Positions 1-62,410 of a stretch of 62,410 bases of DNA are shown here, in pieces. The first letter of the stretch is position 1, and every line of letters begins with the position of its first letter. The position numbers and the translations under genes are program-made. Origin of the DNA: a virus; the IMG/VR virus record IMGVR_UViG_3300013132_000053, positions 1 through 62,410 of that record. One strand, written 5' to 3'. The notes beneath the pieces were generated by a model. It ran no database searches and was not told where the DNA came from. It was given only the letters and a program-made list of their open reading frames with translations.

Positions 1-348
1 AAATTCAGTTCCAAAAACCTTTGCGTATTTTGATTGTGAACGGCGAATGTCAGCATCCAATCCACGAATTGTCGGGCTTCCCGGGCTTCTTGGACCTTGG
101 CGCTTTATGTCTCCCACAACCCTTTTGAAAGACTTTACTTGCGCAGGAGTGACGTTGTGTGACTTTGGATAATCTATTGCTCTTTCAAGTGCGATCAAGT
201 CATTTAATCGCATTGTTCCGGCTTTTTGGCCACGCATTTTTCTTCTTTGCTCCGGATCATATATCTCTGCTTCCTGCAGTGATCTGTGGATGTGTGCATT
301 GTCCCAGATGTTATTTGAGAGATTTAGATGGTCTTTGAAGAAATTCAT
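1..348 (-). CDS. Hypothetical protein, 3' end cut by the window edge
   Basis: An open frame of 116 codons runs from the ATG at 346-348 to the window edge with no stop, so the C-terminus is missing. The product is charged and Arg/Lys-rich (motifs EQRRKMRGQ and KSFKRVVGDIKRQG), which suggests a nucleic-acid-associated or head-internal protein, but I do not recognise a family. The start is supported by a late-promoter box, TATAAATA, ending 6 nt before the ATG. This is the same arrangement as at nine other genes in the window. Confidence 0.6.
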   Translation of the reverse strand, partial: MNFFKDHLNLSNNIWDNAHIHRSLQEAEIYDPEQRRKMRGQKAGTMRLNDLIALERAIDYPKSHNVTPAQVKSFKRVVGDIKRQGPRSPGSPTIRGLDADIRRSQSKYAKVFGTEF

Positions 349-354
349 TTAAAA

Positions 355-362
355 TATTTATA
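355..362 (-). promoter_or_regulatory. Late promoter box (TATAAATA) for the gene at 1-348
   Basis: On the minus strand this is an exact match to the T4 late -10 element. It ends 6 nt before the ATG at 348. With T4-type spacing, transcription would begin at or one base before the start codon. Confidence 0.6.
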
Positions 363-370
363 TTATTGAA

Positions 371-856
371 TTAAAGACTCAAAGAAGAAGAAGATGAACC
401 AAAGGTAGTATTCTTCAATGAAGGTGCCTTTGTTGGCAATGAAACCGATGGCTTCGTTGTCTGGGTATTGGGAAGAGCAGCGCTGAGGCTTATTGTCGGG
501 GTTGTTTTTGTTGTATCACCGGGAATGTTGGATCCAGACAATTTTTCCAATGCACTCTTTCTCAAGGCTTGGTCCGGTTCAGGAAGATAATCCATGTCGG
601 ACTTTGGTGCAGACGGAGAATATTGAGAAGCAATCGATGTATTTACCTGAGAAAGCTCAGTTTGCTTCATGTTTATTTCATTCTTCAATCTCTCAATTTC
701 TCCTCGATTTCCAACAGAAACTTTCATGGAATCGCCAAGATCCTTTATTTGCCTTGCAAGATCGTCTCTGTACATTTGAAGAGAATCTTTTTCTCTTTTC
801 TTTGAAGGATTTGCAACATTATCTTCTATAAGTAAAAATTGTGAAAACTTTAGCAT
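371..856 (-). CDS. Hypothetical protein with capsid-targeting-like N-terminus and coiled coil
   Basis: 161 residues of unknown family. The N-terminus MLKFSQFLLIED resembles the T4 capsid-targeting sequence of internal head proteins (pattern MKTxxxFIAE). It contains an L-x-E site of the type cut by the gp21 head protease. Residues about 18-75 are rich in K, E, Q and heptad leucine/isoleucine, suggesting a coiled coil. The C-terminal third is Ser/Thr/Pro-rich low complexity. A late box (AATAAATA) ends 5 nt before the ATG, so late expression is likely. I infer a packaged or core-associated head protein; homology is not established. Confidence 0.6.
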   Translation of the reverse strand: MLKFSQFLLIEDNVANPSKKREKDSLQMYRDDLARQIKDLGDSMKVSVGNRGEIERLKNEINMKQTELSQVNTSIASQYSPSAPKSDMDYLPEPDQALRKSALEKLSGSNIPGDTTKTTPTISLSAALPNTQTTKPSVSLPTKAPSLKNTTFGSSSSSLSL

Positions 857-861
857 AAAAT

Positions 862-869
862 TATTTATT
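862..869 (-). promoter_or_regulatory. Late promoter box (AATAAATA) for the gene at 371-856
   Basis: This is a 7/8 match to the T4 late box on the minus strand, ending 5 nt before the ATG at 856. The predicted transcript would begin on the start codon. It overlaps the stop region of the upstream gene. Confidence 0.5.
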
Positions 870-1512
870 TCTTGAAAAGATTGACAACTGATGTTATGAA
901 ACCTGTTGCAGAATCCTTGGCATCATTTACATTGAATCCCCTTCCCTCTTCCTTTCCAAATTTTCCTTTTGGACACGAAAGCGTTGGCATGTAAAGTTTT
1001 TGTGATAATGCTGCTCTTGGATTTCCTACTGTGCATCCACAACCACCTTTGCACCAACCTATAGAATCTGTTGCGTTTTTTGCGGTCTTTACTAAAAATT
1101 CGCATGACAGGCATTTTGCTTTTCTTCTTTGAAATGCTTCCTCGGATATTTTTCCTTCCAGCAGTTGAGAGGATTCTGCCTTTATGTAATTTTTTGTTTT
1201 TTCGGACAAAGATGGTTCATCGATTTTGATTACTGGAATGGAATTTTCTTTTGGACCAAAATCAACAATCTCGACTTGATTTGAATCTTCATCGAATACG
1301 ACTTTCTTAATTCCTTCAAAAGTATATCTCTTGGTGCAAGCAGCACAATCCGCTACCGATGGATTTTCCTTCACTCCCAACCTGCAGACTGACTTGCACT
1401 CGCTCACGTCTGCGCTCCAGTACTGGCAGTTTACTATTGGAAGGTCTTTTCCAAAAACCGTGCAAAGAACTGTCTTTGGAAATGTTATCTCGTTTTTTAC
1501 TATTTTTTCCAT
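865..1512 (-). CDS. Cysteine-rich, probably zinc-binding phage protein
   Basis: 215 residues of unknown function. Two cysteine clusters are visible: about 30-58 (CQYW...C...C...C..C) and about 134-181 (CLSC, then GWCKGGCGC, then CP about 25 residues later). The second cluster shares the spacing CxGGCGC ... CP with the protein at 24490-24936, so the two may share a metal-binding module. The start ATG lies after an AT-rich stretch without a clear ribosome-binding site. It is followed on the same strand by the head-targeted-like gene at 371-856, with an 8-nt gap. Structural or regulatory roles are both possible. Confidence 0.6.
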   Translation of the reverse strand: MEKIVKNEITFPKTVLCTVFGKDLPIVNCQYWSADVSECKSVCRLGVKENPSVADCAACTKRYTFEGIKKVVFDEDSNQVEIVDFGPKENSIPVIKIDEPSLSEKTKNYIKAESSQLLEGKISEEAFQRRKAKCLSCEFLVKTAKNATDSIGWCKGGCGCTVGNPRAALSQKLYMPTLSCPKGKFGKEEGRGFNVNDAKDSATGFITSVVNLFKK

Positions 1513-1523
1513 TTATATAAATC

Positions 1524-4500
1524 TCAATTAGAATTTATAGTTATAAGACTTGAATCTATCTTGCATCTCTGACAACAATCACAAACCGCTCTCTCAGGAT
1601 TGCAAGGATTTCCATCATCGTCATAGCTATGAAGATCATTTAGGTAATAATAATAACAGCTTAGATTTGACAGGTCTCCGGGATTTTCTTCAAAGTTTCC
1701 AGAACCTGGAATATTCGGCATTCCTAATGCATTAAAATATGGCAATTTTATTCCGACTACTGGATCACATGCAACTTTGAAAAAAATTGTTCCCCTTGAT
1801 GCGCAGGGAAATGAGAGCGACCTGCATATCGCGGCATCTGCACCACACTCTTCAGATGCTTCTGGGCTTCTTGCTCTTTCTTCATAATCAAAATTGAATC
1901 TTATACCCTGAGCCCATTCAGCAAGAGAAACCGAATTTGTAGATGCCTGTCTTGTTACGTTAGGATATGAATTTACTATTTTGCTGTCTGGATAATCAGG
2001 TAAAAGACTTTCGATTAAGTCTACCTGTATTCTTGAACCACAGAGAAATCTCAGTGATTTTCCTTTCAGGTATACGGTTACACTGCCTCCGCTATTTGCG
2101 GTTGTCTGAGATCTATCAAGCCACAATCTGTCTCCAGGAAGAGCCAGCAATTTATTTGAGCAATTATTCCCGGAAGTGCTTGGGCATACTCTGGTTGTAT
2201 ATCTATTGCCAAACCAGAACCAGGGATTGATTGAATTTGCTACAATTCCTGTTCCAGCCGCACAAGTATTTATTTTTGAGGCAATCATTGCTGCATTTGC
2301 GGATGCTATTTGAATTTTAAAATTTTCACACAGCAATATCTCTGCAGACCTGAGTCCAGCTGTGGACGAATTTGTGCTTTCTCCCGTATAGCAATATACA
2401 AGATATTTTTGCCATAGATAATCACCATCATCATCATCATAGCAATCATCATCTACATCTGATAAATCCGGTATCACAAACAAATCCTCTGCTGGACTTT
2501 GAACATCACCGGGAGCACCTACATTTATGTCTCCACATTTGTTGTCATCAACTACTATCAAACTATGTGCTTTTGCAATAGCATCGGAAGTACTCAAACC
2601 TATAAACATACAGGCAGGAAAAGTTATGCTTAGTGCATTTGATTGATATTCCGGTCCATTGGCTGATCCACATTCAGGCAATGTGCACGATTCAAATGGT
2701 AAATTTTGCAAAGAATCACAGTTTCCAGGAGTTTTTGCAAAATAAAATGCATTCTTGTAATATACAGTTGTGTCTATATCATAAGAATCTTCATAATCTG
2801 GAAATGGACAATAGCATTGTTTTACTGCTATGCAACAATCTTTTGCATCTTGATTTACAGTGCTGCTTCCAGGAGCACATGGTGGTTCAGGTACTACGCA
2901 ACCAGGGGGATTGCAATTACATTCCTCGTATGCATCGAAAGGAAGGGATGCTGTTGTTCTTAATCTTGATCTGGTTCCTTTGAGCCAAGGGCCATCAAAA
3001 TCCCATCCTGAGCAATTATATGTTTCTATAAAAGAACTTGTTGATGATGAATTTGTAGTTTCAGAATCATTTTCAATATTTACAGATTCTCTCACTCCAA
3101 ATGCTGCTTTATATTTTCCAAAATAACCTATCCATTCCGCAGGCAAATTCAATAATCTATTCAACAATTGTTGAGTAAAAGGTGTGCCAACAGTTAAACA
3201 AGTATCAGGCACTCCATCAAAATCAGTATCAAGACAAGTTCCTATTACGCAATCTGCATCAGTTGTGCAAGGAGAGCCTATGCCACCGGGTCCGCCTCCA
3301 CCACCGCCTCCACCACCGCCTCCACCACCGCCTCCTCCTCCACCACCACCGCCTCCTCCTCCACCACCGCCTCCTCCTCCACCACCCCCAGAAGAAGTGC
3401 ATGGAGGATTGCTTAAAACTCTAACAAGGCAATCACTGATTGTTTCGGGACATGTTACAATTTCACCTATATCAAGATTTATGTTGTCAAGACATTTATC
3501 CAATATAATTGTTGTGTCTACAGACACTTTTTCTAATAAAGATTCACCAGTTTCAACATTATCATAAAAATACTCTCCTGCTGGCAACAAACAAACATCA
3601 GCATTTGATGATACTGTAAGTGTATTTGCTATCGCAAAAAAATCTTTTGTAGGAACAGGTGTATACAGAAGTTCGCTGCATGATTGGCTGCAAGAAGTCT
3701 GGTAAATTGTATCATCGCAATAATTTTCAATTATGAATTCATTTGTATATGATGATAGGTCTGTTATTGCTGAAGCGGCTGGAATATTAGGAAGAAGAGT
3801 ACCTACTTCTATTAATGTTGCTCCAGGTGCAAACTGATAACGATTTATTATGTCAGGTGTTCCAAAATAAGTCCAAGCAGAGCTTGGCACGCATAAGTAA
3901 ACAAATCCGTTTAGGGGATTTGTGCTTAGATAAGGATATACTTGAGATGGAATATTTGAAGTACATACTGTGATTATATTTTCTGGAGTTGGGTTTGAAC
4001 ATAGACATCCACTTGCATTCCCAAGTGGATCAATTTGACCAAAGCAAGATGATCTTGGTTGTTGACAAATTGGCATGCAAAGAAATGCATCACAACAAGT
4101 GGTTATGTTATTGTAATTGTACGTATTTGAATTTGCTTTGAACCATTCAAAAACTTGTTTATGATCAAAGAAGTTTTTTGATACTGAAATATACCATTTT
4201 ATGTTTTCTGGGGTTCCATCTTCCAAATATACATTTTCACAACCAATCGTAGATCTGTAATGACCCGTCAAAGGATTATCATCTGTGTTTGTTTTGATTA
4301 ATATATATCTTTTTCCATTTAATTCAAAACTTATTCTGACTCCATTTAAATTTGGAGCAGCAACGCTTGGAATTCCGGATATTATCGTATTATATTGATC
4401 CTGCGTAAGGCATATGTGCAATGGAAGATCTATTGTTCCGCGTGTATCGCTGTCAACATCGAGTTGGTTTTCCGTGCATCTACACCATCTATTTCTAAAA

Positions 4501-5576
4501 TAACTTGCAACCTGTGAATTTGCACCACTTGCCCCCGTTTCAAATTGTATACCATTTATCAATCTTCCCTGTTGATATCCTCCAAGTCCTGCATCATAAT
4601 TAAAAGTAAAATATGGATTTGCTCTGCAACCAGGACCAAGGTCAGTTCCTTCAAAAAGATAATCCGAATCTACTTCTTGGAGAGCATATGGGCCGGGTGT
4701 TCCTATGACTCTAGAAGATCCTCCTCCTCCTCCACTGCCATCTCCGCCACCGCCACCACCATACCAACCAGCACCACCTCCACCACCATAATCAATGCTT
4801 GGCTGAGCCGAAGTAGAAGGCCATGGTCCATAACCAGTGCCACCGACATATTGGAGACCATTTGATGCATTTCCCCCACCCCCATTCCCACCATTTGATT
4901 GTTCTCCACCAAATCCCCCTTGTGACCCTTCTCCATTCAATCCTCTATATGTTCCACCGTGGCCACCGGAGGCACCTGCTATGCCACCAGCACCACCGCC
5001 ACCCCCAACAACAGTATTTGGTAATCTATCAGTTATATTTCCGTATGCTCCTTGAAACCATGCAGCTCCCCCACCCCAGCTAGCCATTGGATATCCTACT
5101 CCACCATAACCTTTATAAAGCACTGGTGCATCGGGAGAATCCACATCAATTGCTCCTCCACCACCATGTCCGGTTCCTCCAGGAAAAAGATTAATCGATG
5201 TATCAAAAAGATAAGCATCATCTGTTTGAGTTGAACTAAATTCTCCATACACCAATTGGATATATGCGCCATTTCCTCCATCTGAATTTGGATTTGAACC
5301 ACCACCCGCACCTCGCATCATTATGGCAACTTGACGAGTTGCATCTAATTGAGCATAAAATCCATTTGTTCCAATATCAACAACTTTATATGGTGTAGTC
5401 GGACCATATAAAAAATTTGTATTGTTTATATTTGAAGTTCCTACCGGAGCAAATATGGCCTGATATCCCAGTTCGTTGAAATTTGCAGATTCATATTCTG
5501 TGCAAGGAACTGCAACATAATAAATTGTTGTTGGCGGAGGAGGAGTAGTATCACAACAACAAATTCTTCTTGGCAT
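1524..5576 (-). CDS. Giant glycine-rich fibre/adhesin-like virion protein
   Basis: 1350 residues, the largest protein in the window. After an N-terminus with CCC and PPPP runs, residues about 83-300 form a glycine-rich domain (repeats such as GGGGGAGG, GGGGAGWYGGGGGG, GGGGGSSRV). This domain type is common at the tips of phage fibres. Residues 730-762 are 33 consecutive glycines. After them comes a calcium-loop-like DTDFDGVPD, resembling thrombospondin type 3 repeats, and a further acidic DDDDGD stretch near residue 1045. Cysteines are abundant throughout, which is odd for a phage protein and suggests disulphide or metal stabilisation. A late box 22 nt upstream and the size argue for a virion fibre or receptor-binding protein. 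The exact role is inferred. Confidence 0.7.
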   Translation of the reverse strand: MPRRICCCDTTPPPPTTIYYVAVPCTEYESANFNELGYQAIFAPVGTSNINNTNFLYGPTTPYKVVDIGTNGFYAQLDATRQVAIMMRGAGGGSNPNSDGGNGAYIQLVYGEFSSTQTDDAYLFDTSINLFPGGTGHGGGGAIDVDSPDAPVLYKGYGGVGYPMASWGGGAAWFQGAYGNITDRLPNTVVGGGGGAGGIAGASGGHGGTYRGLNGEGSQGGFGGEQSNGGNGGGGNASNGLQYVGGTGYGPWPSTSAQPSIDYGGGGGAGWYGGGGGGDGSGGGGGSSRVIGTPGPYALQEVDSDYLFEGTDLGPGCRANPYFTFNYDAGLGGYQQGRLINGIQFETGASGANSQVASYFRNRWCRCTENQLDVDSDTRGTIDLPLHICLTQDQYNTIISGIPSVAAPNLNGVRISFELNGKRYILIKTNTDDNPLTGHYRSTIGCENVYLEDGTPENIKWYISVSKNFFDHKQVFEWFKANSNTYNYNNITTCCDAFLCMPICQQPRSSCFGQIDPLGNASGCLCSNPTPENIITVCTSNIPSQVYPYLSTNPLNGFVYLCVPSSAWTYFGTPDIINRYQFAPGATLIEVGTLLPNIPAASAITDLSSYTNEFIIENYCDDTIYQTSCSQSCSELLYTPVPTKDFFAIANTLTVSSNADVCLLPAGEYFYDNVETGESLLEKVSVDTTIILDKCLDNINLDIGEIVTCPETISDCLVRVLSNPPCTSSGGGGGGGGGGGGGGGGGGGGGGGGGGGGGGGGGPGGIGSPCTTDADCVIGTCLDTDFDGVPDTCLTVGTPFTQQLLNRLLNLPAEWIGYFGKYKAAFGVRESVNIENDSETTNSSSTSSFIETYNCSGWDFDGPWLKGTRSRLRTTASLPFDAYEECNCNPPGCVVPEPPCAPGSSTVNQDAKDCCIAVKQCYCPFPDYEDSYDIDTTVYYKNAFYFAKTPGNCDSLQNLPFESCTLPECGSANGPEYQSNALSITFPACMFIGLSTSDAIAKAHSLIVVDDNKCGDINVGAPGDVQSPAEDLFVIPDLSDVDDDCYDDDDGDYLWQKYLVYCYTGESTNSSTAGLRSAEILLCENFKIQIASANAAMIASKINTCAAGTGIVANSINPWFWFGNRYTTRVCPSTSGNNCSNKLLALPGDRLWLDRSQTTANSGGSVTVYLKGKSLRFLCGSRIQVDLIESLLPDYPDSKIVNSYPNVTRQASTNSVSLAEWAQGIRFNFDYEERARSPEASEECGADAAICRSLSFPCASRGTIFFKVACDPVVGIKLPYFNALGMPNIPGSGNFEENPGDLSNLSCYYYYLNDLHSYDDDGNPCNPERAVCDCCQRCKIDSSLITINSN
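3291..3389 (-). repeat. 99-bp glycine-codon repeat tract
   Basis: This stretch encodes 33 Gly codons in a row. It is built from nested repeats: three copies of a 12-bp unit, then units of 21, 18 and 18 bp, differing mainly by extra GGA codons. The unit-length variation is what replication slippage or unequal recombination produces. Every unit is a multiple of 3, so length changes would keep the frame. Confidence 0.9.
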
Positions 5577-5597
5577 AAATTATTCCAATTATGAATA

Positions 5598-5605
5598 TAT
5601 TTATA
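5598..5605 (-). promoter_or_regulatory. Late promoter box (TATAAATA) for the glycine-rich fibre gene
   Basis: Exact T4 late box on the minus strand with 21 nt to the ATG at 5576. A GGAA element before the start can serve as ribosome-binding site. It overlaps the end of the neighbouring gene at 5601-5975. Confidence 0.65.
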
Positions 5606-5975
5606 GCACCTTTAGACCTTCATCGGTGGTATAGTAAATTTTATGAAAAACTTCTTCACACCATTTAGAACATACTGGACATGGCTTTGAATTTCTTGCC
5701 TGACCAAAACGATTGAATCTAAAATTTATGAGTATTAGTTTTTCACCAAGCAAATTTTTTGGTATTTTCCTAAATGCATCAAATTCAGAGTGCATGTCAG
5801 CGGTTCTATAACCAAGTTTAAGAGTATAAGGGTGGGTCTTAAAAACATTTTGACCCACCGATATAATCTTTTTTTTGTATATCACCAGCGAAATGTGTTT
5901 TTTCTGGCGTTCCATGGCCATTGAAAGAGGCTTGGCTATGGGCAAGTAATTTTGTATTACCGTTTCAATGTTCAT
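5601..5975 (-). CDS. Cytidine/deoxycytidylate deaminase-fold protein
   Basis: 124 residues. The zinc-site signature of the cytidine deaminase superfamily is present: H62-S-E64 (catalytic Glu in an HxE motif) and P-C99-P-V-C102 (PCxxC). The family deaminates cytosine nucleotides or bases. Phage T4 has a dCMP deaminase that feeds dUMP to thymidylate synthesis. This protein is shorter than T4 dCMP deaminase (193) and lacks a recognisable allosteric region. The substrate is therefore unproven and could be dCMP, a free nucleoside, or something else. Its ATG overlaps the stop of the Sm-like gene upstream (TAATG), so the two are probably translationally coupled. Confidence 0.65.
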   Translation of the reverse strand: MNIETVIQNYLPIAKPLSMAMERQKKHISLVIYKKKIISVGQNVFKTHPYTLKLGYRTADMHSEFDAFRKIPKNLLGEKLILINFRFNRFGQARNSKPCPVCSKWCEEVFHKIYYTTDEGLKVL

Positions 5976-6292
5976 TACATCGTCAACTTCAACTTAGGAC
6001 CATCCTTCGGAGGATCCAACTTGTTTGTAGGAGTTACAATTCCATTATTGAGGCTGCTGTCATATTGCTCTTTTAGTTCCTCAAGTGGATCTACCGTAAA
6101 TGCAATAAAAGTTTTTGGAATTGTCACGCCCTTTGCTGCCTTTGTGTAAACCATCCAAGGCATAAGACCAATCTGGCCTTGACGCATGGGAACCAAAATA
6201 GCAGGATCCTTTAGCGTGTATGCTGTATCTGTCTCTTCAAATCTTGATAAAATTTCTTCGCCCGAGTTTAGTCTAAATACTTTTACGTTCAT
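5975..6292 (-). CDS. Sm-like (LSm/Hfq-fold) phage protein
   Basis: 105 residues from the ATG at 6292, which is preceded by an AAAGGA ribosome-binding site. An upstream in-frame start at 6340 is less likely because it has none. The N-terminal half (VFRLNSGEEILSRFEE ... LKDPAILVP) matches the pattern of Sm-like proteins of cyanophage origin, whose fold has been determined crystallographically. A second member lies at 38775-39422 with almost the same SGEEI core. Sm-fold proteins usually bind RNA as rings; that activity is inferred, not shown. It is followed directly by the deaminase-like gene. Confidence 0.6.
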   Translation of the reverse strand: MNVKVFRLNSGEEILSRFEETDTAYTLKDPAILVPMRQGQIGLMPWMVYTKAAKGVTIPKTFIAFTVDPLEELKEQYDSSLNNGIVTPTNKLDPPKDGPKLKLTM

Positions 6293-6312
6293 ATAGTTCC
6301 TTTGTTGGGCAG

Positions 6313-6340
6313 ATATTATCTTATAATAAACAAAAAGCAA
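6313..6340 (-). promoter_or_regulatory. Weak candidate sigma70-type promoter for the Sm-like gene
   Basis: On the minus strand, TTGCTT and TAATAT are separated by 16 bp. The -10 ends 20 nt before the ATG at 6292, with an AAAGGA site in the leader. The -35 match is poor. The call rests mainly on the 16-bp spacing and TAATAT box shared with the gp33 promoter. Confidence 0.3.
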
Positions 6341-6349
6341 GAATTAATA

Positions 6350-7033
6350 ATGAAATCATTTAAGCAATTTTTACTAGAACAATCGCAAAGTCAACAAATA
6401 AAATGCGATATAAACGGCATCTGCAAAATTATAAGAAAATATGAATCTGCAGGAAACGAGAAAAAAATTCTTTCAAAATATCTTGACAGCAAGGGATTGG
6501 AGACAATTGGACACGGACATCTAATTACACCAGAATCTAAACAAATTTTTTCTGATGTATTTCCTGCAGAACACAAAGTTGATCCCGATTTTGGAAAAAA
6601 GGCCCTTGATGGGTTAATATCACTAACACCAGCACAAGTTGAAACTTTGTTTGCAAGAGATGTTCAATCTAAATTGCCTGGTGTTGTAAAAATGATTCCC
6701 GAATTTGAATCAATGACATCAGAATTGCAAGGAGAACTTGTATCTGAACATTTTAGAGGAATGTTGGGCAAATCTCCAAAAGCAATATCGCTGCTAAATC
6801 AAGGAAAATATAATGAAGCAGCAAACGAATATTTAAATTCTACTGAATATAGAGAAGCAAAAGGAACAAAGGACACAAAACCTAAAAATCCTGGACTGGC
6901 CCCTAGAATGGAAAATTTGGCAAACGCAATCAGAACGGAAGTTCAACGTCGGAAGGAACGTCAGCAGTCTTCGCAATCCACCAATCAGGTTCCTCCGAAT
7001 AGTTCCACTTCGCAAACCTCACCTTCTCGTTAA
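6350..7033 (+). CDS. GH24 (T4-type) lysozyme with head-targeting-like N-terminus
   Basis: 227 residues from the ATG at 6350; the in-frame upstream start is rejected because it would bury the conserved N-terminus. The fold is T4-lysozyme-like. E32 (KYESAG) matches the catalytic Glu11 of T4 lysozyme, D46 matches Asp20, and T52 in ETIGHGH matches Thr26. It would cleave murein between MurNAc and GlcNAc. The first residues, MKSFKQFLLE, look like the T4 capsid-targeting sequence (MKTYQEFIAE) with an L-x-E gp21 cleavage site. This suggests packaging in the head, unlike the cytosolic T4 gp e or the baseplate gp5. The C-terminal 30 residues are Gln/Ser/Thr-rich and overlap the opposite-strand gene by 104 bp. 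Confidence 0.75.
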   Translation: MKSFKQFLLEQSQSQQIKCDINGICKIIRKYESAGNEKKILSKYLDSKGLETIGHGHLITPESKQIFSDVFPAEHKVDPDFGKKALDGLISLTPAQVETLFARDVQSKLPGVVKMIPEFESMTSELQGELVSEHFRGMLGKSPKAISLLNQGKYNEAANEYLNSTEYREAKGTKDTKPKNPGLAPRMENLANAIRTEVQRRKERQQSSQSTNQVPPNSSTSQTSPSR

Positions 7034-7493
7034 GATAATACTTTCGATAGGCAACAACGGCATTATTGTCCTTATATTGTTCTGGCATTGCTTGTGCAAA
7101 TCCAGTCAACTTGCCTTTTGTAATATTTACAGGAGGATCAAACAATTCATTTTGCAGCATAGATTCCATTGCATGGACTTTGTTATACCTACGGGTATAT
7201 TCCTTGCAAAGGGCATAAGCATGCCTCCAAAGCCAAATATAGTTTGATCGATTTTCTCTGGCCCAAATTGTGCAAGGATGATTAATCATTGTTGCCTTGC
7301 AGATATTTTTTTTGGTGCAAACATGAGTTTTGTATTTGCGCTTTCCCGTATTGATTTCCAAAGGATCTCCATCCAAAACATGATGTGCCGTGGAAAGAAG
7401 CTGGCACGATTCAAGAATCATTTTGACTACATGCTTGTCGCACATCATGCGAGCGGAAGTTGCGGCGTCTGCGTCAAGGACAAAAATGTTCAT
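6930..7493 (-). CDS. Conserved phage protein of unknown function
   Basis: 187 residues. It has the look of a widespread phage family: an N-terminus MNIFVLDAD followed by CDKHVVKM, then HPCTIWARENRSNYIWLW and an EYTRRYNK helix. I recognise the pattern from T4-like marine phages but not a proven function. The conserved Cys, His, Trp and Arg residues suggest an enzyme, possibly acting on nucleic acid; this is a guess. Its ATG overlaps the guaC stop by 4 nt (ATGA), so it is co-translated with GMP reductase. Its 3' end overlaps the lysozyme gene convergently. Confidence 0.7.
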   Translation of the reverse strand: MNIFVLDADAATSARMMCDKHVVKMILESCQLLSTAHHVLDGDPLEINTGKRKYKTHVCTKKNICKATMINHPCTIWARENRSNYIWLWRHAYALCKEYTRRYNKVHAMESMLQNELFDPPVNITKGKLTGFAQAMPEQYKDNNAVVAYRKYYLNEKVRFAKWNYSEEPDWWIAKTADVPSDVELPF

Positions 7494-8524
7494 ATTTCGT
7501 TATTCTCAAAAATGTTGTTAATAGTGCGATTGACCTTGATTAGTCTACCATTGGAATATAGTTGAGGCAAGTTAAAAGCGCCAACATATGAACAAGCGGA
7601 GCGAATTCCTCCCAATATTTCATTTACGGTGTTTTTTACAGATCCTTTATATGGAACCTCCACTGTTCTGCCTTCTGATGCTCTGTAGTCCGAAAGACCT
7701 CCATTATATTTTTCATTTGCCGTCTTGCTGCTCATTCCATAATGGAGCATTTTTAATTCTCCGTGCTCGCCATGTCTAATTTCTCCCCCGCATTCGTCAT
7801 GGCCGGCAAATATTCCACCAGCCATGACAAATGCAGAACCAGCAACAAAAGCCTTGGCAAAATCACCTGGATATATTATTCCACCATCAGCAACGATCCC
7901 AATACCTAATGCTTCTGCCATTTGCACACACTCTAACACCGCTGAGAGCTGTGGGTATCCTATTCCTGCCACACGCCGGGTCAAGCACATTGATCCCGAT
8001 CCTATTCCCACTTTTACTAGATCTGCTCCAGCCTTTGACAATTCCTCTACCCCCTCTGGGGTCACTATATTTCCTGCAATCAAAATTGATTTCGGCCATT
8101 TTTCTCTAACCTTTCTTACAAAAAAATGAAAATCAGTCATGTAACCATTTGCAACATCCAAACAAATAAACGTAGGATCTTTTATGTTTTCATTATCAAC
8201 AAAAAGCCTGCTTTCTGCATCCAAGCCAAGTGTTAAGGATACGTATTTTTCTTTTTCCGGAAAAGACTGAGCAAACGCAGAATAATAATCTCCGCCCTTT
8301 TTCAAACATGTAATGATTCCGTACTCAGAAAGAACTTTTGCCATTTCATGTGTACCAACAGTTGACATGTTTGCGGCCATGATTGGTACCCCCGACCAGA
8401 ATGAACCACAATTAAATGTTGTTCCCGTTGTCAAAGATACTTCTTTTCTTGACTTCACGGTGCTTGTATTAGGGACTATCAAAACATCTGAATAGTCCAT
8501 TTTTGCTTCATAATTTATGATCAT
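7490..8524 (-). CDS. guaC: GMP reductase
   Basis: 344 residues, the same size as bacterial GMP reductase (347). The enzyme uses NADPH to deaminate GMP to IMP and so feeds guanine nucleotides back to adenine. The (beta/alpha)8 IMPDH/GMPR signature is clear: VKVGIGSGSMC with catalytic C180, then GIGYPQLSAVLEC, VADGGIIYPGDFAKAF and MAGGIFAGHDE. There is no CBS domain. FAGHDECGG and the length favour GMP reductase over IMP dehydrogenase, as does the absence of the long IMPDH flap. A consensus promoter lies directly upstream. This is an uncommon auxiliary metabolic gene in a phage. Confidence 0.85.
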   Translation of the reverse strand: MIINYEAKMDYSDVLIVPNTSTVKSRKEVSLTTGTTFNCGSFWSGVPIMAANMSTVGTHEMAKVLSEYGIITCLKKGGDYYSAFAQSFPEKEKYVSLTLGLDAESRLFVDNENIKDPTFICLDVANGYMTDFHFFVRKVREKWPKSILIAGNIVTPEGVEELSKAGADLVKVGIGSGSMCLTRRVAGIGYPQLSAVLECVQMAEALGIGIVADGGIIYPGDFAKAFVAGSAFVMAGGIFAGHDECGGEIRHGEHGELKMLHYGMSSKTANEKYNGGLSDYRASEGRTVEVPYKGSVKNTVNEILGGIRSACSYVGAFNLPQLYSNGRLIKVNRTINNIFENNEI

Positions 8525-8531
8525 TGAATTA

Positions 8532-8559
8532 ATTATACATTTAACATTCTATGTGTCAA
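8532..8559 (-). promoter_or_regulatory. Consensus sigma70-type promoter for guaC
   Basis: On the minus strand, TTGACA (8554-8559) and TATAAT (8532-8537) are separated by 16 bp. The -10 ends 7 nt before the guaC ATG at 8524. The predicted start site is therefore at or one base before the start codon, with no room for a ribosome-binding site. Confidence 0.75.
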
Positions 8560-8562
8560 TAA

Positions 8563-8739
8563 TTATTTTAATTCTTCTATTCTCTTTATGGCATCTTTAA
8601 GACTTAACATTTTTTCTGCCAAATCTTTTGATGATATCTTGTCTCTAAGATAGTCTTCATATTTTGCCAATATGATTTTTGATTCTCTGAAAAGAATTGC
8701 ATACAAATGATCAATTCGTTTTGAATCATTATGTTCCAT
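8563..8739 (-). CDS. Small helical protein, 58 residues
   Basis: A short open frame of 58 codons from the ATG at 8739 to TAA at 8563. The sequence begins MEHNDSKRIDHLYAIL and ends IKRIEELK. It is charged, Leu/Ile-rich and probably two helices. No family is recognised. It follows the gene at 8749-9426 by 9 nt, and its own late box AATAAATA ends 6 nt before the ATG, which supports it as a real gene. Confidence 0.5.
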   Translation of the reverse strand: MEHNDSKRIDHLYAILFRESKIILAKYEDYLRDKISSKDLAEKMLSLKDAIKRIEELK

Positions 8740-8745
8740 CAAACA

Positions 8746-8753
8746 TATTTATT
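8746..8753 (-). promoter_or_regulatory. Late promoter box (AATAAATA) for the 58-codon gene
   Basis: 7/8 match to the T4 late box on the minus strand, 6 nt upstream of the ATG at 8739. It overlaps the stop codon of the upstream gene. Confidence 0.45.
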
Positions 8754-9426
8754 CAATTCCGCTGGTTTCGTCTCTAACGAACCTTTGCAAATTTACCATG
8801 TAGAATGAAGACCACTTTTTGTTTATTATATCCCATGTTAAAAGTCTTCCACCACGAAGTCCATAAAATCCATACAATCTTGTTTCTTTTTCTACATCTG
8901 GTATAAATTTTTCTGAAAGAGTTCCAAGTATTCTGGATATACGACCGTCTATTTTGTAAAAATCTATTGTGCAGGATCCAGAAAGCATCTCAAAAATTGT
9001 TTCTGTCTGAGAAATAAAATTAGATTCATAAACCTTTTCTTTTGTTATTATTGAAACTTCAACCTGATAGTCTGAAGATGGATTATAGCTTCTTAATCCT
9101 TGGAGATCATTGTTAAATTCAAAAAATGTTTCCGCAGAACCATAAGATTTTCTAAGATATTGATTAAATTCCTCGTCCTTTTCACTTATTTCTCTATACT
9201 TTATTTTCCTATATTCGGATCTAATGTAATCTTCTTTTTCCTTTGAATCTTTTTTTGAAATATCAGAAAGGTTTCCTGACAAAAATTGTTCTTCAATTAC
9301 TGCCTCAAATTCATAATCTATATTTGGATTTGTCTTTACGGGAGGAATATCTCCAAGATTTTTTGAAAACGAAGAGTCGTTTTTTACAATTTGAATTTCC
9401 GGTGTTGGTTCATTTTTTTCTGCCAT
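8749..9426 (-). CDS. Phage protein with WYL_2/Sm-like barrel domain at C-terminus
   Basis: 225 residues. The first 100 are charged and probably disordered. The C-terminal part (about 145-220) has the order IDFYKIDGRISRILGTL ... RLLTWDIINKKWSSFYMVNL. This resembles the phage WYL_2 Sm-like SH3-barrel family (pattern KxDGxxRxLxGT ... WDxxxxxWxSF). That family is found in many T4-like phages without a proven function. Its stop is 9 nt before the small gene at 8563-8739, and its start abuts the stop of 9426-9668, so it sits in a minus-strand operon. Confidence 0.5.
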   Translation of the reverse strand: MAEKNEPTPEIQIVKNDSSFSKNLGDIPPVKTNPNIDYEFEAVIEEQFLSGNLSDISKKDSKEKEDYIRSEYRKIKYREISEKDEEFNQYLRKSYGSAETFFEFNNDLQGLRSYNPSSDYQVEVSIITKEKVYESNFISQTETIFEMLSGSCTIDFYKIDGRISRILGTLSEKFIPDVEKETRLYGFYGLRGGRLLTWDIINKKWSSFYMVNLQRFVRDETSGIE

Positions 9427-9668
9427 CAGAGTTCAAATGCTATAATTATTTTATTTTTTGATGTGTTTTTTGGTTTTAATTCATTTATTAACTTTACAAT
9501 TATTCCAATTTCGGTATTTGCTGGAATTGCCAATTTTATATTTTGATATGGAAACTTGTCCAATCCTGATTTTATATTTTTTATTTCAACTATATCAAAT
9601 GCATATGATGTGGGATTTCCATCATAGGCTATTTCTGTTTCATTTCCAAATGATACGGATTTTACCAT
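9426..9668 (-). CDS. Hypothetical protein, 80 residues
   Basis: 80 residues with alternating hydrophobic and polar residues typical of a small beta protein (IKLAIPANTEIGIIVKLI). No family is recognised. It overlaps the upstream gene by 7 nt and touches the downstream gene, which supports translation as part of the 8.5-10.2 kb minus-strand operon. Confidence 0.5.
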   Translation of the reverse strand: MVKSVSFGNETEIAYDGNPTSYAFDIVEIKNIKSGLDKFPYQNIKLAIPANTEIGIIVKLINELKPKNTSKNKIIIAFEL

Positions 9669-9859
9669 TGTTTTCTTGGTGGCGTAAAGTCACCCAGCAA
9701 ATTATTCCTCAATGGTTGTGTGTGTGGCGTAGTTTGTTGAGGAACCATATTTGGTCTGTTTCTTTGGTAGTTTTCAGACAATGGGGAGGGAACATTTTTG
9801 TAACGCTGTCTCAATTCACGTATGGTTTGTTCTAGAGTTTTTCCAAAATTGTTTTTCAT
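9662..9859 (-). CDS. Hypothetical protein, 65 residues
   Basis: 65 residues, basic and rich in Pro, Gln and Asn, probably disordered apart from an N-terminal helix (MKNNFGKTLEQTIRELRQRY). No family is recognised. It overlaps its neighbours by 4 and 7 nt, in the manner of co-translated phage genes. Confidence 0.45.
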   Translation of the reverse strand: MKNNFGKTLEQTIRELRQRYKNVPSPLSENYQRNRPNMVPQQTTPHTQPLRNNLLGDFTPPRKQW

Positions 9860-10242
9860 AAAATGTTGCTATATCCTTTAAAAAGATTATCTCTGACTTT
9901 TCCATCTAATTTTCTTGACAATAAGCCAATAAGTTCTCCTTGAAGATGCGGCGGAACTTGTTTTTTCACAATTCTTCCAAGTTCAATTGCAAATTTAGCA
10001 TCTCCTTCTTTGTGGCTTATATTTGAAACGGAATCTATTATTTTTTCCAATGCTTGGACCATTTCTGTTTTCATTGGAATAGATTGATCCATAAGTACCT
10101 TTCCTATAAAAGTTCCGTCATTTGCCATTTGGCTAATAGGCTTTATTTCAGAATTTTCAAATCCAAATCCAAAATTATTAATTTTTTCCACAAGGTATAT
10201 TGAATTAAATAATTGTTTATAATCTTTATTTGTTAGTCCCAT
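9856..10242 (-). CDS. Hypothetical helical phage protein
   Basis: 128 residues starting MGLTNKDYKQLF. I choose the ATG at 10242 over the upstream ATG at 10257. The late box GATAAATA ends 6 nt before 10242, and the upstream start would lie inside the promoter. The C-terminal half (ELGRIVKKQVPPHLQGELIGLLSRK) is helical. No family is recognised. It is the first gene of a minus-strand late operon running to 8563. Confidence 0.5.
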   Translation of the reverse strand: MGLTNKDYKQLFNSIYLVEKINNFGFGFENSEIKPISQMANDGTFIGKVLMDQSIPMKTEMVQALEKIIDSVSNISHKEGDAKFAIELGRIVKKQVPPHLQGELIGLLSRKLDGKVRDNLFKGYSNIL

Positions 10243-10247
10243 AGAAA

Positions 10248-10262
10248 TATTTATCATAAATA
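10248..10262. promoter_or_regulatory. Overlapping divergent late promoter boxes in a palindrome
   Basis: ATATTTAT-C-ATAAATAT forms a perfect palindrome here. The plus strand reads CATAAATA (10255-10262), ending 7 nt before the ATG at 10270. The minus strand reads GATAAATA (10248-10255), ending 6 nt before the ATG at 10242. The two late boxes share a base pair, so two polymerases could not occupy them at once. Confidence 0.6.
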
Positions 10263-10269
10263 TCTTTGT

Positions 10270-10632
10270 ATGTCATGCATTAAAGTAATATTAAATTTTC
10301 AAAACGAAATTCGCCTTCATCATTGGGGAACCCAATCATATTCTGCCCATAAAGCATTGGGCAAAGCATATGAAGGATTAGATGCTCTTTTGGACACCTT
10401 TACAGAGACTTACATAGGAGTATATGGAAGAGAAGAAATCTACTCCATAAAAGAACTTAAATTTAATGGACCAAGTGAAATAGATTGCATAAAAGTTCTG
10501 GACGCTTTTGAAGATTATCTTATTAACAACATTACAAAAGAAATTTCAAAAGATCAGACTGCTCTCTTAAATATAAGGGACGAAATACTTGGACTTGTAC
10601 AAAAAACAAAATACCTTTTGACATTGACTTAA
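10270..10632 (+). CDS. Dps/ferritin-like phage protein
   Basis: 120 residues. The N-terminal half has the iron-site order of Dps proteins: HHW at 17-19, H27, D42 and E46. The H-15-D-4-E spacing is as in Dps, and the first His is three residues closer. The pattern RLHHWGTQSYSAHKALGKAY is common to a family in T4-like phages. Known Dps proteins oxidise iron and shield DNA; whether this shorter protein does so is unproven. It starts at a late box and is followed, with one base shared, by a small basic protein. Confidence 0.5.
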   Translation: MSCIKVILNFQNEIRLHHWGTQSYSAHKALGKAYEGLDALLDTFTETYIGVYGREEIYSIKELKFNGPSEIDCIKVLDAFEDYLINNITKEISKDQTALLNIRDEILGLVQKTKYLLTLT

Positions 10633-10835
10633 TGGCAAAAAAAAGAATAAAAAACAAAAACAGAAAACCAAATGAAGATCATAGCTATTATTTTGTAGCA
10701 CACCTTGATTCTTTGGGAGAAGTAACTCCATTGCTTTTGACGGATAAAGAATTTTTACAAGCAAAAAGAAGAGCAAACAAGAACAAAGAAGATATTCCAA
10801 TAGATTTTATTGTGTTTACCCAGGCCCACAAATAA
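10632..10835 (+). CDS. Small basic hypothetical protein
   Basis: 67 residues. The first 15 are strongly basic (MAKKRIKNKNRK). The rest looks like a small mixed alpha/beta domain (YYFVAHLDSLGEVTPLLLTDKEF). No family is recognised. The ATG overlaps the previous stop (TAATG), so translation is coupled to the Dps-like gene. A nucleic-acid-binding role is possible from charge alone. Confidence 0.5.
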   Translation: MAKKRIKNKNRKPNEDHSYYFVAHLDSLGEVTPLLLTDKEFLQAKRRANKNKEDIPIDFIVFTQAHK

Positions 10836-10845
10836 GGAGTTAGAT

Positions 10846-11214
10846 ATGAAAATTCATGAGCTGGTATACGAGATTCGCCAATTAGCTCGCAAAGAAGAAG
10901 ATCCTGTCAAAAAGGATCTTTTTTATCAAAGTGCAAAAACTATGGAAATACTTGGAAATCTTGCCAAAGTATCAGATTTGGCTGTTGCTGAGTACAAACA
11001 TTCCAAAGACCACAATACAATAGAATTAAATGATAACGTAAAACATTATATTGATTCTGTAACTTTAGATATGTTGGATGAGCATATAGATGCACTTCTT
11101 CACTATAAATTTATTTCCAAAGATGATCGATGGCCTTATGGAAATAATGGAATTGTAAAGTTTACTCCAAAATACCTAAAATCTCAAATCGTAAAAGATT
11201 CAAGCATTGAATAA
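10846..11214 (+). CDS. Hypothetical helical protein
   Basis: 122 residues from the ATG at 10846, chosen because AAGGAG lies 7 nt upstream. A longer in-frame start overlaps the previous gene and has no such site. Mostly helical, with an N-terminal MKIHELVYEIRQLARKEEDP. No family is recognised. Its 3' end overlaps the opposite-strand HExxH gene by 31 bp. Confidence 0.5.
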   Translation: MKIHELVYEIRQLARKEEDPVKKDLFYQSAKTMEILGNLAKVSDLAVAEYKHSKDHNTIELNDNVKHYIDSVTLDMLDEHIDALLHYKFISKDDRWPYGNNGIVKFTPKYLKSQIVKDSSIE

Positions 11215-11783
11215 ACCTTTGGTGGTATTGATCTGTGGCTAAGAACTGCCATGTTTGATGGCATTATCTTGAGCACATTTTTGCTAAAGTATGGACTTTT
11301 TCTATAAGTACCATATTTGCGAGTTTTTTCCATCATAAAATGGCTGTAAATATAGCAATGTGCTCTTTTTACATACAATTTTTTATCAATATTAAGATTA
11401 AATTTGTCTATTAACTTTACTGCTCGTTTTTCACAATCTCTCTCCATTGCCCGAACAAGCAAAAATGCTCGTTTTAGCGTCTTTGGATCATAATTTTTTC
11501 CAGAAAACCAATTTTCTACAATAAGTGCAGCTTTATCAGATTTTTTATAAATTTTAACTTGATTGATATACTGTAAAAAGTGTGCGTATTCATGCACCAA
11601 AGTTTGGAAAAAATATTGATTATTCCCGGCTATCCGAATAATTTTTTCAAATTCACTAAAATATCCCTCACAACGAGAATTTCCGGAATTTACAAATTTT
11701 CCACGTCCTATGACAAGTTTCATTCCGTATTCTGCAAGATGTTTTTTTACAAATCTTACAAACTGATGGTCGGTTTTTGCCAT
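11184..11783 (-). CDS. HExxH zinc metalloprotein
   Basis: 199 residues from the ATG at 11783, which has a strong GAGGAGG ribosome-binding site. An ATG 21 nt further upstream is not so placed. The motif LVHEYAHFLQY gives the HExxH zinc signature of gluzincin/metzincin peptidases and SprT-like proteins. A downstream cluster (ERDCEKRAVKLI) supplies a candidate third ligand (Glu). Similar HExxH proteins are common in T4-like marine phages, with no known substrate. Convergent overlap with the previous gene is 31 bp. Confidence 0.6.
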   Translation of the reverse strand: MAKTDHQFVRFVKKHLAEYGMKLVIGRGKFVNSGNSRCEGYFSEFEKIIRIAGNNQYFFQTLVHEYAHFLQYINQVKIYKKSDKAALIVENWFSGKNYDPKTLKRAFLLVRAMERDCEKRAVKLIDKFNLNIDKKLYVKRAHCYIYSHFMMEKTRKYGTYRKSPYFSKNVLKIMPSNMAVLSHRSIPPKVYSMLESFTI

Positions 11784-11802
11784 AGCAGCCTCCTCAGTCA
11801 AC

Positions 11803-11847
11803 ATTATTTAGGTAATTGCTTGACAGTCAAGTATTAAGTGCTAGTAT
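11803..11847. promoter_or_regulatory. Divergent promoters sharing a palindromic -35 element
   Basis: A 13-bp perfect palindrome CTTGACAGTCAAG (11819-11831) carries a -35 box for both strands. Plus: TTGACA (11820-11825), 16 bp, TAGTAT (11842-11847) with an upstream TG, serving the gene at 11879. Minus: TTGACT (11825-11830), 16 bp, AATAAT (11803-11808), serving the HExxH gene. The palindrome could also bind a dimeric repressor. Confidence 0.6.
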
Positions 11848-11878
11848 ATAGCAACTTCTTATAAGAAAGGAAAGTTAT

Positions 11879-12115
11879 ATGGAAATTACTACAGTTGACC
11901 GTCCGACAATGATTCAGAGAGTGTTTGATTACATGAAGGGTGGTAACACTCTTACTGCTGGCCAAGCTCGTAAGCTGTTCCGAGTCAGCAACATGCGTGC
12001 TACCATGCACGATCTTCGTGAGGCATTTGATCGCCTTGATGTTAACTACACCGTAGTTCGTGAGATTCGAAACGGTCGGTCATACTACCGCATTGCTCGT
12101 AATCGCAGTCGGTAA
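11879..12115 (+). CDS. Small winged-helix-like putative DNA-binding protein
   Basis: 78 residues, basic. The predicted order is helix (MIQRVFDYMKGG), helix (LTAGQARKLF), helix (NMRATMHDLREAFDRL), then a beta hairpin (NYTVVREIRNGRSYYRI). This resembles a helix-turn-helix or winged-helix protein. Codon use is richer in G+C (CGT, GCT) than its neighbours. It has its own promoter, a good AAGAAAGG site and a strong terminator, so it is probably highly expressed as a single gene. A transcriptional regulator is the likeliest reading; no family name is assigned. Confidence 0.6.
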   Translation: MEITTVDRPTMIQRVFDYMKGGNTLTAGQARKLFRVSNMRATMHDLREAFDRLDVNYTVVREIRNGRSYYRIARNRSR

Positions 12116-12140
12116 TTACAATTTGGTTTGAGGAATAGTG

Positions 12141-12166
12141 AAAACTCCCACGAAAGTGGGAGTTTT
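12141..12166. terminator. Bidirectional hairpin terminator, GAAA loop
   Basis: AAAACTCCCAC and GTGGGAGTTTT pair as an 11-bp stem around a GAAA tetraloop. T-rich ends on both strands let it stop the gene at 11879 and the opposite-strand gene ending at 12170. Confidence 0.85.
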
Positions 12167-12169
12167 CAT

Positions 12170-13474
12170 TTATGCTATTGTTACTTTGAGGCTTATTGTA
12201 TTTGGGCCAACCAATTCAATATAAAGTATTCTTGGACTTGTCTGCGTCTTTGTATATATTAAACTTGATTGGTCGAATCCGGGAACGCCTATTAAATACA
12301 AATCTTTTATTACGGGTATTGTTTTGGCCGAATCACTATAAATATCTACATCAAATCCCTTTAAGGTTGGATGGCTAAGATCAATTTTTATTCCATTGTC
12401 TATTGTAAAATTCATCTCAGTTATTGGTGTTATGTTGTCATTCCCATAATAATTTGACTTTAATATGTAACTGTAAGTCAAAACTATGTTTCCATTTCCG
12501 TCTAAATTACCAAAAGTCTGTTCTTCCACCAATAAAAATACGGCAGCATCATATACTATTGATTTATCGGCCAAAGAACCATTGAAACCATTATCTGTCA
12601 ATCTTGAACAAAACAAACATGGAACCCATTGGGTGGTATATGTTGATGATTCATATTGACTTCTAAGGAATGCCTGCAACTGGTTTTGATTCTCAAAACA
12701 TTGTATTTGATTTCCATTTGCATCGTATACAACATAGCATCCAAGGTTTTTTCTGCTTTTAGACAAAATTTCAGGATTTGCATCTCCACGAAGGTAATGA
12801 GTTAAGGTTATATTATTGGTAGATAAATTTTCATCTGATAATGCTACCGTGGTATATGCTATTTCTCTGTTGTCTTTTAATTTTAATACTGAATTTATTT
12901 TAAGTTTTCCTGTATTCAGTGTGCTTCCACTTATTTCAGTATATTCTTCTTTTCCAAATTCAGATCCAACCAATCCTAAATTTAACAATGATTTGCCTGG
13001 ATTGGTGGTAAGATTATTTTCTATGTAATTTGATGAAGTAGTTCCGCCAGTATAAGATGTAGAATATTGTGGGGAATCTATAAAATTTGATTTATTATAA
13101 AATTTATAGTTTGTAGAATAGGTAAATCCAGAAACAATTTGACCTATTACCAATTTATTGCTAGCAGTTAAATTTTCAAAAGAAAATACTCCAGAAGTAT
13201 CAACTGTATAATTGTACAGTGGATCATAATAATTTCCTTGGGAAAAGGAAAATGTTGTTCCTACTGGAGTGGATTTAAATAGTTTTATGAGATAAGTTAA
13301 ATCTGAAATGTTATTTGTGTCCGTATAATCAATAAAACAACTTGATCCAATTACGGATAAATTTGGTTTTGATGACATATATCCCTGCGTCAAACATGGA
13401 TCATATGTTGAACCATAGATTTTTATGCCATAATTTGATAGAGCTTTACTGGCATTTAGGACATACGAAGGCAT
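12170..13474 (-). CDS. Putative virion structural protein
   Basis: 434 residues, rich in Asn, Ser, Thr and Tyr and almost devoid of charged runs, as is typical for fibre or baseplate-peripheral beta proteins. No domain is recognised with confidence. The C-terminus (GVPGFDQSSLIYT ... ILYIELVGP) is a compact beta segment. It begins one base after the stop of 13476-14423, so the two are probably an operon of appendage or decoration proteins. It ends at a shared terminator. Confidence 0.5.
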   Translation of the reverse strand: MPSYVLNASKALSNYGIKIYGSTYDPCLTQGYMSSKPNLSVIGSSCFIDYTDTNNISDLTYLIKLFKSTPVGTTFSFSQGNYYDPLYNYTVDTSGVFSFENLTASNKLVIGQIVSGFTYSTNYKFYNKSNFIDSPQYSTSYTGGTTSSNYIENNLTTNPGKSLLNLGLVGSEFGKEEYTEISGSTLNTGKLKINSVLKLKDNREIAYTTVALSDENLSTNNITLTHYLRGDANPEILSKSRKNLGCYVVYDANGNQIQCFENQNQLQAFLRSQYESSTYTTQWVPCLFCSRLTDNGFNGSLADKSIVYDAAVFLLVEEQTFGNLDGNGNIVLTYSYILKSNYYGNDNITPITEMNFTIDNGIKIDLSHPTLKGFDVDIYSDSAKTIPVIKDLYLIGVPGFDQSSLIYTKTQTSPRILYIELVGPNTISLKVTIA

Positions 13475-13475
13475 G

Positions 13476-14423
13476 TTATGAGGCCATATATGTTATGGTT
13501 TGGGTTCCTGTATTTGAAATTGCAAAAACTGTGTTAGTATTTTGAATATCAAGGAAAACATTTTCTCCAGGATCCAGGGCATATCCAAATGAAGATCCTA
13601 CCAAGGCAGAAGTATTACCTAAGTATATAAAATCTGTATTGGTTGAAAGTGCTCTAATATTGATTCCGGCTAGGCAAGTAAATCCAGAAGAATCCATTTG
13701 TAATACCGCAGCGGAAGTTGGAGCAACTTTTCCTGTCTTAAATGAAGTTGGACGGCCAACGCCAAGTGCTGAAAAATCACTTCTTAAACCTACTATTTGA
13801 GAATAGATGTCCGTGATTCCGGTGGTTATTGTGGTATTGTTTATCCAAACAGTGTTTCCAACGGTTACGTTGACCGCTGTGGCACCCGAAAGCCCAACGA
13901 CAGTGACAGTAGATGGGATCGTAGCTTCGAATGTAGCGCCTGTAATGGCAACCTTGAGGGCATCTCCTTGGGTTCCTATGCTCCATCCAGTTGATCCTAC
14001 CAATTTTACGAAGAATGAAGTAGCTCCTGAAGGTCCATAAGCGGATACTGAATCTGATGTGGTGTAAAGTCTTCCTCCGGTTATTTCAACTTGAGATCCG
14101 GTAAAAGTTTTTACGTATACCGGTGAACCAGTGGATCCGGTCGCAATTACGGTTCCGCTTACTGGAAGTGGGTATCCCCCGCCAGTTCCCTGTACGGAAA
14201 TTACTCCACTGAAACCGCTAATGTTGGCTGTTAGCCCACCAGAAACAGTTACTGGATATGGATTTGATGAAGATACCAAACTTGCTGTTCCGGTCACACC
14301 ATAAGCCAGCTTGAAGATTTGATAGTGTGCTGTTATTCCGCTAAACTGAGCAACGTCTGTTGCTACTGCTGCAGTTAAACCGGAAGTTTCAATAATAATG
14401 TTTGGGTCGTTGTCTGCTGCCAT
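13476..14423 (-). CDS. Putative head- or tail-fibre/decoration protein
   Basis: 315 residues, very rich in Gly, Thr, Val and Ser with short repeated motifs (VSGG, ITGG, VTVVGLSG). The C-terminal domain (SFGYALDPGENVFLDIQ ... VFAISNTGTQTITY) resembles terminal domains of phage surface proteins. Base composition is richer in G+C than the surrounding late genes. The start is supported by TAGGAA before the ATG. A virion surface role is inferred from composition only. Confidence 0.5.
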   Translation of the reverse strand: MAADNDPNIIIETSGLTAAVATDVAQFSGITAHYQIFKLAYGVTGTASLVSSSNPYPVTVSGGLTANISGFSGVISVQGTGGGYPLPVSGTVIATGSTGSPVYVKTFTGSQVEITGGRLYTTSDSVSAYGPSGATSFFVKLVGSTGWSIGTQGDALKVAITGATFEATIPSTVTVVGLSGATAVNVTVGNTVWINNTTITTGITDIYSQIVGLRSDFSALGVGRPTSFKTGKVAPTSAAVLQMDSSGFTCLAGINIRALSTNTDFIYLGNTSALVGSSFGYALDPGENVFLDIQNTNTVFAISNTGTQTITYMAS

Positions 14424-14469
14424 GATTATTCCTATAAATAGTTCTAGAATATTTAGCTAGGTTAAATTA

Positions 14470-14497
14470 TTGATTTATCTATTAGTTATGTTAATAT
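14470..14497 (+). promoter_or_regulatory. Candidate extended -10 promoter for gp33
   Basis: TTGATT (14470-14475), a 16-bp spacer and TAATAT (14492-14497), preceded by TG one base upstream. The leader to the ATG at 14513 contains AAAGAG. Confidence 0.5.
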
Positions 14498-14512
14498 ATT
14501 AAAGAGATTAAA

Positions 14513-14746
14513 ATGTATATAGACGAAACAGCAAAAGAAAAATTTTCCGCAAAAATATTAGAAAGAGTGGAAAAAACAAAATTATCCTTCATGGATTGCG
14601 TTTTGGAATTAAGTGAAGAGATGACTTTAGATCCAATTGCTGCAGGAAAATTACTCACAAAACCAATAATAGAAAAAATAGAACAAGAAGCAAAAAATTT
14701 GAAGATGCTTAAATCAAAAAAAACAAGCAGACTTCCAATTGACTAA
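14513..14746 (+). CDS. 33: gp33-like late transcription coactivator
   Basis: 77 residues. Size, charge and the pattern FMDCVLELSEEM ... AAGKLLTKPIIEKIEQEAK fit the small gp33 proteins of T4-like marine phages. It lies directly upstream of gene 32, near the T4 order 33-59-32. In T4, gp33 links the gp45 sliding clamp to RNA polymerase at late promoters together with gp55; both partners are in this window. Sequence identity in this family is low, so position carries much of the weight. Confidence 0.6.
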   Translation: MYIDETAKEKFSAKILERVEKTKLSFMDCVLELSEEMTLDPIAAGKLLTKPIIEKIEQEAKNLKMLKSKKTSRLPID

Positions 14747-14766
14747 TAGCGTTTGAACTATATAAT
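14739..14766 (+). promoter_or_regulatory. Sigma70-type promoter for gene 32
   Basis: TTGACT (14739-14744) and TATAAT (14761-14766) with a 16-bp spacer. The -35 box overlaps the end of the gp33 gene. The predicted leader to the gene 32 ATG is about 33 nt and contains a hairpin. Confidence 0.7.
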
Positions 14767-14779
14767 ACAAACAGAAAGG

Positions 14780-14796
14780 CCGAGGTAGATCCTCGG
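14780..14796 (+). promoter_or_regulatory. Hairpin in the gene 32 leader, candidate translational operator
   Basis: CCGAGG and CCTCGG form a 6-bp GC-rich stem around TAGAT, ending 9 nt before the gene 32 ATG. The best Shine-Dalgarno-like GAGG lies inside the stem. T4 gp32 represses its own mRNA through a leader structure, so an autoregulatory role is plausible; it is not shown here. Confidence 0.45.
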
Positions 14797-14805
14797 GAAA
14801 TTATT

Positions 14806-15660
14806 ATGCCAAATTTTTCAGATTTTAAGAAGAAGAGTAAAAATTCAGTATCAATCCTAACAGAACGCCTTGAAAAGATGTCTTCAAAGGACAATTACAA
14901 GGATGAGAGGATCTGGAAGCCAGGAATTGATAAAGCAGGAAACGGATATGCAGTTATTCGTTTTCTTCCTGAGATTGATGGTGAAGATACACCATTTGTT
15001 TCCGTGTACAGCCATACTTTCAAGGGCAAGGGTGGATGGCTTTATGAGAACTGTCCAACCACGATTGGAGAAAAATGCCCTGTCTGCGCTGCAAACAGCG
15101 AACTTTGGAATAGTGGAATTGAGGATGACAAAAACATTGCCAGAAATAGAAAGCGAAAGCTTACCTATATCTCAAATGTTCTTGTAATTGAAGATCCAGC
15201 CAATCCTGAGAACAAGGGAAAAGTTTTCCTTTATCAGTATGGTACAAAGATCTTTCAGAAGATTCAGAGTCTCGCTCATCCAGAATTCCAGGATGAGGTT
15301 GCAGTGGATCCTTTCAATTTCTGGACTGGTGCAGACTTTAAGATCAAAATCAGAAATGTTGGTGGATATACCAACTATGATCGTTCTGAGTTTGCCACTC
15401 CAGCCCCATTGTTTGGTGGGGATGATAAAAAGCTTGAGGAGCTTTGGAAGAAGCAACATCCCCTTAAGCCATTTATCGATAAGAGTGAGTTCAAGAGTTT
15501 TGACGAATTGAGCGCAAGATTCAAGAAGGCAATCGGTGATGATATTCGTGCACAGTTTGCCGAGTCCAAGAGCATCGAAGATGATGTTCAGGAAACTTTG
15601 CCTACTGAAGCAGAGGAAAAAGATCCTTTGCAATATTTCAGTGAAATGGAGAATGAATAA
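14806..15660 (+). CDS. 32: Single-stranded DNA-binding protein gp32
   Basis: 284 residues. It coats single-stranded DNA in replication, recombination and repair. The core is recognisable: a basic N-terminus (FKKKSKNS), AVIRFLPEIDGEDTPFVSV, then YENCPTTIGEKCPVC giving zinc-site cysteines, and RKRKLTYISNVLVI. The C-terminus (about 255-284) is strongly acidic, as in T4 gp32, where it contacts other replication proteins. It has its own promoter, a structured leader and a terminator right after the stop. This is consistent with autonomous, autoregulated expression. Confidence 0.95.
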   Translation: MPNFSDFKKKSKNSVSILTERLEKMSSKDNYKDERIWKPGIDKAGNGYAVIRFLPEIDGEDTPFVSVYSHTFKGKGGWLYENCPTTIGEKCPVCAANSELWNSGIEDDKNIARNRKRKLTYISNVLVIEDPANPENKGKVFLYQYGTKIFQKIQSLAHPEFQDEVAVDPFNFWTGADFKIKIRNVGGYTNYDRSEFATPAPLFGGDDKKLEELWKKQHPLKPFIDKSEFKSFDELSARFKKAIGDDIRAQFAESKSIEDDVQETLPTEAEEKDPLQYFSEMENE

Positions 15661-15684
15661 AAAAAGCCCCGAAAGGGGCTTTTT
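15661..15684. terminator. Bidirectional hairpin terminator after gene 32, GAAA loop
   Basis: AAAAAGCCCC and GGGGCTTTTT pair as a 10-bp stem around GAAA, followed by a T run. It also faces the stop of the opposite-strand gene at 15686. Confidence 0.9.
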
Positions 15685-15685
15685 T

Positions 15686-16135
15686 TTATGACCATTTAAA
15701 TTTGTGAGTAAGTTTATTTAATTCTGCATCAAAAAACAAATCAGCAACGTTTGTCTGTCGGTTTTCCGTGTACATCCTGGGATCTTTATCAGAGTTAAGC
15801 AATCCGTTTACAGAACCAGCCAAATTTGTTATGGTTGGCATAACAGTGCCGGTTATTGCACTTTCCATCATTTTTATTTTTTGTTCTAAAATTTCTTTAC
15901 TCTTGTCTGGTGCCTTTTTTAACAAATCCTGATCTTTTTTTTCTTTTTGAGTTTGTATCAATTCTTGCATCGTAGTTTCTTGTGACAGCAAAGAAACAAA
16001 CTCTTCTTTTGTTATTTGCACTTTTGATATGCTATTGTTTGCCTTTTGCGTTGATGGCAAAAAGTCTTCATTATTCAACAAATAATTGAAGTTTATCTTT
16101 TCAGTTTCTATTTTGTCTTTTTTTTCGTTTTCCAT
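15686..16135 (-). CDS. Hypothetical protein at end of the gp4-gp26-gp51 operon
   Basis: 149 residues, charged, with Lys/Glu/Gln-rich helical segments (TQKEKKDQDLLKKAPDK, KEILEQKIKMMES) and a short C-terminal domain. No family is recognised. The ATG shares one base with the stop of the gp51-like gene (TGATG), so it is translationally coupled to baseplate-hub assembly genes. A role in hub assembly is inferred from position only. Confidence 0.5.
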   Translation of the reverse strand: MENEKKDKIETEKINFNYLLNNEDFLPSTQKANNSISKVQITKEEFVSLLSQETTMQELIQTQKEKKDQDLLKKAPDKSKEILEQKIKMMESAITGTVMPTITNLAGSVNGLLNSDKDPRMYTENRQTNVADLFFDAELNKLTHKFKWS

Positions 16136-16347
16136 CAGAATATGTTTCCATTAGTCATATTTTTTTCATTCTGTATTCTTTTTTCTTCTATAAGCAAATT
16201 TATGTATATTTCTCTTTCCCAATAAAGCATATTTTCTATGTCAACCAATGACCAATTATTAGAATTAATTAATGAAAAATTTGTTTTATAATAGTCAACC
16301 AAATCTAAAAAGTTTGACGTAATGTAAAAAAATTTAGGGTACCAGAT
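16135..16347 (-). CDS. 51: gp51-like baseplate hub assembly protein, non-standard start
   Basis: A 62-70 residue frame lies between gp26 and the next gene, in the same relative place as T4 gene 51. Its product has a conserved-looking core NNWSLVDIENMLYWEREIYI. No ATG, GTG or TTG precedes that core. The frame is open back through the gp26 3' end, where a strong AAGGAGGT stands just before ATC (16345-16347); ATT at 16323 is an alternative. The start shown is therefore tentative. T4 gp51 catalyses hub assembly and is not in the virion. Confidence 0.45.
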   Translation of the reverse strand: MWYPKFFYITSNFLDLVDYYKTNFSLINSNNWSLVDIENMLYWEREIYINLLIEEKRIQNEKNMTNGNIF

Positions 16348-16976
16348 ACCTCCTTTTCACCTTCAGATGTCTGAAGTGTTACGTATAATTCTGGTTGCTT
16401 TGTGAATACGTCCTCCATTTTTTTAAGGAATGAATATGGAAGGTTTTCAATTAGATCTTTTATTTTTTCAGGAACAAACTTGTTTATATCGTAAATTTCG
16501 TTTCCAACTTTTATTTCTTTTATGTATTTTTTGATTACAGAAAATTTATCATCAAAATCCAATCCAATCAAATCTTTTATTTTTGGAGTCTTTATTCTAA
16601 CAATAACCTTGTCCGTTATTCTGTGTTCTTCATCATAAAAATTATTTCTAAATTGTATTTCATTTACATTAAATTTTACTGATTCATTGTTGTATTTCAA
16701 ACCCACAGATTCCCCTACGCTTTTTCCCCGCATCTGCAGAAAAAGATATTCGGCATCAGCCAAACAAAGGTTGTTTATGTCTGCATCCTTTGCATTTGCC
16801 TTTAGCAATTCAACCATGGCCTGAAAGGATATTTTTTTATTTTCTTCCTGAAGAATTATAGTCAAATTTTTTACATCTTTTACTTTAAATGGACTATATG
16901 CAACAGTCTTTTTTGCAAATGGTAGAATGCATTCATACACAGGAACCAATAAATTTTTAATTTCTTCAATTTCCAT
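16305..16976 (-). CDS. 26: gp26-like baseplate hub assembly protein
   Basis: 223 residues, close to T4 gp26 (208). The N-terminal pattern KTVAYSPFKVKDVKNL matches the KPFTVKEYKxLL segment of the gp26 family, and the later region is a mixed charged domain. In T4, gp26 acts as a chaperone in hub assembly. Its 3' end overlaps the gp51-like frame. It lies 10 nt after a tail-tube-fold protein, in an operon led by gp4. Confidence 0.65.
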   Translation of the reverse strand: MEIEEIKNLLVPVYECILPFAKKTVAYSPFKVKDVKNLTIILQEENKKISFQAMVELLKANAKDADINNLCLADAEYLFLQMRGKSVGESVGLKYNNESVKFNVNEIQFRNNFYDEEHRITDKVIVRIKTPKIKDLIGLDFDDKFSVIKKYIKEIKVGNEIYDINKFVPEKIKDLIENLPYSFLKKMEDVFTKQPELYVTLQTSEGEKEVSGTLNFFTLRQTF

Positions 16977-16986
16977 AATATATCAC

Positions 16987-17568
16987 TCAATTAAAAGTGT
17001 GGTTGTATTCTCTAAATCCAAATGTTACTGGATATTTTAAATATTTATCCACCAATCCCATATTAAACTCCATTGGTTGTGTTTCAACCGGAAATACTTC
17101 ATAGAACATCATGGTGCTGTTTGCATTACCATTTGGATCCAATATATCTAGCTGGAGAGTCACAGGTCTAACGGCAATATCATAATATTGCAAAACTGTT
17201 GGAGGTCTGTTTTCAAAGGGAGGTGATGCTGGTCCTCTATAGAAATAATTAAACCAGCTATTGAATAACTGCAATATGTAATTGTCATTTGTTACTGGAA
17301 AAACTATTTGAAGGCCAAATCCTGCGGCCAACACATCTTGACTTCTTGGGACAAATCTACCACCACCAAGACCAATCATTCCATCTCTTATTGTAGATAT
17401 TGATCTTGGCCCAACTATTACTTGTTCTGCCTGAAGATCTGGATTTGTGGACCATATAGCAACTGGAAGGCCAGTAATGTATACCTTAAACCTATTCTGC
17501 AACTGAACACCATTATGTGTTGCAAAATATGTTTTTATATTATCAATTGAATTGAGATTAGTTGGCAT
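16987..17568 (-). CDS. Tail-tube-fold baseplate protein (gp54-like)
   Basis: 193 residues with the tail-tube layout. It opens with NRFKVYITGLP, then a strand-rich body (QIVFPVTNDNYILQLFNSW), and a C-terminal pair of strands around VFPVETQPMEFNMGL. T4 gp54 starts tube polymerisation on the baseplate and shares the gp19 fold. The position beside gp26, gp51 and gp48 favours a hub-associated tube initiator over a main tube protein. It overlaps the gp4 stop by 11 nt. The exact T4 equivalent is uncertain. Confidence 0.55.
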   Translation of the reverse strand: MPTNLNSIDNIKTYFATHNGVQLQNRFKVYITGLPVAIWSTNPDLQAEQVIVGPRSISTIRDGMIGLGGGRFVPRSQDVLAAGFGLQIVFPVTNDNYILQLFNSWFNYFYRGPASPPFENRPPTVLQYYDIAVRPVTLQLDILDPNGNANSTMMFYEVFPVETQPMEFNMGLVDKYLKYPVTFGFREYNHTFN

Positions 17569-17980
17569 TTGTGAATAATTCTTTTTCTGTTAATATTTTA
17601 AACTCTATGTTGTTTTTGCTGCAATAAATTTTTGCAGCTGCCCATTTTGCGCTATTTGTTATCCAAACCATTTTTTCTTTTTTAGAGGCATTTTCTCTTA
17701 ACATTGTCTGTTTTTTTGGTTTTACCTCTATCATCCACGACTTTATTTCCTTGCCATCATTAAATTTTACTAAAAAATCTGGATAGTAGTTATGGATTTT
17801 TTTATCAAGTGGGTTTGTATATGGTATGGCCACTTCCTCAAATGCCCATTTAAGTATGCTTTTATTTTCATCCAAAAATTTGCATAATCTACGTTCCCAC
17901 AAAGAACGACAAAGTATTTTTGTGTGGTCTCCTACGTATTTTTGAATATTTTGGGGTTTGAATAAAGTTTTGTAGGCCAT
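17558..17980 (-). CDS. 4: Head completion protein gp4 (gp50)
   Basis: 140 residues against about 150 in T4. The family signature is clear: KPQNIQKYVGDHTKI, YRSxWE-like CRSLWERRLCKFLDEN, WAFEEVAIPY, and a nuclease-like PDFLVKF ... WMIEVKPKKQ with D and E-x-K. gp4 is required to finish filled heads before tail joining and has a TnsA/VSR-type endonuclease-like core. It is the first gene of the minus-strand operon, and a late box CATAAATA ends 6 nt before its ATG. Confidence 0.9.
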   Translation of the reverse strand: MAYKTLFKPQNIQKYVGDHTKILCRSLWERRLCKFLDENKSILKWAFEEVAIPYTNPLDKKIHNYYPDFLVKFNDGKEIKSWMIEVKPKKQTMLRENASKKEKMVWITNSAKWAAAKIYCSKNNIEFKILTEKELFTNAN

Positions 17981-17986
17981 TAAAAT

Positions 17987-18006
17987 TATTTATGAAAGTA
18001 TAAATA
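17987..18006. promoter_or_regulatory. Divergent late promoter boxes between gp4 and gp48
   Basis: Minus strand CATAAATA (17987-17994) ends 6 nt before the gp4 ATG at 17980. Plus strand TATAAATA (17999-18006) ends 6 nt before the gp48 ATG at 18013. Only 32 bp separate the two start codons, and neither predicted transcript would have an untranslated leader. Confidence 0.65.
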
Positions 18007-18012
18007 TTTTTA

Positions 18013-18831
18013 ATGCCATATGTATTTCAATATCCAGCTATCTCATCTGTGGAGGCTAAAGAACAGCCAAGGTGGATGCGGTTTTATTCTGCTCCATATT
18101 CTTTAAAAAATAAAGAAAGAACAAGGACTTGGATAAAAGCAAATCCATTTGCATCTATAACTTTGCCAATGCCAAAAGAACCTGGATATCAAGTTAGACA
18201 TGAATATGGTGAAGGGACAAACCCAGTTGGTCCTGTTCTTTCTTTAGCTGCTCTTCAGAACAGCGGTGGAGTTGGAAATTTTGACACTTTATTTAATAGA
18301 ATTTTGGATCCTGCAAAATTTCAAAATGAATATATGTATGCTACAACTACATATAGAAGATTTTCTAACGTAACAGAGGCCACTTTGGTTTCTGAAGCAA
18401 GAAAAGAATATTATTTTGAATATCTTTTTGTTCCAAAAAATGAGGCAGATTCAATTCAAGTCGAAGAAATTATTGGAACATTTAGAAAATCATCTTATCC
18501 TACAGTGGCAGGAAATTTGCCGGAAAGAACATATCCTCAAAATATATGGGCTTTGGATGTTGTTCCGGGAGACACGTGGGGTGGTGGTGCAGGGGGTGCT
18601 GCAAATCTTGCAGCAAATTGGCTTGGTGAACCTTTACCATGTGTTTTAACAACAGTATTGGTAAAAAGAAATGATTCAGCAGATCCAATAATAAGATATT
18701 TACCAAATGGACTTTCAAATATAACATTACTTGCATTAAATTTCAGAGAATTTGAAACAGGATCATATGATCCAGCATTGAATCAAGTTTTAAGTAAATC
18801 TGAAATATCAGCAAGAGCATTTCCAAATTAA
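18013..18831 (+). CDS. 48: Baseplate tail-tube cap-like protein (gp48)
   Basis: 272 residues, somewhat shorter than T4 gp48 (364). The order TWIKANPFASITLPMPK, then EARKEYYFEYLFVPKNEADS (an R..YxFxxxLxPK helix-strand), WALDVVPGDTWG, and a closing LALNFREFETG resembles the gp48 family of T4-like marine phages. gp48 caps the baseplate hub and seats the first tube ring with gp54. It starts the long plus-strand structural block, at a late box with no leader. Confidence 0.6.
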   Translation: MPYVFQYPAISSVEAKEQPRWMRFYSAPYSLKNKERTRTWIKANPFASITLPMPKEPGYQVRHEYGEGTNPVGPVLSLAALQNSGGVGNFDTLFNRILDPAKFQNEYMYATTTYRRFSNVTEATLVSEARKEYYFEYLFVPKNEADSIQVEEIIGTFRKSSYPTVAGNLPERTYPQNIWALDVVPGDTWGGGAGGAANLAANWLGEPLPCVLTTVLVKRNDSADPIIRYLPNGLSNITLLALNFREFETGSYDPALNQVLSKSEISARAFPN

Positions 18832-18837
18832 CAACAG

Positions 18838-19677
18838 ATGAAATATTCAGAAAAAATATCAAAAATAAACTATACCACGACTCTAGGTGATTTCAAGGTT
18901 TCCGACCTTTCTTCTTATTTGGTCTTGGAATCAGATTATGTTCAAAGAGCCGATAAAGAAGTTGATAACTATACAACACTTCCTGAACTTGCCGGAAGCA
19001 TATATTCTGATATAGACAGTTTTTGGTTGTTTTTATATGCAAATAACACAATAAACCCATTTGAATTATTAAGGCAATCAAACATACTTACTCAGCAAGA
19101 ATATACTTCAACAGTTTCTACAACTATAATTGATGCTATTGATGGAAAAGAACAATATTTTACTCCAGGTTCTTTAATTTTTAATAGAAGCGACGACAAT
19201 GGAAATTGCTATAGTTTTGGTGGAACTGGTTCTTTTAGCCTTACTGGAGGTTTTGCTTTGGTGGTTGGTTACGATACATTTACAAAAAAATCAATATTAA
19301 AACCATATGGAATGACTTTTAGCTATGGAAACGAAGATGGATATAAAAGAGGTATAGTCAATGGTGATACTTATTATATGCAGGGGCTGGGATTGACTGC
19401 TAATGCTTATGGAGCCACTTTATTATCAAATGATATTTCCAAGATATTATATGCGGCTCCTTTTGGAGAAGACAGCGTTTTTTATGCTGAAAGTATCGGT
19501 GGCCAACCATTTGTGAAAAAAGGATCAGGTCTGTCTCCATATGAATTTGCGGGAACTGGAAACTGCTATACATATTCATACAATTCTAATATAGATACTA
19601 GAAAGATAAGTTATTATCTTACAAATAAGATAAATTATAGTAATTTTAGTCAAGTTGTCCAAGATTATACAGTTTAA
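18838..19677 (+). CDS. 53: gp53-like baseplate wedge protein with extra domain
   Basis: 279 residues. Residues about 25-85 carry the gp53/LysM-like pattern SDYVQRADKE ... LPELAGSIYSDIDSFWLFLYANNTINPFELL, with an iYg..xxWLxxxxNN core. The rest is a beta-rich Gly/Ser/Tyr region absent from T4 gp53 (196), perhaps a peripheral attachment domain. In T4, gp53 joins wedges around the hub. The next gene starts 5 nt after the stop. Confidence 0.6.
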   Translation: MKYSEKISKINYTTTLGDFKVSDLSSYLVLESDYVQRADKEVDNYTTLPELAGSIYSDIDSFWLFLYANNTINPFELLRQSNILTQQEYTSTVSTTIIDAIDGKEQYFTPGSLIFNRSDDNGNCYSFGGTGSFSLTGGFALVVGYDTFTKKSILKPYGMTFSYGNEDGYKRGIVNGDTYYMQGLGLTANAYGATLLSNDISKILYAAPFGEDSVFYAESIGGQPFVKKGSGLSPYEFAGTGNCYTYSYNSNIDTRKISYYLTNKINYSNFSQVVQDYTV

Positions 19678-19682
19678 TAAAT

Positions 19683-21674
19683 ATGTCAACTCTCAATCCA
19701 TTTTCATCAAATATAAAACAAATATCACTGGGATCTGAAACTACACCATATTTTCCTATAATTGGAACAAAAATAAGATGCCAGTATGAAAAAATTGAAT
19801 TTATAGAAAGTGTATTTGAATTATTTCCAAGCGGTTCTTTGGTTGTAAGAGACACAAGTGATATAGCTACAGCAATAAGATCTGGAAATCTTGATACAAT
19901 AAAAATTGAATATGGAGATGGAAAAATAGAACATTTTTTCATTTCATCGGTCTCTGGATTAAACAATTTAGCATCAAGCAATGAAGAAAATTTTATTGCA
20001 ATAAATTTTAGCAATCAATTGTTTAAAATAAATCAAAACAGAGGTTTGGCTGATATGGGTATTCAGCAACCTTTGGTTTCTAATTTTGAAGATTTTGTTC
20101 AATCTAGAGTTGCTCCATTTTTAAGTTCTGCAGTTCCATCTGGAATAATACCTCCAACATACAAAAATTTAACAAATACCAGAAGCGGAAATTTTGTTGT
20201 CATAAGACCTATAAATCCAATCGAAGAAAAATTAGATGTTCCCACTGAAAATTTAGTGCAATATCTTTATTATCTATCCAGCATGCTAGTGGATGATCAA
20301 AATTATAAACCAAGATTTTTATTTTGGACAGGATTTAATAATGATTTGAATTTGCGTTATGTAAATACAGATTTAAATGCAGATACGTCTTTTGATGAAA
20401 AAGAAAGATCTTATTCTGTCTATGAAGGTGACAGCCCAACTATAATAAAAAATGGAAAAACATATAAAAAGATATATTTACTTTTTAGCACTCCTAGTTC
20501 GCAGTATTACAATAGAAATTATTTTTATATAAGAAAAACACCAACAATATTAGATGATGTTCCTGTTTCATCCTATCAAGAAACTTTGTTTAAGCATCAA
20601 TTTCTAGATGATGGAAGTAAGTATAGTGTCATATTGGTATCAGATCAAATGACTAGTACGACAACTACAGGCCCAAGAATAATTCCATCCTTGCAAGGTT
20701 ATTCAGAACTAGAGTATGATGGACATTTTGGGTATTACAATTATAATGACAAAAATGACAATTTTTCAAATTCAACAACATTGATGATGGATTATGGAAA
20801 TAATGATTTTTATGACGGTTACAAGTTCATGACAACAACATCACCATATCCATTTATTGATAATCCAGAAATGTGGAAAAATTCATTTGATTTGACATCT
20901 TTACATCCAAATATAGGTGGTCCTTTTAATGCTAATACGCCATCAAGTAATGGTGGTAGCAGTATTAGTAATTTGCAAAAAGTATTTAATATAAGACAAA
21001 ATACAAAAAATAATACAACCAAAAAAGATCTTATTTATGATATAGAGAAACAAAATTTTATATATTATGTTTTGTGTTGCATGTCAAATCAAGAAGAAGA
21101 AGAAGAAACTTTTTTTGCAGCGTTAACTGGTTTTGCAGCAGATAATATGGCTGAAACAAATACCGTTCCACCCGGTACTACAGGAAAATGGAGATATAGT
21201 TGGAGACGTTTAGATTTTAATATAACATCCATTGGCGCTGGTTTTTGGAATGCAGGAATACCCGAAAACAATCTTATTTCTTATCCACAAAATAAATGGA
21301 TATTGGGTACAGAAGGGTCTAGTACTACAACAGACACATGGGCAATAAATTTAAATGAAAGAAAAAATTATCCGGGAGACAATTCTTATGGTGCTCCCGG
21401 TTGGTGGTTAAGCAATCTAACATCTCCTGTATTTCAAAATGTTAAATATAGGCCAATAGGTTTCAGACCAAACGGCTTACCTTCGGGTGAGGAGATACGC
21501 CATATAGTAAAAATGCATAAATTACCTTATTCAAAAATTATAAAAGAATCTCCTGATTGGGGAACCTATAGTTATGTTGATCAAGAAGTAATTTTAAATA
21601 ATACATCAGTCAAAGGAAGATATGTTTATTACTTTGAATTGTCAAATGTGACAGATGGTCCTTGTATAAATTAA
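19683..21674 (+). CDS. Large baseplate hub/virion structural protein
   Basis: 663 residues. The N-terminal 110 residues resemble the first domain of gp27-type hub proteins: a strand, FELFPSGSLVVRDTSDIA, then IKIEYGDGKIEHFFI. The middle and C-terminal parts are rich in Asn, Ser, Tyr and Trp with no recognised domain. With the next gene, whose C-terminus looks like the last hub domain, it may form a split or expanded gp27/gp5 hub. It lies between gp53 and gp25, as hub genes do. The function is inferred. Confidence 0.5.
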   Translation: MSTLNPFSSNIKQISLGSETTPYFPIIGTKIRCQYEKIEFIESVFELFPSGSLVVRDTSDIATAIRSGNLDTIKIEYGDGKIEHFFISSVSGLNNLASSNEENFIAINFSNQLFKINQNRGLADMGIQQPLVSNFEDFVQSRVAPFLSSAVPSGIIPPTYKNLTNTRSGNFVVIRPINPIEEKLDVPTENLVQYLYYLSSMLVDDQNYKPRFLFWTGFNNDLNLRYVNTDLNADTSFDEKERSYSVYEGDSPTIIKNGKTYKKIYLLFSTPSSQYYNRNYFYIRKTPTILDDVPVSSYQETLFKHQFLDDGSKYSVILVSDQMTSTTTTGPRIIPSLQGYSELEYDGHFGYYNYNDKNDNFSNSTTLMMDYGNNDFYDGYKFMTTTSPYPFIDNPEMWKNSFDLTSLHPNIGGPFNANTPSSNGGSSISNLQKVFNIRQNTKNNTTKKDLIYDIEKQNFIYYVLCCMSNQEEEEETFFAALTGFAADNMAETNTVPPGTTGKWRYSWRRLDFNITSIGAGFWNAGIPENNLISYPQNKWILGTEGSSTTTDTWAINLNERKNYPGDNSYGAPGWWLSNLTSPVFQNVKYRPIGFRPNGLPSGEEIRHIVKMHKLPYSKIIKESPDWGTYSYVDQEVILNNTSVKGRYVYYFELSNVTDGPCIN

Positions 21675-21694
21675 TAATAATTGGAATAATTAAT

Positions 21695-22405
21695 ATGCCA
21701 GAATCAACAAAACAGATACACACAATAAGTGCCACAAAGGTCCAAACTATACCATATCCTGGAAGTTCAAGGAATTCATATGATTGTGCTAATCCTTGGA
21801 TAACAAGAGGAGTAACCTCACAACCCTCTACCTATTCTGCTTGCATAAACAATTCGGCCTACGGATCAAAAGTTGCAGCAGTAGTAAATGGCCTTGGCGG
21901 TCTTCCTAATCCTGTATGGAATGGTCCATCTGCAATTTCTGGTGTTCCAAGTAGTATAGATAGTGTTTTTTTAGCAGAAAAATCACCTGAATGTGATTCT
22001 GTTGGATCTCAATTAGGAAATGACTTTAAAGGTTGTTTTTGGTCTGCACCAGATTCATTTTTAAGTTGTTCTTGTCCGGATATTGGAAATAATTATGAAA
22101 ATTACTTAAAATTAAGATTGAACGTAGCTACCTTTTGGTTTACACCAATTGATACTCCAATTCAAAGAAAAAAATTTTTAGATGCAATTTCCTATGGTCC
22201 TAAAATTACTTTTACTGTTGCTGGAGATTTTACCTTAAGGCCCGGAACAATAGTAAAAGTTACTGCAGACAACATAAGCGGATATGATACTTCTTCCGGT
22301 ACATCGGTTCTGACAAAAAAATATTTTGTCCTGTCAGTCAAAAATACCTGTACAAATTCAGGGACCCAGGAAACTACGGTAACTGGCGTAGAAGTTCTAT
22401 ACTAA
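21695..22405 (+). CDS. Baseplate hub-associated structural protein
   Basis: 236 residues from the ATG at 21695; an earlier in-frame start would overlap the previous gene and adds a hydrophobic stub. The first 130 residues contain a Cys/Ser/Pro-rich stretch (CFWSAPDSFLSCSCPD). The last 90 (KITFTVAGDFTLRPG ... KKYFVLSVKNTC ... TTVTGVEVLY) fit the beta-barrel domain of hub or spike proteins, with the G-D-x-x-L-x-P-G-x-x-V turn. It sits directly before gp25. Confidence 0.5.
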   Translation: MPESTKQIHTISATKVQTIPYPGSSRNSYDCANPWITRGVTSQPSTYSACINNSAYGSKVAAVVNGLGGLPNPVWNGPSAISGVPSSIDSVFLAEKSPECDSVGSQLGNDFKGCFWSAPDSFLSCSCPDIGNNYENYLKLRLNVATFWFTPIDTPIQRKKFLDAISYGPKITFTVAGDFTLRPGTIVKVTADNISGYDTSSGTSVLTKKYFVLSVKNTCTNSGTQETTVTGVEVLY

Positions 22406-22414
22406 ATATTGGTG

Positions 22415-22798
22415 ATGGTTATAAAGAAGGATTTTAACATCCTTGGCAAGAAAGTTAGCACAACGAACGCCAAAAAAGACATTGGCACCGTTAGTGATGT
22501 AAATTCGTACATTCAAAAAATAGAACATATATTAAAAACTCAAAAAGGTGAACTTCCGGCGGATCTTGCTATAGGTGCCGATTTTTTCAGTTATAGATAC
22601 AATCTTCCATATGGATCTGGATTTTTGGAGTCAGATATAAGAAATGCTGTTTCATACGGTATATTTGATCTAATCTCCGTAACCCCAAAAATAACATATT
22701 TTGATACAGAAAAAATAGTATTCCAAGTAAACTTTGAAGTCTTGGATTCTGTCATAAAACAAAACAATTCATGCACTATTGAGGTTTCACTACAATGA
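22415..22798 (+). CDS. 25: Baseplate wedge protein gp25
   Basis: 127 residues against 132 in T4. The central signature TQKGELPADLAIGADFFSYRYNLP, the helix SDIRNAVSYGIFDLI and the closing strands (IVFQVNFEVLDS) identify the gp25/GPW family. gp25 nucleates sheath assembly by its LysM-like inner face and is conserved in all contractile systems. I use the ATG at 22415; no clear ribosome-binding site is present, and a TTG six bases upstream is possible. The gp6 ATG overlaps its stop. Confidence 0.85.
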   Translation: MVIKKDFNILGKKVSTTNAKKDIGTVSDVNSYIQKIEHILKTQKGELPADLAIGADFFSYRYNLPYGSGFLESDIRNAVSYGIFDLISVTPKITYFDTEKIVFQVNFEVLDSVIKQNNSCTIEVSLQ

Positions 22799-23871
22799 GC
22801 TTAAATTTTAAAAATCTAAACGTGGCTTCACTTGACTATACTGAAATAGTAAACTCAATGACAAATTTTTTAAAGCAAGAACCAAGTCTTGCTGACCTTG
22901 ATTATGATAATAAATCAAGTGCCGTAAATATGTTGGTAAATATTCTTGCAACGGCAACAGCATACAATGGAATATATGCCCAGCTAGGATATAAAGAATC
23001 TTTTTTAAGCACGGCAACTTTACTTTCTTCAATTGTTGGATTATCTTCAAATTCATCAGTTTTACTTGAGGTCAAGAAATCAGCTCAAACAACCAGAAAT
23101 TTGGTTGTTTATGGAGCAACTTTATCTGCATATAGTGCATTTCCGGCAATTACAACTACCGGACAATCTGTAAATTTTTACAACATTGAATCAGTATCTC
23201 CATATACTACTGCAGCTACGGTTACTTTGTTTAGTGGATTAAAGGTAGAACAATATACTACATGGAATTTTAATACTAATTCCATGACTATTCCACTTAC
23301 AGTTGACCCAGAAACAATAAATCTTTATAGCACAGATTTTAATGGAGTTGAAACTTTGTGGACACGTGTGTCAAAATCTGATCAGAGCTTAAACTCTACT
23401 GGATATTATTATACAGTTGTGAACACAGTTAATGGGTATCTTGTAACCGCAAACCTACCGACATCAATTGAATTAGATACTTCAAATACATTCTTTGTGA
23501 GAGCAGTCGTTTCAGATGGTACCTTATCAAATGATGCAACGCTGTATGGAAATTCATATGCAGACTTTTTGACTACCAGCACCCCTTCAGGCGGCTTCAA
23601 TGAACTTTCGGTTGACTTGGCAAAGGCAAAAGTTCAGTTTGATTCTTCTTCGTTGCATAGATGCGTAACATTATCTGATTTTGAATCTGCAATAATTGCG
23701 TCTGAAATAGATGGTACGGATGATATTGATAACATAACCGTGGCAAATGCAGATCAACCATCTACCTTAAAAATTTACGTTGATGGGCTTAATACTACAA
23801 ATCAATCCGCTTTGATGACATATCTTGCTGCAAGAGCCGTTGCAGGAACAAATATAATATATTCTCTTTAA
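22795..23871 (+). CDS. 6: Baseplate wedge protein gp6, short form
   Basis: 358 residues, only about half of T4 gp6 (660). The N-terminal signature is intact: LKQEPSLADLDYDNKSSAVN, then LVNILATATAYNGIYAQLGYKESFLSTA. The C-terminus (GTDDIDNITVANADQP ... YVDGL) matches the end of the gpJ/gp6 family. It builds the inner baseplate ring with gp25 and gp7. A minimal wedge protein like this resembles P2/Mu gpJ more than enteric T4. Confidence 0.85.
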   Translation: MSLNFKNLNVASLDYTEIVNSMTNFLKQEPSLADLDYDNKSSAVNMLVNILATATAYNGIYAQLGYKESFLSTATLLSSIVGLSSNSSVLLEVKKSAQTTRNLVVYGATLSAYSAFPAITTTGQSVNFYNIESVSPYTTAATVTLFSGLKVEQYTTWNFNTNSMTIPLTVDPETINLYSTDFNGVETLWTRVSKSDQSLNSTGYYYTVVNTVNGYLVTANLPTSIELDTSNTFFVRAVVSDGTLSNDATLYGNSYADFLTTSTPSGGFNELSVDLAKAKVQFDSSSLHRCVTLSDFESAIIASEIDGTDDIDNITVANADQPSTLKIYVDGLNTTNQSALMTYLAARAVAGTNIIYSL

Positions 23872-23872
23872 A

Positions 23873-24493
23873 ATGATTCTTTTATTCAATAAAATTCCAG
23901 TATCTTTGGAAAGAAAGATGGCAGAAGCGGTAAATGTTGCAAAAACAACATTGGGATCTGATTATTATGGTGTTCAGGGTGATGAGTGGTTTGGAGACAA
24001 ACTTACAATACAGTCTTTATTTCCGGTATGGATTCAAAAAGAGGCTGAATCCGATTCAACAGTAACAATAACAAATATAGTAAAATCATATTTTAGATGG
24101 TTGTTCAGTGAAAAATATGGTTATGGTGGTAAGGTGGATTGGGAGAACATACATTGCCCATTTACAATTAATGACAAATTTTTGGAGGCTTTAGCCAGCA
24201 ATTATTTTCCAAATGAAGATTTTTCAGAAAATTCCGTTTTAAGACCTCTTTTGTCAAACATAAAAAAATTTGCAATACAGTACGATTCAAATTTTGGATT
24301 GATAAAGGGAACAGACCAATCGATAAGATATGCATTGACAACTCTTTTGGATTTGCCTATAAACGAATGTTTTGTTCAAACCGGAAGTCCAGGTTTTATA
24401 ATCATAAAAGCAAATGTTACAGAAACATATAAGACATTTCTCATCAGATGTGTTTATCCGGCTGGGACTACAATAATATATCAGACACCATGA
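23873..24493 (+). CDS. Baseplate wedge protein, gp7/tail-protein-I type
   Basis: 206 residues. The motif IKKFAIQYDSNFGLIKGTDQ ... IRYALTTLL matches the KGT helix region of tail protein I (P2 gpI), related to the core of T4 gp7. The residues after it form strands (GFIIIKANVT ... AGTTIIYQTP). It lies right after gp6, the place of gp7 in minimal baseplates. T4 gp7 is over 1000 residues, so this is a reduced version; the name gp7 is by analogy. Confidence 0.6.
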   Translation: MILLFNKIPVSLERKMAEAVNVAKTTLGSDYYGVQGDEWFGDKLTIQSLFPVWIQKEAESDSTVTITNIVKSYFRWLFSEKYGYGGKVDWENIHCPFTINDKFLEALASNYFPNEDFSENSVLRPLLSNIKKFAIQYDSNFGLIKGTDQSIRYALTTLLDLPINECFVQTGSPGFIIIKANVTETYKTFLIRCVYPAGTTIIYQTP

Positions 24494-24936
24494 TAACAAA
24501 AATAATGGGATTTGCTATGGCAATAGCATCCCGTGGTTTTAAAAATTCAAAGATAAACGTAGAAGTAAAAAAACTCAGATATGTCTCATGCTATGGTCAT
24601 GAAAATATAAAACCATGCATTAATCTCAAAAAAAGCGATAAATCTGATTTTTATTATTGTGGTGGGTGTGGTTGCGGTGACTATTCCCATACTTGGCTAA
24701 TAGGAGAAAAAGAAGAATATTCTAAATTGGACTATCCATATCTCGACTGTCCATTGAAAATGCCCGGATTTTCAAATTATGATCCTAATTCCCCGGAAGA
24801 AGATTTTCAAAGGAAAAAAGAAGTAGAAAACATGGATCCAGAAAAATTTAAGTTTATAGAGCTTACTTTATCGGTAAATGAGGAAAAAGAAAAAATATTT
24901 GAGTCACTTATGAAAATGGTAGAAGATCATAAATAA
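24490..24936 (+). CDS. Cysteine-rich zinc-finger-like phage protein
   Basis: 148 residues from the ATG at 24490, which overlaps the previous stop (ATGA). Cysteines at SCYGHENIKPC, YYCGGCGCGD and LDCPLKMPGF make a likely zinc site, and the C-terminal 50 residues are acidic and helical. The YPYLDCPLKMPGFSNY pattern is common in T4-like cyanophages, where no function is known. The CxGGCGC...CP spacing is shared with the protein at 865-1512. Confidence 0.6.
   Translation: MITKIMGFAMAIASRGFKNSKINVEVKKLRYVSCYGHENIKPCINLKKSDKSDFYYCGGCGCGDYSHTWLIGEKEEYSKLDYPYLDCPLKMPGFSNYDPNSPEEDFQRKKEVENMDPEKFKFIELTLSVNEEKEKIFESLMKMVEDHK
24928..24935 (+). promoter_or_regulatory. Late promoter box (CATAAATA) for gp13
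   Basis: 7/8 late box ending 5 nt before the gp13 ATG at 24941, overlapping the end of the previous gene. The predicted start site is the A of the ATG. Confidence 0.55.
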
Positions 24937-24940
24937 TTTT

Positions 24941-25768
24941 ATGATACCTACCACTCGTCAGGAATTCATCGATTATTGCTATAGATCCTTGGGGGCACCA
25001 GTTGTCCAGATAAACGTAGATCCACAACAGGCAGAGGACCGTCTTGATGAAGCCCTGGAATATATGTATGAAAGACACTTTGATTTTAATCAAAGGGCAT
25101 TGTTTCTTTATCAAATAAAATCAGAAGACGTAAATAACAAATATTTTGATACAACTCAATTTGGCGATGCCTTGGGTGCAAAGGGTTTTACATTTGCCGA
25201 TGGTAGTACAGGATCTTGGCCAACGGCTAATGATATACGAACTGTAACCAAGGTTTACCGGGCCCAGGATGTCTCTGGTGACTATATGTTTGATTTAAGA
25301 TACCAATTGACCTTATTTGACTTCTTTGGTTTATACTTCAATCAGGGCGGTTTAAACACGGGTCCAATGGCAACCTACATAGAAGCCATGAGTTACCTTA
25401 AGCTTGTAAATGACGTATTTAATTATCCTGCGTCATATACTTATGCAAAAACAACAAATAGATTGTTCTTGGACATTGATTATCCATCCATGGTTCCAGG
25501 ATCATATCTTTTAGTTGAAACTTATGTTCAAATTGACCCGGAACAATATCAAAAAGTATGGGCTGACAGAATATTTAAAAAATATTACACTGCCTTATTG
25601 AAGAAACAATGGGCGCAGAATTTGATGAAATTTGCGGGCGTTCCTTTGCCGGGAGGTGCTCAATTGAATGCTGGTGCCCTTATGGCTGAAGCAACTAATG
25701 AATTAAATCAAATAGAAATGACACTAGTAAAAACACAGGAATTGCCGCCAGATCCATTGATAGGATAA
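24941..25768 (+). CDS. 13: Neck protein gp13
   Basis: 275 residues against 309 in T4. Recognisable from TRQEFIDYCYRSLGAPVVQI, LDEALEYMYERHFDF and the C-terminal LLKKQWAQNLMKFAGVPLPG, shared by gp13 proteins. gp13 forms the dodecameric adaptor ring under the portal and, with gp14, prepares the head for the tail. It starts at a late box without a leader and is followed by gp14 at 3 nt. Confidence 0.9.
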   Translation: MIPTTRQEFIDYCYRSLGAPVVQINVDPQQAEDRLDEALEYMYERHFDFNQRALFLYQIKSEDVNNKYFDTTQFGDALGAKGFTFADGSTGSWPTANDIRTVTKVYRAQDVSGDYMFDLRYQLTLFDFFGLYFNQGGLNTGPMATYIEAMSYLKLVNDVFNYPASYTYAKTTNRLFLDIDYPSMVPGSYLLVETYVQIDPEQYQKVWADRIFKKYYTALLKKQWAQNLMKFAGVPLPGGAQLNAGALMAEATNELNQIEMTLVKTQELPPDPLIG

Positions 25769-25771
25769 AAA

Positions 25772-26422
25772 TTGAAAAATCCATATTTTCAAAATTATCA
25801 AGGAGAACAGAATTTAGTAGAAGGAATAACAATAGAAGTTATTCAAGCTACTGGAACAGACTGTGTTTATATTCCTAGAGATTACTTATCAATTGATAAA
25901 ATTTTTGGTGAAGATCCTGGATCTTATTTCCAGAATGCTTATAGCCTTGAAATGTATTTGCAAAGTTACAAAGGTTTTGAGGGAAACGATGTAATAACTC
26001 AATTTGGCCTTGAAATCAAGGATAGAGTCTACCTTGTATTTTCAAGAAAAAGATTTCAGCAAGAAGTTACTAATAAAAATTCATCAATAACAAGACCTAG
26101 AGAGGGTGATTTAATATATTTTCCACCTTCAAAGTCATTATTTGAAATAAACTTTGTAGAACATGAAAATCCATTTTATCCTCTTGGAAGATTATATTCT
26201 TACTTTATAACCGGAGAATTGTTCACATACAGCTACGAAAAACTGAATACAAAGGTTGCTGCTGTGGATGAAGTAATGACTGACACCAGAGGATTCTCTG
26301 GTGGAACAATAATACCGATAAACAACGGACTTGGTACTACGGCAGGATCTAACGACATACTTAAGACTGAATCTGCTGGGTATACATTTGATCCAAATAA
26401 CCCATTTGTTGATTGCAATTAA
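25772..26422 (+). CDS. 14: Neck protein gp14, TTG start
   Basis: 216 residues against 256 in T4. Family features are VEGITIEVIQATGTDCVYIPRDY, the IFGEDPGSYF loop and DRVYLVFSRKRF, with a C-terminal segment ending FDPNNPFVD. gp14 is the stopper/connector below gp13. The start is TTG at 25772 with AGGA 6 nt upstream. No ATG lies near the conserved N-terminus, so TTG is preferred. Confidence 0.85.
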   Translation: MKNPYFQNYQGEQNLVEGITIEVIQATGTDCVYIPRDYLSIDKIFGEDPGSYFQNAYSLEMYLQSYKGFEGNDVITQFGLEIKDRVYLVFSRKRFQQEVTNKNSSITRPREGDLIYFPPSKSLFEINFVEHENPFYPLGRLYSYFITGELFTYSYEKLNTKVAAVDEVMTDTRGFSGGTIIPINNGLGTTAGSNDILKTESAGYTFDPNNPFVDCN

Positions 26423-26430
26423 GGTAAAAC

Positions 26431-27102
26431 ATGTTTGAATACTATAACAACAAAAGCCTAAGAAAACTGGTTGTTGGATTTGGAACATTGTTTAACAATA
26501 TAGATGTCCAGCATGAAAATCCAGACAACCCAAATTCTCCTCTTGAGATAAGAGTTCCCATCACCTATGCACCACAGGAAAAGTTTATAAGGCGTTTGTT
26601 GGAGCCATCTTCAATAAATGATGCAACCAGAATAGAAACCCAACTTCCTAGGTTGAGTTACATAATGACAAACATCTCTCCCGATACCAGCAGAAGAGTA
26701 AGCAAGTCAAATCCAATTTTAGGAAAACAAATAGTTGATGAAACCTGCCAAAACACAGGATTTGTTATTAATGAATTTGTACCAGTAAACGTGGGATTTA
26801 ATTTATTTATATACACTAGGCATATAGATGATACTTTGCAAATCATTGAACAAATAATGCCTTATTTCAATCCAGACCATATAATAAAGTTGTCATTGAA
26901 TAGCCAGCAGACAGATGTAAAAATTCCAATAATTATGACATCTAATAATATAACTGAAAGATATGATGGCGACTTTGGAAATAGAAGGATAAATATATCA
27001 TCCATATCATTTGTTGCAAAAAGTTATATTTACGGAAAGGTCAGATCGACTACAACAATTACAAATACGGTGCTCGGCCTTACATTAGACGATGAACAAT
27101 AA
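26431..27102 (+). CDS. 15: Tail terminator/sheath stabiliser gp15
   Basis: 223 residues against 272 in T4. Very clear match: MFEYYNNKSLRKLVVGFGTLF, RVPITYAPQEKFIRRL, ETQLPRLSYI, LFIYTRHIDDTLQIIEQIMP and YFNPD. gp15 forms the hexameric ring on top of the tail that accepts the head. It overlaps the gp16 start by 11 nt. Confidence 0.95.
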   Translation: MFEYYNNKSLRKLVVGFGTLFNNIDVQHENPDNPNSPLEIRVPITYAPQEKFIRRLLEPSSINDATRIETQLPRLSYIMTNISPDTSRRVSKSNPILGKQIVDETCQNTGFVINEFVPVNVGFNLFIYTRHIDDTLQIIEQIMPYFNPDHIIKLSLNSQQTDVKIPIIMTSNNITERYDGDFGNRRINISSISFVAKSYIYGKVRSTTTITNTVLGLTLDDEQ

Positions 27103-27538
27103 TCTAAAAACATTCTTCAATTTGCCAAAAGAAAATAATGAAGATAATATAAAAAGTTCCCTGGTTGGGGGAACCTTTGATCTTAATAATTTTCAAAAAG
27201 ACTATGAATTGGCTCAGTCAAACATAAAAGATTTGATTGGAAGCGGAAACATTGCATTAGAAAATGCGCTTAAAGTTGCCACCGAATCAGATGCACCAAG
27301 GGCATTTGAAGTTGTTGCCATATTACTAAAAACAATGGCAGATCTCAATAATAACATGCTTGATGTGCATAAAAAAGCAAAAATGACCACTTCAGATGGA
27401 AAACAAACAATAAAACAAACCAATAATGCTGTATTTATAGGATCTACAAAAGATTTGCAGAATCTTTTGAACAAAGAAAGAAGCACGGACAAAGAAGTAA
27501 TTGATGTGGAGATTTTAAATCATGGTTCAACCGGATAA
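27092..27538 (+). CDS. 16: Terminase small subunit gp16
   Basis: 148 residues against 164 in T4. A charged N-terminus is followed by two long helices (FQKDYELAQSNIKDLI; DAPRAFEVVAILLKTMADL) that make the coiled-coil ring core, then a C-terminal tail (FIGSTKDLQNLL). gp16 recognises DNA and stimulates the gp17 motor. It overlaps the gp17 start by 17 nt, so the two subunits are translationally coupled. Confidence 0.9.
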   Translation: MNNNLKTFFNLPKENNEDNIKSSLVGGTFDLNNFQKDYELAQSNIKDLIGSGNIALENALKVATESDAPRAFEVVAILLKTMADLNNNMLDVHKKAKMTTSDGKQTIKQTNNAVFIGSTKDLQNLLNKERSTDKEVIDVEILNHGSTG

Positions 27539-29165
27539 TCTAGGTTACAGAAATAATCCAAAGTTAAAGCCACCCGGAGTACAATTAAGTTATACCGAAG
27601 AAGAACTCAAGGAATACTTGAAGTGTGCAAATGACCCTGTTTATTTTTGCAAAAAATACGTAAAGGTAAAAACTTTGGACAAAGGCGTGATGCCATTTGA
27701 ATTGTATGATTATCAACAAGATTTTGTAAATACGATACATAAAAACAGATTTACTATATCTAAGTGGCCAAGACAATCTGGAAAATCAACTTCGGTAATA
27801 AGTTACATATGCCACTACGTGACATTTAATCAAAGCGTAAGTGTGGCAATATTGGCAAATAAACTAAAGACAGCAAAAGATGAATTATTTGCAAAACTGC
27901 AGTTAGCATATGAAAATTTGCCAAAGTTTTTGCAGCAAGGTGTTGTAGAATGGAACAAAACCTCTTTTAAGCTTGAAAACGGTTCAAGAGTCATATGCGA
28001 TGCGACATCATCGTCTGCAATCCGTGGCGGATCTTTCAATCTGCTTTTGCTTGACGAATATGCCTTTTTGCCATCACACGTTGCCGAAGAATTTTATTCA
28101 TCTACGTATCCTACCATTTCTGCAGGCACTACTACAAAACTCATAATAGTTTCTACACCAAATGGTATGAATCATTTTTATAAATTATGGGTAGATTCCA
28201 ATCGCCCCGAAGGACACAAACTAAAAAACAAGTTTGTTCCAGTGGAAGTAAACTGGAGACAGGTTCCAATAACTGCTGGAGGTAAAAGAAGAGACGATGA
28301 GTGGGCGGCAGAACAGATAGCCAATACAAGCGAAGAACAGTTTCAACAGGAATATGGCTGCAGTTTTCTGGGATCGTCAAATACTCTTATTTCTTCTACT
28401 AAATTGAACATACTTGCGTCAGAGGAATTTTTAAGAGAAGAAAAAGATGGATTTAGAATATTCAAGGAACCAAACAAAGATGGAATATATTTCATATTGG
28501 CAGATGTATCGAGAGGGCAGGGGTCTGATTATTCTGCCTTTACCGTAATAAATGGATCAGCAAACCCCTACGAGGTCGTTGCAACCTATAGAAACAATAC
28601 AATAAGTCCATTTCAGTTTCCAACCACCATAAAATCGGTTGCCGAAAAATACAATAATGCGTATGTTTTGGTTGAAACAAATGACATAGGTGGGCAGGTT
28701 GCATCGATTTTGTACAATGATCTTGAATACGAAAACATGCTAATGACGGTTATAAAGGGCAGAAAAGGACAAATGCTTTCTCAGGGATTTGCAGGAAATA
28801 AAAGTGAATTTGGTCTGAGAACAACAGCACAGACAAAAAAACTTGGTTGCTCTATATTAAAAAGATTGGTAGAGGAAGACAAGTTAATATTAAATGACGA
28901 AAGAATTATTCAGGAATTGATGACGTTTGTTTCAAGATCAAATACCTTCAAAGCAGATGAAGGTCACAATGATGATATGGTTATGACCTTGGTATTTTTT
29001 GCGTGGCTATGCCGCCAGGAATATTATAGCGATTTGATTGAATCTGCAAAATTAAATTTTGAAAAACCCACCAATCCAGAGGAAGACAATACTCTGTTTA
29101 TGCTTAGCACGGATGATGATGATGGAAAATTTTCAGATGGAAAGGTTGTTTGGTATCCTGCATAA
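27522..29165 (+). CDS. 17: Terminase large subunit gp17
   Basis: 547 residues against 610 in T4. It is the packaging motor ATPase and nuclease. Walker A RQSGKST is at about 84-90. Walker B LLLLDE ends at about 179, followed by YAF. The coupling motif is VSTPNG near 210. The RNase H-type nuclease has ILADVSRGQGSDYSAF (first Asp), VLVETNDIGG and HNDDMVMTL (last Asp). The ORF is complete with no sign of an intron or intein. A late promoter for gp18 follows its stop. Confidence 0.97.
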   Translation: MVQPDNLGYRNNPKLKPPGVQLSYTEEELKEYLKCANDPVYFCKKYVKVKTLDKGVMPFELYDYQQDFVNTIHKNRFTISKWPRQSGKSTSVISYICHYVTFNQSVSVAILANKLKTAKDELFAKLQLAYENLPKFLQQGVVEWNKTSFKLENGSRVICDATSSSAIRGGSFNLLLLDEYAFLPSHVAEEFYSSTYPTISAGTTTKLIIVSTPNGMNHFYKLWVDSNRPEGHKLKNKFVPVEVNWRQVPITAGGKRRDDEWAAEQIANTSEEQFQQEYGCSFLGSSNTLISSTKLNILASEEFLREEKDGFRIFKEPNKDGIYFILADVSRGQGSDYSAFTVINGSANPYEVVATYRNNTISPFQFPTTIKSVAEKYNNAYVLVETNDIGGQVASILYNDLEYENMLMTVIKGRKGQMLSQGFAGNKSEFGLRTTAQTKKLGCSILKRLVEEDKLILNDERIIQELMTFVSRSNTFKADEGHNDDMVMTLVFFAWLCRQEYYSDLIESAKLNFEKPTNPEEDNTLFMLSTDDDDGKFSDGKVVWYPA

Positions 29166-29167
29166 AT

Positions 29168-29175
29168 TATAAATA
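29168..29175 (+). promoter_or_regulatory. Late promoter box (TATAAATA) for gp18
   Basis: Exact late box, 20 nt upstream of the gp18 ATG, with AAAGGG between them as ribosome-binding site. This is the conventional late arrangement with a leader. Confidence 0.75.
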
Positions 29176-29195
29176 TTTCTAATAAAGGGTACAGA

Positions 29196-30545
29196 ATGCC
29201 AAATTTTAATTTATTTAATAATCTTACTTATGATCCAAATATTACTAACTCAATTTCAACCGCTTTTGTAGCAGAGGGTTTTACTCAATACACTGTACCA
29301 ACTTTAAGTGAAAGAAATCTTCCAACAAATGATCCTGGTGGACTATTTGGTTGGTTGCTTTGGTCTAGATCGACACTTCAAAGACCACCAGTTGGATTCA
29401 CATACGATACATATATTTTTTATCAAACAAAAAATGATTTTTTGAGGGACTTGAATGCTATAGGAAATGATTCGGAATATGGTCTTGTTCCTTATTCTGA
29501 AAATCCCGGTGCTACTAATTGTTTTTTTTATTCAAATCCAGGTGAACAAATAATATTTCCAAATTATCCAGTTGGTTTTGATTTTTTGCATGTTTTAAAT
29601 TTATTGAGTTATGGTGGAAATGTACTTATAACTGGAACAACTTCTGGTATTATAGATTACAATAATCAAGCCTCTATTTCTACTTCTGTTAAAATGTTAG
29701 TTGGACAAACAGCAGATGCTGCAAGAGCAAAATTTTTAGAAACAAACAATTACATATTTGGTGTTTTTCCAACAATAAACAATGGGATTGGGCTTACTAT
29801 GGCTCCATTTGATACTTTATTTGGAGCAACGACTTCAGTGCAAAATCCACAAAATGGTGGTGCCACAGTTGCAAACAGAATTGTAAACGTTCATGGAAAT
29901 GGAAATTTTAATATTGATACCAGATCATGGTTAGCCGATAGTAAGATAGAAGCAGGTGTAAATTTAACAAGTGATATGGCTGGTTCTATGAAAACTGCTA
30001 GTTATGGTGGTGGTGGGGTATATCAGGGACCCGCTGGTCCAGATTATGCACCAAATGGCAATATTTCAATCACAAGTTTAGTATCTAATACCAATACAGA
30101 AAGTATTTTAAGAAAAAATAGAGTAAATTATTTTATTTCAGTAAATGGAAATAAGTTTTTAGCAACTGATTTGGTTGGGGCAACCGCTGGTCTTGGATCT
30201 ACTTATGCAAATAAAGATAGAATTGCTCCAAATTATTGCCTTGAAATCATTGAAAGGGCATATACAGCTGAAATTATTAGAATTGCTATGGGAAAACAAA
30301 ACACCCCTGAGTTAAGAGCACAGATTACTACTGCTTTAGAATATTTTTATGTAAGTCTTGGTTCTATAAGCACTGGTATAGTAACTCCATTAACGATAAT
30401 ATGTGATGGGTCTAATAATACTGATAACTCAACAACACTTAGAGTTGATATAACTATAGTTCCAATCACCACAACTGGAGGCGGAGGAGGTCCAGTTAAT
30501 ATTAATGGAACAAATCTCGTAATACAAATTGACGGAATGGCTTAA
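29196..30545 (+). CDS. 18: Tail sheath protein gp18, short form
   Basis: 449 residues, well below T4 gp18 (659). It lies between gp17 and gp19 with its own late promoter. Weak sheath features are a C-terminal domain of helix (IAPNYCLEIIERAYTAEIIR) plus strand (LRVDITIVPI), as in contractile sheath handshake regions, and an N-terminal Asn/Phe-rich arm. The assignment depends mostly on position and size; direct similarity is faint. A small sheath without the T4 protease-resistant outer domains would fit the length. Confidence 0.7.
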   Translation: MPNFNLFNNLTYDPNITNSISTAFVAEGFTQYTVPTLSERNLPTNDPGGLFGWLLWSRSTLQRPPVGFTYDTYIFYQTKNDFLRDLNAIGNDSEYGLVPYSENPGATNCFFYSNPGEQIIFPNYPVGFDFLHVLNLLSYGGNVLITGTTSGIIDYNNQASISTSVKMLVGQTADAARAKFLETNNYIFGVFPTINNGIGLTMAPFDTLFGATTSVQNPQNGGATVANRIVNVHGNGNFNIDTRSWLADSKIEAGVNLTSDMAGSMKTASYGGGGVYQGPAGPDYAPNGNISITSLVSNTNTESILRKNRVNYFISVNGNKFLATDLVGATAGLGSTYANKDRIAPNYCLEIIERAYTAEIIRIAMGKQNTPELRAQITTALEYFYVSLGSISTGIVTPLTIICDGSNNTDNSTTLRVDITIVPITTTGGGGGPVNINGTNLVIQIDGMA

Positions 30546-30557
30546 AAAGAGTAAACC

Positions 30558-31103
30558 ATGCCAACACCACAAAATTCAATAGATACATTTAAAGCAAATT
30601 TTTCTGGCGGAACAAGAGCCAATAGATTTGAAGTAATTTGTGATAATTTGTGGCCACAAAATGTTTCAAATAAACCATCAAATTCAAAATTTAAAATATA
30701 TGCCACAAAGATGCCTGCAGCGGATGTTGGTACAATAGCAGTTCCTTACAGAGGCAGGCTTCTTTATTTTGCGGGTGATAGGTCTTATGGATCATGGACA
30801 GTTGAAGTTTATGACGATAGTGAGAATAATTCTCTCTGGAAGGCATTCAATCAATGGAAACACTTGATTGACGGATATGATGATCACTTGGTTGATGATG
30901 ATGATTTTACGTATCAATCGCTCCAAAAAACATGGATATTGAATCAATTAGATTTGAACGGCGGTAACTTAAGAACTATCAATCTAGTTGATTGTTGGCC
31001 AAGTCAAATTGGTTCATTAAATTTTGACATGGCTTCATCTGATCAAAGCGTATTTAGTGTTGTTTTGACTTATAATTTCTATAAAATAGAACAAGGAATA
31101 TAA
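30558..31103 (+). CDS. 19: Tail tube protein gp19, copy 1
   Basis: 181 residues against 163 in T4. Tube-family features are FKANFSGGTRANRFEV, YATKMPAADVGTIAVPYRGR, SWTVEVYDD, LWKAFNQWK, and a final strand FSVVLTYNFYKI. It stacks as hexamers to form the DNA conduit. It is followed immediately, sharing one base, by a second tube-like gene. The longer loop HLIDGYDDHLVDDDDF is acidic. Confidence 0.9.
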   Translation: MPTPQNSIDTFKANFSGGTRANRFEVICDNLWPQNVSNKPSNSKFKIYATKMPAADVGTIAVPYRGRLLYFAGDRSYGSWTVEVYDDSENNSLWKAFNQWKHLIDGYDDHLVDDDDFTYQSLQKTWILNQLDLNGGNLRTINLVDCWPSQIGSLNFDMASSDQSVFSVVLTYNFYKIEQGI

Positions 31104-31639
31104 TGGGCATAAGCATACAAGATTTTAAAAGTGCTTTTAATGGTGGTATGCGTGCAAACAGATTTTCTGTTACGGGTTCAATACCATTTTCAGGTGGCGA
31201 ACTCAGTAAATTTCACATAAGGGCAACTCAAATACCAAACTTGGCAAGCACAACAATCACATATGATTATTTTGGAAGAAAAATAAATTATCCGGGTGAA
31301 TTGCAATTTACGGGATGGAGCGTAATTGTTCTGGACGATGTGTCTGAAAATGGAAATCTTTGGAAAAAATTTAATAAATGGCAAAACGCAATAAACGATC
31401 ACGTAAGTAATATATCTACAATTGAAACTTTTGCCAATAGTTACAAAGCAAATGGATGGCAATTGATGCATCTTGGATTAAATGGTGAAGAAACAGATCC
31501 TGTTAAAACATTTACAATGAATGGTTGTTGGCCAAAAAGCATAAAAGAAATATCTTTGAATATGACGAACGTAAATGTGTTGAATGCATTTTCCGCAGTC
31601 TTCATATATGACAACATTCAGGTTAGAGACGTAACTTAA
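31103..31639 (+). CDS. Tail tube-like protein, tandem copy 2 of gp19
   Basis: 178 residues. It aligns along its whole length with copy 1: FKSAFNGGMRANRFSV, IRATQIPNLASTTITYDYFG, GWSVIVLDD, LWKKFNKWQ, and final FSAVFIYDNIQ. Divergence is high enough that it is not a recent duplication. It may be a second tube subunit, a tube tip or initiator, or a terminator ring. Between it and gp20 a TATAAT-like stretch is present without a good -35. Confidence 0.85.
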   Translation: MGISIQDFKSAFNGGMRANRFSVTGSIPFSGGELSKFHIRATQIPNLASTTITYDYFGRKINYPGELQFTGWSVIVLDDVSENGNLWKKFNKWQNAINDHVSNISTIETFANSYKANGWQLMHLGLNGEETDPVKTFTMNGCWPKSIKEISLNMTNVNVLNAFSAVFIYDNIQVRDVT

Positions 31640-31667
31640 AGTGTGCTAAGTATAATAGGTATAAAAC

Positions 31668-33239
31668 ATGGAACTACAAGCTTTTGGATTTGAATTTGGA
31701 AAGAAAAAAACATCAGAAAAGGCACGGGAAGAAGTACTTCAAAAGTTTTCGGTGCCAGAGACTTACGATGGAACTGTAACTGTCGAGGCTGGTGGTTATT
31801 TCAGCAGCGCAATAGATTTTACCGGAACGCTGAAAGACGAAAGCAGTTCGGTAATTCAATACAGAAACATGTCTGTATATCCCGAAGTTGACAATGCCAT
31901 AGAGGAAATTGTAAATTCCTCAATAGTAAAGGGAAGCGAAGCAATACCTGTAAAAATTGATCTTCGCGAAGTTCCAATTTCTGAATCAATAAAGACAAAA
32001 ATTTATAGAGAGTTTGATAGAATCGTATTTCTTTTGGATTTCAATCATAAGGCATACGAGATATATCGAAGATGGTATATTGATTCAAAATTGTTTTATA
32101 ACCTTGTTATAGACAAGGACAATCCGCAAGAAGGAATCAAAGAAATTATTCCAATTGATCCATTGAAGATCAAAAAAGTTAGAAAAGTAAAAAAAGAACC
32201 CCAAAAAAACAATCAGCAGGTTTTATCGATAATCAAGGAAATAGAAGAATATTATCTTTATACGGATTCTGACAAAGACTCTTATTTGGGTACAGGACCA
32301 GGTGGGCTTCATCTATCAAAAGATAGCATTGTTTATGTTCCATCCGGCTTAATTGACATGAATACGAAGCGGGTTCTTGGATATCTTCACAAAGCGATAA
32401 GACCGCTAAACATGCTTCGTCAGCTTGAAGATGCTCTTTTGGTGTACCGCGTGGCAAGAGCCCCGGAAAGACGTGTCTTTTACATTGACGTTGGGCAATT
32501 GCCAAAGCAAAAAGCCGAACAGTACATGCGCGACATGATGAGTCGTTTCCGCAACAGAATTATATACAACCAAAGTACCGGAGAAATAAGAGACGAAAGA
32601 AACCATCTTTCAATTCTTGAAGATTACTGGTTGCCACGTAGAGAAGGTTCACAAGGGACCCAGATTACTACTCTTCCGGGTGGCAATGCAATGTCACAAA
32701 TAGAAGACGTGGATTACTTCAAGAAAAAACTTTATAACTCATTAAATGTTCCATTAAACAGGCTAGCTGCTGAACAATCTGGATTTAATATGGGTCGTTC
32801 CGTGGAAATTACCAGAGAAGAAGTTAAATTCTATAAATTTATTGAGAGGCTAAGAAGCCATTTCTCAAAACTTTTTTATGATGCATTGCGTGTTCAATTG
32901 TTGCTCAGAGGTATTGTCACAGATGATGATTGGCATCAATTAAAGCAAAAAATCAAGTTTGTTTACAACACCGACAATTATTTTTGGGATCTAAAGGAAT
33001 CCGAAATACTTGCAGAAAGAATAAAAATGCTTTCAATAATTGAACCTTACGTAGGAAAGTATTTCTCCTCCGAGTTCATCCGTAGAAAGATTTTGAAACA
33101 AACCGAAGAGGACATTCAGACAATAGATCAACAAATGAAGGTAGACATAGAAAAAATGCGTCAAGAGCAAATGCAGCAGCTCATGATGCAACAACAAGCT
33201 CAGATGGCACAGGGCGGAGGAGAACCACCACAGCAATGA
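31668..33239 (+). CDS. 20: Portal protein gp20
   Basis: 523 residues against 524 in T4. Strong matches to the T4-like portal include SSSVIQYRNMSVYPEVDNAI, IDSKLFYNLVIDKDNP, VPSGLIDMNTKRVLGYLHKA, APERRVFYIDVGQLP, DYWLPRREGSQGTQITTLPG and LNRLAAEQSGFNMGRS. The dodecameric portal starts head assembly and is the packaging channel. The C-terminus is Gln/Met-rich. The next gene's ATG overlaps the stop (ATGA). Confidence 0.97.
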   Translation: MELQAFGFEFGKKKTSEKAREEVLQKFSVPETYDGTVTVEAGGYFSSAIDFTGTLKDESSSVIQYRNMSVYPEVDNAIEEIVNSSIVKGSEAIPVKIDLREVPISESIKTKIYREFDRIVFLLDFNHKAYEIYRRWYIDSKLFYNLVIDKDNPQEGIKEIIPIDPLKIKKVRKVKKEPQKNNQQVLSIIKEIEEYYLYTDSDKDSYLGTGPGGLHLSKDSIVYVPSGLIDMNTKRVLGYLHKAIRPLNMLRQLEDALLVYRVARAPERRVFYIDVGQLPKQKAEQYMRDMMSRFRNRIIYNQSTGEIRDERNHLSILEDYWLPRREGSQGTQITTLPGGNAMSQIEDVDYFKKKLYNSLNVPLNRLAAEQSGFNMGRSVEITREEVKFYKFIERLRSHFSKLFYDALRVQLLLRGIVTDDDWHQLKQKIKFVYNTDNYFWDLKESEILAERIKMLSIIEPYVGKYFSSEFIRRKILKQTEEDIQTIDQQMKVDIEKMRQEQMQQLMMQQQAQMAQGGGEPPQQ

Positions 33240-33655
33240 AAAATTTAGAAAACAAAATATTAAGAAATGGAATCAAAACATTGATGGAGGAGGATGATTC
33301 CTCTTTCAAAAAAAGTCTTGTAAGATGTCTTTCATTAAAACTCAATACTGCAATAAATGAAACTCAGAAAGATTTTACAAAAAGACTGTTTGAGCACAAT
33401 GAATCTACAAAAATTACCGAAGACATCAAATATTTTGTAAATTTTGTTGAAAATTACGATCCAATTACCAACAATCGTTTAAAATTAAAAAATCATTCTT
33501 ACATAAATATCAATGAATCTGAATTAAAAATGCTAACGGATCTTTTTGATTCACTTTCAGGGAAAAACAAGCAATTGATGGCTTTTGAAATACTTCAATC
33601 GCCAAATAACATAAAAAAGAACATAGAATTCTACAAAAAGGCACAAATAAAATGA
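33236..33655 (+). CDS. Putative prohead core protein (gp67/gp68-like)
   Basis: 139 residues between portal and protease, where T4 has core genes 67 and 68. The C-terminal LTDLFDSLSGKNKQLMAFEIL ... IEFYKKAQ resembles the short helical signature seen at the end of gp68-type core proteins. The N-terminus is charged (LMEEDDSSFKK). It overlaps both neighbours by 4 nt. Identification is by place and pattern, not strong identity. Confidence 0.5.
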   Translation: MKNLENKILRNGIKTLMEEDDSSFKKSLVRCLSLKLNTAINETQKDFTKRLFEHNESTKITEDIKYFVNFVENYDPITNNRLKLKNHSYININESELKMLTDLFDSLSGKNKQLMAFEILQSPNNIKKNIEFYKKAQIK

Positions 33656-34197
33656 ATAACAATATTGAAAATTTGGTAAAAAATGTGATAGAAGAAAATA
33701 TTGTAAAATTTAAGGAAGATACCTCAAAAGTCCTTTATAATAAAGTTGGAGATAGGTTAAAGGATGAATACGTTCATGTATCAAGAAAACTTTTTAAAAA
33801 CATAAACGAAGCTGCAATTAGTGGTGTTGCTGCACTTGATGCACCCGAAGCATTTGAAAAGAATTGGGCATCTGCTGCACCTCCAGGTGGATCTCCTGGA
33901 GGTCAACAAAGACCAGAAAACCCAGATGAATGGCCTGATCCAGGACCACCACCAAAAAATCCATATCCAGATGGTGCACCTTCAAGACCAATGAGATCTG
34001 ATTATCCAGAAGGACCAAAGGGGGATGAGCAGTTTAAACAAGCTATGTATGCGTATGAAAGAGCAATAAGAGACATACTAGAATATCAAAAAAAATATAA
34101 AGAGTGGCGAAGAGCCTACGATAGATGGCGCAACAGAACCCCAACACGTGGCCCTGGAGCACCAAGACCACCAAAACCAAAGAAAGACTCTAACTGA
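33652..34197 (+). CDS. Proline-rich prohead core protein (gp67-like N-terminus)
   Basis: 181 residues. The N-terminal 50 (LVKNVIEENIVKFKEDTSKV ... VSRKLFKNINEAA) fit the core-protein pattern of T4-like marine phages and end in INE-A, a consensus I-x-E site for the gp21 protease. The next 75 residues are Pro/Gly/Asp-rich (APPGGSPGG, DPGPPPKNPYPDG). The end is very basic (RRAYDRWRNRTPTRG). If cleaved at INE, the basic Pro-rich part could stay with packaged DNA as an internal peptide. Confidence 0.5.
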   Translation: MNNNIENLVKNVIEENIVKFKEDTSKVLYNKVGDRLKDEYVHVSRKLFKNINEAAISGVAALDAPEAFEKNWASAAPPGGSPGGQQRPENPDEWPDPGPPPKNPYPDGAPSRPMRSDYPEGPKGDEQFKQAMYAYERAIRDILEYQKKYKEWRRAYDRWRNRTPTRGPGAPRPPKPKKDSN

Positions 34198-34841
34198 TGA
34201 AACTCATCACTGAATTAACAGAAGACATCAAGTACATCAAAGAAAATGTTGGCAATGGAGATAAAAATTATTTCATTGAAGGCGTCTTCATGCAATCCGA
34301 TGTCAAGAATCGTAATGGAAGAATTTATCCAAAAAATACACTTCTAAAGGAATGCAAAAGATATATTACGGAATATGTTGACAAGGGAAGAGCATTGGGT
34401 GAATTAAACCATCCAAGTGGTCCAACCGTTAATCTTGACAGAGTTTCCCATATTGTAAAGGAATTGTACGAAGACGGAAGAAACGTGTACGGCAAGGCCA
34501 AGGTAATGGATACACCGATGGGAAAAATCGTAAAGAATTTAATAGATGAGGGTGCCCAACTTGGTGTTTCTACCCGTGGAATGGGATCTCTAAAACCAAA
34601 AGGTGGATATCAAGAAGTTCAGGAAGACTTTATGTTGGCTGCAATAGACATTGTTGCGGATCCATCTGCTCCAAATGCATTCGTGAATGGAATCATGGAA
34701 GGCAAGGAATGGGTCTTTGACAATGGTCTTTGGTCTGAAAGAAATCTTATGTCTGCCAGAAATATAATAAAAAAATCATCTTCTAAAAACCTCAACAAGA
34801 ACATAGTAAAGATTTTTGAGCAATATTTCAGGAATATCTGA
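34197..34841 (+). CDS. 21: Prohead core protease gp21
   Basis: 214 residues against 212 in T4. A herpesvirus-assemblin-like serine protease that processes head proteins after (L/I)-x-E. Conserved parts are VFMQSDVKNRNGRIYP, ALGELNHPSGP with catalytic H72, and LGVSTRGMGSL with catalytic S125. It overlaps the upstream stop (TGATG) and shares one base with the next gene. Candidate substrates in this window include gp22, gp23, the core proteins and the proteins at 371-856 and 6350-7033. Confidence 0.95.
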   Translation: MKLITELTEDIKYIKENVGNGDKNYFIEGVFMQSDVKNRNGRIYPKNTLLKECKRYITEYVDKGRALGELNHPSGPTVNLDRVSHIVKELYEDGRNVYGKAKVMDTPMGKIVKNLIDEGAQLGVSTRGMGSLKPKGGYQEVQEDFMLAAIDIVADPSAPNAFVNGIMEGKEWVFDNGLWSERNLMSARNIIKKSSSKNLNKNIVKIFEQYFRNI

Positions 34842-35617
34842 TGCCTTTGTTTGATTACAAAACAACATCAATACTGAACACCATATTGGTGGAAGGAACT
34901 ACACCAAAGGTAAAATACAAACTTACCAAAAAAAAGTCTTCTTCTGCTAGTGGTGGATATGGCGTAGGTGGTCCAAAGATAGATTCCATAAAAAAACCAG
35001 TTTACAATAAGCCTTGGACAGGAACCGAGCCTGCTCCAAAAACTGTATCAGTTCCAGGTGGGGACATACCAAGACAAGCAACCTGGGGTAAATTAAAATA
35101 TATGGTCGATCCAACTATTGACTATTATTTTGATGCCACAATAGATGCAGCAAAAGAATTACCAATTGCAGGTGGGATTGCGGCTGCGTCTGCAAAGTTT
35201 GCACTTTCACCAGCTGTTCGTTATGCAACAAAACAAGTAGTAAAAACTGATCTTGCAAAAAGATATCTTGGTCTTGGTGGTCTTGCATCTAAAACTGCTT
35301 CTCTTCCGGCAAAAATGCTTTTGGGAATAAATGCAGAGAATGAAATTAACAAAGCAGCAGAATTTGCCATGAAGCACTTGCCAGGATCTGCTCAGCTGAC
35401 AGGGAATAAACCACAGTTTGGAATTCTTGGACAAAAAATAGGTGATAAACTTGGTGATATAGCACAAATGGGAATAGACCCCCTTGATTGGGTGACAAAA
35501 GCCTTTGGTGCAGATCAAGCAGCTGCAAGTGTTGAAAACATAGGTGGTAGTCAGTCTTTGGGAATGACTACGGCTGCTGGATATTTGGGCAGAGGCAAAA
35601 GATCAGGAATTTATTGA
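34841..35617 (+). CDS. Putative internal head/core protein
   Basis: 258 residues, placed between the protease and the scaffold, where T4 has no gene of this size. The N-terminus contains ILVEG, a candidate L-x-E|G gp21 site. After it come a basic segment (KYKLTKKKSSSASGGYG) and an Ala/Gly-rich helical body (IAGGIAAASAKFALSPAVRY). I recognise no family. Position and the site suggest a protein built into the prohead and trimmed. Confidence 0.5.
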   Translation: MPLFDYKTTSILNTILVEGTTPKVKYKLTKKKSSSASGGYGVGGPKIDSIKKPVYNKPWTGTEPAPKTVSVPGGDIPRQATWGKLKYMVDPTIDYYFDATIDAAKELPIAGGIAAASAKFALSPAVRYATKQVVKTDLAKRYLGLGGLASKTASLPAKMLLGINAENEINKAAEFAMKHLPGSAQLTGNKPQFGILGQKIGDKLGDIAQMGIDPLDWVTKAFGADQAAASVENIGGSQSLGMTTAAGYLGRGKRSGIY

Positions 35618-35620
35618 TAT

Positions 35621-35628
35621 TATAAATA
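35621..35628 (+). promoter_or_regulatory. Late promoter box (TATAAATA) for gp22
   Basis: Exact late box 22 nt before the gp22 ATG, with AAGGAC as ribosome-binding site. Confidence 0.75.
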
Positions 35629-35650
35629 ATTTAAGTTTAAGGACAAAAAC

Positions 35651-36655
35651 ATGGATAATTTAAACGAACAAAACGAACAAATGGGTTTTATGCCAGTAAA
35701 TGGCCAATCTTTCATTCCAGACGGAAAAATGTCTGGAATTCCAGGACCTGTAGTCACAGCAAATAACATGCTTAAGGCTCAGGTTCCAGTTTCAGCTGCT
35801 GCCATGGCTGGAATGATGCCTCAAATGCCATCAGCTGGTCCTGTTTCTCAAGAGGAAGAGGAAGAAGAAGGTGAAGAGGAGTCAATGGAAGAAATGGAAG
35901 AATCGGCAAATGAACAATTCCGAATGGCATTGACTTCATTGCTTGGTGAAAATATTTCTTCGGGAGCAATTGCTCAGCTTGAGGGAATTTTTGAAGCAGC
36001 GGTTAATGATAAGGTCAATAACACAGTAAATGTTGTTGTAAACAAGTTGGATGAAAATGTCCAAACTTATCTTGAAAACGTCACAAATACTCTTGTAGAA
36101 AAAGTTGATGATTACCTTGATTACGTAGTCGAGGAATGGATGCAAGAGAATAATGTTGCCGTTGAGCAAGGAATTAAGACTCAAATTGCAGAAAATTTCA
36201 TCACTGGACTCAAAAATCTTTTTGAAAACCACTATATTGACGTTCCAAATGACAAGTACAATGCTCTTGATGAGCTTTATTCGCAAAATCGAGAACTGGA
36301 ACACAACCTTAATTTTGCAATCAATGAGAATATGAATATTCGCAAGGATCTCATGCTCAATGAGTGCGCAACAATTTTTGTTGCAGAAACCAGAGATCTT
36401 GCTGACACACAGATTGCAAAATTGCAATCTTTGATGGAAAACGTTTCTTTTGGAAACGTTGATGAATATCAGCACAAACTTAATGCAATAAAGAATAACT
36501 ACCTAAATTCGCAGACAATCATGTCTGCACCCGTACAAAGACCACTTCCTCAGCAAATTAATGAGGAAATGACTTTTTCTCCCGTCAAAAATATTGAGAA
36601 TTCCTCAATAGACGGGTATGCAACTGCTATTTCAAGACTTAATAAAAAGATCTAA
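35651..36655 (+). CDS. 22: Prohead scaffold protein gp22
   Basis: 334 residues against 269 in T4. Highly acidic and helical (EEEEEEGEEESMEEMEE; long heptad stretches NKLDENVQTYLENVTN), the standard look of T4-like scaffolds. The C-terminus (GYATAISRLNKK) is typical of the family. It is degraded by gp21 during maturation. It is expressed from its own late promoter just before gp23. Confidence 0.9.
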   Translation: MDNLNEQNEQMGFMPVNGQSFIPDGKMSGIPGPVVTANNMLKAQVPVSAAAMAGMMPQMPSAGPVSQEEEEEEGEEESMEEMEESANEQFRMALTSLLGENISSGAIAQLEGIFEAAVNDKVNNTVNVVVNKLDENVQTYLENVTNTLVEKVDDYLDYVVEEWMQENNVAVEQGIKTQIAENFITGLKNLFENHYIDVPNDKYNALDELYSQNRELEHNLNFAINENMNIRKDLMLNECATIFVAETRDLADTQIAKLQSLMENVSFGNVDEYQHKLNAIKNNYLNSQTIMSAPVQRPLPQQINEEMTFSPVKNIENSSIDGYATAISRLNKKI

Positions 36656-36666
36656 AACACACAAAT

Positions 36667-36674
36667 TATAAATA
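36667..36674 (+). promoter_or_regulatory. Late promoter box (TATAAATA) for gp23
   Basis: Exact late box, 25 nt from the gp23 ATG, with a good TTAGGAG ribosome-binding site in the leader. Confidence 0.8.
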
Positions 36675-36699
36675 ATTTTACTTAGGAGAATTTACTCAA

Positions 36700-38151
36700 A
36701 TGAACTTTCAAGATAACACACCTTATGATATTTTAACCGAGAAATGGAATCCCGTGCTTGATCACGGTGCTCTTCCATCAATCGCTGATGATTACCGTAA
36801 AAAGGTAACTGCCGTCCTCTTGGAAAACCAAGAGCAAGCCATTCGCGCCCAACACCTCACCGAGGATATGACTTCCAATAACTTGGGAATGCCTACAAGC
36901 TTCTCAAACACTGGTAACGTCGCTGGTTATGATCCAGTGCTCATTTCCTTGGTTCGTCGTGCAATGCCAAACTTGATGGCCTATGACATCTGCGGCGTTC
37001 AGCCAATGACCGCCCCAACCGGCCTCATCTTTGCAATGCGCGCAAACTACGGTGGTTGCGCATATGGTTCCACACTCAACTATGCAGAAGCAATGTTCCA
37101 GGAAGCTCAACCACAATACGGTGGTTCTGCATGGGCACAGCCTGAGTACAAAGGTAGTACTGCTGGTTACGGTCTTTGCGCTGGTTCATGCGGTCCATTT
37201 GGTTACTCTGGCTCAAGCCCACTTCTACTTCGTAATTTGAGCGCAGCTAACTTTAGCCGATTCAAAGGCATATTGACAAACTACGGTGAGGGAATTGGTT
37301 CAGCTGCCGGTGCAGGTGGTGCAGCACTTGGAGTTTGGAATCAAATGGCATTCTCGATTGACCGTGTTGCAGTACAAGCTCGTACACGTGCTTTGTCCAG
37401 CAACTACACAATCGAATTGGCGCAGGATCTCAAGGCTGTTCACGGTCTTGATGCCGAAGCCGAACTTGCAAACTTGCTCAGCACAGAAATTCTTGCTGAA
37501 ATCAACCGCGAGATTGTTCGTACAATTTACTATGTTGCCAAAGCTGGTTCACAACAAATCGATCTTCAAAGCAAAGGCAGCTACAATGTTGCAGCTGATT
37601 CTGATGGTCGTTGGTCTGCTGAACGATTCCGTGGCCTTACTTTCCAGATTGAACGTGAGTGCAATGCAATTGCCAAGGAAACCCGCCGTGGCAGAGGCAA
37701 CTTCATCGTCTGCGATAGCGATACCGCAGCAGCTCTTGCCATGTCTGGCTTCATGAGCCTCAGCCCAGCAATTGCACCTCAACTCAACGTTGATGATACA
37801 CAAAGCACATTTGCTGGTCTGCTCAATGGAAAGATTCGCGTATATATCGATCCTTATACCCCACTCGGAGTAAACTTCTTCTGTGCCGGTTATAAGGGTG
37901 AATCTCCATATGATGCTGGATTGTTCTACTGCCCATACGTTCCTCTGCAAATGGTTCGTGCAGTTGATCCAGATACCTTCCAGCCTCGTATTGCATTCAA
38001 GACCCGTTATGGTGTCGTTGCTAACCCATATGTTCTCAACGCAGCCACTAACGCTCCTGATGCTGACAGCTTGACTCAAGGTTTGAATCAATATTACCGC
38101 TTGACACAGGTAACCGAACTCCACGGTATCTGCTCTGGTGGTAACATTTAA
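36700..38151 (+). CDS. 23: Major capsid protein gp23
   Basis: 483 residues (T4: 521). HK97-fold capsid protein. Conserved parts are PVLISLVRRAMPNLMAYDIC, GVQPMTAPTGLIFAMR, QDLKAVHGLDAEAELANLLS, TEILAEINREIVRTIY and the C-terminal ARPYVLN-like VVANPYVLNA. QHLTEDM in the N-terminal part contains an L-x-E site for prohead cleavage. Codon use is clearly richer in C and G at third positions than the genes around it, as expected for the most abundant phage protein. Own promoter and strong terminator. Confidence 0.97.
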   Translation: MNFQDNTPYDILTEKWNPVLDHGALPSIADDYRKKVTAVLLENQEQAIRAQHLTEDMTSNNLGMPTSFSNTGNVAGYDPVLISLVRRAMPNLMAYDICGVQPMTAPTGLIFAMRANYGGCAYGSTLNYAEAMFQEAQPQYGGSAWAQPEYKGSTAGYGLCAGSCGPFGYSGSSPLLLRNLSAANFSRFKGILTNYGEGIGSAAGAGGAALGVWNQMAFSIDRVAVQARTRALSSNYTIELAQDLKAVHGLDAEAELANLLSTEILAEINREIVRTIYYVAKAGSQQIDLQSKGSYNVAADSDGRWSAERFRGLTFQIERECNAIAKETRRGRGNFIVCDSDTAAALAMSGFMSLSPAIAPQLNVDDTQSTFAGLLNGKIRVYIDPYTPLGVNFFCAGYKGESPYDAGLFYCPYVPLQMVRAVDPDTFQPRIAFKTRYGVVANPYVLNAATNAPDADSLTQGLNQYYRLTQVTELHGICSGGNI

Positions 38152-38172
38152 TCTAGTATAGTTAAAGATTAG

Positions 38173-38207
38173 AAACCCCCCTGAGAAATCAGGGGGGTTT
38201 TCTTTTT
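38173..38207 (+). terminator. Strong hairpin terminator after gp23, GAAA loop
   Basis: AAACCCCCCTGA and TCAGGGGGGTTT pair perfectly as a 12-bp stem around GAAA, followed by TCTTTTT. It closes the head gene transcript. Confidence 0.92.
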
Positions 38208-38209
38208 GG

Positions 38210-38217
38210 GATAAATA
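38210..38217 (+). promoter_or_regulatory. Late promoter box (GATAAATA) after the gp23 terminator
   Basis: 7/8 late box directly after the terminator, ending 5 nt before the ATG at 38223. The predicted start site is the A of the ATG. Confidence 0.55.
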
Positions 38218-38222
38218 ATTTT

Positions 38223-38774
38223 ATGAGCACATGCCAAACATCATTTAGCAATCTTTATGGTAATTACTTTATTTTCAGCGTAAATCGTCCAACAGAAGGT
38301 CAATCCAATACGCCTTCCACTGAAATATTGGAGCTCATGGTACAAAAAGTAAATTTACCTGGATTGACTGTTCCCGATGTTCCTCAGCCAACAACCCTTG
38401 GAATAACCATTCCAGTTCCAACATTGGCAGTTCAATACGAGTCATTAAACGTTGAATTTTTGGTTGATGGACAACTTGAAAACTGGAAAAGTTTGTATTC
38501 GTGGATGAGAAATTTAGCAAACATAGAAAATGACACTGGATATAATTTAGATACATACCAGCAATGGCATGGCAGTGCTTCTCTAATTTTGCCTCAACCA
38601 ATAGATTGCGATACACCATCACCAAATTTAACTGTTTCTTTTGTAAATCTAGTTCCAACTAGACTAACTGGACTGATTTTTCAGGCTGATGTCACCGATG
38701 CTCCAATTTTAAAGGCCAGTTGCAGTTTTAGATTTTCTCACTATACTATAAGTCCAGATTTGGTTACCGGTTAA
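38223..38774 (+). CDS. Tail-tube-fold protein (gp3/gp54 position)
   Basis: 183 residues. The strand-helix pattern (LAVQYESLNVEFLVDGQLEN, WKSLYSWMRNL, then SFVNLVPTRLTGLIFQADV and SCSFRFSHYTI) matches the tail-tube fold of gp19/gp54. In related marine phages the gene after gp23 is often called gp3, tail completion protein. I cannot decide between tube initiator and tail terminator from sequence. It is transcribed from its own late box after the gp23 terminator and converges with the next gene. Confidence 0.55.
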   Translation: MSTCQTSFSNLYGNYFIFSVNRPTEGQSNTPSTEILELMVQKVNLPGLTVPDVPQPTTLGITIPVPTLAVQYESLNVEFLVDGQLENWKSLYSWMRNLANIENDTGYNLDTYQQWHGSASLILPQPIDCDTPSPNLTVSFVNLVPTRLTGLIFQADVTDAPILKASCSFRFSHYTISPDLVTG

Positions 38775-39422
38775 TCAAAGATAATCAGAAGGATTGTCTG
38801 ACCAGCTCTCTGGGCTGTTTGGGTTGCCATCTGGTTCATATGGGAGCTTAGAAGCCTCTGGTTTGGCTTTATTGCGCTTCTTTGGCTTTGGTTGGGGTTC
38901 TGGAGCTTCTTCCTCAGTCTTCTCTATAATCGATTCTACGTCAAGTTCTTCGTCTTCATCATCAATAATTTCTACTTGTTCGTAACTTTCTATCAATTCA
39001 TTTACAAATCCAACAAAATCTTCGTTATTAAATAATTCATTGAGTAATTTTAATCCATTTTCTGGATTTATAAAATCTGCATTTCCTGTACTTACTACTG
39101 CTTTTGGGTCTGTCTGCATCGTTACAAAATAAATTTCATACATTTTTTCAAGAGTTGTGTTTGGTCTCCCGAGGTACATAACCATATTTTTGTTTATCTC
39201 TATTTCAAAACTTTCCACATTTGTGACATAGTTTGTTAATTTTACGTATTCAATTGTATTATTATCCTTATCTTTTCCATAATAAGATGAAAGGAGTGCA
39301 GGCAATTTTAAAATTATTTTTTTTGGCGTCTCTATTATCAGGGAAATTATTTCCTCTCCGGAAATAAGTTTTAAAACCCGCAAGACGCCCGAGACAGAAT
39401 TCTCAGGAAGTGAATCGGACAT
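38775..39422 (-). CDS. Sm-like phage protein, second paralogue with acidic tail
   Basis: 215 residues. Residues about 10-90 (GVLRVLKLISGEEIISLIIE ... IILKLPALLSSYYGKDKDN) have the same SGEEI...LKxPA pattern as the Sm-like protein at 5975-6292. The family includes a cyanophage-derived Sm-fold structure. The C-terminal half is very acidic (EIIDDEDEELDVESIIEK), then basic and Pro-rich (PQPKPKKRNKAKPE). RNA-binding by the Sm ring is possible. A late box 22 nt upstream with a GGGAGG site suggests late expression. Confidence 0.6.
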   Translation of the reverse strand: MSDSLPENSVSGVLRVLKLISGEEIISLIIETPKKIILKLPALLSSYYGKDKDNNTIEYVKLTNYVTNVESFEIEINKNMVMYLGRPNTTLEKMYEIYFVTMQTDPKAVVSTGNADFINPENGLKLLNELFNNEDFVGFVNELIESYEQVEIIDDEDEELDVESIIEKTEEEAPEPQPKPKKRNKAKPEASKLPYEPDGNPNSPESWSDNPSDYL

Positions 39423-39443
39423 TTTACTGTCCTCCCTTCCTTA

Positions 39444-40943
39444 TTATTTATCTTTCAATAGATCCATTGAGAATATCTTGTGATCAAATTTTTCTCTTTT
39501 GTATATCTTCAAACGTTCCTCAAAATGTTTTAAAACATGGTTTTTGTAAGATTTAATCGAAAGATCATCAACTATGTCAAAAACCTTTAGAGTTTTCTTT
39601 TTTGCGGATATCCTAAGTCCTCTTCCTATGCTTTGAAGCAATCTGATCACGGATTTAGTAGGTGACGCAAATATAATATTGTCAATGTTAACGATGTTAA
39701 TACCAGCGCTGGTAGTACCAAAACTTGCCACCAGTATTGCATTCGATTCCTTATCGACAACTTTGCGAATGTGCTCTCTTGTTTCTGCTTCTGTTTTTCC
39801 AGAGATAAAATATATTTTTCTATCACCTGCTTCTGCTTCGATGAGAGCCGTGAGGGGTCGTCCATGGAGTTCGACGTAATTGAAGAGTATGAGGGTGTTT
39901 CCTTTTGTTTTGAGTGCAAGATCTTTGATGAATTGGTTTCTTTTTTCATTTGTTACAATCCATTTTATTTCATCTGGATATTTCTGTTTTTTTAACAGAT
40001 GTTTTTCTTCCTCAGTATATTTAAGCATTATGCAATCTATTCCAAGGGTTGCAAGCAATCCTTTGGACATTAGATTTTTTGTATGTATGAATTGAACTGC
40101 AGGTCCTAGAATTCCCTCTATGCTAAGCCTGTGTGCTTGTGCCTGATGTAGGGTTCCTGTAGTACCTATACGAAACCAAGCCTTATGAAGCTTTTGTCCT
40201 ATAAAATTTATTGACTCCGCCTTGGCTTGATGGCACTCATCAAAAAATATAGCATCAAAGTCGGAAAACCATTCCTTTGGCAACTTGTAAATTGACTGCC
40301 ACGTTGAAATCACTATCTGCTTGTTGGTGTCTTTGTCTTGGCCAGCAGATATTTTGTGAATATATTTTTTGCATGACCAGGATTTATCTTGACTAGAATA
40401 ATCAAAAAAATCCGATTCCATCTGGTTAACCAAGCCAACCGTAGGAACCAGAATAAGAATCTTGCGGTCTGTAGGAAGTACCGTTTGAAGAAATCGAACC
40501 AATACGTATATAATGAGACTTTTTCCAGATCCTGTGGGAGAAATCACCACCGAACGATGATTGTTCAATGCATGCAAAATAGCCTGTTCCTGATGGTCGT
40601 GCATCTGGACGTCTTTTTTTCGAACTGTAACCTTCAAAGATTTGTAAAACTCCGAAAGTTTTTCCTTTGTAATGCATAAAGGGTTTTTACTTTCTTTTAT
40701 ATTTAAGGAGTATTTTCTGTCTTCAGAAAATTTTTGAAGATACGATTTCAATCCCCTCGGCAAAGTAGATGATAAAATGTCGTAAAGACGAATTTTGCCG
40801 TCCCAAAGCCTGCGCTTGAACATAGGCATGTATTGTGCACCGGGAACCATGAAGGAAAAATAATCCCTCAGTTCTTTCTTAAGTGCTTGTTCTGTTTTGA
40901 TGTAGTAACGAACTTCATCAATAGATTCAACTTCAATATCCAC
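39444..40943 (-). CDS. uvsW: UvsW RNA-DNA and branch-migration helicase
   Basis: 499 residues (T4: 503). Superfamily 2 helicase. The N-terminal DNA-contact domain has RYYIKTEQALKKELRDYFSF and YMPMFKRRLWDGKIRLYD. Motif I is SPTGSGKS, motif II FFDECHQ, motif III TGTLH, and motif VI LLQSIGRGLR. UvsW unwinds R-loops and Holliday junctions and ends origin-dependent replication in T4, where it is expressed late. A late box TATAAATA stands 4 nt before the GTG start here, which agrees with that timing. Confidence 0.95.
   Translation of the reverse strand: MDIEVESIDEVRYYIKTEQALKKELRDYFSFMVPGAQYMPMFKRRLWDGKIRLYDILSSTLPRGLKSYLQKFSEDRKYSLNIKESKNPLCITKEKLSEFYKSLKVTVRKKDVQMHDHQEQAILHALNNHRSVVISPTGSGKSLIIYVLVRFLQTVLPTDRKILILVPTVGLVNQMESDFFDYSSQDKSWSCKKYIHKISAGQDKDTNKQIVISTWQSIYKLPKEWFSDFDAIFFDECHQAKAESINFIGQKLHKAWFRIGTTGTLHQAQAHRLSIEGILGPAVQFIHTKNLMSKGLLATLGIDCIMLKYTEEEKHLLKKQKYPDEIKWIVTNEKRNQFIKDLALKTKGNTLILFNYVELHGRPLTALIEAEAGDRKIYFISGKTEAETREHIRKVVDKESNAILVASFGTTSAGINIVNIDNIIFASPTKSVIRLLQSIGRGLRISAKKKTLKVFDIVDDLSIKSYKNHVLKHFEERLKIYKREKFDHKIFSMDLLKDK
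39445..39452 (-). promoter_or_regulatory. Late promoter box (GATAAATA) for the Sm-like gene
   Basis: 7/8 late box on the minus strand, overlapping the uvsW stop. The 22-nt leader holds AAGGAAGGGAGG before the ATG at 39422. Confidence 0.55.
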
Positions 40944-40947
40944 TTAA

Positions 40948-40955
40948 TATTTATA
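40948..40955 (-). promoter_or_regulatory. Late promoter box (TATAAATA) for uvsW
   Basis: Exact late box on the minus strand overlapping the uvsY stop codon, 4 nt before the uvsW GTG at 40943. T4 uvsW is also under a late promoter. Confidence 0.6.
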
Positions 40956-41388
40956 CCACTCCATTCATCATTTTTTGCCAATCTATTGCAGACTTTATCA
41001 TAAAATTTCTGTTGTTTAGGGCTTTTAAAAATTCTTCTACCAACTTAAGTTTTACTTCAGTTATTGCAAGTTTAGATTTCAATTCAATGACTTTTGGATC
41101 GGCTTCAATAAATTGTTCAACATCGCTTTTCAACAATGTAAGCTGTGATGGTTCTTCCTTCCATTCTTCCAATTCTTCCTTTGATGCCTTGCCAGTATAA
41201 ATTTTCCATTTTCTTAATTTTAATACCGCAAGGTCATTTTGGTGTTTTGCCAAAAGTAATTTGACATCTGCAAGTATTGTTAGATACTTGGAGTGTATTT
41301 GAGGTATCTTAAGAGACTCTATACCTAATTCTGTAGAGTCTATTTGAGAGTCTTTAGTAATAAGTTCTTTAAGGTTATCTAGATTCAT
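40951..41388 (-). CDS. uvsY: UvsY recombination mediator
   Basis: 145 residues (T4: 137). Helical and charged, with the family pattern MNLDNLKELITKDSQIDSTE at the start, LLAKHQNDLAVLKLRKWKIY in the middle, and FLKALNNRNFMIKSAIDWQK at the end, like the T4 end ...IKSRGFAIKHIQDM. UvsY loads the UvsX recombinase onto gp32-covered DNA. It is the first gene of the uvsY-uvsW unit, with a consensus sigma70-type promoter upstream. Confidence 0.85.
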   Translation of the reverse strand: MNLDNLKELITKDSQIDSTELGIESLKIPQIHSKYLTILADVKLLLAKHQNDLAVLKLRKWKIYTGKASKEELEEWKEEPSQLTLLKSDVEQFIEADPKVIELKSKLAITEVKLKLVEEFLKALNNRNFMIKSAIDWQKMMNGVV

Positions 41389-41411
41389 CTTTAATACTCT
41401 TTTTTAGAGTT

Positions 41412-41477
41412 ATTCTAAAGTATCTTTAGATAATGTCAAATAAATATTCTTGACATTTATTTTAAATAATCTATAAT
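41412..41477. promoter_or_regulatory. Back-to-back consensus promoters for uvsY and the glycan island
   Basis: Minus: TTGACA (41434-41439), 16 bp, TAGAAT (41412-41417), serving uvsY. Plus: TTGACA (41450-41455), 16 bp, TATAAT (41472-41477), serving the glycan island, with GAGG before the ATG at 41494. The uvsY promoter contains the inverted repeat TCTAAAG-TAT-CTTTAGA (41414-41430) across its -10 and spacer, a candidate operator. Confidence 0.8.
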
Positions 41478-41493
41478 AACTGTGAGGTCTTCA

Positions 41494-42129
41494 ATGATTA
41501 TTGATCTGCGTGAAATCCCAATTGTTTGGATTAATCTTGATTCGGCAAAAAAGAATGCCGAGATGATGGAAGAACGTTTTAAAAAATACGAATTTAAAAA
41601 TACTCATCGTAAACCCGGTATTATTATACCACCTCCAAAAGATACAGACAAGTCCATTGCCCATTTTCGTGGATGTGGTCAGGCACACATTGAAATTTTA
41701 GAAAACAAAAATTATCCAACACCACTTCTTATTTTGGAAGATGATGTGGAGTTTGTTGAAAATTTTAATCCAAAAATTGAAATTCCTGATGATTGTGACG
41801 GAGTGTATTTGGGAATTTCGCATGGAAATATTTTTTACCATACTTGTCAATACAACGAAAATTATTTGCGTATTGCAGGTATTTTGGCAGCACATGCTAT
41901 TTTGTATATAACACCCCAATACAGAAAAGCAATGGCAGATATAGGAAAGTATTGCCTTTATGAATTAAACAAACCTTGGGATGTGGGTACGGCTGGAATA
42001 CAAACTCAGTTTAAAGTCGTAACACCAAATTTTCCTTTAATATACCAATCAAATGACAGAGAGAGTGCAAATAAATGGCAAAATTTAACTGACAAACCGC
42101 TTCAAAACAGAAATAGAATATTTCCATGA
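41494..42129 (+). CDS. GT25-type glycosyltransferase
   Basis: 211 residues. The start is the ATG at 41494, placed 6 nt after GAGG; an upstream in-frame GTG overlaps that site. The beginning IPIVWINLDSAKKNAEMMEE resembles GT25 (LPS galactosyltransferase-like) proteins. LILEDDVEF gives the acidic metal/nucleotide-sugar motif. It is the first gene of the island, directly under a consensus promoter. The next gene overlaps its stop by 4 nt. Donor and acceptor cannot be read from sequence. Confidence 0.7.
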   Translation: MIIDLREIPIVWINLDSAKKNAEMMEERFKKYEFKNTHRKPGIIIPPPKDTDKSIAHFRGCGQAHIEILENKNYPTPLLILEDDVEFVENFNPKIEIPDDCDGVYLGISHGNIFYHTCQYNENYLRIAGILAAHAILYITPQYRKAMADIGKYCLYELNKPWDVGTAGIQTQFKVVTPNFPLIYQSNDRESANKWQNLTDKPLQNRNRIFP

Positions 42130-42911
42130 TAACATTTAATTTGATGGGAAACTATGGAAGATTGGGGAACCAAATGTTTCAGTACGCTACTCTTTATTCA
42201 ATTGCAAAAACAAGAGGATATGAGTTTGGCGTACCTATGCAAAGAAAATCCAAAAACCCATATCACAACTTTTGTTTAAATGAATGTTTTCCAAATCTTT
42301 CTGCAAAAGACAGCACAAATTCAGTTTCAAGTCATAGAGCACAGGAAAGAGAATTTACATACAATGCTGGAATATTTGGTGTACCGGATAATACGGATAT
42401 AACTGGTTATTTTCAAAGTGAAAAATATTTTGTAGATTACAGGCCTCAGATATTGAAAGAATTTAGTTTTAAAGATGAAATTTTTGAAAAATGCGTAGAT
42501 ATAAGAAACATCACAAAGGAACCAGTTATATCTGTACATTTAAGAATTGGAGATTATAAAAATTTAGTAGGTAAACATCCAATATGTTCTATTGAGTATT
42601 ATCAAAAAGCATTGGAATTATTACCAAACGATTTATTAATTATAGCATTTAGCGATGAACCAAATGAAGCTAAAAAACTATTTGATTCACTTGGTAGAAA
42701 GTATTTCATACCAGAGAACGATCAATACTATGATATGTGCTTAATGACACTTTGTAATTATCATGTAATTGCAAACAGCAGTTTTAGTTGGTGGGGGTCT
42801 TGGTTAAGCAAAAGCAAGAAAACAATTGCACCGTCTGAATGGTTTGGTAATTCTCCAGAAATGCCAAAGAACTGGTCAGATATATATTGTGATGGTTGGT
42901 GTATTATATGA
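42126..42911 (+). CDS. GT11 alpha-1,2-fucosyltransferase-like protein
   Basis: 261 residues. All GT11 signatures are present in order: GNYGRLGNQMFQYATLYSIA (N-terminal), VISVHLRIGDY (the HxRxGDY GDP-fucose motif, here with I for the second R) and NSSFSWWGSWLS near the C-terminus. The family transfers fucose from GDP-fucose in alpha-1,2 linkage. GDP-mannose 4,6-dehydratase in the same island fits a GDP-fucose supply. Joined to neighbours by 4-nt overlaps. Confidence 0.85.
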   Translation: MITFNLMGNYGRLGNQMFQYATLYSIAKTRGYEFGVPMQRKSKNPYHNFCLNECFPNLSAKDSTNSVSSHRAQEREFTYNAGIFGVPDNTDITGYFQSEKYFVDYRPQILKEFSFKDEIFEKCVDIRNITKEPVISVHLRIGDYKNLVGKHPICSIEYYQKALELLPNDLLIIAFSDEPNEAKKLFDSLGRKYFIPENDQYYDMCLMTLCNYHVIANSSFSWWGSWLSKSKKTIAPSEWFGNSPEMPKNWSDIYCDGWCII

Positions 42912-43729
42912 ATAAGTTAAATATTTTTACTACAGCATTTAATACTCATTCTTGTTTAAACAGTCCCCCAAAAAATTTTGAGTGGATCTTTAATGTATAT
43001 CCTAAAAAAAAAGAGCCTGTTGTTTATTTTGATGATGCCATTTTTAGATACATGAATGACGGCTACAACGGTCTAAAATATGGATGGCTGGGGGAATCTT
43101 CTGAAATAATAGCACCACTTATAATGGGCGTAACTTTAAATAAAGATATACTAAAATTAAGATACAAAAAAATATTTACTAATGACAGAAGAATTATAAA
43201 CATAGATCCCCAATTTTTTTCTTATAATCCTCCAGCTTCTAACATGCCATGGATTAAAGAACCCAATGTATATGAAAAAAATAAATTGTGTTCTTATACA
43301 ACAAGTTTTAAACAATTTACTTCTGGTCATATAAAAAGAATGGAGTTGTTTGAAAAATTAAAAAACAATCCTAACTTTAAAGATCATATTTTTGGAAGAG
43401 ATTATAAATTTATACCTGACAAATTAGACGGTTTAAAAGATTACATGTTTTCTATAGTTGTAGAAAATAGCATTTATCCAAAATATTATACTGAAAAAAT
43501 AACAGATTGTTTTGCTACAGGAACGGTGCCTATATACTATGGTGATAAAAGCATAGGTGAAGATTTTAATACTAAAGGTATAATTTTTATAGACGATATG
43601 GAAACCTTTGATGTTCTTACTCCAGAACTATATCAAGAGTGTTTGCCATATGTAAAAGAAAATTACGACAGAGTAAATAATCTTACCACAGCTGATGATT
43701 TTATTTACAAGAGTGTAATGAATGATTAA
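42908..43729 (+). CDS. GT10-like glycosyltransferase
   Basis: 273 residues from the ATG at 42908, which overlaps the previous stop. The segment DYMFSIVVENSIYPKYYTEK followed by ITDCFATGTVPIYYG matches the conserved GDP-fucose-binding block of GT10 fucosyltransferases (FKFxLxFENS...YVTEK...PIYWG). The N-terminal part is divergent. It may use fucose or another GDP-deoxysugar. Confidence 0.7.
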   Translation: MNKLNIFTTAFNTHSCLNSPPKNFEWIFNVYPKKKEPVVYFDDAIFRYMNDGYNGLKYGWLGESSEIIAPLIMGVTLNKDILKLRYKKIFTNDRRIINIDPQFFSYNPPASNMPWIKEPNVYEKNKLCSYTTSFKQFTSGHIKRMELFEKLKNNPNFKDHIFGRDYKFIPDKLDGLKDYMFSIVVENSIYPKYYTEKITDCFATGTVPIYYGDKSIGEDFNTKGIIFIDDMETFDVLTPELYQECLPYVKENYDRVNNLTTADDFIYKSVMND

Positions 43730-44588
43730 ATTAAGTATACATAATTTTTGGCCTGATTTTAATTACAATGAAAGTTTTTTTATATCTTTATTAAAAGATT
43801 TATATGGAGATGATTTAATTGTTACAAACAATGTAAATGATTGCAATTTATGTCTTGTTGCAGAAAACTATGTTCCCAAAGAAATAGACAGATCAAAAAC
43901 AAAAATATTGACATTTATGGCTGAACCAAAACCAGTTCAGTATCAAGATGGTGACTATCATCTTTCTTTTGATCCAGACCGAGAAGATTTAAAAAACATA
44001 AGATTACCATCATGGTATGTTTACATTAATTTTTACAATCTTCAAAATCAAAAAAATCCAATTCCAGTAATAAATCAATACGAGCTGGACAACAATAAAT
44101 GGATTAATACAACAAAAAACAAATTTTGTGTTGCTCCGTTTTCTGCAATACATAAAAATAGAGTTGATTTTTTAAATATTTTGAATACTTATAAACCAAC
44201 ACATGGATTTGGTCTTCCATTTGGCAATGGAGACAATGATAGAAACCAATTAAGAAAATATGATGCTATTTGTTCATTCAAATTTGCTATGGCATTTGAG
44301 AACACTCATAAACTTGGATATGTAACTGAAAAGTTTTTTCAAGCCAAAACAGCAGGGTGTATACCAATTTATTGGGGTGATTCCTACGTTTTAAGTGATT
44401 TTAATCCAGATTGTTTTATATACGTAAACAATTTTAAAACATATGAAGAATGTTTAGATTACGTAAAATACGTTGATTCAAATGAAGACGTGTATCAAAA
44501 AATGAAAAATGCTCCAATTTTTAAATATGACATAAACAAGTCACTTAATACAATAAAACAAAAAATTAAACAAACAATTCAATTATGA
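43722..44588 (+). CDS. GT10 alpha-1,3-fucosyltransferase-like protein
   Basis: 288 residues. The GT10 block is nearly canonical: FKFAMAFENTHKLGYVTEKF then FQAKTAGCIPIYWGD, close to Helicobacter FucT. The N-terminal acceptor domain contains ILTFMAEPKPV. With the previous gene it makes a pair of GT10-type enzymes of different specificity. AT-rich codon use (AAA, AGA, TTA) matches its neighbours from 41.5 to 49.5 kb. It overlaps both neighbours. Confidence 0.85.
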   Translation: MIKLSIHNFWPDFNYNESFFISLLKDLYGDDLIVTNNVNDCNLCLVAENYVPKEIDRSKTKILTFMAEPKPVQYQDGDYHLSFDPDREDLKNIRLPSWYVYINFYNLQNQKNPIPVINQYELDNNKWINTTKNKFCVAPFSAIHKNRVDFLNILNTYKPTHGFGLPFGNGDNDRNQLRKYDAICSFKFAMAFENTHKLGYVTEKFFQAKTAGCIPIYWGDSYVLSDFNPDCFIYVNNFKTYEECLDYVKYVDSNEDVYQKMKNAPIFKYDINKSLNTIKQKIKQTIQL

Positions 44589-45349
44589 AAACTAAAGTAA
44601 TAACTTTACCAAAAGCCAAAGAAAGACAAAAAAGAATAAAAACATCATTTGATGCAAATTCAATTTTATTTGATTTTGTAGATGGGGTTGAATTTAAAGA
44701 TTGTCAATTTCATGAAATAAATGGCAAACATTATGTAGAAAATAAAAAAAATTTGTTTGAGATAAATGAAGATCTATTTGTATTTAATACAAATAGATCT
44801 TGGATGAGATTTGGAGAAATTGGAGCATACATAGCACACTACAATCTATGGAAAGAATTTAATTACAGTAACAATGAAACAATATTAATCTGTGAAGATG
44901 ATGCATATCCACAGTCAGATATGACATTTTTAAATAAAATTGATTTATCAAATGTAGGTTTTATTAATTTACAAACTGTTACCGCTCATAATCAGGACAA
45001 ACAACCTCTTTATAAAGAACCATTTGTTTCATTTGAAAATAATGGACTTGTAAAATACAAAATGGGTATTTCATTATTGTGCGAAGGATTAACGGCATAT
45101 ATGTTAACTAAAACTGGATCTAAAATTTTGTGTGAATACATAGAGAAAAATGGTTTTGTTGGGCCAAATGATTGTTTAATAACAAAATTGGCAGAACAAA
45201 ATATTTTACCAGTTTATTCCCCCGTGCAGCTTGAAAAGTGTTTTGGGCTTGATGCAGAAACAAATCAAATATCATATACACATAGCGGAACATTTAGGGA
45301 TTACAAAAAATTTAACAAAACTACATTACAAATAAAGGATGAAAAATGA
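44585..45349 (+). CDS. GT25-type glycosyltransferase, second copy
   Basis: 254 residues. GT25 features are TKVITLPKAKERQKRI at the start, the FVDGVEF turn, RFGEIGAYIAHYNLWKEF (G-E-x-G-x-x-x-SH-like) and ILICEDDAYP. It is probably a LOS/LPS-type galactosyl or glucosyl transferase; substrate unknown. It is more typical of the family than the copy at 41494. Linked by 4-nt overlaps. Confidence 0.75.
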   Translation: MKTKVITLPKAKERQKRIKTSFDANSILFDFVDGVEFKDCQFHEINGKHYVENKKNLFEINEDLFVFNTNRSWMRFGEIGAYIAHYNLWKEFNYSNNETILICEDDAYPQSDMTFLNKIDLSNVGFINLQTVTAHNQDKQPLYKEPFVSFENNGLVKYKMGISLLCEGLTAYMLTKTGSKILCEYIEKNGFVGPNDCLITKLAEQNILPVYSPVQLEKCFGLDAETNQISYTHSGTFRDYKKFNKTTLQIKDEK

Positions 45350-45975
45350 ATACAAGAATAAGTGAATTAAAAAATTCTGTTTTTTATGCATTGAATGATG
45401 AAAATAATCACAATGTTACAGATGACATATTTACAATAAAAGGATTTTCTGGTAAAGAATATAAAAAATTTGCAAATAGACTTTTATCTAGAACAAGTAT
45501 AAACAATTATCTAGAAATAGGTGTCTGGTATGGTTCAACCGTAATAGCTGCGCTCAAAGGAAATGAGAACAGATTAAACCACAAAGTAATTGATAACTTT
45601 TCACAATTTGGTTCGCCAAAAAATGAGTTTATAGATAATTGGAATAAAAATTTAAATTGTCAAATAAGTTTGGTGGATCAAGATTGCTTTAAAATTGATT
45701 TTGAGAAAGATAATATACAAAATATAGACGCATATTTTTATGATGGTGATCACAAAGAAGAAGATCATTACCTTGCTTTAAAGTATTATTATCCAGCATT
45801 GGCTCATACATTTATCTACATGGTGGATGATTGGACCTGGCCAGCGGTTCAACAGGGAACATCCAGAGCAATTCAGGATTTGAATTTGAAGATGCATACA
45901 TATGTTTCTTTTGAAGGCTACGAAGATTCAAATGGATGGTGGAATGGTTGTGGAATTTTTGTTTTTGAAAAATAA
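45346..45975 (+). CDS. Class I SAM-dependent methyltransferase
   Basis: 209 residues. Motif I is INNYLEIGVWYGSTVIAALK, with the acidic residue in LEIGVWYG. Further along are AYFYDGDHKEEDHYLALKYY and HTFIYMVDDWTW, the pattern of the Methyltransf_24 group often found in surface-polysaccharide loci. In this context O-methylation of a sugar is the most likely role; this is inferred from position. Confidence 0.75.
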   Translation: MNTRISELKNSVFYALNDENNHNVTDDIFTIKGFSGKEYKKFANRLLSRTSINNYLEIGVWYGSTVIAALKGNENRLNHKVIDNFSQFGSPKNEFIDNWNKNLNCQISLVDQDCFKIDFEKDNIQNIDAYFYDGDHKEEDHYLALKYYYPALAHTFIYMVDDWTWPAVQQGTSRAIQDLNLKMHTYVSFEGYEDSNGWWNGCGIFVFEK

Positions 45976-46003
45976 TTATAACTAAAATAAAAATTAATTT
46001 TAA

Positions 46004-46032
46004 TTGACAAAGGTTAAAATTAACAATATAAT
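46004..46032 (+). promoter_or_regulatory. Perfect sigma70 consensus promoter inside the glycan island
   Basis: TTGACA (46004-46009), 17-bp spacer, TATAAT (46027-46032). It is the only strong promoter here with a 17-bp spacer. The ATG of the 3-dehydratase gene is at 46046, so the predicted leader is only about 6-7 nt, without a ribosome-binding site. Confidence 0.8.
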
Positions 46033-46045
46033 ATTTACGAATATT

Positions 46046-47347
46046 ATGGAACAAATATTACAGTTAATACAAGAGTTTATAACAAACAAACCAAAAAAAA
46101 CCTGGATTCCGGGACACGATACGGTCCAGTATGCTGGTCCATTCTTTGATGCAGAAGAATATGTTGCAGCCACAGAATCCCTTTTAAATGGGTGGCTGGC
46201 GCTCGGTCAATGTGGCATTAAGTTTGAAAATACCTTTCCAAAACTCTTTAACAAGGGTTTTGGAATTCTTACAAATAGCGGTAGCAGTTCTAACTTAATA
46301 ATGATGTCAGCATTGACATCCAAGCGTATGTACAACTTCCCCAAGGGAACAAAGGTTATTACGCCAATTGCTGGTTTTCCAACAACAGTAAATCCAATAT
46401 TTCAAGTTGGATTTGAACCAGCCTTTGTCGATATTGATCTGGATACTCTAAATCTAAATCTAGATCAGGTCGAAGAAAAAGCAAAACAGGGGTGCAAAGT
46501 AATTACGTTTGCACACGTTTTAGGAAATCCACCAAACATGGATCGCCTTATGGAAATAGTAAAGCAGTATGGATTGATTTTGCTTGAAGACTGCTGTGAT
46601 GCTTTGGGATCCACTTACAAAGATGTTCCACTTGGTTCTTTTGGTGAGTTTGCAAGTTGTTCGTTCTATCCAGCGCACCACATGACAATGGGTGAAGGTG
46701 GATTTGTTGCGTGCAATACTTACGAGCAGGAAATTATTATAAGAAGTTTTAGAGAATGGGGAAGAGGTTGCTTCTGTGTTGGACAAAAAGCAAATTTATT
46801 GAAGAATGGTTGCTGTGGAAAACGTTTTTCAAATTGGTTGCCATCACTTCCAGATGAAGTTTTTGATCATAAATACGTCTACGACGAGATTGGATACAAT
46901 TTAAAACCAATTGAGCTGCAGGCTGCAATTGGTTTGGCACAAATGAAAAAACTGCCAACCATACACCAAAAGAGAAAAGAAAACCACAAACGTCTATGCA
47001 AGGTGTTTGAAAAATATGAAGATGTTTTTGTGTTGCCAACTGCAACCAAACATTCAAATCCAAGTTGGTTTGCATTTGCTGTTACAATTAAAGATGGTGC
47101 AGGATTTAAAAGAAAGGACATAGTAAACTTTCTTGAGGATCATAAAATTCAAACACGTCCATATTTTGCTGGTAATATTATGTTGCAACCAGCATATGGT
47201 GAATTTATAAATGAATCTGAGGTTATAAATAATTATCCCAATGCAAGAAAAGTTACTACGGATACGTTTTTTCTTGGAACAAGTCCAGTGATATCATTAG
47301 AACAAATTGATTATATTGAAAAAATTGTGAATAAATTTTTTAAATAA
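46046..47347 (+). CDS. RfbH/E1-type NDP-4-keto-6-deoxyhexose 3-dehydratase
   Basis: 433 residues, like RfbH/AscC (437). It belongs to the DegT aminotransferase fold, but the PLP lysine is replaced: SFYPAHHMTMGEGG has H211 where aminotransferases have Lys. That replacement marks C-3 dehydratases (E1 and ColD). The E1 iron-sulphur cysteines are all present: C184, then C242 after 57 residues, C244, and C256 (loop 4 residues longer than in E1). SLPDEVFDHKYVYDEIGYNL also matches RfbH. The reaction removes the C-3 hydroxyl of an NDP-4-keto-6-deoxysugar with an iron-sulphur reductase partner, which is not in this window. Confidence 0.88.
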   Translation: MEQILQLIQEFITNKPKKTWIPGHDTVQYAGPFFDAEEYVAATESLLNGWLALGQCGIKFENTFPKLFNKGFGILTNSGSSSNLIMMSALTSKRMYNFPKGTKVITPIAGFPTTVNPIFQVGFEPAFVDIDLDTLNLNLDQVEEKAKQGCKVITFAHVLGNPPNMDRLMEIVKQYGLILLEDCCDALGSTYKDVPLGSFGEFASCSFYPAHHMTMGEGGFVACNTYEQEIIIRSFREWGRGCFCVGQKANLLKNGCCGKRFSNWLPSLPDEVFDHKYVYDEIGYNLKPIELQAAIGLAQMKKLPTIHQKRKENHKRLCKVFEKYEDVFVLPTATKHSNPSWFAFAVTIKDGAGFKRKDIVNFLEDHKIQTRPYFAGNIMLQPAYGEFINESEVINNYPNARKVTTDTFFLGTSPVISLEQIDYIEKIVNKFFK

Positions 47348-47352
47348 AGAAA

Positions 47353-48048
47353 ATGAAAAAAGTATTAATAATAAGTGGGACAACGGATATCTTAACAAAT
47401 TATCTCCCAAATGAAGAGTTGTTTAAAACTGTTGCAGACACTACAATCAAATCCAAACTAGACTATGCAAATCAAAATGGTTATGATTTTTTATATTTGA
47501 ATAACTTTGGTGTGGACATAAAAAATAGATATGGCCCAACAGAAATTGGTTATTTGCGTATGCTTAAAGTTTTTGATGCTATAGAAAATTATGATTATGT
47601 AGCTTGGATAGATGCTGATGCACTGATAACAAATAAAAATTTACGTATAGAAAATTTTCCAATAGATGATTCTGTTTTTTATTGTTCCTATGATTGGACT
47701 GGTTATTATAGTTTAAACACTGGAAATTTTATCTTAAAAAATACTGAAAGAACCAAAATTTTTATTGATCAGTTTTACAATGTATCCAAAAACTACAACA
47801 TGCCAGAAGAACAAGATACAATCAACGCACTTTTTTCAATACCAGAAACAAAAAATAACATAAAGGTATTGGAACACGGTTTTTTGAATGCTGTTCCATC
47901 TGTAGATATAGTGGATAAAAAAATATGGGGAAACAAACCAGTTCCACCCAGTCCTTGGAAATCTGGTAATTTTTTAGTTCATGCCACCGGACTACCAAAT
48001 AGTGAAAGGGTTCGAATATTTAAAGAACACTTTAAAGATTATCTATGA
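47353..48048 (+). CDS. GT34-like glycosyltransferase
   Basis: 231 residues. The pattern KLDYANQNGYDFLYLN, RMLKVFDAIENYDYVAWIDADALI (W-x-D-x-D metal site), then TGNFILKNTERT and EQDTINALF matches the GMA12/MNN10-type galactosyl/mannosyltransferase family. Donor unknown. It begins 5 nt after the 3-dehydratase gene and overlaps the next gene by 4 nt. Confidence 0.7.
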   Translation: MKKVLIISGTTDILTNYLPNEELFKTVADTTIKSKLDYANQNGYDFLYLNNFGVDIKNRYGPTEIGYLRMLKVFDAIENYDYVAWIDADALITNKNLRIENFPIDDSVFYCSYDWTGYYSLNTGNFILKNTERTKIFIDQFYNVSKNYNMPEEQDTINALFSIPETKNNIKVLEHGFLNAVPSVDIVDKKIWGNKPVPPSPWKSGNFLVHATGLPNSERVRIFKEHFKDYL

Positions 48049-48722
48049 GCAATTTGCAATTAAAAAACATAACTCTTCTTTCTTACAATTGCGTAAATCC
48101 AATTGAAAGTGTAAAGGCACTTCTATACAGTTCAAAAAAAATTGACTTTGCTAGAATAGTTTTGGTTTCAAGTAAAAAACCAGATAATCTACCAAGTCAC
48201 ATAGAGTTTGTTGAAACAAATTTAAAAACACATTTAGATAGTTCTAAATTTACTTACACTGAACTTCCATCTATAATAAAAACGGATTACTATATTGGAA
48301 TTCACGATGATGGGTTTATAATAAATCCACATCTCTGGACAGATGAATTTTTAGAGTATGATTACATTGGGGCCCCATGGAAATGGGAAGGAAGAAGAAA
48401 TCGTGTTGGAAACGGCGGATTTGTATTAAAAAGTAACAAGTTTATACAACTAACAAAAAATTTAAAGTTTTTGAATATATGTGATGATGGTGAATTGACT
48501 AACATGTATTATGATTACTTTGTTGAAAACGGTTGCAAGTATGCTCCAGTAGAAGTGGCTATGAAATTTTCATTAGAATCAAAAATTCCAGAATGTAATT
48601 TGGATCTCAGCACTTGTTTTGGTTTTCATGGAAAAGGTAGACCAGAAGATACTCAGGTACATGATGGATATTACCATCAATTTCAAGAAAAAATAAAACT
48701 ATTGGAAGAAATAGAATTATGA
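48045..48722 (+). CDS. DUF5672-type putative glycosyltransferase
   Basis: 225 residues. TDYYIGIHDDGFIINPHLW, DEFLEYDYIGAPW and RVGNGGFVLKSNKF match the DUF5672 pattern (QxDG ... DYIGAPW ... VGNGGFSLR), a GT-A-like family found in polysaccharide loci and large viruses. HDDG would be the metal site. Acceptor unknown. Confidence 0.65.
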   Translation: MSNLQLKNITLLSYNCVNPIESVKALLYSSKKIDFARIVLVSSKKPDNLPSHIEFVETNLKTHLDSSKFTYTELPSIIKTDYYIGIHDDGFIINPHLWTDEFLEYDYIGAPWKWEGRRNRVGNGGFVLKSNKFIQLTKNLKFLNICDDGELTNMYYDYFVENGCKYAPVEVAMKFSLESKIPECNLDLSTCFGFHGKGRPEDTQVHDGYYHQFQEKIKLLEEIEL

Positions 48723-49528
48723 AAAAATATGTTATAATTAAACCGGATGAATATTGTGGAATGTTTGGATGTTTGTGGCAAGTAATACGCGGAATTTATC
48801 ATAATCCAGATAATCTTTATTACATAAATTTTTATGACAGTATTTACAATACAAAAAATGAAAATGTGTTTGATTACTTTTTTTATCAACCACATACAGA
48901 AATTTTTCCAGATTCTTCAAAAATTGAAAAAATTGTTGGCCACAATTCTTTGCCAGATAATAAAGAGGATAGTCAATTTATTTGGTCATTAATTCAACCA
49001 AACACAAAAGAAGAAATACAAAGAAGAAGAATTATTTTTAATTCAATTATAAACAAATATTTAAAATTAAAACCAACAGTACAAGAAAAAATAGATCTTT
49101 TTACTTTAAAAAATTTTCTTGGTAAAAAAATTTTGGGTGTTCATTTAAGAGGAACTGATCATCCATACAAACAACCAATAAATGTATATATTGATGAAAT
49201 TAAAAAAATAGAATCATTGTATGATAAAATTTTTGTAACGTCTGATGAACAACCAAGGTTTGATGCTGTAAAAAATGTATTTGGAGAAAAGGTTATAAGT
49301 TATGATGCATTAAGAAGTTCAATAGAACATACTCCATTGCATATGAATTTATATGAAACTAGATGGCATAGAAATCCATCACATGAATATCAATATAAAA
49401 TTGCAGAAGATGTTATAATAGAAGCATATTTAATGGCTAAAACAGATTTTCTTTGTTGTTTTTCTGGATCAAATGTAAATACATATGCTAGAGCACTAAA
49501 CCCAAATCTAGAATCTATGGAATTATAA
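48719..49528 (+). CDS. GT23/NodZ-like fucosyltransferase-type protein
   Basis: 269 residues. KKILGVHLRGTDHPYKQP corresponds to the HxRxxD donor motif of alpha-1,6-fucosyltransferases (NodZ, FUT8) and protein O-fucosyltransferases. KIFVTSDEQPRFDAVKNVFG gives the following TDE-type strand. The N-terminal third is not typical. With GT11 and two GT10-like genes this is a fourth probable GDP-fucose-type enzyme. It is the last of the very AT-rich genes of the island. Confidence 0.65.
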   Translation: MKKYVIIKPDEYCGMFGCLWQVIRGIYHNPDNLYYINFYDSIYNTKNENVFDYFFYQPHTEIFPDSSKIEKIVGHNSLPDNKEDSQFIWSLIQPNTKEEIQRRRIIFNSIINKYLKLKPTVQEKIDLFTLKNFLGKKILGVHLRGTDHPYKQPINVYIDEIKKIESLYDKIFVTSDEQPRFDAVKNVFGEKVISYDALRSSIEHTPLHMNLYETRWHRNPSHEYQYKIAEDVIIEAYLMAKTDFLCCFSGSNVNTYARALNPNLESMEL

Positions 49529-49529
49529 T

Positions 49530-50480
49530 ATGAAAGTTGTATACGTAACAGGATGTCTTGGATTTATTGGTTCATATATCACCAAAATGTGTCTTGAGAA
49601 GGGATGGCATGTCAAGGGTGTTGACAGCATGACTTATGCAGCAAACGATGAACTGCTTGACGAGTTTAAGCAATATAAGAATTTCTCGTTTGTTCATTGC
49701 GACATCAATGATCTTCAATTTTTATACGACTGCGACTACATTATTAATACAGCAGCAGAAACTCATGTAGGAAACTCAATCGCCAACAGCAATGAGTTTG
49801 TTCGTACCAACATCAATGGCGCACATAACTTGTTGGAGTTGATCAAGAACTACCGACAAGAGAACACAAAGGTTCCTACACTACTTCACTTCAGCACAGA
49901 CGAGGTGTATGGTGATATCGTTGAAGGATTCCATACCGAAAAGGATCTCCTCAAACCATCCAACCCATATGCTGCAACAAAAGCTGCTGCCGATATGTTG
50001 ATATTGGCTTGGCACAGAACCTACGGCATACCCTACATCATCGTTCGCCCAACCAACAACTATGGCATAGGTCAGTATGTAGAGAAGTTGATTCCAAAGG
50101 TCTGCAAGTATCTGCACTTGGGTAGAAAGATCCCGTTGCACAACAAGGGAACACCGATCAGAAATTGGCTACACGCAGAAGACACAGCGAACGCAATCAT
50201 CAAAATCATCGACAGCGGTGTGCAGAACGAGGTCTACAACATCTGTGGTGGGTTTGAGCAGAACAACATCGACACCGTAAAGAAGATTCTCTCCGCTAAA
50301 AATTTGGATGAGAATAGTTTGGAAAAGTATGTTGATTTCTCTTGCAACAGACCAGGACAGGATGTAAGATACGCTCTCAATGACGACAAACTGCGGTCTC
50401 TCGGTTGGTCTCCCGTTAAGCAGTTTGATGGAGAACTCACAAAGATTGTAGATTACTACAAAGACAGGTTCATATGGTAA
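49530..50480 (+). CDS. RmlB-like NDP-glucose 4,6-dehydratase
   Basis: 316 residues, SDR superfamily. The NAD motif is GCLGFIGS. The active site has FSTDEVYGD (Thr-Asp-Glu as in RmlB) and NPYAATKAAAD (YxxxK). RPTNNYGIGQYVEKLIPK and GTPIRNWLHAEDTA are typical of dTDP-glucose 4,6-dehydratases, as is the final RPGQDVRYAL. It would make an NDP-4-keto-6-deoxyhexose, the substrate class of the 3-dehydratase at 46046. Whether the carrier is dTDP or CDP is not decidable. Here the base composition shifts to clearly higher G+C, unlike the genes before it. Confidence 0.8.
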   Translation: MKVVYVTGCLGFIGSYITKMCLEKGWHVKGVDSMTYAANDELLDEFKQYKNFSFVHCDINDLQFLYDCDYIINTAAETHVGNSIANSNEFVRTNINGAHNLLELIKNYRQENTKVPTLLHFSTDEVYGDIVEGFHTEKDLLKPSNPYAATKAAADMLILAWHRTYGIPYIIVRPTNNYGIGQYVEKLIPKVCKYLHLGRKIPLHNKGTPIRNWLHAEDTANAIIKIIDSGVQNEVYNICGGFEQNNIDTVKKILSAKNLDENSLEKYVDFSCNRPGQDVRYALNDDKLRSLGWSPVKQFDGELTKIVDYYKDRFIW

Positions 50481-52243
50481 AGGTTGCTGACTACATCGCG
50501 CAGTTCCTTGAGACAAAAGGCATTCGCCATGTCTTTATGGTTGCTGGCGGTGGAGCAATGTTTTTAAATGATGGAATGGCAAAGAGCAAGTCCATAAAAG
50601 GTGTGTTCAATCACCACGAACAGGCTTGTGCTATGGCTGCTGTTGGGTATTCTAAGTTCAATAACGAGATAGCGGTTGTCATGCCGACAACTGGCTGCGG
50701 TGGCACCAATACCATAACAGGATTGTTGGATGCATGGCAAGACAGCAACAAGGTTGTTTTCATTTCTGGAAATGTAAACAGGAGGGAGACAACTCACGGA
50801 TTTCGCGTACCCTTGAGAAAGTTTGGAGTTCAAGAGGCTAACATTGTAGATATTGTTAAGCCAATTACCAAGTATGCCGTGATGGTTACAGACCCAAACA
50901 CAATTGCCTATCACCTTGAAAAAGCATTTCATATTTGCGAATCGGGTAGACCTGGACCGGTTTGGATAGATATTCCTATGGATGTACAGGGAAGTTTTAT
51001 CAATGAGGAAGACCTTGTTCACTTTTTGGAAGAGGAAATCCAAGAGGCTGTTGACTTTTCCATGTTTGAACAGTATCTAAAGGAATCAAAGCGTCCTATT
51101 GTTATTGCAGGGTATGGTATCCATCTATCGGGAGCAAAAAAGGAGTTTGTTCGTTTCATTGAGAAGCACAGCTTGCCTGTTGCTTTCACCTATCTTGCAA
51201 TAGATTTTCTGCCATCTGATCATCCTTTGTATGTCGGAAGACTTGGAACCAAAGGAGATCGTGCAGGAAACTTTGCTGTCCAAAACAGCGATCTAGTCAT
51301 TTCTATAGGAAGCAGTTTGAGTGTATCTGTTACAGGATTCCGCTACGATACCTTTGCAAGAGAGGCAAAGGTCCTTGTTGTGGATATTGACAAGCACGAA
51401 CACAAGAAGAATACAGTTAAGGTCGATGCAGAAATCAATACCGATGTGAAGGAGTTCCTGCGTCAGGTCGATAGTGTAAACTACAGAGCAGATCAATGGT
51501 GGGTAGATAAGTGTATATCTTGGAGAGAGAAGTGGCCTGTATTTCTTGAAGAATACAAAGACACTACCAATGGCATCAATATCTACTACTTCATGCAGAA
51601 ACTCTCAGAAAAAAACAAAGCAGATGCAGCTGTTGTCAGCGATGCAGGATCTGCATACTACGCAACCTCGCAAGCGTTGAAGATAACCAATCAACAGCGA
51701 TACATAACTTCGGGCGCACAGGCAGACATGGGGTTCTCTATACCTGCTGCAATCGGTACAGCATTAGCGTCAGGCAGAAAGAACATTGTTGCGATAACGG
51801 GAGATGGCTCGTTTCAAATGAACATTCAGGAACTGCAAACTGTGGTTGGTTCGAAACTACCAATCAAAATCTTTGTGCTGAACAATGGTGGATATCTCTC
51901 TATTCGCAACACGATGGACAAGTTTTTTGAAAGTCGCTACTATGGAACAGATACAGCATCGGGGCTTTCGTTTCCAGAAATTCAAAAAATTGCATACGCA
52001 TATGGCATCCCCTATTATAAGTTAAGGTCAACGGAAGATCTTGATCACAAACTGACAGAAGTACTGAATACTGATGGATGCGCTCTCGTTGAAGTAATGT
52101 GTCCGTTCAAGCAAGACATGGCACCGTCATCCTCTGCAAAAATAGGAACCGATGGTAAACTGGTATCTCAACCGCTAGAAAATATGTTCCCCTTCCTTGA
52201 TGACAAGGAATTTAAGAAAGAAATGATAGTAAACCCCCTATAA
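50474..52243 (+). CDS. Acetolactate-synthase-like TPP enzyme, probable branched-sugar synthase (YerE-like)
   Basis: 589 residues with the three domains of the acetolactate synthase family. Catalytic E49 is in NHHEQACAMAAVGY. The TPP/Mg motif GDGSFQMNIQEL with NN follows about 30 residues later (near 441-470). Unlike biosynthetic AHAS it has the variant TTGCGGTNTITGLLDAW ... VFISGNVN ... GVQEANIVDIVKPITKYAV seen in polysaccharide loci. YerE of this type transfers an acetyl unit from pyruvate to C-4 of a 3,6-dideoxy-4-ketosugar in yersiniose synthesis. The flanking RmlB-like and E1-like genes would supply such a substrate. Acetolactate synthesis is the alternative. Confidence 0.75.
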   Translation: MVKVADYIAQFLETKGIRHVFMVAGGGAMFLNDGMAKSKSIKGVFNHHEQACAMAAVGYSKFNNEIAVVMPTTGCGGTNTITGLLDAWQDSNKVVFISGNVNRRETTHGFRVPLRKFGVQEANIVDIVKPITKYAVMVTDPNTIAYHLEKAFHICESGRPGPVWIDIPMDVQGSFINEEDLVHFLEEEIQEAVDFSMFEQYLKESKRPIVIAGYGIHLSGAKKEFVRFIEKHSLPVAFTYLAIDFLPSDHPLYVGRLGTKGDRAGNFAVQNSDLVISIGSSLSVSVTGFRYDTFAREAKVLVVDIDKHEHKKNTVKVDAEINTDVKEFLRQVDSVNYRADQWWVDKCISWREKWPVFLEEYKDTTNGINIYYFMQKLSEKNKADAAVVSDAGSAYYATSQALKITNQQRYITSGAQADMGFSIPAAIGTALASGRKNIVAITGDGSFQMNIQELQTVVGSKLPIKIFVLNNGGYLSIRNTMDKFFESRYYGTDTASGLSFPEIQKIAYAYGIPYYKLRSTEDLDHKLTEVLNTDGCALVEVMCPFKQDMAPSSSAKIGTDGKLVSQPLENMFPFLDDKEFKKEMIVNPL

Positions 52244-52254
52244 GGAGATTAGTT

Positions 52255-53193
52255 ATGGCAGCAGACAGCAAGACAAAGAAGACAATTCTGACTTTAACCA
52301 CCAACAAGGCAAAGGGAGTAAAGACAGTACTAGTTACTGCCTATGATTATCCACAAGCAATTCTCGCAGATCGCGCAGGAGTAGATTGCATCCTGATCGG
52401 AGACTCCCTAGGAATGACTACGCTTGGTTACAAGACAACCATTCCTGTGACTATGGATGACATGATTCGCAGTTGCGAGGCAGTAAGTAAGGGCAACCAG
52501 AATGCATTCCTCATTGGAGATATGCCCTATATGTCCTATCAGCCCTCAAACCAAGTAGCCGTAGAAAACGCAGGACGATTTATCGTTGCTGGTTGTGACA
52601 TGGTTAAGGTAGAGGGAGCGATGATTGATCGCGTCAAGGCAATTGTTGATTCGGGCATCATGGTAATGAGCCATTTGGGTCTGACCCCGCACACGCGGGC
52701 GAAGTTGGGAGGTTACAAGGTTCAAGGCAAGACTGCCGATCAAGCAGAAGTCATTCTCAAGCAGGCACTCAAACTGCAAGAGGCTGGATGCTCTGCGCTA
52801 CTTCTAGAGGCAATGCCAAAGGAACCGGCGGGACTCATTGCCCGAGAACTGAAGATTCCTGTGTACGGCATTGGTGGCGGAAACGAAGTCGATGGTCAGT
52901 TGGTCATCTTCCACGATCTGACGGGGTTGTTCTGGGAATTCAAGTCCAAGTTTGTCAAGCGATACTGCGAGGCAGGAAAGATCATTCAAGATGCTCTGAC
53001 ACAGTACACAGAAGAAGTCAGATCTGGCGCGTTTCCTGGTCCCGAGAACTTTTATGAAATCAAGGAAGAGGAACTTGAGAAGTTGCTTGGAGATGACAAG
53101 TGGAAGTATGAACAGGATAGGGTGGAGAACAACGCAACTCCCAATCATTGCGTAACACCAATCACCGCCAATCCAACAGAGATCAAACGATAA
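52255..53193 (+). CDS. panB: Ketopantoate hydroxymethyltransferase
   Basis: 312 residues (E. coli PanB 264; the extra part is a C-terminal tail). PanB motifs in order: TAYDYPQAILADRAGVD, LIGDSLGMTTLGY, GDMPYMSY, MVKVEGA, SHLGLTPH, GGYKVQGK, LLLEAMP and IGGGNEVDGQLVIFHDL. The family adds a hydroxymethyl group from methylene-tetrahydrofolate to 2-ketoisovalerate, giving the pantothenate precursor. A strong AAGGAG lies 8 nt before the ATG. In a sugar island its substrate may be another 2-ketoacid or a branched ketosugar. The C-terminal 50 residues are charged and not part of the catalytic barrel. Confidence 0.85.
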   Translation: MAADSKTKKTILTLTTNKAKGVKTVLVTAYDYPQAILADRAGVDCILIGDSLGMTTLGYKTTIPVTMDDMIRSCEAVSKGNQNAFLIGDMPYMSYQPSNQVAVENAGRFIVAGCDMVKVEGAMIDRVKAIVDSGIMVMSHLGLTPHTRAKLGGYKVQGKTADQAEVILKQALKLQEAGCSALLLEAMPKEPAGLIARELKIPVYGIGGGNEVDGQLVIFHDLTGLFWEFKSKFVKRYCEAGKIIQDALTQYTEEVRSGAFPGPENFYEIKEEELEKLLGDDKWKYEQDRVENNATPNHCVTPITANPTEIKR

Positions 53194-53211
53194 TAGGATA
53201 GAGGTGGCTAA

Positions 53212-53979
53212 ATGAGAGTACTCATTACAGGAGGTAATGGCTATATTGCAAGAAGTCTCTACTCTGCATTAGCAGATAAGCACTGCACCACAAAGGTGAC
53301 AAGAGCGGATTTTAATTTGTCCGATTCAAAGCAAACCAATGCATGGTTTCAAGACAAATCATTTGATGCTGTCATCCATACTGCGATTGTTGGTGGTAGC
53401 CGATTAAATCAGGACGATTCTTCCATAGTTGATTCAAACTTAAGGATGTACTACAATCTCGTAGCAAATAAAGACAGGTTTCATCGTCTCATATCTTTTG
53501 GATCGGGAGCTGAGAAGTTTGCTGCTGAAACTCCATATGGTATGAGTAAAAAAATTATAGCAGATTCAATTAGAACCACGGATAACTTCTACAATCTTCG
53601 CATATTTGCAGTTTTTAGTGAAAACGAATTGGATACAAGGTTTATAAAATCAAATATTATTCGCTATAAAAGAAAAAAAGCCATTGAGGTCCATTGCAAT
53701 AAAATAATGGATTTTTTTTACATGGAAGATTTGATTACTCTTGTTGATTATTACTTATCAGAAAAAAATCCCCCAAAAGAAATAAATTGTAACTACGAAG
53801 AAAAAAAAAGTTTGGTTGAAATTTCAAATATTATTAATAACAGTGAAAAACACAAAGTAAACATAAATTTGAAAGATCCCAATATTTTAGAATTTTATTG
53901 TGGACCTAACACTAAATTGCCATTAAAATACATTGGTCTTGAAAAGGGAATTGAAAAAACATTTAACTTGATTAATTGA
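53212..53979 (+). CDS. NAD(P)-dependent SDR reductase/epimerase, fucose-synthase-like
   Basis: 255 residues. The nucleotide motif is ITGGNGYIARSL; DFNLSDSKQTNAWF and VIHTAIVGGSR recall GDP-fucose synthase (Fcl). The active site is ISFGSGAEKF plus PYGMSKKIIAD (YxxxK). It is shorter than Fcl (about 320) and could be the GDP-fucose epimerase-reductase or a ketosugar reductase (a YerF-type step). Base composition changes inside the gene near 53560, from the G+C-richer block before to AT-rich after. AGGTGG precedes the ATG. Confidence 0.7.
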   Translation: MRVLITGGNGYIARSLYSALADKHCTTKVTRADFNLSDSKQTNAWFQDKSFDAVIHTAIVGGSRLNQDDSSIVDSNLRMYYNLVANKDRFHRLISFGSGAEKFAAETPYGMSKKIIADSIRTTDNFYNLRIFAVFSENELDTRFIKSNIIRYKRKKAIEVHCNKIMDFFYMEDLITLVDYYLSEKNPPKEINCNYEEKKSLVEISNIINNSEKHKVNINLKDPNILEFYCGPNTKLPLKYIGLEKGIEKTFNLIN

Positions 53980-53993
53980 TAAGGATATTTATC

Positions 53994-54998
53994 ATGAAAA
54001 AAACAGCTTTAATTATTGGCGCAAATGGTCAAGACGCTTCATATCTTGCAGAGTTTTTGTTAGATAAAAATTACGAGGTTCACGGTACAATTCGTAGAAA
54101 CTCCGTACCAGAATCACAAACAACTAGAATTCAACACCTTCACGATAAAAATTTAATTAATTTACACTATGCAGATTTAACAGATCCAATTAGCATTGAA
54201 TCTGTAATTCAAAGATTGCAACCAAATGAAATTTATCATTTGGCAGCACAATCTCACGTGCAGATTTCGTTTGAACTTCCGCAATACACTCTAAATGTAA
54301 ATGGTGGGGGTACTCTCGCTGTATTGGAAGCCGTCAGACGTTTTTCACCACATTCCAAGGTCTATCACGCAGCCACATCCGAAATGTTTGGAAACTCATC
54401 TGACGAGGATGGATTCCAGCGCGAAACAACGACAATGATTCCTGTCAGCCCATATGGCTGCGCTAAGCTTTATGCGCACACACTGTGCAGAAATTATGCA
54501 GAATCATATGGCATGTTTGTTTGTTCAGGAATATTGTTTAACCATGAATCGCCTCGCCGGGGCATTAACTTTGTAACAAACAAGGTTGCGTTGCAGGCAG
54601 CAAAGATTAAATTGGGCTTTGCCGACAAGCTAGTTTTGGGAAACCTTCATGCAAAGCGTGACTGGGGCCATGCTAAGGACTATATTGAAGGCATGTGGCT
54701 AATGCTACAGCAACCCAAGCCAGACAGTTTTGTTTTGGCCACCGGGGAAACCAGATCCGTAAAGGAAATGGTGGACCACGTATTTAATAGATTGGATTTA
54801 AACGTTGATACCTATCTGCAGACGGCTGAAAAGTATTACAGACCGGAAGAACTCCACTATCTTCGTGGAGATGCTACCAAAGCAAAGACTGTTCTCGGAT
54901 GGAAGCCAAAAATTACATTTAGTGAGATGATGGATGAGATGGTTGACTATTGGGTTGAAAAACTTAAAAAAACAAATGTTGATTTAGTTGACGTTTAA
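53994..54998 (+). CDS. gmd: GDP-mannose 4,6-dehydratase
   Basis: 334 residues. It makes GDP-4-keto-6-deoxymannose, the precursor of GDP-fucose, perosamine and colitose. Signatures: IIGANGQDASYLAEFLLD, GTIRRNSVPESQTTRIQHL, HLAAQSHVQISFELPQYT, AATSEMFGN, SPYGCAKLYAH, LFNHESPRRG and the C-terminal DWGHAKDYIEGMW. The start is the ATG at 53994, preceded by AAGGAT. It is the last gene of the island. Its stop overlaps the gp55 ATG (TAATG), tying late-sigma translation to a sugar gene. Confidence 0.92.
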   Translation: MKKTALIIGANGQDASYLAEFLLDKNYEVHGTIRRNSVPESQTTRIQHLHDKNLINLHYADLTDPISIESVIQRLQPNEIYHLAAQSHVQISFELPQYTLNVNGGGTLAVLEAVRRFSPHSKVYHAATSEMFGNSSDEDGFQRETTTMIPVSPYGCAKLYAHTLCRNYAESYGMFVCSGILFNHESPRRGINFVTNKVALQAAKIKLGFADKLVLGNLHAKRDWGHAKDYIEGMWLMLQQPKPDSFVLATGETRSVKEMVDHVFNRLDLNVDTYLQTAEKYYRPEELHYLRGDATKAKTVLGWKPKITFSEMMDEMVDYWVEKLKKTNVDLVDV

Positions 54999-55582
54999 TG
55001 TATAATAATAATGTGAAAAAGCCAAAAAAAAAGAAATCAAAAACATCGGACGCAGATTATGTAGATAATCAAGCACTGTACGATGCTTTGGTGGAATACA
55101 GAAAAAAGTGCAAGGATGCAGAAAACTCAGGCAAAAAAAAGCCAAAACTTACTGATTACTTGGGCGAATGCATTTTAAAGATAGCAACAAGATTATCTTA
55201 TAGACCAAATTTTGCAAACTACCCATATAGAGAAGAAATGGTTTCAGATGCAGTATTAAATTGCATAACCTATATCGACAACTTTGACCCAAAGAAGTCC
55301 ACCAGCCCGTTTGGTTACCTAACCCAAATATGCTGGTTTTCTTTTGTTCGTATAATAAACAAGGAAAAGAAAGAAAAGTACACGCAATTTAAATTTGCAG
55401 AGCAGCAGAACAACAAGGACTTTCACAATTGGTTCAATGAAACCTATGCCGGTGTTGACATCGGAAGAAAGGATTTCTTTGGTCTCACTGATTCCGACAT
55501 GGAACGCTTTGACGAAATGTGCAGTCCCAAGAAAAAGAAAAGAAAGAAGAGAAAGACAAAGAAAAACATTTTTGACATATGA
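54998..55582 (+). CDS. 55: Late sigma factor gp55
   Basis: 194 residues (T4: 185). The sigma-2-like core has YPYREEMVSDAVLNCITYID, NFDPKKSTSPFGYLTQICWF and SFVRIINKEKKEK. gp55 directs RNA polymerase to the TATAAATA late boxes seen throughout this window, with gp33 and the gp45 clamp. The N- and C-termini are Lys-rich (KKPKKKKSK; KKKKRKKRKTKK), more basic than in T4. Confidence 0.93.
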   Translation: MYNNNVKKPKKKKSKTSDADYVDNQALYDALVEYRKKCKDAENSGKKKPKLTDYLGECILKIATRLSYRPNFANYPYREEMVSDAVLNCITYIDNFDPKKSTSPFGYLTQICWFSFVRIINKEKKEKYTQFKFAEQQNNKDFHNWFNETYAGVDIGRKDFFGLTDSDMERFDEMCSPKKKKRKKRKTKKNIFDI

Positions 55583-56625
55583 AAGCAATAATCCTAAACG
55601 ACAGCCATTTTGGTTACAAAGCTGATTCCCCAATAGTCCTTGATTATTTTCTGTCTTTTTTTGAAGAACAGCTTTTTCCTTACATGCAAGAAAATAAGAT
55701 AAAAACATTATTTCATCTTGGCGATCTTTTTGACAGAAGAAAATACATAAACTTTAAAACACTTAATCAAGTTAGAAAAAGATTTCTTGACCCGCTTTAT
55801 GAAATGGGAATCCGTTGCCACATAATATGTGGAAACCATGATACTTATTACAGAAATACAAATAACGTAAATTCATTGTCTGAACTTGTTGAACATTATT
55901 TTAATTGGAATATTCATTCTGAGCCAAGGGAACTAAAACTTGAACACGCCAACCTAGCACTTGTTCCTTGGATAAACAATGAAAATGAATCCGAAGTTGT
56001 AAAATTTTTGGAAGAAACAAAAGCACAGATATTGTTTGGACATCTTGAACTTTTTGGCTTTCAGAGTTTAAGGGGAGTATTTGTGGAGCAAGGACATGAT
56101 GCAAAACATTTTAATAAATTTGAATATGTTCTTACTGGCCATTATCATCTTAAGTCTAGCCGTGACAATATCCATTATCTTGGAACGCAATACCAAATGG
56201 CTTTTTCTGATGTTGATGAGACAAAAGGATTCCACGTATTTGACTTCAAGAATCGTTCTTTATCGTTTGTTGAAAATACAAAAAAGCTTTTCCACACGTT
56301 TGATTATAATGAAGATAAACCGCAAAAAATCGATTATAAAACGCTCAAAGATTGTTATGTCAAGATTCGTATTAAAAACCGTACTAAGAGCGCAGCTTTT
56401 GAAAAGTACATTGACAAATTCTATGAAGCAGGCGTGGCAGAATTGGCAATAGAAGAGGAAGTCATCACCAATCCAGAGCTGGTCGCAGTAGATATTCACA
56501 AAGATACTTTGCAGCTTCTTCACGAGGAAATAGAGACAATAAACGACAAATCAATAAATAAAGTAAATCTTGCAAAGATAATAAACGAAGCATACAATGC
56601 GGCATTGTCAAAGGATGAAGAGTGA
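55579..56625 (+). CDS. 47: Recombination endonuclease subunit gp47 (Mre11/SbcD-like)
   Basis: 348 residues (T4: 339). Calcineurin-like phosphoesterase: NDSHFGY (D-x-H), LGDLFDRR, CGNHDTYYRNT, ILFGHLELFGF and TGHYHLKS. With gp46 it resects DNA ends for recombination-dependent replication. It overlaps gp55 by 4 nt and gp46 by 4 nt (GTGA). Confidence 0.95.
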   Translation: MKAIILNDSHFGYKADSPIVLDYFLSFFEEQLFPYMQENKIKTLFHLGDLFDRRKYINFKTLNQVRKRFLDPLYEMGIRCHIICGNHDTYYRNTNNVNSLSELVEHYFNWNIHSEPRELKLEHANLALVPWINNENESEVVKFLEETKAQILFGHLELFGFQSLRGVFVEQGHDAKHFNKFEYVLTGHYHLKSSRDNIHYLGTQYQMAFSDVDETKGFHVFDFKNRSLSFVENTKKLFHTFDYNEDKPQKIDYKTLKDCYVKIRIKNRTKSAAFEKYIDKFYEAGVAELAIEEEVITNPELVAVDIHKDTLQLLHEEIETINDKSINKVNLAKIINEAYNAALSKDEE

Positions 56626-58343
56626 TTGAATTTTTAAAAGTTAGATTTAAAAATTTTGGATCGTTTGGAAACAATTTTACAGAAATTGATTTAAATAGCC
56701 GTAAAACAACTTTGGTGACGGGGACGAATGGAAACGGGAAATCCTTCGCTCTTCTTGACTCGATCTGTTTTGGACTATTTGGCAAGCCTTTCCGGCCAAT
56801 CAATATCCCCCAGCTTGTCAATAGCGTAAATGCAAAAGGATGTGTGGTTGAAATTGAATTTAATAAATCAAATTCTCATTACATGATTCGAAGGGGATTG
56901 GCTCCAAAACTTTTTGAAATTTATAAAGATGGCGAGTTATTGGATCAAAATTCCAAGTCAAAGGATTATCAAGGATATCTTGAGGAACATGTTCTTGGAT
57001 TTGATTTTTCTGCTTTTAAGCAAGTTGTCATTCTTGGCAAGTCGAACTTTATTCCCTTCATGCAATTGACCCCTGCAGAACGCCGTAAAATCATTGAGGG
57101 GCTGCTTGAGTTGGATATATTGGCTGACATGAATGTTTATGTCAAAGGTCAACTTGGATCGTTTAAAGTAAGTATTTTGGAGCAAGATTCACTTTTAAAG
57201 ATAGTCCACGAAAAGATAAAATCCCAGAAAGAATTTATAGAACAAATAAAAAATCACAATGAAGATGACATTAAAGCAATTAATGACAAGATAAAATCAT
57301 ATGAGGATGGTATGGCACTGGCATCTTCTGAAAAGATAAACATTTTAAAAAATTTCAATAAACTCAAGACTGAAATAAAGAAAAACAAAGATCATATACA
57401 TTCTCTCAGGGATGTTCCTGCAATGTTAGTCAAGACAGAGACTCTTGAGTCTACTCTGAAGGATGAAATACAGTCACTTCGTTCCACTGCCACATGCAAA
57501 TGCTGTGGGCAAGATCTTCCAAAGGATCAAAAGGAAAAACACATAAAGGAAAAAGAAGCCAAGTTACTGGAATGCAGAAAGGCTCTGGTAACAGCAAATA
57601 GCAAAAACGAAGAGCTAAAGGGTGCACAGGAACTTCTTGAAAAGCAAAAAAACGAAGAGAGCGTTCTTTATAGCAATATTTCAGGCTTGAGCTATAGAAT
57701 TGGAAATGCGGATTCAAACATAAAAGTTTTGGAAAAAGAAAAAAAAGAAAAAGAGACCAGCAGCAACATTGCATCCTTCCAAATCAGTCTTGAAGAATCT
57801 GAATCCAAAAAACTAGAAATATCTAACAAACTGCAAGATCTAATAAATGAACAAATTCACCACGATGTTGTCTACGATATCCTCAAGGATGGTGGCCTTA
57901 AGAGCCGAATTATCAAGCATTATGTTCCCATCATCAATGGACTCGTTAACAAGTTCCTCGGAAAACTTAATCTCTACGTTGACTTTACCATCGATGAGGA
58001 GTTCAAGGAAACAATCAAGTCAAGATATCGAGATGCATTTTCATATTCCAGTTTCTCTGAGGGAGAAAAACAGCGTATCGATCTGGCCATATTGCTGACT
58101 TGGCGCGAAATAGCCAAGATGAAGAATAGTCTTAATTGTAACCTTTTGATCTTTGATGAAATACTTGATTCTTCTTTGGATGCAACAGGAACAGAATCTT
58201 TCTTAAAATTACTTAACAAGATGAAAAATAAATGCTCAATATTTATTATAAGTCATAAAGCAGATTCGCTGACTGATAAATTTGATCAACATATGGCGTT
58301 TGAAAAGAAGAACAATTTTTCCAAGATAAAAGTTCAAGTATAA
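56622..58343 (+). CDS. 46: Recombination endonuclease subunit gp46 (Rad50/SbcC-like)
   Basis: 573 residues (T4: 560). Walker A GTNGNGKS at 34-41, VILGKSNFIPFMQLTPAERR (Q-loop region), long coiled coils either side of a zinc hook CKCCGQDLP near 290, signature FSEGEKQRIDLA, and Walker B LLIFDEILDSSLD. The start is GTG at 56622, inside the gp47 stop. It forms the ATP-dependent clamp that controls gp47. Confidence 0.95.
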   Translation: MIEFLKVRFKNFGSFGNNFTEIDLNSRKTTLVTGTNGNGKSFALLDSICFGLFGKPFRPINIPQLVNSVNAKGCVVEIEFNKSNSHYMIRRGLAPKLFEIYKDGELLDQNSKSKDYQGYLEEHVLGFDFSAFKQVVILGKSNFIPFMQLTPAERRKIIEGLLELDILADMNVYVKGQLGSFKVSILEQDSLLKIVHEKIKSQKEFIEQIKNHNEDDIKAINDKIKSYEDGMALASSEKINILKNFNKLKTEIKKNKDHIHSLRDVPAMLVKTETLESTLKDEIQSLRSTATCKCCGQDLPKDQKEKHIKEKEAKLLECRKALVTANSKNEELKGAQELLEKQKNEESVLYSNISGLSYRIGNADSNIKVLEKEKKEKETSSNIASFQISLEESESKKLEISNKLQDLINEQIHHDVVYDILKDGGLKSRIIKHYVPIINGLVNKFLGKLNLYVDFTIDEEFKETIKSRYRDAFSYSSFSEGEKQRIDLAILLTWREIAKMKNSLNCNLLIFDEILDSSLDATGTESFLKLLNKMKNKCSIFIISHKADSLTDKFDQHMAFEKKNNFSKIKVQV

Positions 58344-58346
58344 ATA
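58339..58346 (+). promoter_or_regulatory. Late promoter box (TATAAATA) for the small carbohydrate-binding-like gene
   Basis: Exact late box overlapping the gp46 stop and ending 7 nt before the ATG at 58354. Confidence 0.6.
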
Positions 58347-58353
58347 TTTGTAA

Positions 58354-58638
58354 ATGTTCAGAGGAAATTACAAGCCTATTGACTCACTCGGGGCTCCATT
58401 GGTATATTCTAAAGGTGACGATGTACTCTATCAAGGAAAAATTTATTCTTGTATCAATACAACAACAATGAGTCCAACGCAATCACCGGAAAGCTGGAAC
58501 GTGACAGGAGTGTCAAATATTTTTACTAGTGACCAGCCACCAATAAAACCAATAGAAAACCAAACATGGGTATCCACCTCTGGCAGACAGTATGTATACT
58601 ACAAAGATACCGATGGATATCAGTGGATTGAATTTTGA
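58354..58638 (+). CDS. Small virion-type protein with CBM5/12-like fold
   Basis: 94 residues. YSKGDDVLYQGKIYSCINTT ... SPTQSPESWNV matches the chitin-binding CBM5/12 pattern (GxxVxYxGxxYxC ... P....W). The second half, ENQTWVSTSGRQYVYYKDTD ending QWIEF, is like short modules at phage fibre tips. The late box in front sets it apart from the early/middle replication genes on both sides. Probable decoration or fibre-tip protein. Confidence 0.6.
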   Translation: MFRGNYKPIDSLGAPLVYSKGDDVLYQGKIYSCINTTTMSPTQSPESWNVTGVSNIFTSDQPPIKPIENQTWVSTSGRQYVYYKDTDGYQWIEF

Positions 58639-58662
58639 TTTTACCAAAACTGAGGATATAAT
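58635..58662 (+). promoter_or_regulatory. Sigma70-type promoter before the gp45 cluster
   Basis: TTGATT (58635-58640), 16-bp spacer, TATAAT (58657-58662), 6 nt before the ATG at 58669. It would restart early/middle transcription of gp45-44-62-regA after the inserted late gene. Confidence 0.6.
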
Positions 58663-58668
58663 ACAGAC

Positions 58669-58821
58669 ATGAATGAAGACAGCTTTGAAAAGTTTACCAA
58701 TCGCCGCAAGAACAAGCCTTCGGGCCTCAGCAAAAAGCAACAGAAAAGAAGCAAAAGAGGCAATAGGCACGGTCAAAAGCAGCAACTGAATGATGCAATG
58801 TACAAAAAAGACTTTGAATAA
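58669..58821 (+). CDS. Small basic protein between gp46 and gp45
   Basis: 50 residues, a short complete frame from ATG to TAA at 58819-58821. Very basic (NRRKNKPSG, KKQQKRSKRGNRHGQK). T4 has small genes including rpbA in this interval and marine relatives also carry a short basic protein here. A polymerase- or nucleic-acid-binding role is a guess. The stop lies 17 nt before the gp45 ATG. Confidence 0.55.
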   Translation: MNEDSFEKFTNRRKNKPSGLSKKQQKRSKRGNRHGQKQQLNDAMYKKDFE

Positions 58822-58838
58822 TCTACATAAGGATCTAC

Positions 58839-59510
58839 ATGACTACTGTGACAAAAATGAGACTTTCAAGAGAAACGCTATCAATTCTCAAAAACTTTGC
58901 TTCTATTAATTCAAACATATTGATCAATCCAGGAAATATTCTCCGAACAATGTCGAGCGGAGGAAACATACTGGCAGAAGCAAAGATAGAAGAAGAATTT
59001 GATACTGTTGTTCCTATTTGGGATCTAAACCAATTTTTGGGAGTAGTCAGCATGTTTGCCAATCCAGACTTGGAATTTGGTGAAAAACATGTTGACATAT
59101 CTAATGGAAAATCTTCAGTTAGATATTTTTATTCATCCCAATCTTTGCTTACATATCCAAAGAAGGAAATCTCCATGCCTCCAATCTTTGCATCATTCAA
59201 CCTAAATGAGGATGACATTGATGAAATGATCAAGGCAGCAAGCATTCTCCATGTATCCAATCTAAAGATTATCGGCAATAATGGTATGCTTAAAGTAATT
59301 GTTGATGATCCAAAGAATGATACATCAAACAGTTTTTCCATAACGATTGATGAAAACTATGATGGTCCAGATTACAGTGGATATCTCAATATTTCAGACA
59401 TAAAGTTTTGCCCAGGATCTTATAAAGTCGAATTGAGCAAAACTGTTATTTCTAAATTTACACACGATTCTGGAAATCTAGTATATTATATCGCCATCAA
59501 CAAGGCTTAA
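58839..59510 (+). CDS. 45: Sliding clamp gp45
   Basis: 223 residues (T4: 228). Clamp-type pattern: MRLSRETLSILKNFASINSN, ILAEAKIEEEF, VPIWDLNQFLGVVSMF, LTYPKKEI and the C-terminal FCPGSYKVELSKTVISKF. The trimeric clamp gives the polymerase processivity and also activates late transcription with gp33 and gp55. AAGGAT lies before the ATG. Confidence 0.93.
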   Translation: MTTVTKMRLSRETLSILKNFASINSNILINPGNILRTMSSGGNILAEAKIEEEFDTVVPIWDLNQFLGVVSMFANPDLEFGEKHVDISNGKSSVRYFYSSQSLLTYPKKEISMPPIFASFNLNEDDIDEMIKAASILHVSNLKIIGNNGMLKVIVDDPKNDTSNSFSITIDENYDGPDYSGYLNISDIKFCPGSYKVELSKTVISKFTHDSGNLVYYIAINKA

Positions 59511-59511
59511 A

Positions 59512-60453
59512 GTGTCAAATATTAATAATTTGATTTGGGTGGAAAAATACCGCCCAAAGACGATATCCGATTGCATTCTTCCAATTGACCTATCAACCAT
59601 CTTTAATGGAATGGTGAAGGAAGGTAAGATACCAAACATGATGTTTTACGGCAAGGCGGGAAGTGGAAAGACTTCTGTTGCAAAAGCCATTGCAGGTGAC
59701 ATCGGATTAGATTGCATGCTTGTAAATTGTTCCGAAGAAAACGGAATGGATACTCTAAGAGTAAAGATAAGGCAATACGCATCGACAACATCGCTTAGTG
59801 GAAAGGGAAAGGTAATCATTCTAGATGAGTTTGATTATGCCACAAAGAATGTGCAGAGCGGTCTACGCGGTGCAATAGAAGAATTTGCAGACAACTGCAG
59901 GTTTATCATTACATGCAACTACAAGAACAGGGTCATAGATCCTTTGCATTCAAGATGTACTGGAATTGATTTTAGCATTCCAAATCAGGAAAAACCACAG
60001 ATTGCAACTTCAATTCTTGCAAGAATTGAGCAAATTCTGACATTGGAAAAAGTACCATATGAAAAACAAGTTCTTGCAAATTTGGTTAAAAAGCATTTTC
60101 CTGATATCAGAAGAATTGTCAATGAACTTCAAAAGTATTCTTCTACTGGAAAAATTGATGTCGGAATACTGGTACAGAACAGCACAGAATCGTTTAAAGA
60201 ACTTTTGGGATTTATGAAAGCGAAAGATTTTGGAGGCTGCAGAAAATGGATTATTCAAAACATTGATCTAAATACTGCTGAATTCTTTAAAAAGCTTTAT
60301 AATGAACTATATGTTTCATTGAAGCAAAATTCCATCCCACAGGCAATATTGATCATTGCAGAATATCAATACAAAGCAGCATTTGCAGCAGACCAGGAAA
60401 TTAATACCATGGCAATGGTGGTACAACTTATGATGGACTGTGAGTTTGAATAA
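59512..60453 (+). CDS. 44: Clamp loader large subunit gp44
   Basis: 313 residues (T4: 319). AAA+ ATPase: WVEKYRPKTISDCILP, Walker A GKAGSGKT at 47-54, Walker B VIILDEFDYA with DE at 105-106, sensor IITCNYKNR, and the SRC arginine finger in HSRCTGIDF. GTG start, one base after the gp45 stop. It works as a 4:1 complex with gp62. Confidence 0.95.
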   Translation: MSNINNLIWVEKYRPKTISDCILPIDLSTIFNGMVKEGKIPNMMFYGKAGSGKTSVAKAIAGDIGLDCMLVNCSEENGMDTLRVKIRQYASTTSLSGKGKVIILDEFDYATKNVQSGLRGAIEEFADNCRFIITCNYKNRVIDPLHSRCTGIDFSIPNQEKPQIATSILARIEQILTLEKVPYEKQVLANLVKKHFPDIRRIVNELQKYSSTGKIDVGILVQNSTESFKELLGFMKAKDFGGCRKWIIQNIDLNTAEFFKKLYNELYVSLKQNSIPQAILIIAEYQYKAAFAADQEINTMAMVVQLMMDCEFE

Positions 60454-60842
60454 TGGAATTATTTGATTTCATAAACAGTATAAATTACAATAAAAAACCT
60501 CTTTTGGATGGTGATGAAAAGGAAGAAAAACACTATTTGCCTTACATGGTGAATAGGAGCCTTTCTTTTTTTCCTGACACAATATTTCATTCAAATGAAA
60601 TGAACTGCAATTGGGAACTCGATAAAAAAATGCAGTTTGATTTTCATCGCCTTTCTATCAGAAAAAAGAAGAGATTCAGCAGCTGGATAAAGAAAAACGA
60701 AGAACATGACATAGAAGCCATTAAAAAAGCTTTTAATTATACAGATGCCAAGGCAAAAGAAGTGCTAAATATACTCGGACCCAGTGACATTGAGGAGATA
60801 AAACTCTTCCTTTATGAAGGTGGAAATAATAGTAAAGTTTGA
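60453..60842 (+). CDS. 62: Clamp loader small subunit gp62
   Basis: 129 residues (T4: 187), shorter than in T4. Recognised by YLPYMVNRSLSFFPDTIFHS, NEMNCNWELDKKMQFDFHRL and KKKRFSSWIKK, the conserved N-terminal region of gp62. The C-terminal collar part is reduced to one helix pair. Its ATG overlaps the gp44 stop by one base, as expected for co-translated loader subunits. Confidence 0.88.
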   Translation: MELFDFINSINYNKKPLLDGDEKEEKHYLPYMVNRSLSFFPDTIFHSNEMNCNWELDKKMQFDFHRLSIRKKKRFSSWIKKNEEHDIEAIKKAFNYTDAKAKEVLNILGPSDIEEIKLFLYEGGNNSKV

Positions 60843-60848
60843 GGCAGT

Positions 60849-61274
60849 ATGTCAGTTACATCGGATAAAATTTTTAACAATATTGGCGTTCATATAAAAT
60901 TGATGGATCCTGAAGACTTTATGGTCGTAAGGGAAACCCTATCAAGAATAGGTGTATCACCAAAAAATAAAAAAACACTGTACCAATCTTGCCACTTGAT
61001 ACATAAAAACGATGTATATATCATAGCACATTTCAAGGAATTGTTTGCTTTAGATGGTCTACCTTCAAACGTATCGGAAGAAGATCTTAAAAGAAGAAAT
61101 ACAATAATAAATTTATTGGAAGAGTGGGAATTATTAGAAGTAGTGGATGAGAACAAAACAGAAAATGAAATGCCAATAAACGGCATAAAAATAATAAAAT
61201 TTACAGAAAAAGATGAATGGGAGTTAATTCCAAAATTTAATCCAGGAACGCTCCGCAAATTTTTTAATTCGTGA
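60849..61274 (+). CDS. regA: RegA translational repressor
   Basis: 141 residues (T4: 122). MDPEDFMVVRETLSRIGVSP, KTLYQSCHLIHKNDVYIIAH, FKELFALDG and the end KDEWELIPKF align with T4 RegA throughout. RegA binds start regions of early mRNAs, including gp44/45, and blocks translation. It lies directly after gp62, as in T4. Confidence 0.95.
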   Translation: MSVTSDKIFNNIGVHIKLMDPEDFMVVRETLSRIGVSPKNKKTLYQSCHLIHKNDVYIIAHFKELFALDGLPSNVSEEDLKRRNTIINLLEEWELLEVVDENKTENEMPINGIKIIKFTEKDEWELIPKFNPGTLRKFFNS

Positions 61275-61282
61275 GATAAACC

Positions 61283-62410
61283 ATGTACAATTTAACACTA
61301 AGCATGATCGTAAAAAACGAGGCACCAAACATTCAAAGATGCCTTGAATCAGTCGCAAAATACATTGATTATTATGTTATCTGTGATACTGGATCCACAG
61401 ACAACACAAAGGAAATTATAAAAAATTTCTTTGACTCAAAAGGAATTCCAGGAGAGATCCTTGATCATGAATGGAAGCATTTTGGTCATAATAGATCTTT
61501 GGCACTGAAGGCTTGCCATGGAAAAACAAAATGGGCGTTGATGATCGACGCAGATGATTTTATTTCAGGAAACTTTCCATATGACAAATTGAATGACAAT
61601 CATGATGGTTATGTGGTAAAAATTGTAAGAGGACCATTTGAATGGTATCGAGCACAGGTATTTAATCTTGCAAAAAAACTTTGGTGGTACGAAGAGCCAT
61701 TGCATGAATATGCTATTTGCGAACAACCCATGGATGTACATAAACTTGAAGGAGATTATTCGTGGGAAGTAAGAACGGAGGGTTGTCGTTCAAGGGAATC
61801 AAATGGAGATGACAGGGAAAAGTACAAAAAAGATTATTATTTTCTCAAGAAATATGTTGAAGAAAATCCCTCAAATGTAAGAAATCAATTTTATCTTGCT
61901 CAATCAGCTTTTGATGCACATATGTTTGACATTGCAGAAACTGAATATCTAAAGAGAATAGAAATGGGTGGGTGGGCTGAAGAAGTATTTTATTCTTGGA
62001 TGAGAGTGGGAATAAGCAGGGAAATGATCGGAAAACCACTCGTTGAAGTAATTGATGCCTTTACCATGGCATATGAGACTCTTCCAACAAGAGCTGAGCC
62101 ATTTTGGCAAATGTCCTGTATTTACAGAAAGCACAATAGACCTAGAAGCGCATTCATAATGGCATCACATGCTCTTTCAATACCAATTCCAACAGACAAT
62201 ATTTTGTTCGTTGACAAAGGAAATTATCTTTGGGGAATACTTGATGAGATTGCGGCAACTGCTGCATATGTAGGAAAATTCCACATGGGATTGGCAGCAT
62301 GTGATAAACTTCTTTCAGAGCCACATCTTCCTCCCGAACAAAGAGAAAGAGTCGTGGCCAATAGAAATCTTTATTTTGATACGGTTTCCAAGATGAATGC
62401 ACAACTCATA
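61283..62410 (+). CDS. GT2 glycosyltransferase with helical repeat C-terminus, cut by window edge
   Basis: 376 codons from the ATG at 61283 to the window end without a stop. The N-terminal domain is GT2-like: LSMIVKNEAPNIQRCLESVA, VICDTGSTDNT and WALMIDADDF (D-x-D). After about 190 residues come helical, TPR-like repeats (FYLAQSAFDAHMFDIAETEY; FWQMSCIYRKHNRPRSAFIM). This architecture is common in marine T4-like phages. It is a glycosyltransferase outside the main island. Donor unknown. Confidence 0.75.
   Translation, partial: MYNLTLSMIVKNEAPNIQRCLESVAKYIDYYVICDTGSTDNTKEIIKNFFDSKGIPGEILDHEWKHFGHNRSLALKACHGKTKWALMIDADDFISGNFPYDKLNDNHDGYVVKIVRGPFEWYRAQVFNLAKKLWWYEEPLHEYAICEQPMDVHKLEGDYSWEVRTEGCRSRESNGDDREKYKKDYYFLKKYVEENPSNVRNQFYLAQSAFDAHMFDIAETEYLKRIEMGGWAEEVFYSWMRVGISREMIGKPLVEVIDAFTMAYETLPTRAEPFWQMSCIYRKHNRPRSAFIMASHALSIPIPTDNILFVDKGNYLWGILDEIAATAAYVGKFHMGLAACDKLLSEPHLPPEQRERVVANRNLYFDTVSKMNAQLI

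Follow-up and report, generated by a model that had tools for sequence, protein, structure and literature searches.

Late transcription in bacteriophage T4 is a textbook system, and its promoter boxes are assumed to serve leadered mRNAs. T4 late promoters (TATAAATA; gp55/gp33/gp45) are well described (PMC2988020), and promoters of the type NATAAATA have been reported in cyanophages (PMC2984593). Late mRNAs that lack a leader are known from Thermus phage phiYS40, in which most middle and late mRNAs are leaderless (Sevostyanova 2007, described in PMC3594737). In bacterial leaderless genes the −10 box lies ~12 bp before the start codon (PMC3160421; for Deinococcus-Thermus, PMC12340547), and a promoter box adjoining the open reading frame is an accepted computational mark of such genes (PMC3160421).

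The window analyzed here is the whole of a 62,410-base IMG/VR virus record with 35% GC, from a T4-like phage. Its promoters resemble the late promoters of T4 and cyanophages in the 8-bp NATAAATA box, the presence of the sigma and clamp genes, the AT-rich stretch after the box and a purine about six bases further on. They differ in placement, since the boxes of T4, Syn9, S-PM2, P-SSM2 and DSL-LC02 stand mainly 16-31 nt from the ATG while a third or more of those in the window's clade stand at 5-8 nt, and in the variant CTAAATA, which is common in the clade, unlike in the T4 and cyanophage systems. Bacterial leaderless genes show the same signature of a box adjoining the ORF and no Shine-Dalgarno (SD) site, but with sigma70-type promoters, whereas the clade has a phage late-sigma promoter. 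The likeness to phiYS40 lies in a lytic phage with later transcripts without leaders, whose translation would depend on a 5′-terminal AUG; phiYS40 is unrelated, and the window's clade has two predicted classes within the late genes, fixed per gene, behind T4-type promoters. The Melnitz-like and pelagimyophage genomes (PMC9004378, PMC7029224) are, together with cyanophages, the nearest cultured relatives, and HTVC008M and Mosig have the same box placement as the window's clade. No mention of leaderless placement was found in the passages of these two papers that were consulted, and the open-access literature searched yielded no description of leaderless late genes for T4-like phages; leaderless late mRNA, known in phiYS40, looks new within the T4 group.

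Source and gene content of the window

The window encodes head, neck and packaging genes (gp4 head closure, Ad2 neck protein, terminase, portal, gp22 and gp23), and also a UvsW-type helicase, UvsY, gp46/gp47, gp45 clamp loader and RegA. No tRNA was found in the window. At the DNA level the window matches cultured phages poorly (65-67% over 13-16% of the query), the nearest being cyanophages, pelagiphages and OM43 phages (Kyanoviridae). A sugar/cofactor block on the plus strand (41482-53979) holds glycosyltransferases 10, 11 and 34, a DegT aminotransferase, a TPP enzyme, epimerases and PanB, the ketopantoate hydroxymethyltransferase. The closest sequences to this PanB (69-75%) come from contigs with the labels Pelagibacter, Marinimicrobia and Prochlorococcus; a host call from the auxiliary gene was rejected because these contigs are themselves possibly viral. 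There are also three tail-tube-family (phrog_45) genes in this one phage, at 30558-31103, 31103-31639 and 38223-38774, all on the plus strand.

Late boxes in the window

The initial annotation listed ten NATAAATA boxes ending 5-7 nt before an ATG, and all of its coordinates and gaps are correct (Table 1). All ten cases are real; the list was incomplete, lacking the gene at 22415 (+), which has the variant box CTAAATA, and uvsW at 40943 (−), which starts with GTG. In uvsW the GTG 4 nt after the box is conserved (window and loci L089-L095), and the mRNA would be a leaderless GUG one if +1 were shifted by one base.

Table 1. Late boxes and late-transcription genes of the window. Distances run from the end of the box to the start codon; classes are predicted.
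Feature	Position	Strand	Remark
Late box ATAAATA, 6 nt before ATG at 348	355..361	−	leaderless class
Late box, 5 nt before ATG at 856	862..868	−	leaderless class
Late box, 6 nt before ATG at 8739 (58 aa ORF)	8746..8752	−	leaderless class
Late box, 5 nt before ATG at 10242	10248..10254	−	back-to-back with + box 10256-10262
Late box, 7 nt before ATG at 10270 (DUF5856/phrog_858 gene)	10256..10262	+	leaderless class
Late box, 6 nt before gp4 (head closure) ATG at 17980	17987..17993	−	leaderless class
Late box, 6 nt before ATG at 18013 (weakly baseplate tail-tube-cap-like)	18000..18006	+	
Variant box CTAAATA, 6 nt before ATG at 22415 (weakly baseplate-wedge-like)	22402..22408	+	
Late box, 5 nt before ATG at 24941 (head-tail adaptor Ad2, gp13-like)	24929..24935	+	
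Late box, 5 nt before ATG at 38223 (tail-tube-family protein phrog_45)	38211..38217	+	
Late box, 4 nt before UvsW-type helicase GTG at 40943	40948..40954	−	possible leaderless GUG
Late box, 7 nt before ATG at 58354	58340..58346	+	
Late box, 21 nt before ATG at 5576 (long ORF, fibre gene of the initial annotation)	5598..5604	−	leadered, weak SD
CTAAATA box, 21 nt before ATG at 11783	11805..11811	−	leader with GAGGAGG, kept in orthologs
CTAAATA box, 26 nt before ATG at 14423	14450..14456	−	leadered
Late box, 20 nt before ATG at 29196 (gp18 position, identity not confirmed)	29169..29175	+	leadered
Late box, 22 nt before gp22 scaffold ATG at 35651	35622..35628	+	leadered
Late box, 25 nt before gp23 major head protein ATG at 36700	36668..36674	+	leadered, strong SD
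Late box, 22 nt before ATG at 39422	39445..39451	−	leadered, strong SD
gp55 late sigma factor, presumed reader of the boxes	54998..55582	+	PHROG 234, E 9.6e-52
gp45 sliding clamp, T4 late-transcription activator	58839..59510	+	PHROG 223, E 7.4e-66

It is the placement of ATAAATA, not its frequency, that is unusual. The heptamer occurs 32 times in the window against 28 expected, which is the one point in favor of chance in an AT-rich genome, and an ORF-opening ATG follows at 5-7 nt in 10 of these 32 sites, compared with 10 of the 1044 sites in the window of 20 permuted heptamers composed of the same letters. The permuted heptamers predict ~0.3 such cases (binomial p 3.5e-13 for ten). Five further ATAAATA boxes stand 20-25 nt from an ATG, and among the 32 sites those with an ORF-opening ATG within 45 nt include none at 8-19 nt or anywhere else outside the two ranges.

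For the leadered genes the initial annotation gave leaders of 20-25 nt; these values are right as box-to-ATG distances, while the leaders predicted with +1 six nucleotides after the box are 15-20 nt, or 15-21 nt once the list is extended by the CTAAATA genes at 11783 (−) and 14423 (−). Its assignment of 29196 (+) as gp18 fits by position, but PHROGs give its product no match at E ≤ 1, and the HTVC008M sheath shows no similarity with it. The label "Sm-like", taken to mean the genes at 10270 (+) (searched against Pfam and PHROGs) and 39422 (−) (PHROGs only), has neither Pfam nor PHROG support in the former and no PHROG support in the latter. A start at 11804 (−) was rejected, as this first ATG touches the CTAAATA box and the conserved start with a strong SD site is 11783, 21 nt further down; the protein of this frame (11184-11804, −) carries a HEYAH motif (metallopeptidase-like).

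Two divergent gene pairs, 10242 (−)/10270 (+) and 17980 (−)/18013 (+), have two opposed boxes within intergenic spaces of 27 and 32 bp. Pairs of this kind, in spaces of 26-37 bp, number 46 among the clade loci (in 42 of the 71) and one in HTVC008M (gp2/gp4), and none was found in T4, Melnitz, Syn9, P-SSM2, DSL-LC02 or S-PM2. The regions 10240-10272 and 17978-18015 are putative bidirectional leaderless promoters, at which opposed polymerases would compete for the same DNA.

Box-to-ATG spacing among relatives

Three IMG/VR scans with gp4, Ad2 and gp23 as queries gave 240 loci, 160 after dereplication (2.0 Mb). The count of box-to-ATG distances in related genomes, which had been proposed as a check, is bimodal, with one class at 5-8 nt (190 of 901 boxes), a broad second class at 16-31 nt and few boxes between them at 9-15 nt; these pooled fractions over-represent the three query genes, and related contigs are not independent. 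The window's clade has an ATG at 5-8 nt for 164 of 462 boxes against 6.3 expected. The corresponding numbers are 12/45 in HTVC008M, 3/42 in Melnitz, 1/66 in P-SSM2, 1/55 in DSL-LC02 and 1/59 in S-PM2, and no ATG stands 5-8 nt after a box in T4 (0/65) or Syn9 (0/38). Four whole contigs of 117-137 kb, which are without the query-gene bias, agree with the clade loci in giving 17, 15, 17 and 17 pattern matches against 3, 3, 2 and 6 with a reversed-pattern control.

An unbiased scan of all heptamers 4-8 nt before clade ATGs found ATAAATA 156 times (2.4 expected) and CTAAATA 42 times (0.86 expected), both ranking high among mostly SD-like words. In the same scan SD-like words fill the six top places shown for T4 and HTVC008M, and the Syn9 list is weak. 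CTAAATA has an ATG 5-8 nt downstream in 51 of its 178 clade copies, and in some clade gp4 genes it replaces ATAAATA at unchanged spacing. Judged by its placement, CTAAATA is a second predicted functional late box of the clade, behaving as ATAAATA does. A distant gp4 group (L073-L088) has TATATAC-type words at a similar distance from the ATG (7 vs 0.13 expected), which may be an altered late box that has retained the leaderless spacing.

Among cultured phages, the pattern matches fall exactly on annotated CDS starts in 12 of 15 cases in HTVC008M and 8 of 10 in Mosig, both SAR11 phages. The matches at annotated starts include gp48, gp25, Ad2, gp2, the tape measure and CsgF genes in HTVC008M, and gp25, gp2 and a tail-tube-family gene behind gp23 in Mosig; gp4 and gp3 of HTVC008M have CTAAATA at 5 nt. 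No box at 5-8 nt was found for gp23, gp18, gp19, gp20 or gp22 of these two phages; the first four have SD sites in both, and gp22 has one in Mosig but not in HTVC008M. A gene for ribosomal protein bS21 is present in HTVC008M (NC_020484), Mosig (MT647606) and Melnitz-2 (MZ577096), and was found in 0 of 17 environmental contigs searched, those of the window's clade among them, which are possibly fragments. Phage bS21 as a common enabler is not supported, being confined to HTVC008M, Mosig and Melnitz among the genomes searched.

Translation signals and the predicted transcription start

SD pairing (dG ≤ −4) is present at 3% of leaderless-class starts (6% in shuffled sequence), at 91% of leadered starts (11% shuffled) and at 46% of operon-internal starts (13% shuffled). 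The start codons 5-8 nt after a box are almost exclusively ATG (161 vs 8 GTG and TTG together), and equally placed GTG/TTG codons and other AT-rich heptamers show no enrichment. A preference for ATG is expected for leaderless initiation (PMC9031893); uvsW, with its GTG 4 nt after the box, is a conserved exception.

The position of +1 was taken as six nucleotides after the box, a rule carried over from T4, where the late box spans −13 to −6 (PMC2988020). With a gap of 5 nt transcription would thus begin at the A of the ATG, and with 6 or 7 nt the leader would be 1-2 nt long. At gaps of 7-8 nt the predicted leaders measure 2-3 nt, so that such mRNAs would be nearly but not strictly leaderless. 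An indirect, independent check on +1 is the sixth base beyond the box: 18 of 19 window promoters have a purine there, the four genes with a gap of 5 nt having A by construction, and it is A in 20 of 20 gap-8 cases of the clade. Among leadered boxes the base is A or G in 82% of those in the clade and A in 67% of those in T4, while the clade boxes without an ATG have a purine there in 55%.

The mechanism that we propose is that the boxes are T4-type late promoters read by the phage gp55 with RNA polymerase and the gp45 clamp, and that at about 12 genes of the window they are placed such that +1 would be the A of the ATG or one of the 1-2 bases before it. The mRNAs would have leaders of 0-2 nt (as much as 3 nt in relatives), and ribosomes would initiate on their 5′-terminal AUG without an SD site, probably by 70S-type initiation, whereas gp23, gp22 and other late genes would keep leaders of 15-21 nt with an SD site. 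We put the probability of gp55-directed late promoters with +1 on or near the ATG, giving leaderless mRNAs beside SD-led late genes, at about 0.83. The suggestion that the late genes form two translation classes is strongly supported and has passed every available sequence test: the bimodal spacing, the conservation among orthologs, the split in SD sites, the ATG starts and the purine at the predicted +1 all favor it, and the pattern is absent from T4 and nearly so from the cyanophage controls.

Class is fixed gene by gene

With variant boxes included, the leaderless class is found in 57 of 58 orthologs of the gene at 24941 (Ad2), 44 of 57 of 17980 (gp4), 35 of 38 of 18013, 7 of 7 of 8739, 9 of 11 of 10270 and 8 of 10 of 38223. 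On the same basis the leadered class holds for 8 of 8 orthologs of 35651 (gp22), 7 of 7 of 39422 and 21 of 22 of 14423, and the orthologs shown for 11783 have a leader with an SD site in common. The genes at 348 and 856 have no orthologs among the loci and that at 10242 has one only. On these counts the predicted class belongs to the gene.

The leader has been lost relative to orthologs in T4 and cyanophages: clade gp4 boxes stand 5-6 nt from the ATG, against 26 nt in T4, 24 in Syn9, 25 in S-PM2, 25 in P-SSM2 and 30 in DSL-LC02. In the gp4 protein tree a branch with an SH-aLRT of 99 has all 48 leaderless rows on the same side. Ad2 is of the leaderless class in the window's clade and HTVC008M, and leadered in Mosig, S-PM2 and DSL-LC02. 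In a tree of the major head protein the SAR11/OM43 phages and the window's group are separate and leadered-only groups are among the neighbours, which would mean either two gains or repeated losses; the class labels on this tree, counted per locus, are confounded because loci cover different genes, and are usable at the whole-genome level only.

Possible reasons for a split of the late genes

In T4, gp4, the tail cap, the neck and the baseplate wedge are low-copy parts. Bulk virion proteins that are mostly leadered and several low-copy parts that are leaderless suggest that yield is being tuned, and compact packing is an equally good reason. That the leaderless placement is a by-product of compact gene spacing (streamlining) with no role in yield, which would change the purpose and leave the leaderless reading as it is, we consider quite plausible, at somewhat less than even odds. 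Many of the cases do lie in divergent spaces of 26-37 bp or right behind an upstream stop codon, and the cultured relatives have hosts with small, streamlined genomes. Yet the same genomes contain leadered late genes, the class is fixed per gene, and high-copy parts mostly have leaders or strong SD sites in the window's clade and in both SAR11 phages. Other low-copy genes, gp20 and gp21, are leadered in SAR11 phages. The purpose that we prefer, though at rather less than even odds, is a setting of translation yield, in which SD sites would serve the virion parts made in the largest amounts and the parts made in few copies would be leaderless.

A wider version is speculative, and we regard it as less likely than not: the lineage would have divided its late genes into an SD-led programme for bulk parts and a leaderless one for low-copy parts by shifting the gp55 box by ~20 bp, translation of the leaderless genes would rely on intact 70S ribosomes and on the levels of initiation factors, so that the phage could shift the balance late in infection, and the trait would have arisen or been kept separately in SAR11 phages and the window's clade.

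Other readings of the boxes

A different reading takes the box as an AU-rich translation-initiation element in RNA, instead of or besides a promoter, with mRNAs that begin further upstream and an A/U stretch in place of the SD site. It would account for starts without an SD site behind a T-rich, conserved box-to-ATG stretch. It is nevertheless improbable, as the same heptamer stands 16-31 nt upstream, together with SD sites, elsewhere among the late genes and at the orthologs of these very genes in T4 and cyanophages; the divergent spaces of 26-37 bp already hold two back-to-back boxes, leaving no room there for another promoter; the purine six bases after the box in both classes fits +1; and gp55 is encoded.

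The boxes might also be real late promoters with translation beginning at an in-frame codon further down, or on transcripts from upstream that bear an SD site, and alternative in-frame starts do exist in some genes, 11804 (−) being a precedent. We hold this to be very improbable. The alignments of gp4 and Ad2 to relatives begin at or within a few residues of the Met, for which reason a wrong start codon was rejected for these two genes, the annotated starts agree in 20 of 25 pattern matches of the cultured SAR11 phages, and the spacing to the exact ATG is conserved while the surrounding sequence changes. Chance in an AT-rich genome is refuted by the control heptamers, the clade counts, the conservation in orthologs and the start-codon test.

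Implications

Leaderless late mRNAs made from gp55-directed promoters would make these uncultivated aquatic T4 relatives a deep lineage in which the leader has been removed gene by gene, linking promoter placement to translation mode. Prediction of late promoters by the cyanophage method was reported as unsuccessful in pelagimyophages (PMC7029224), and boxes that hug the ATG could, by our own inference, help to explain this failure. Recognition of the placement would help to annotate late genes and their starts in very abundant aquatic phages. The two classes would provide a natural comparison of leaderless and SD initiation on orthologous genes, and the two cultured SAR11 phages make the leaderless reading testable.
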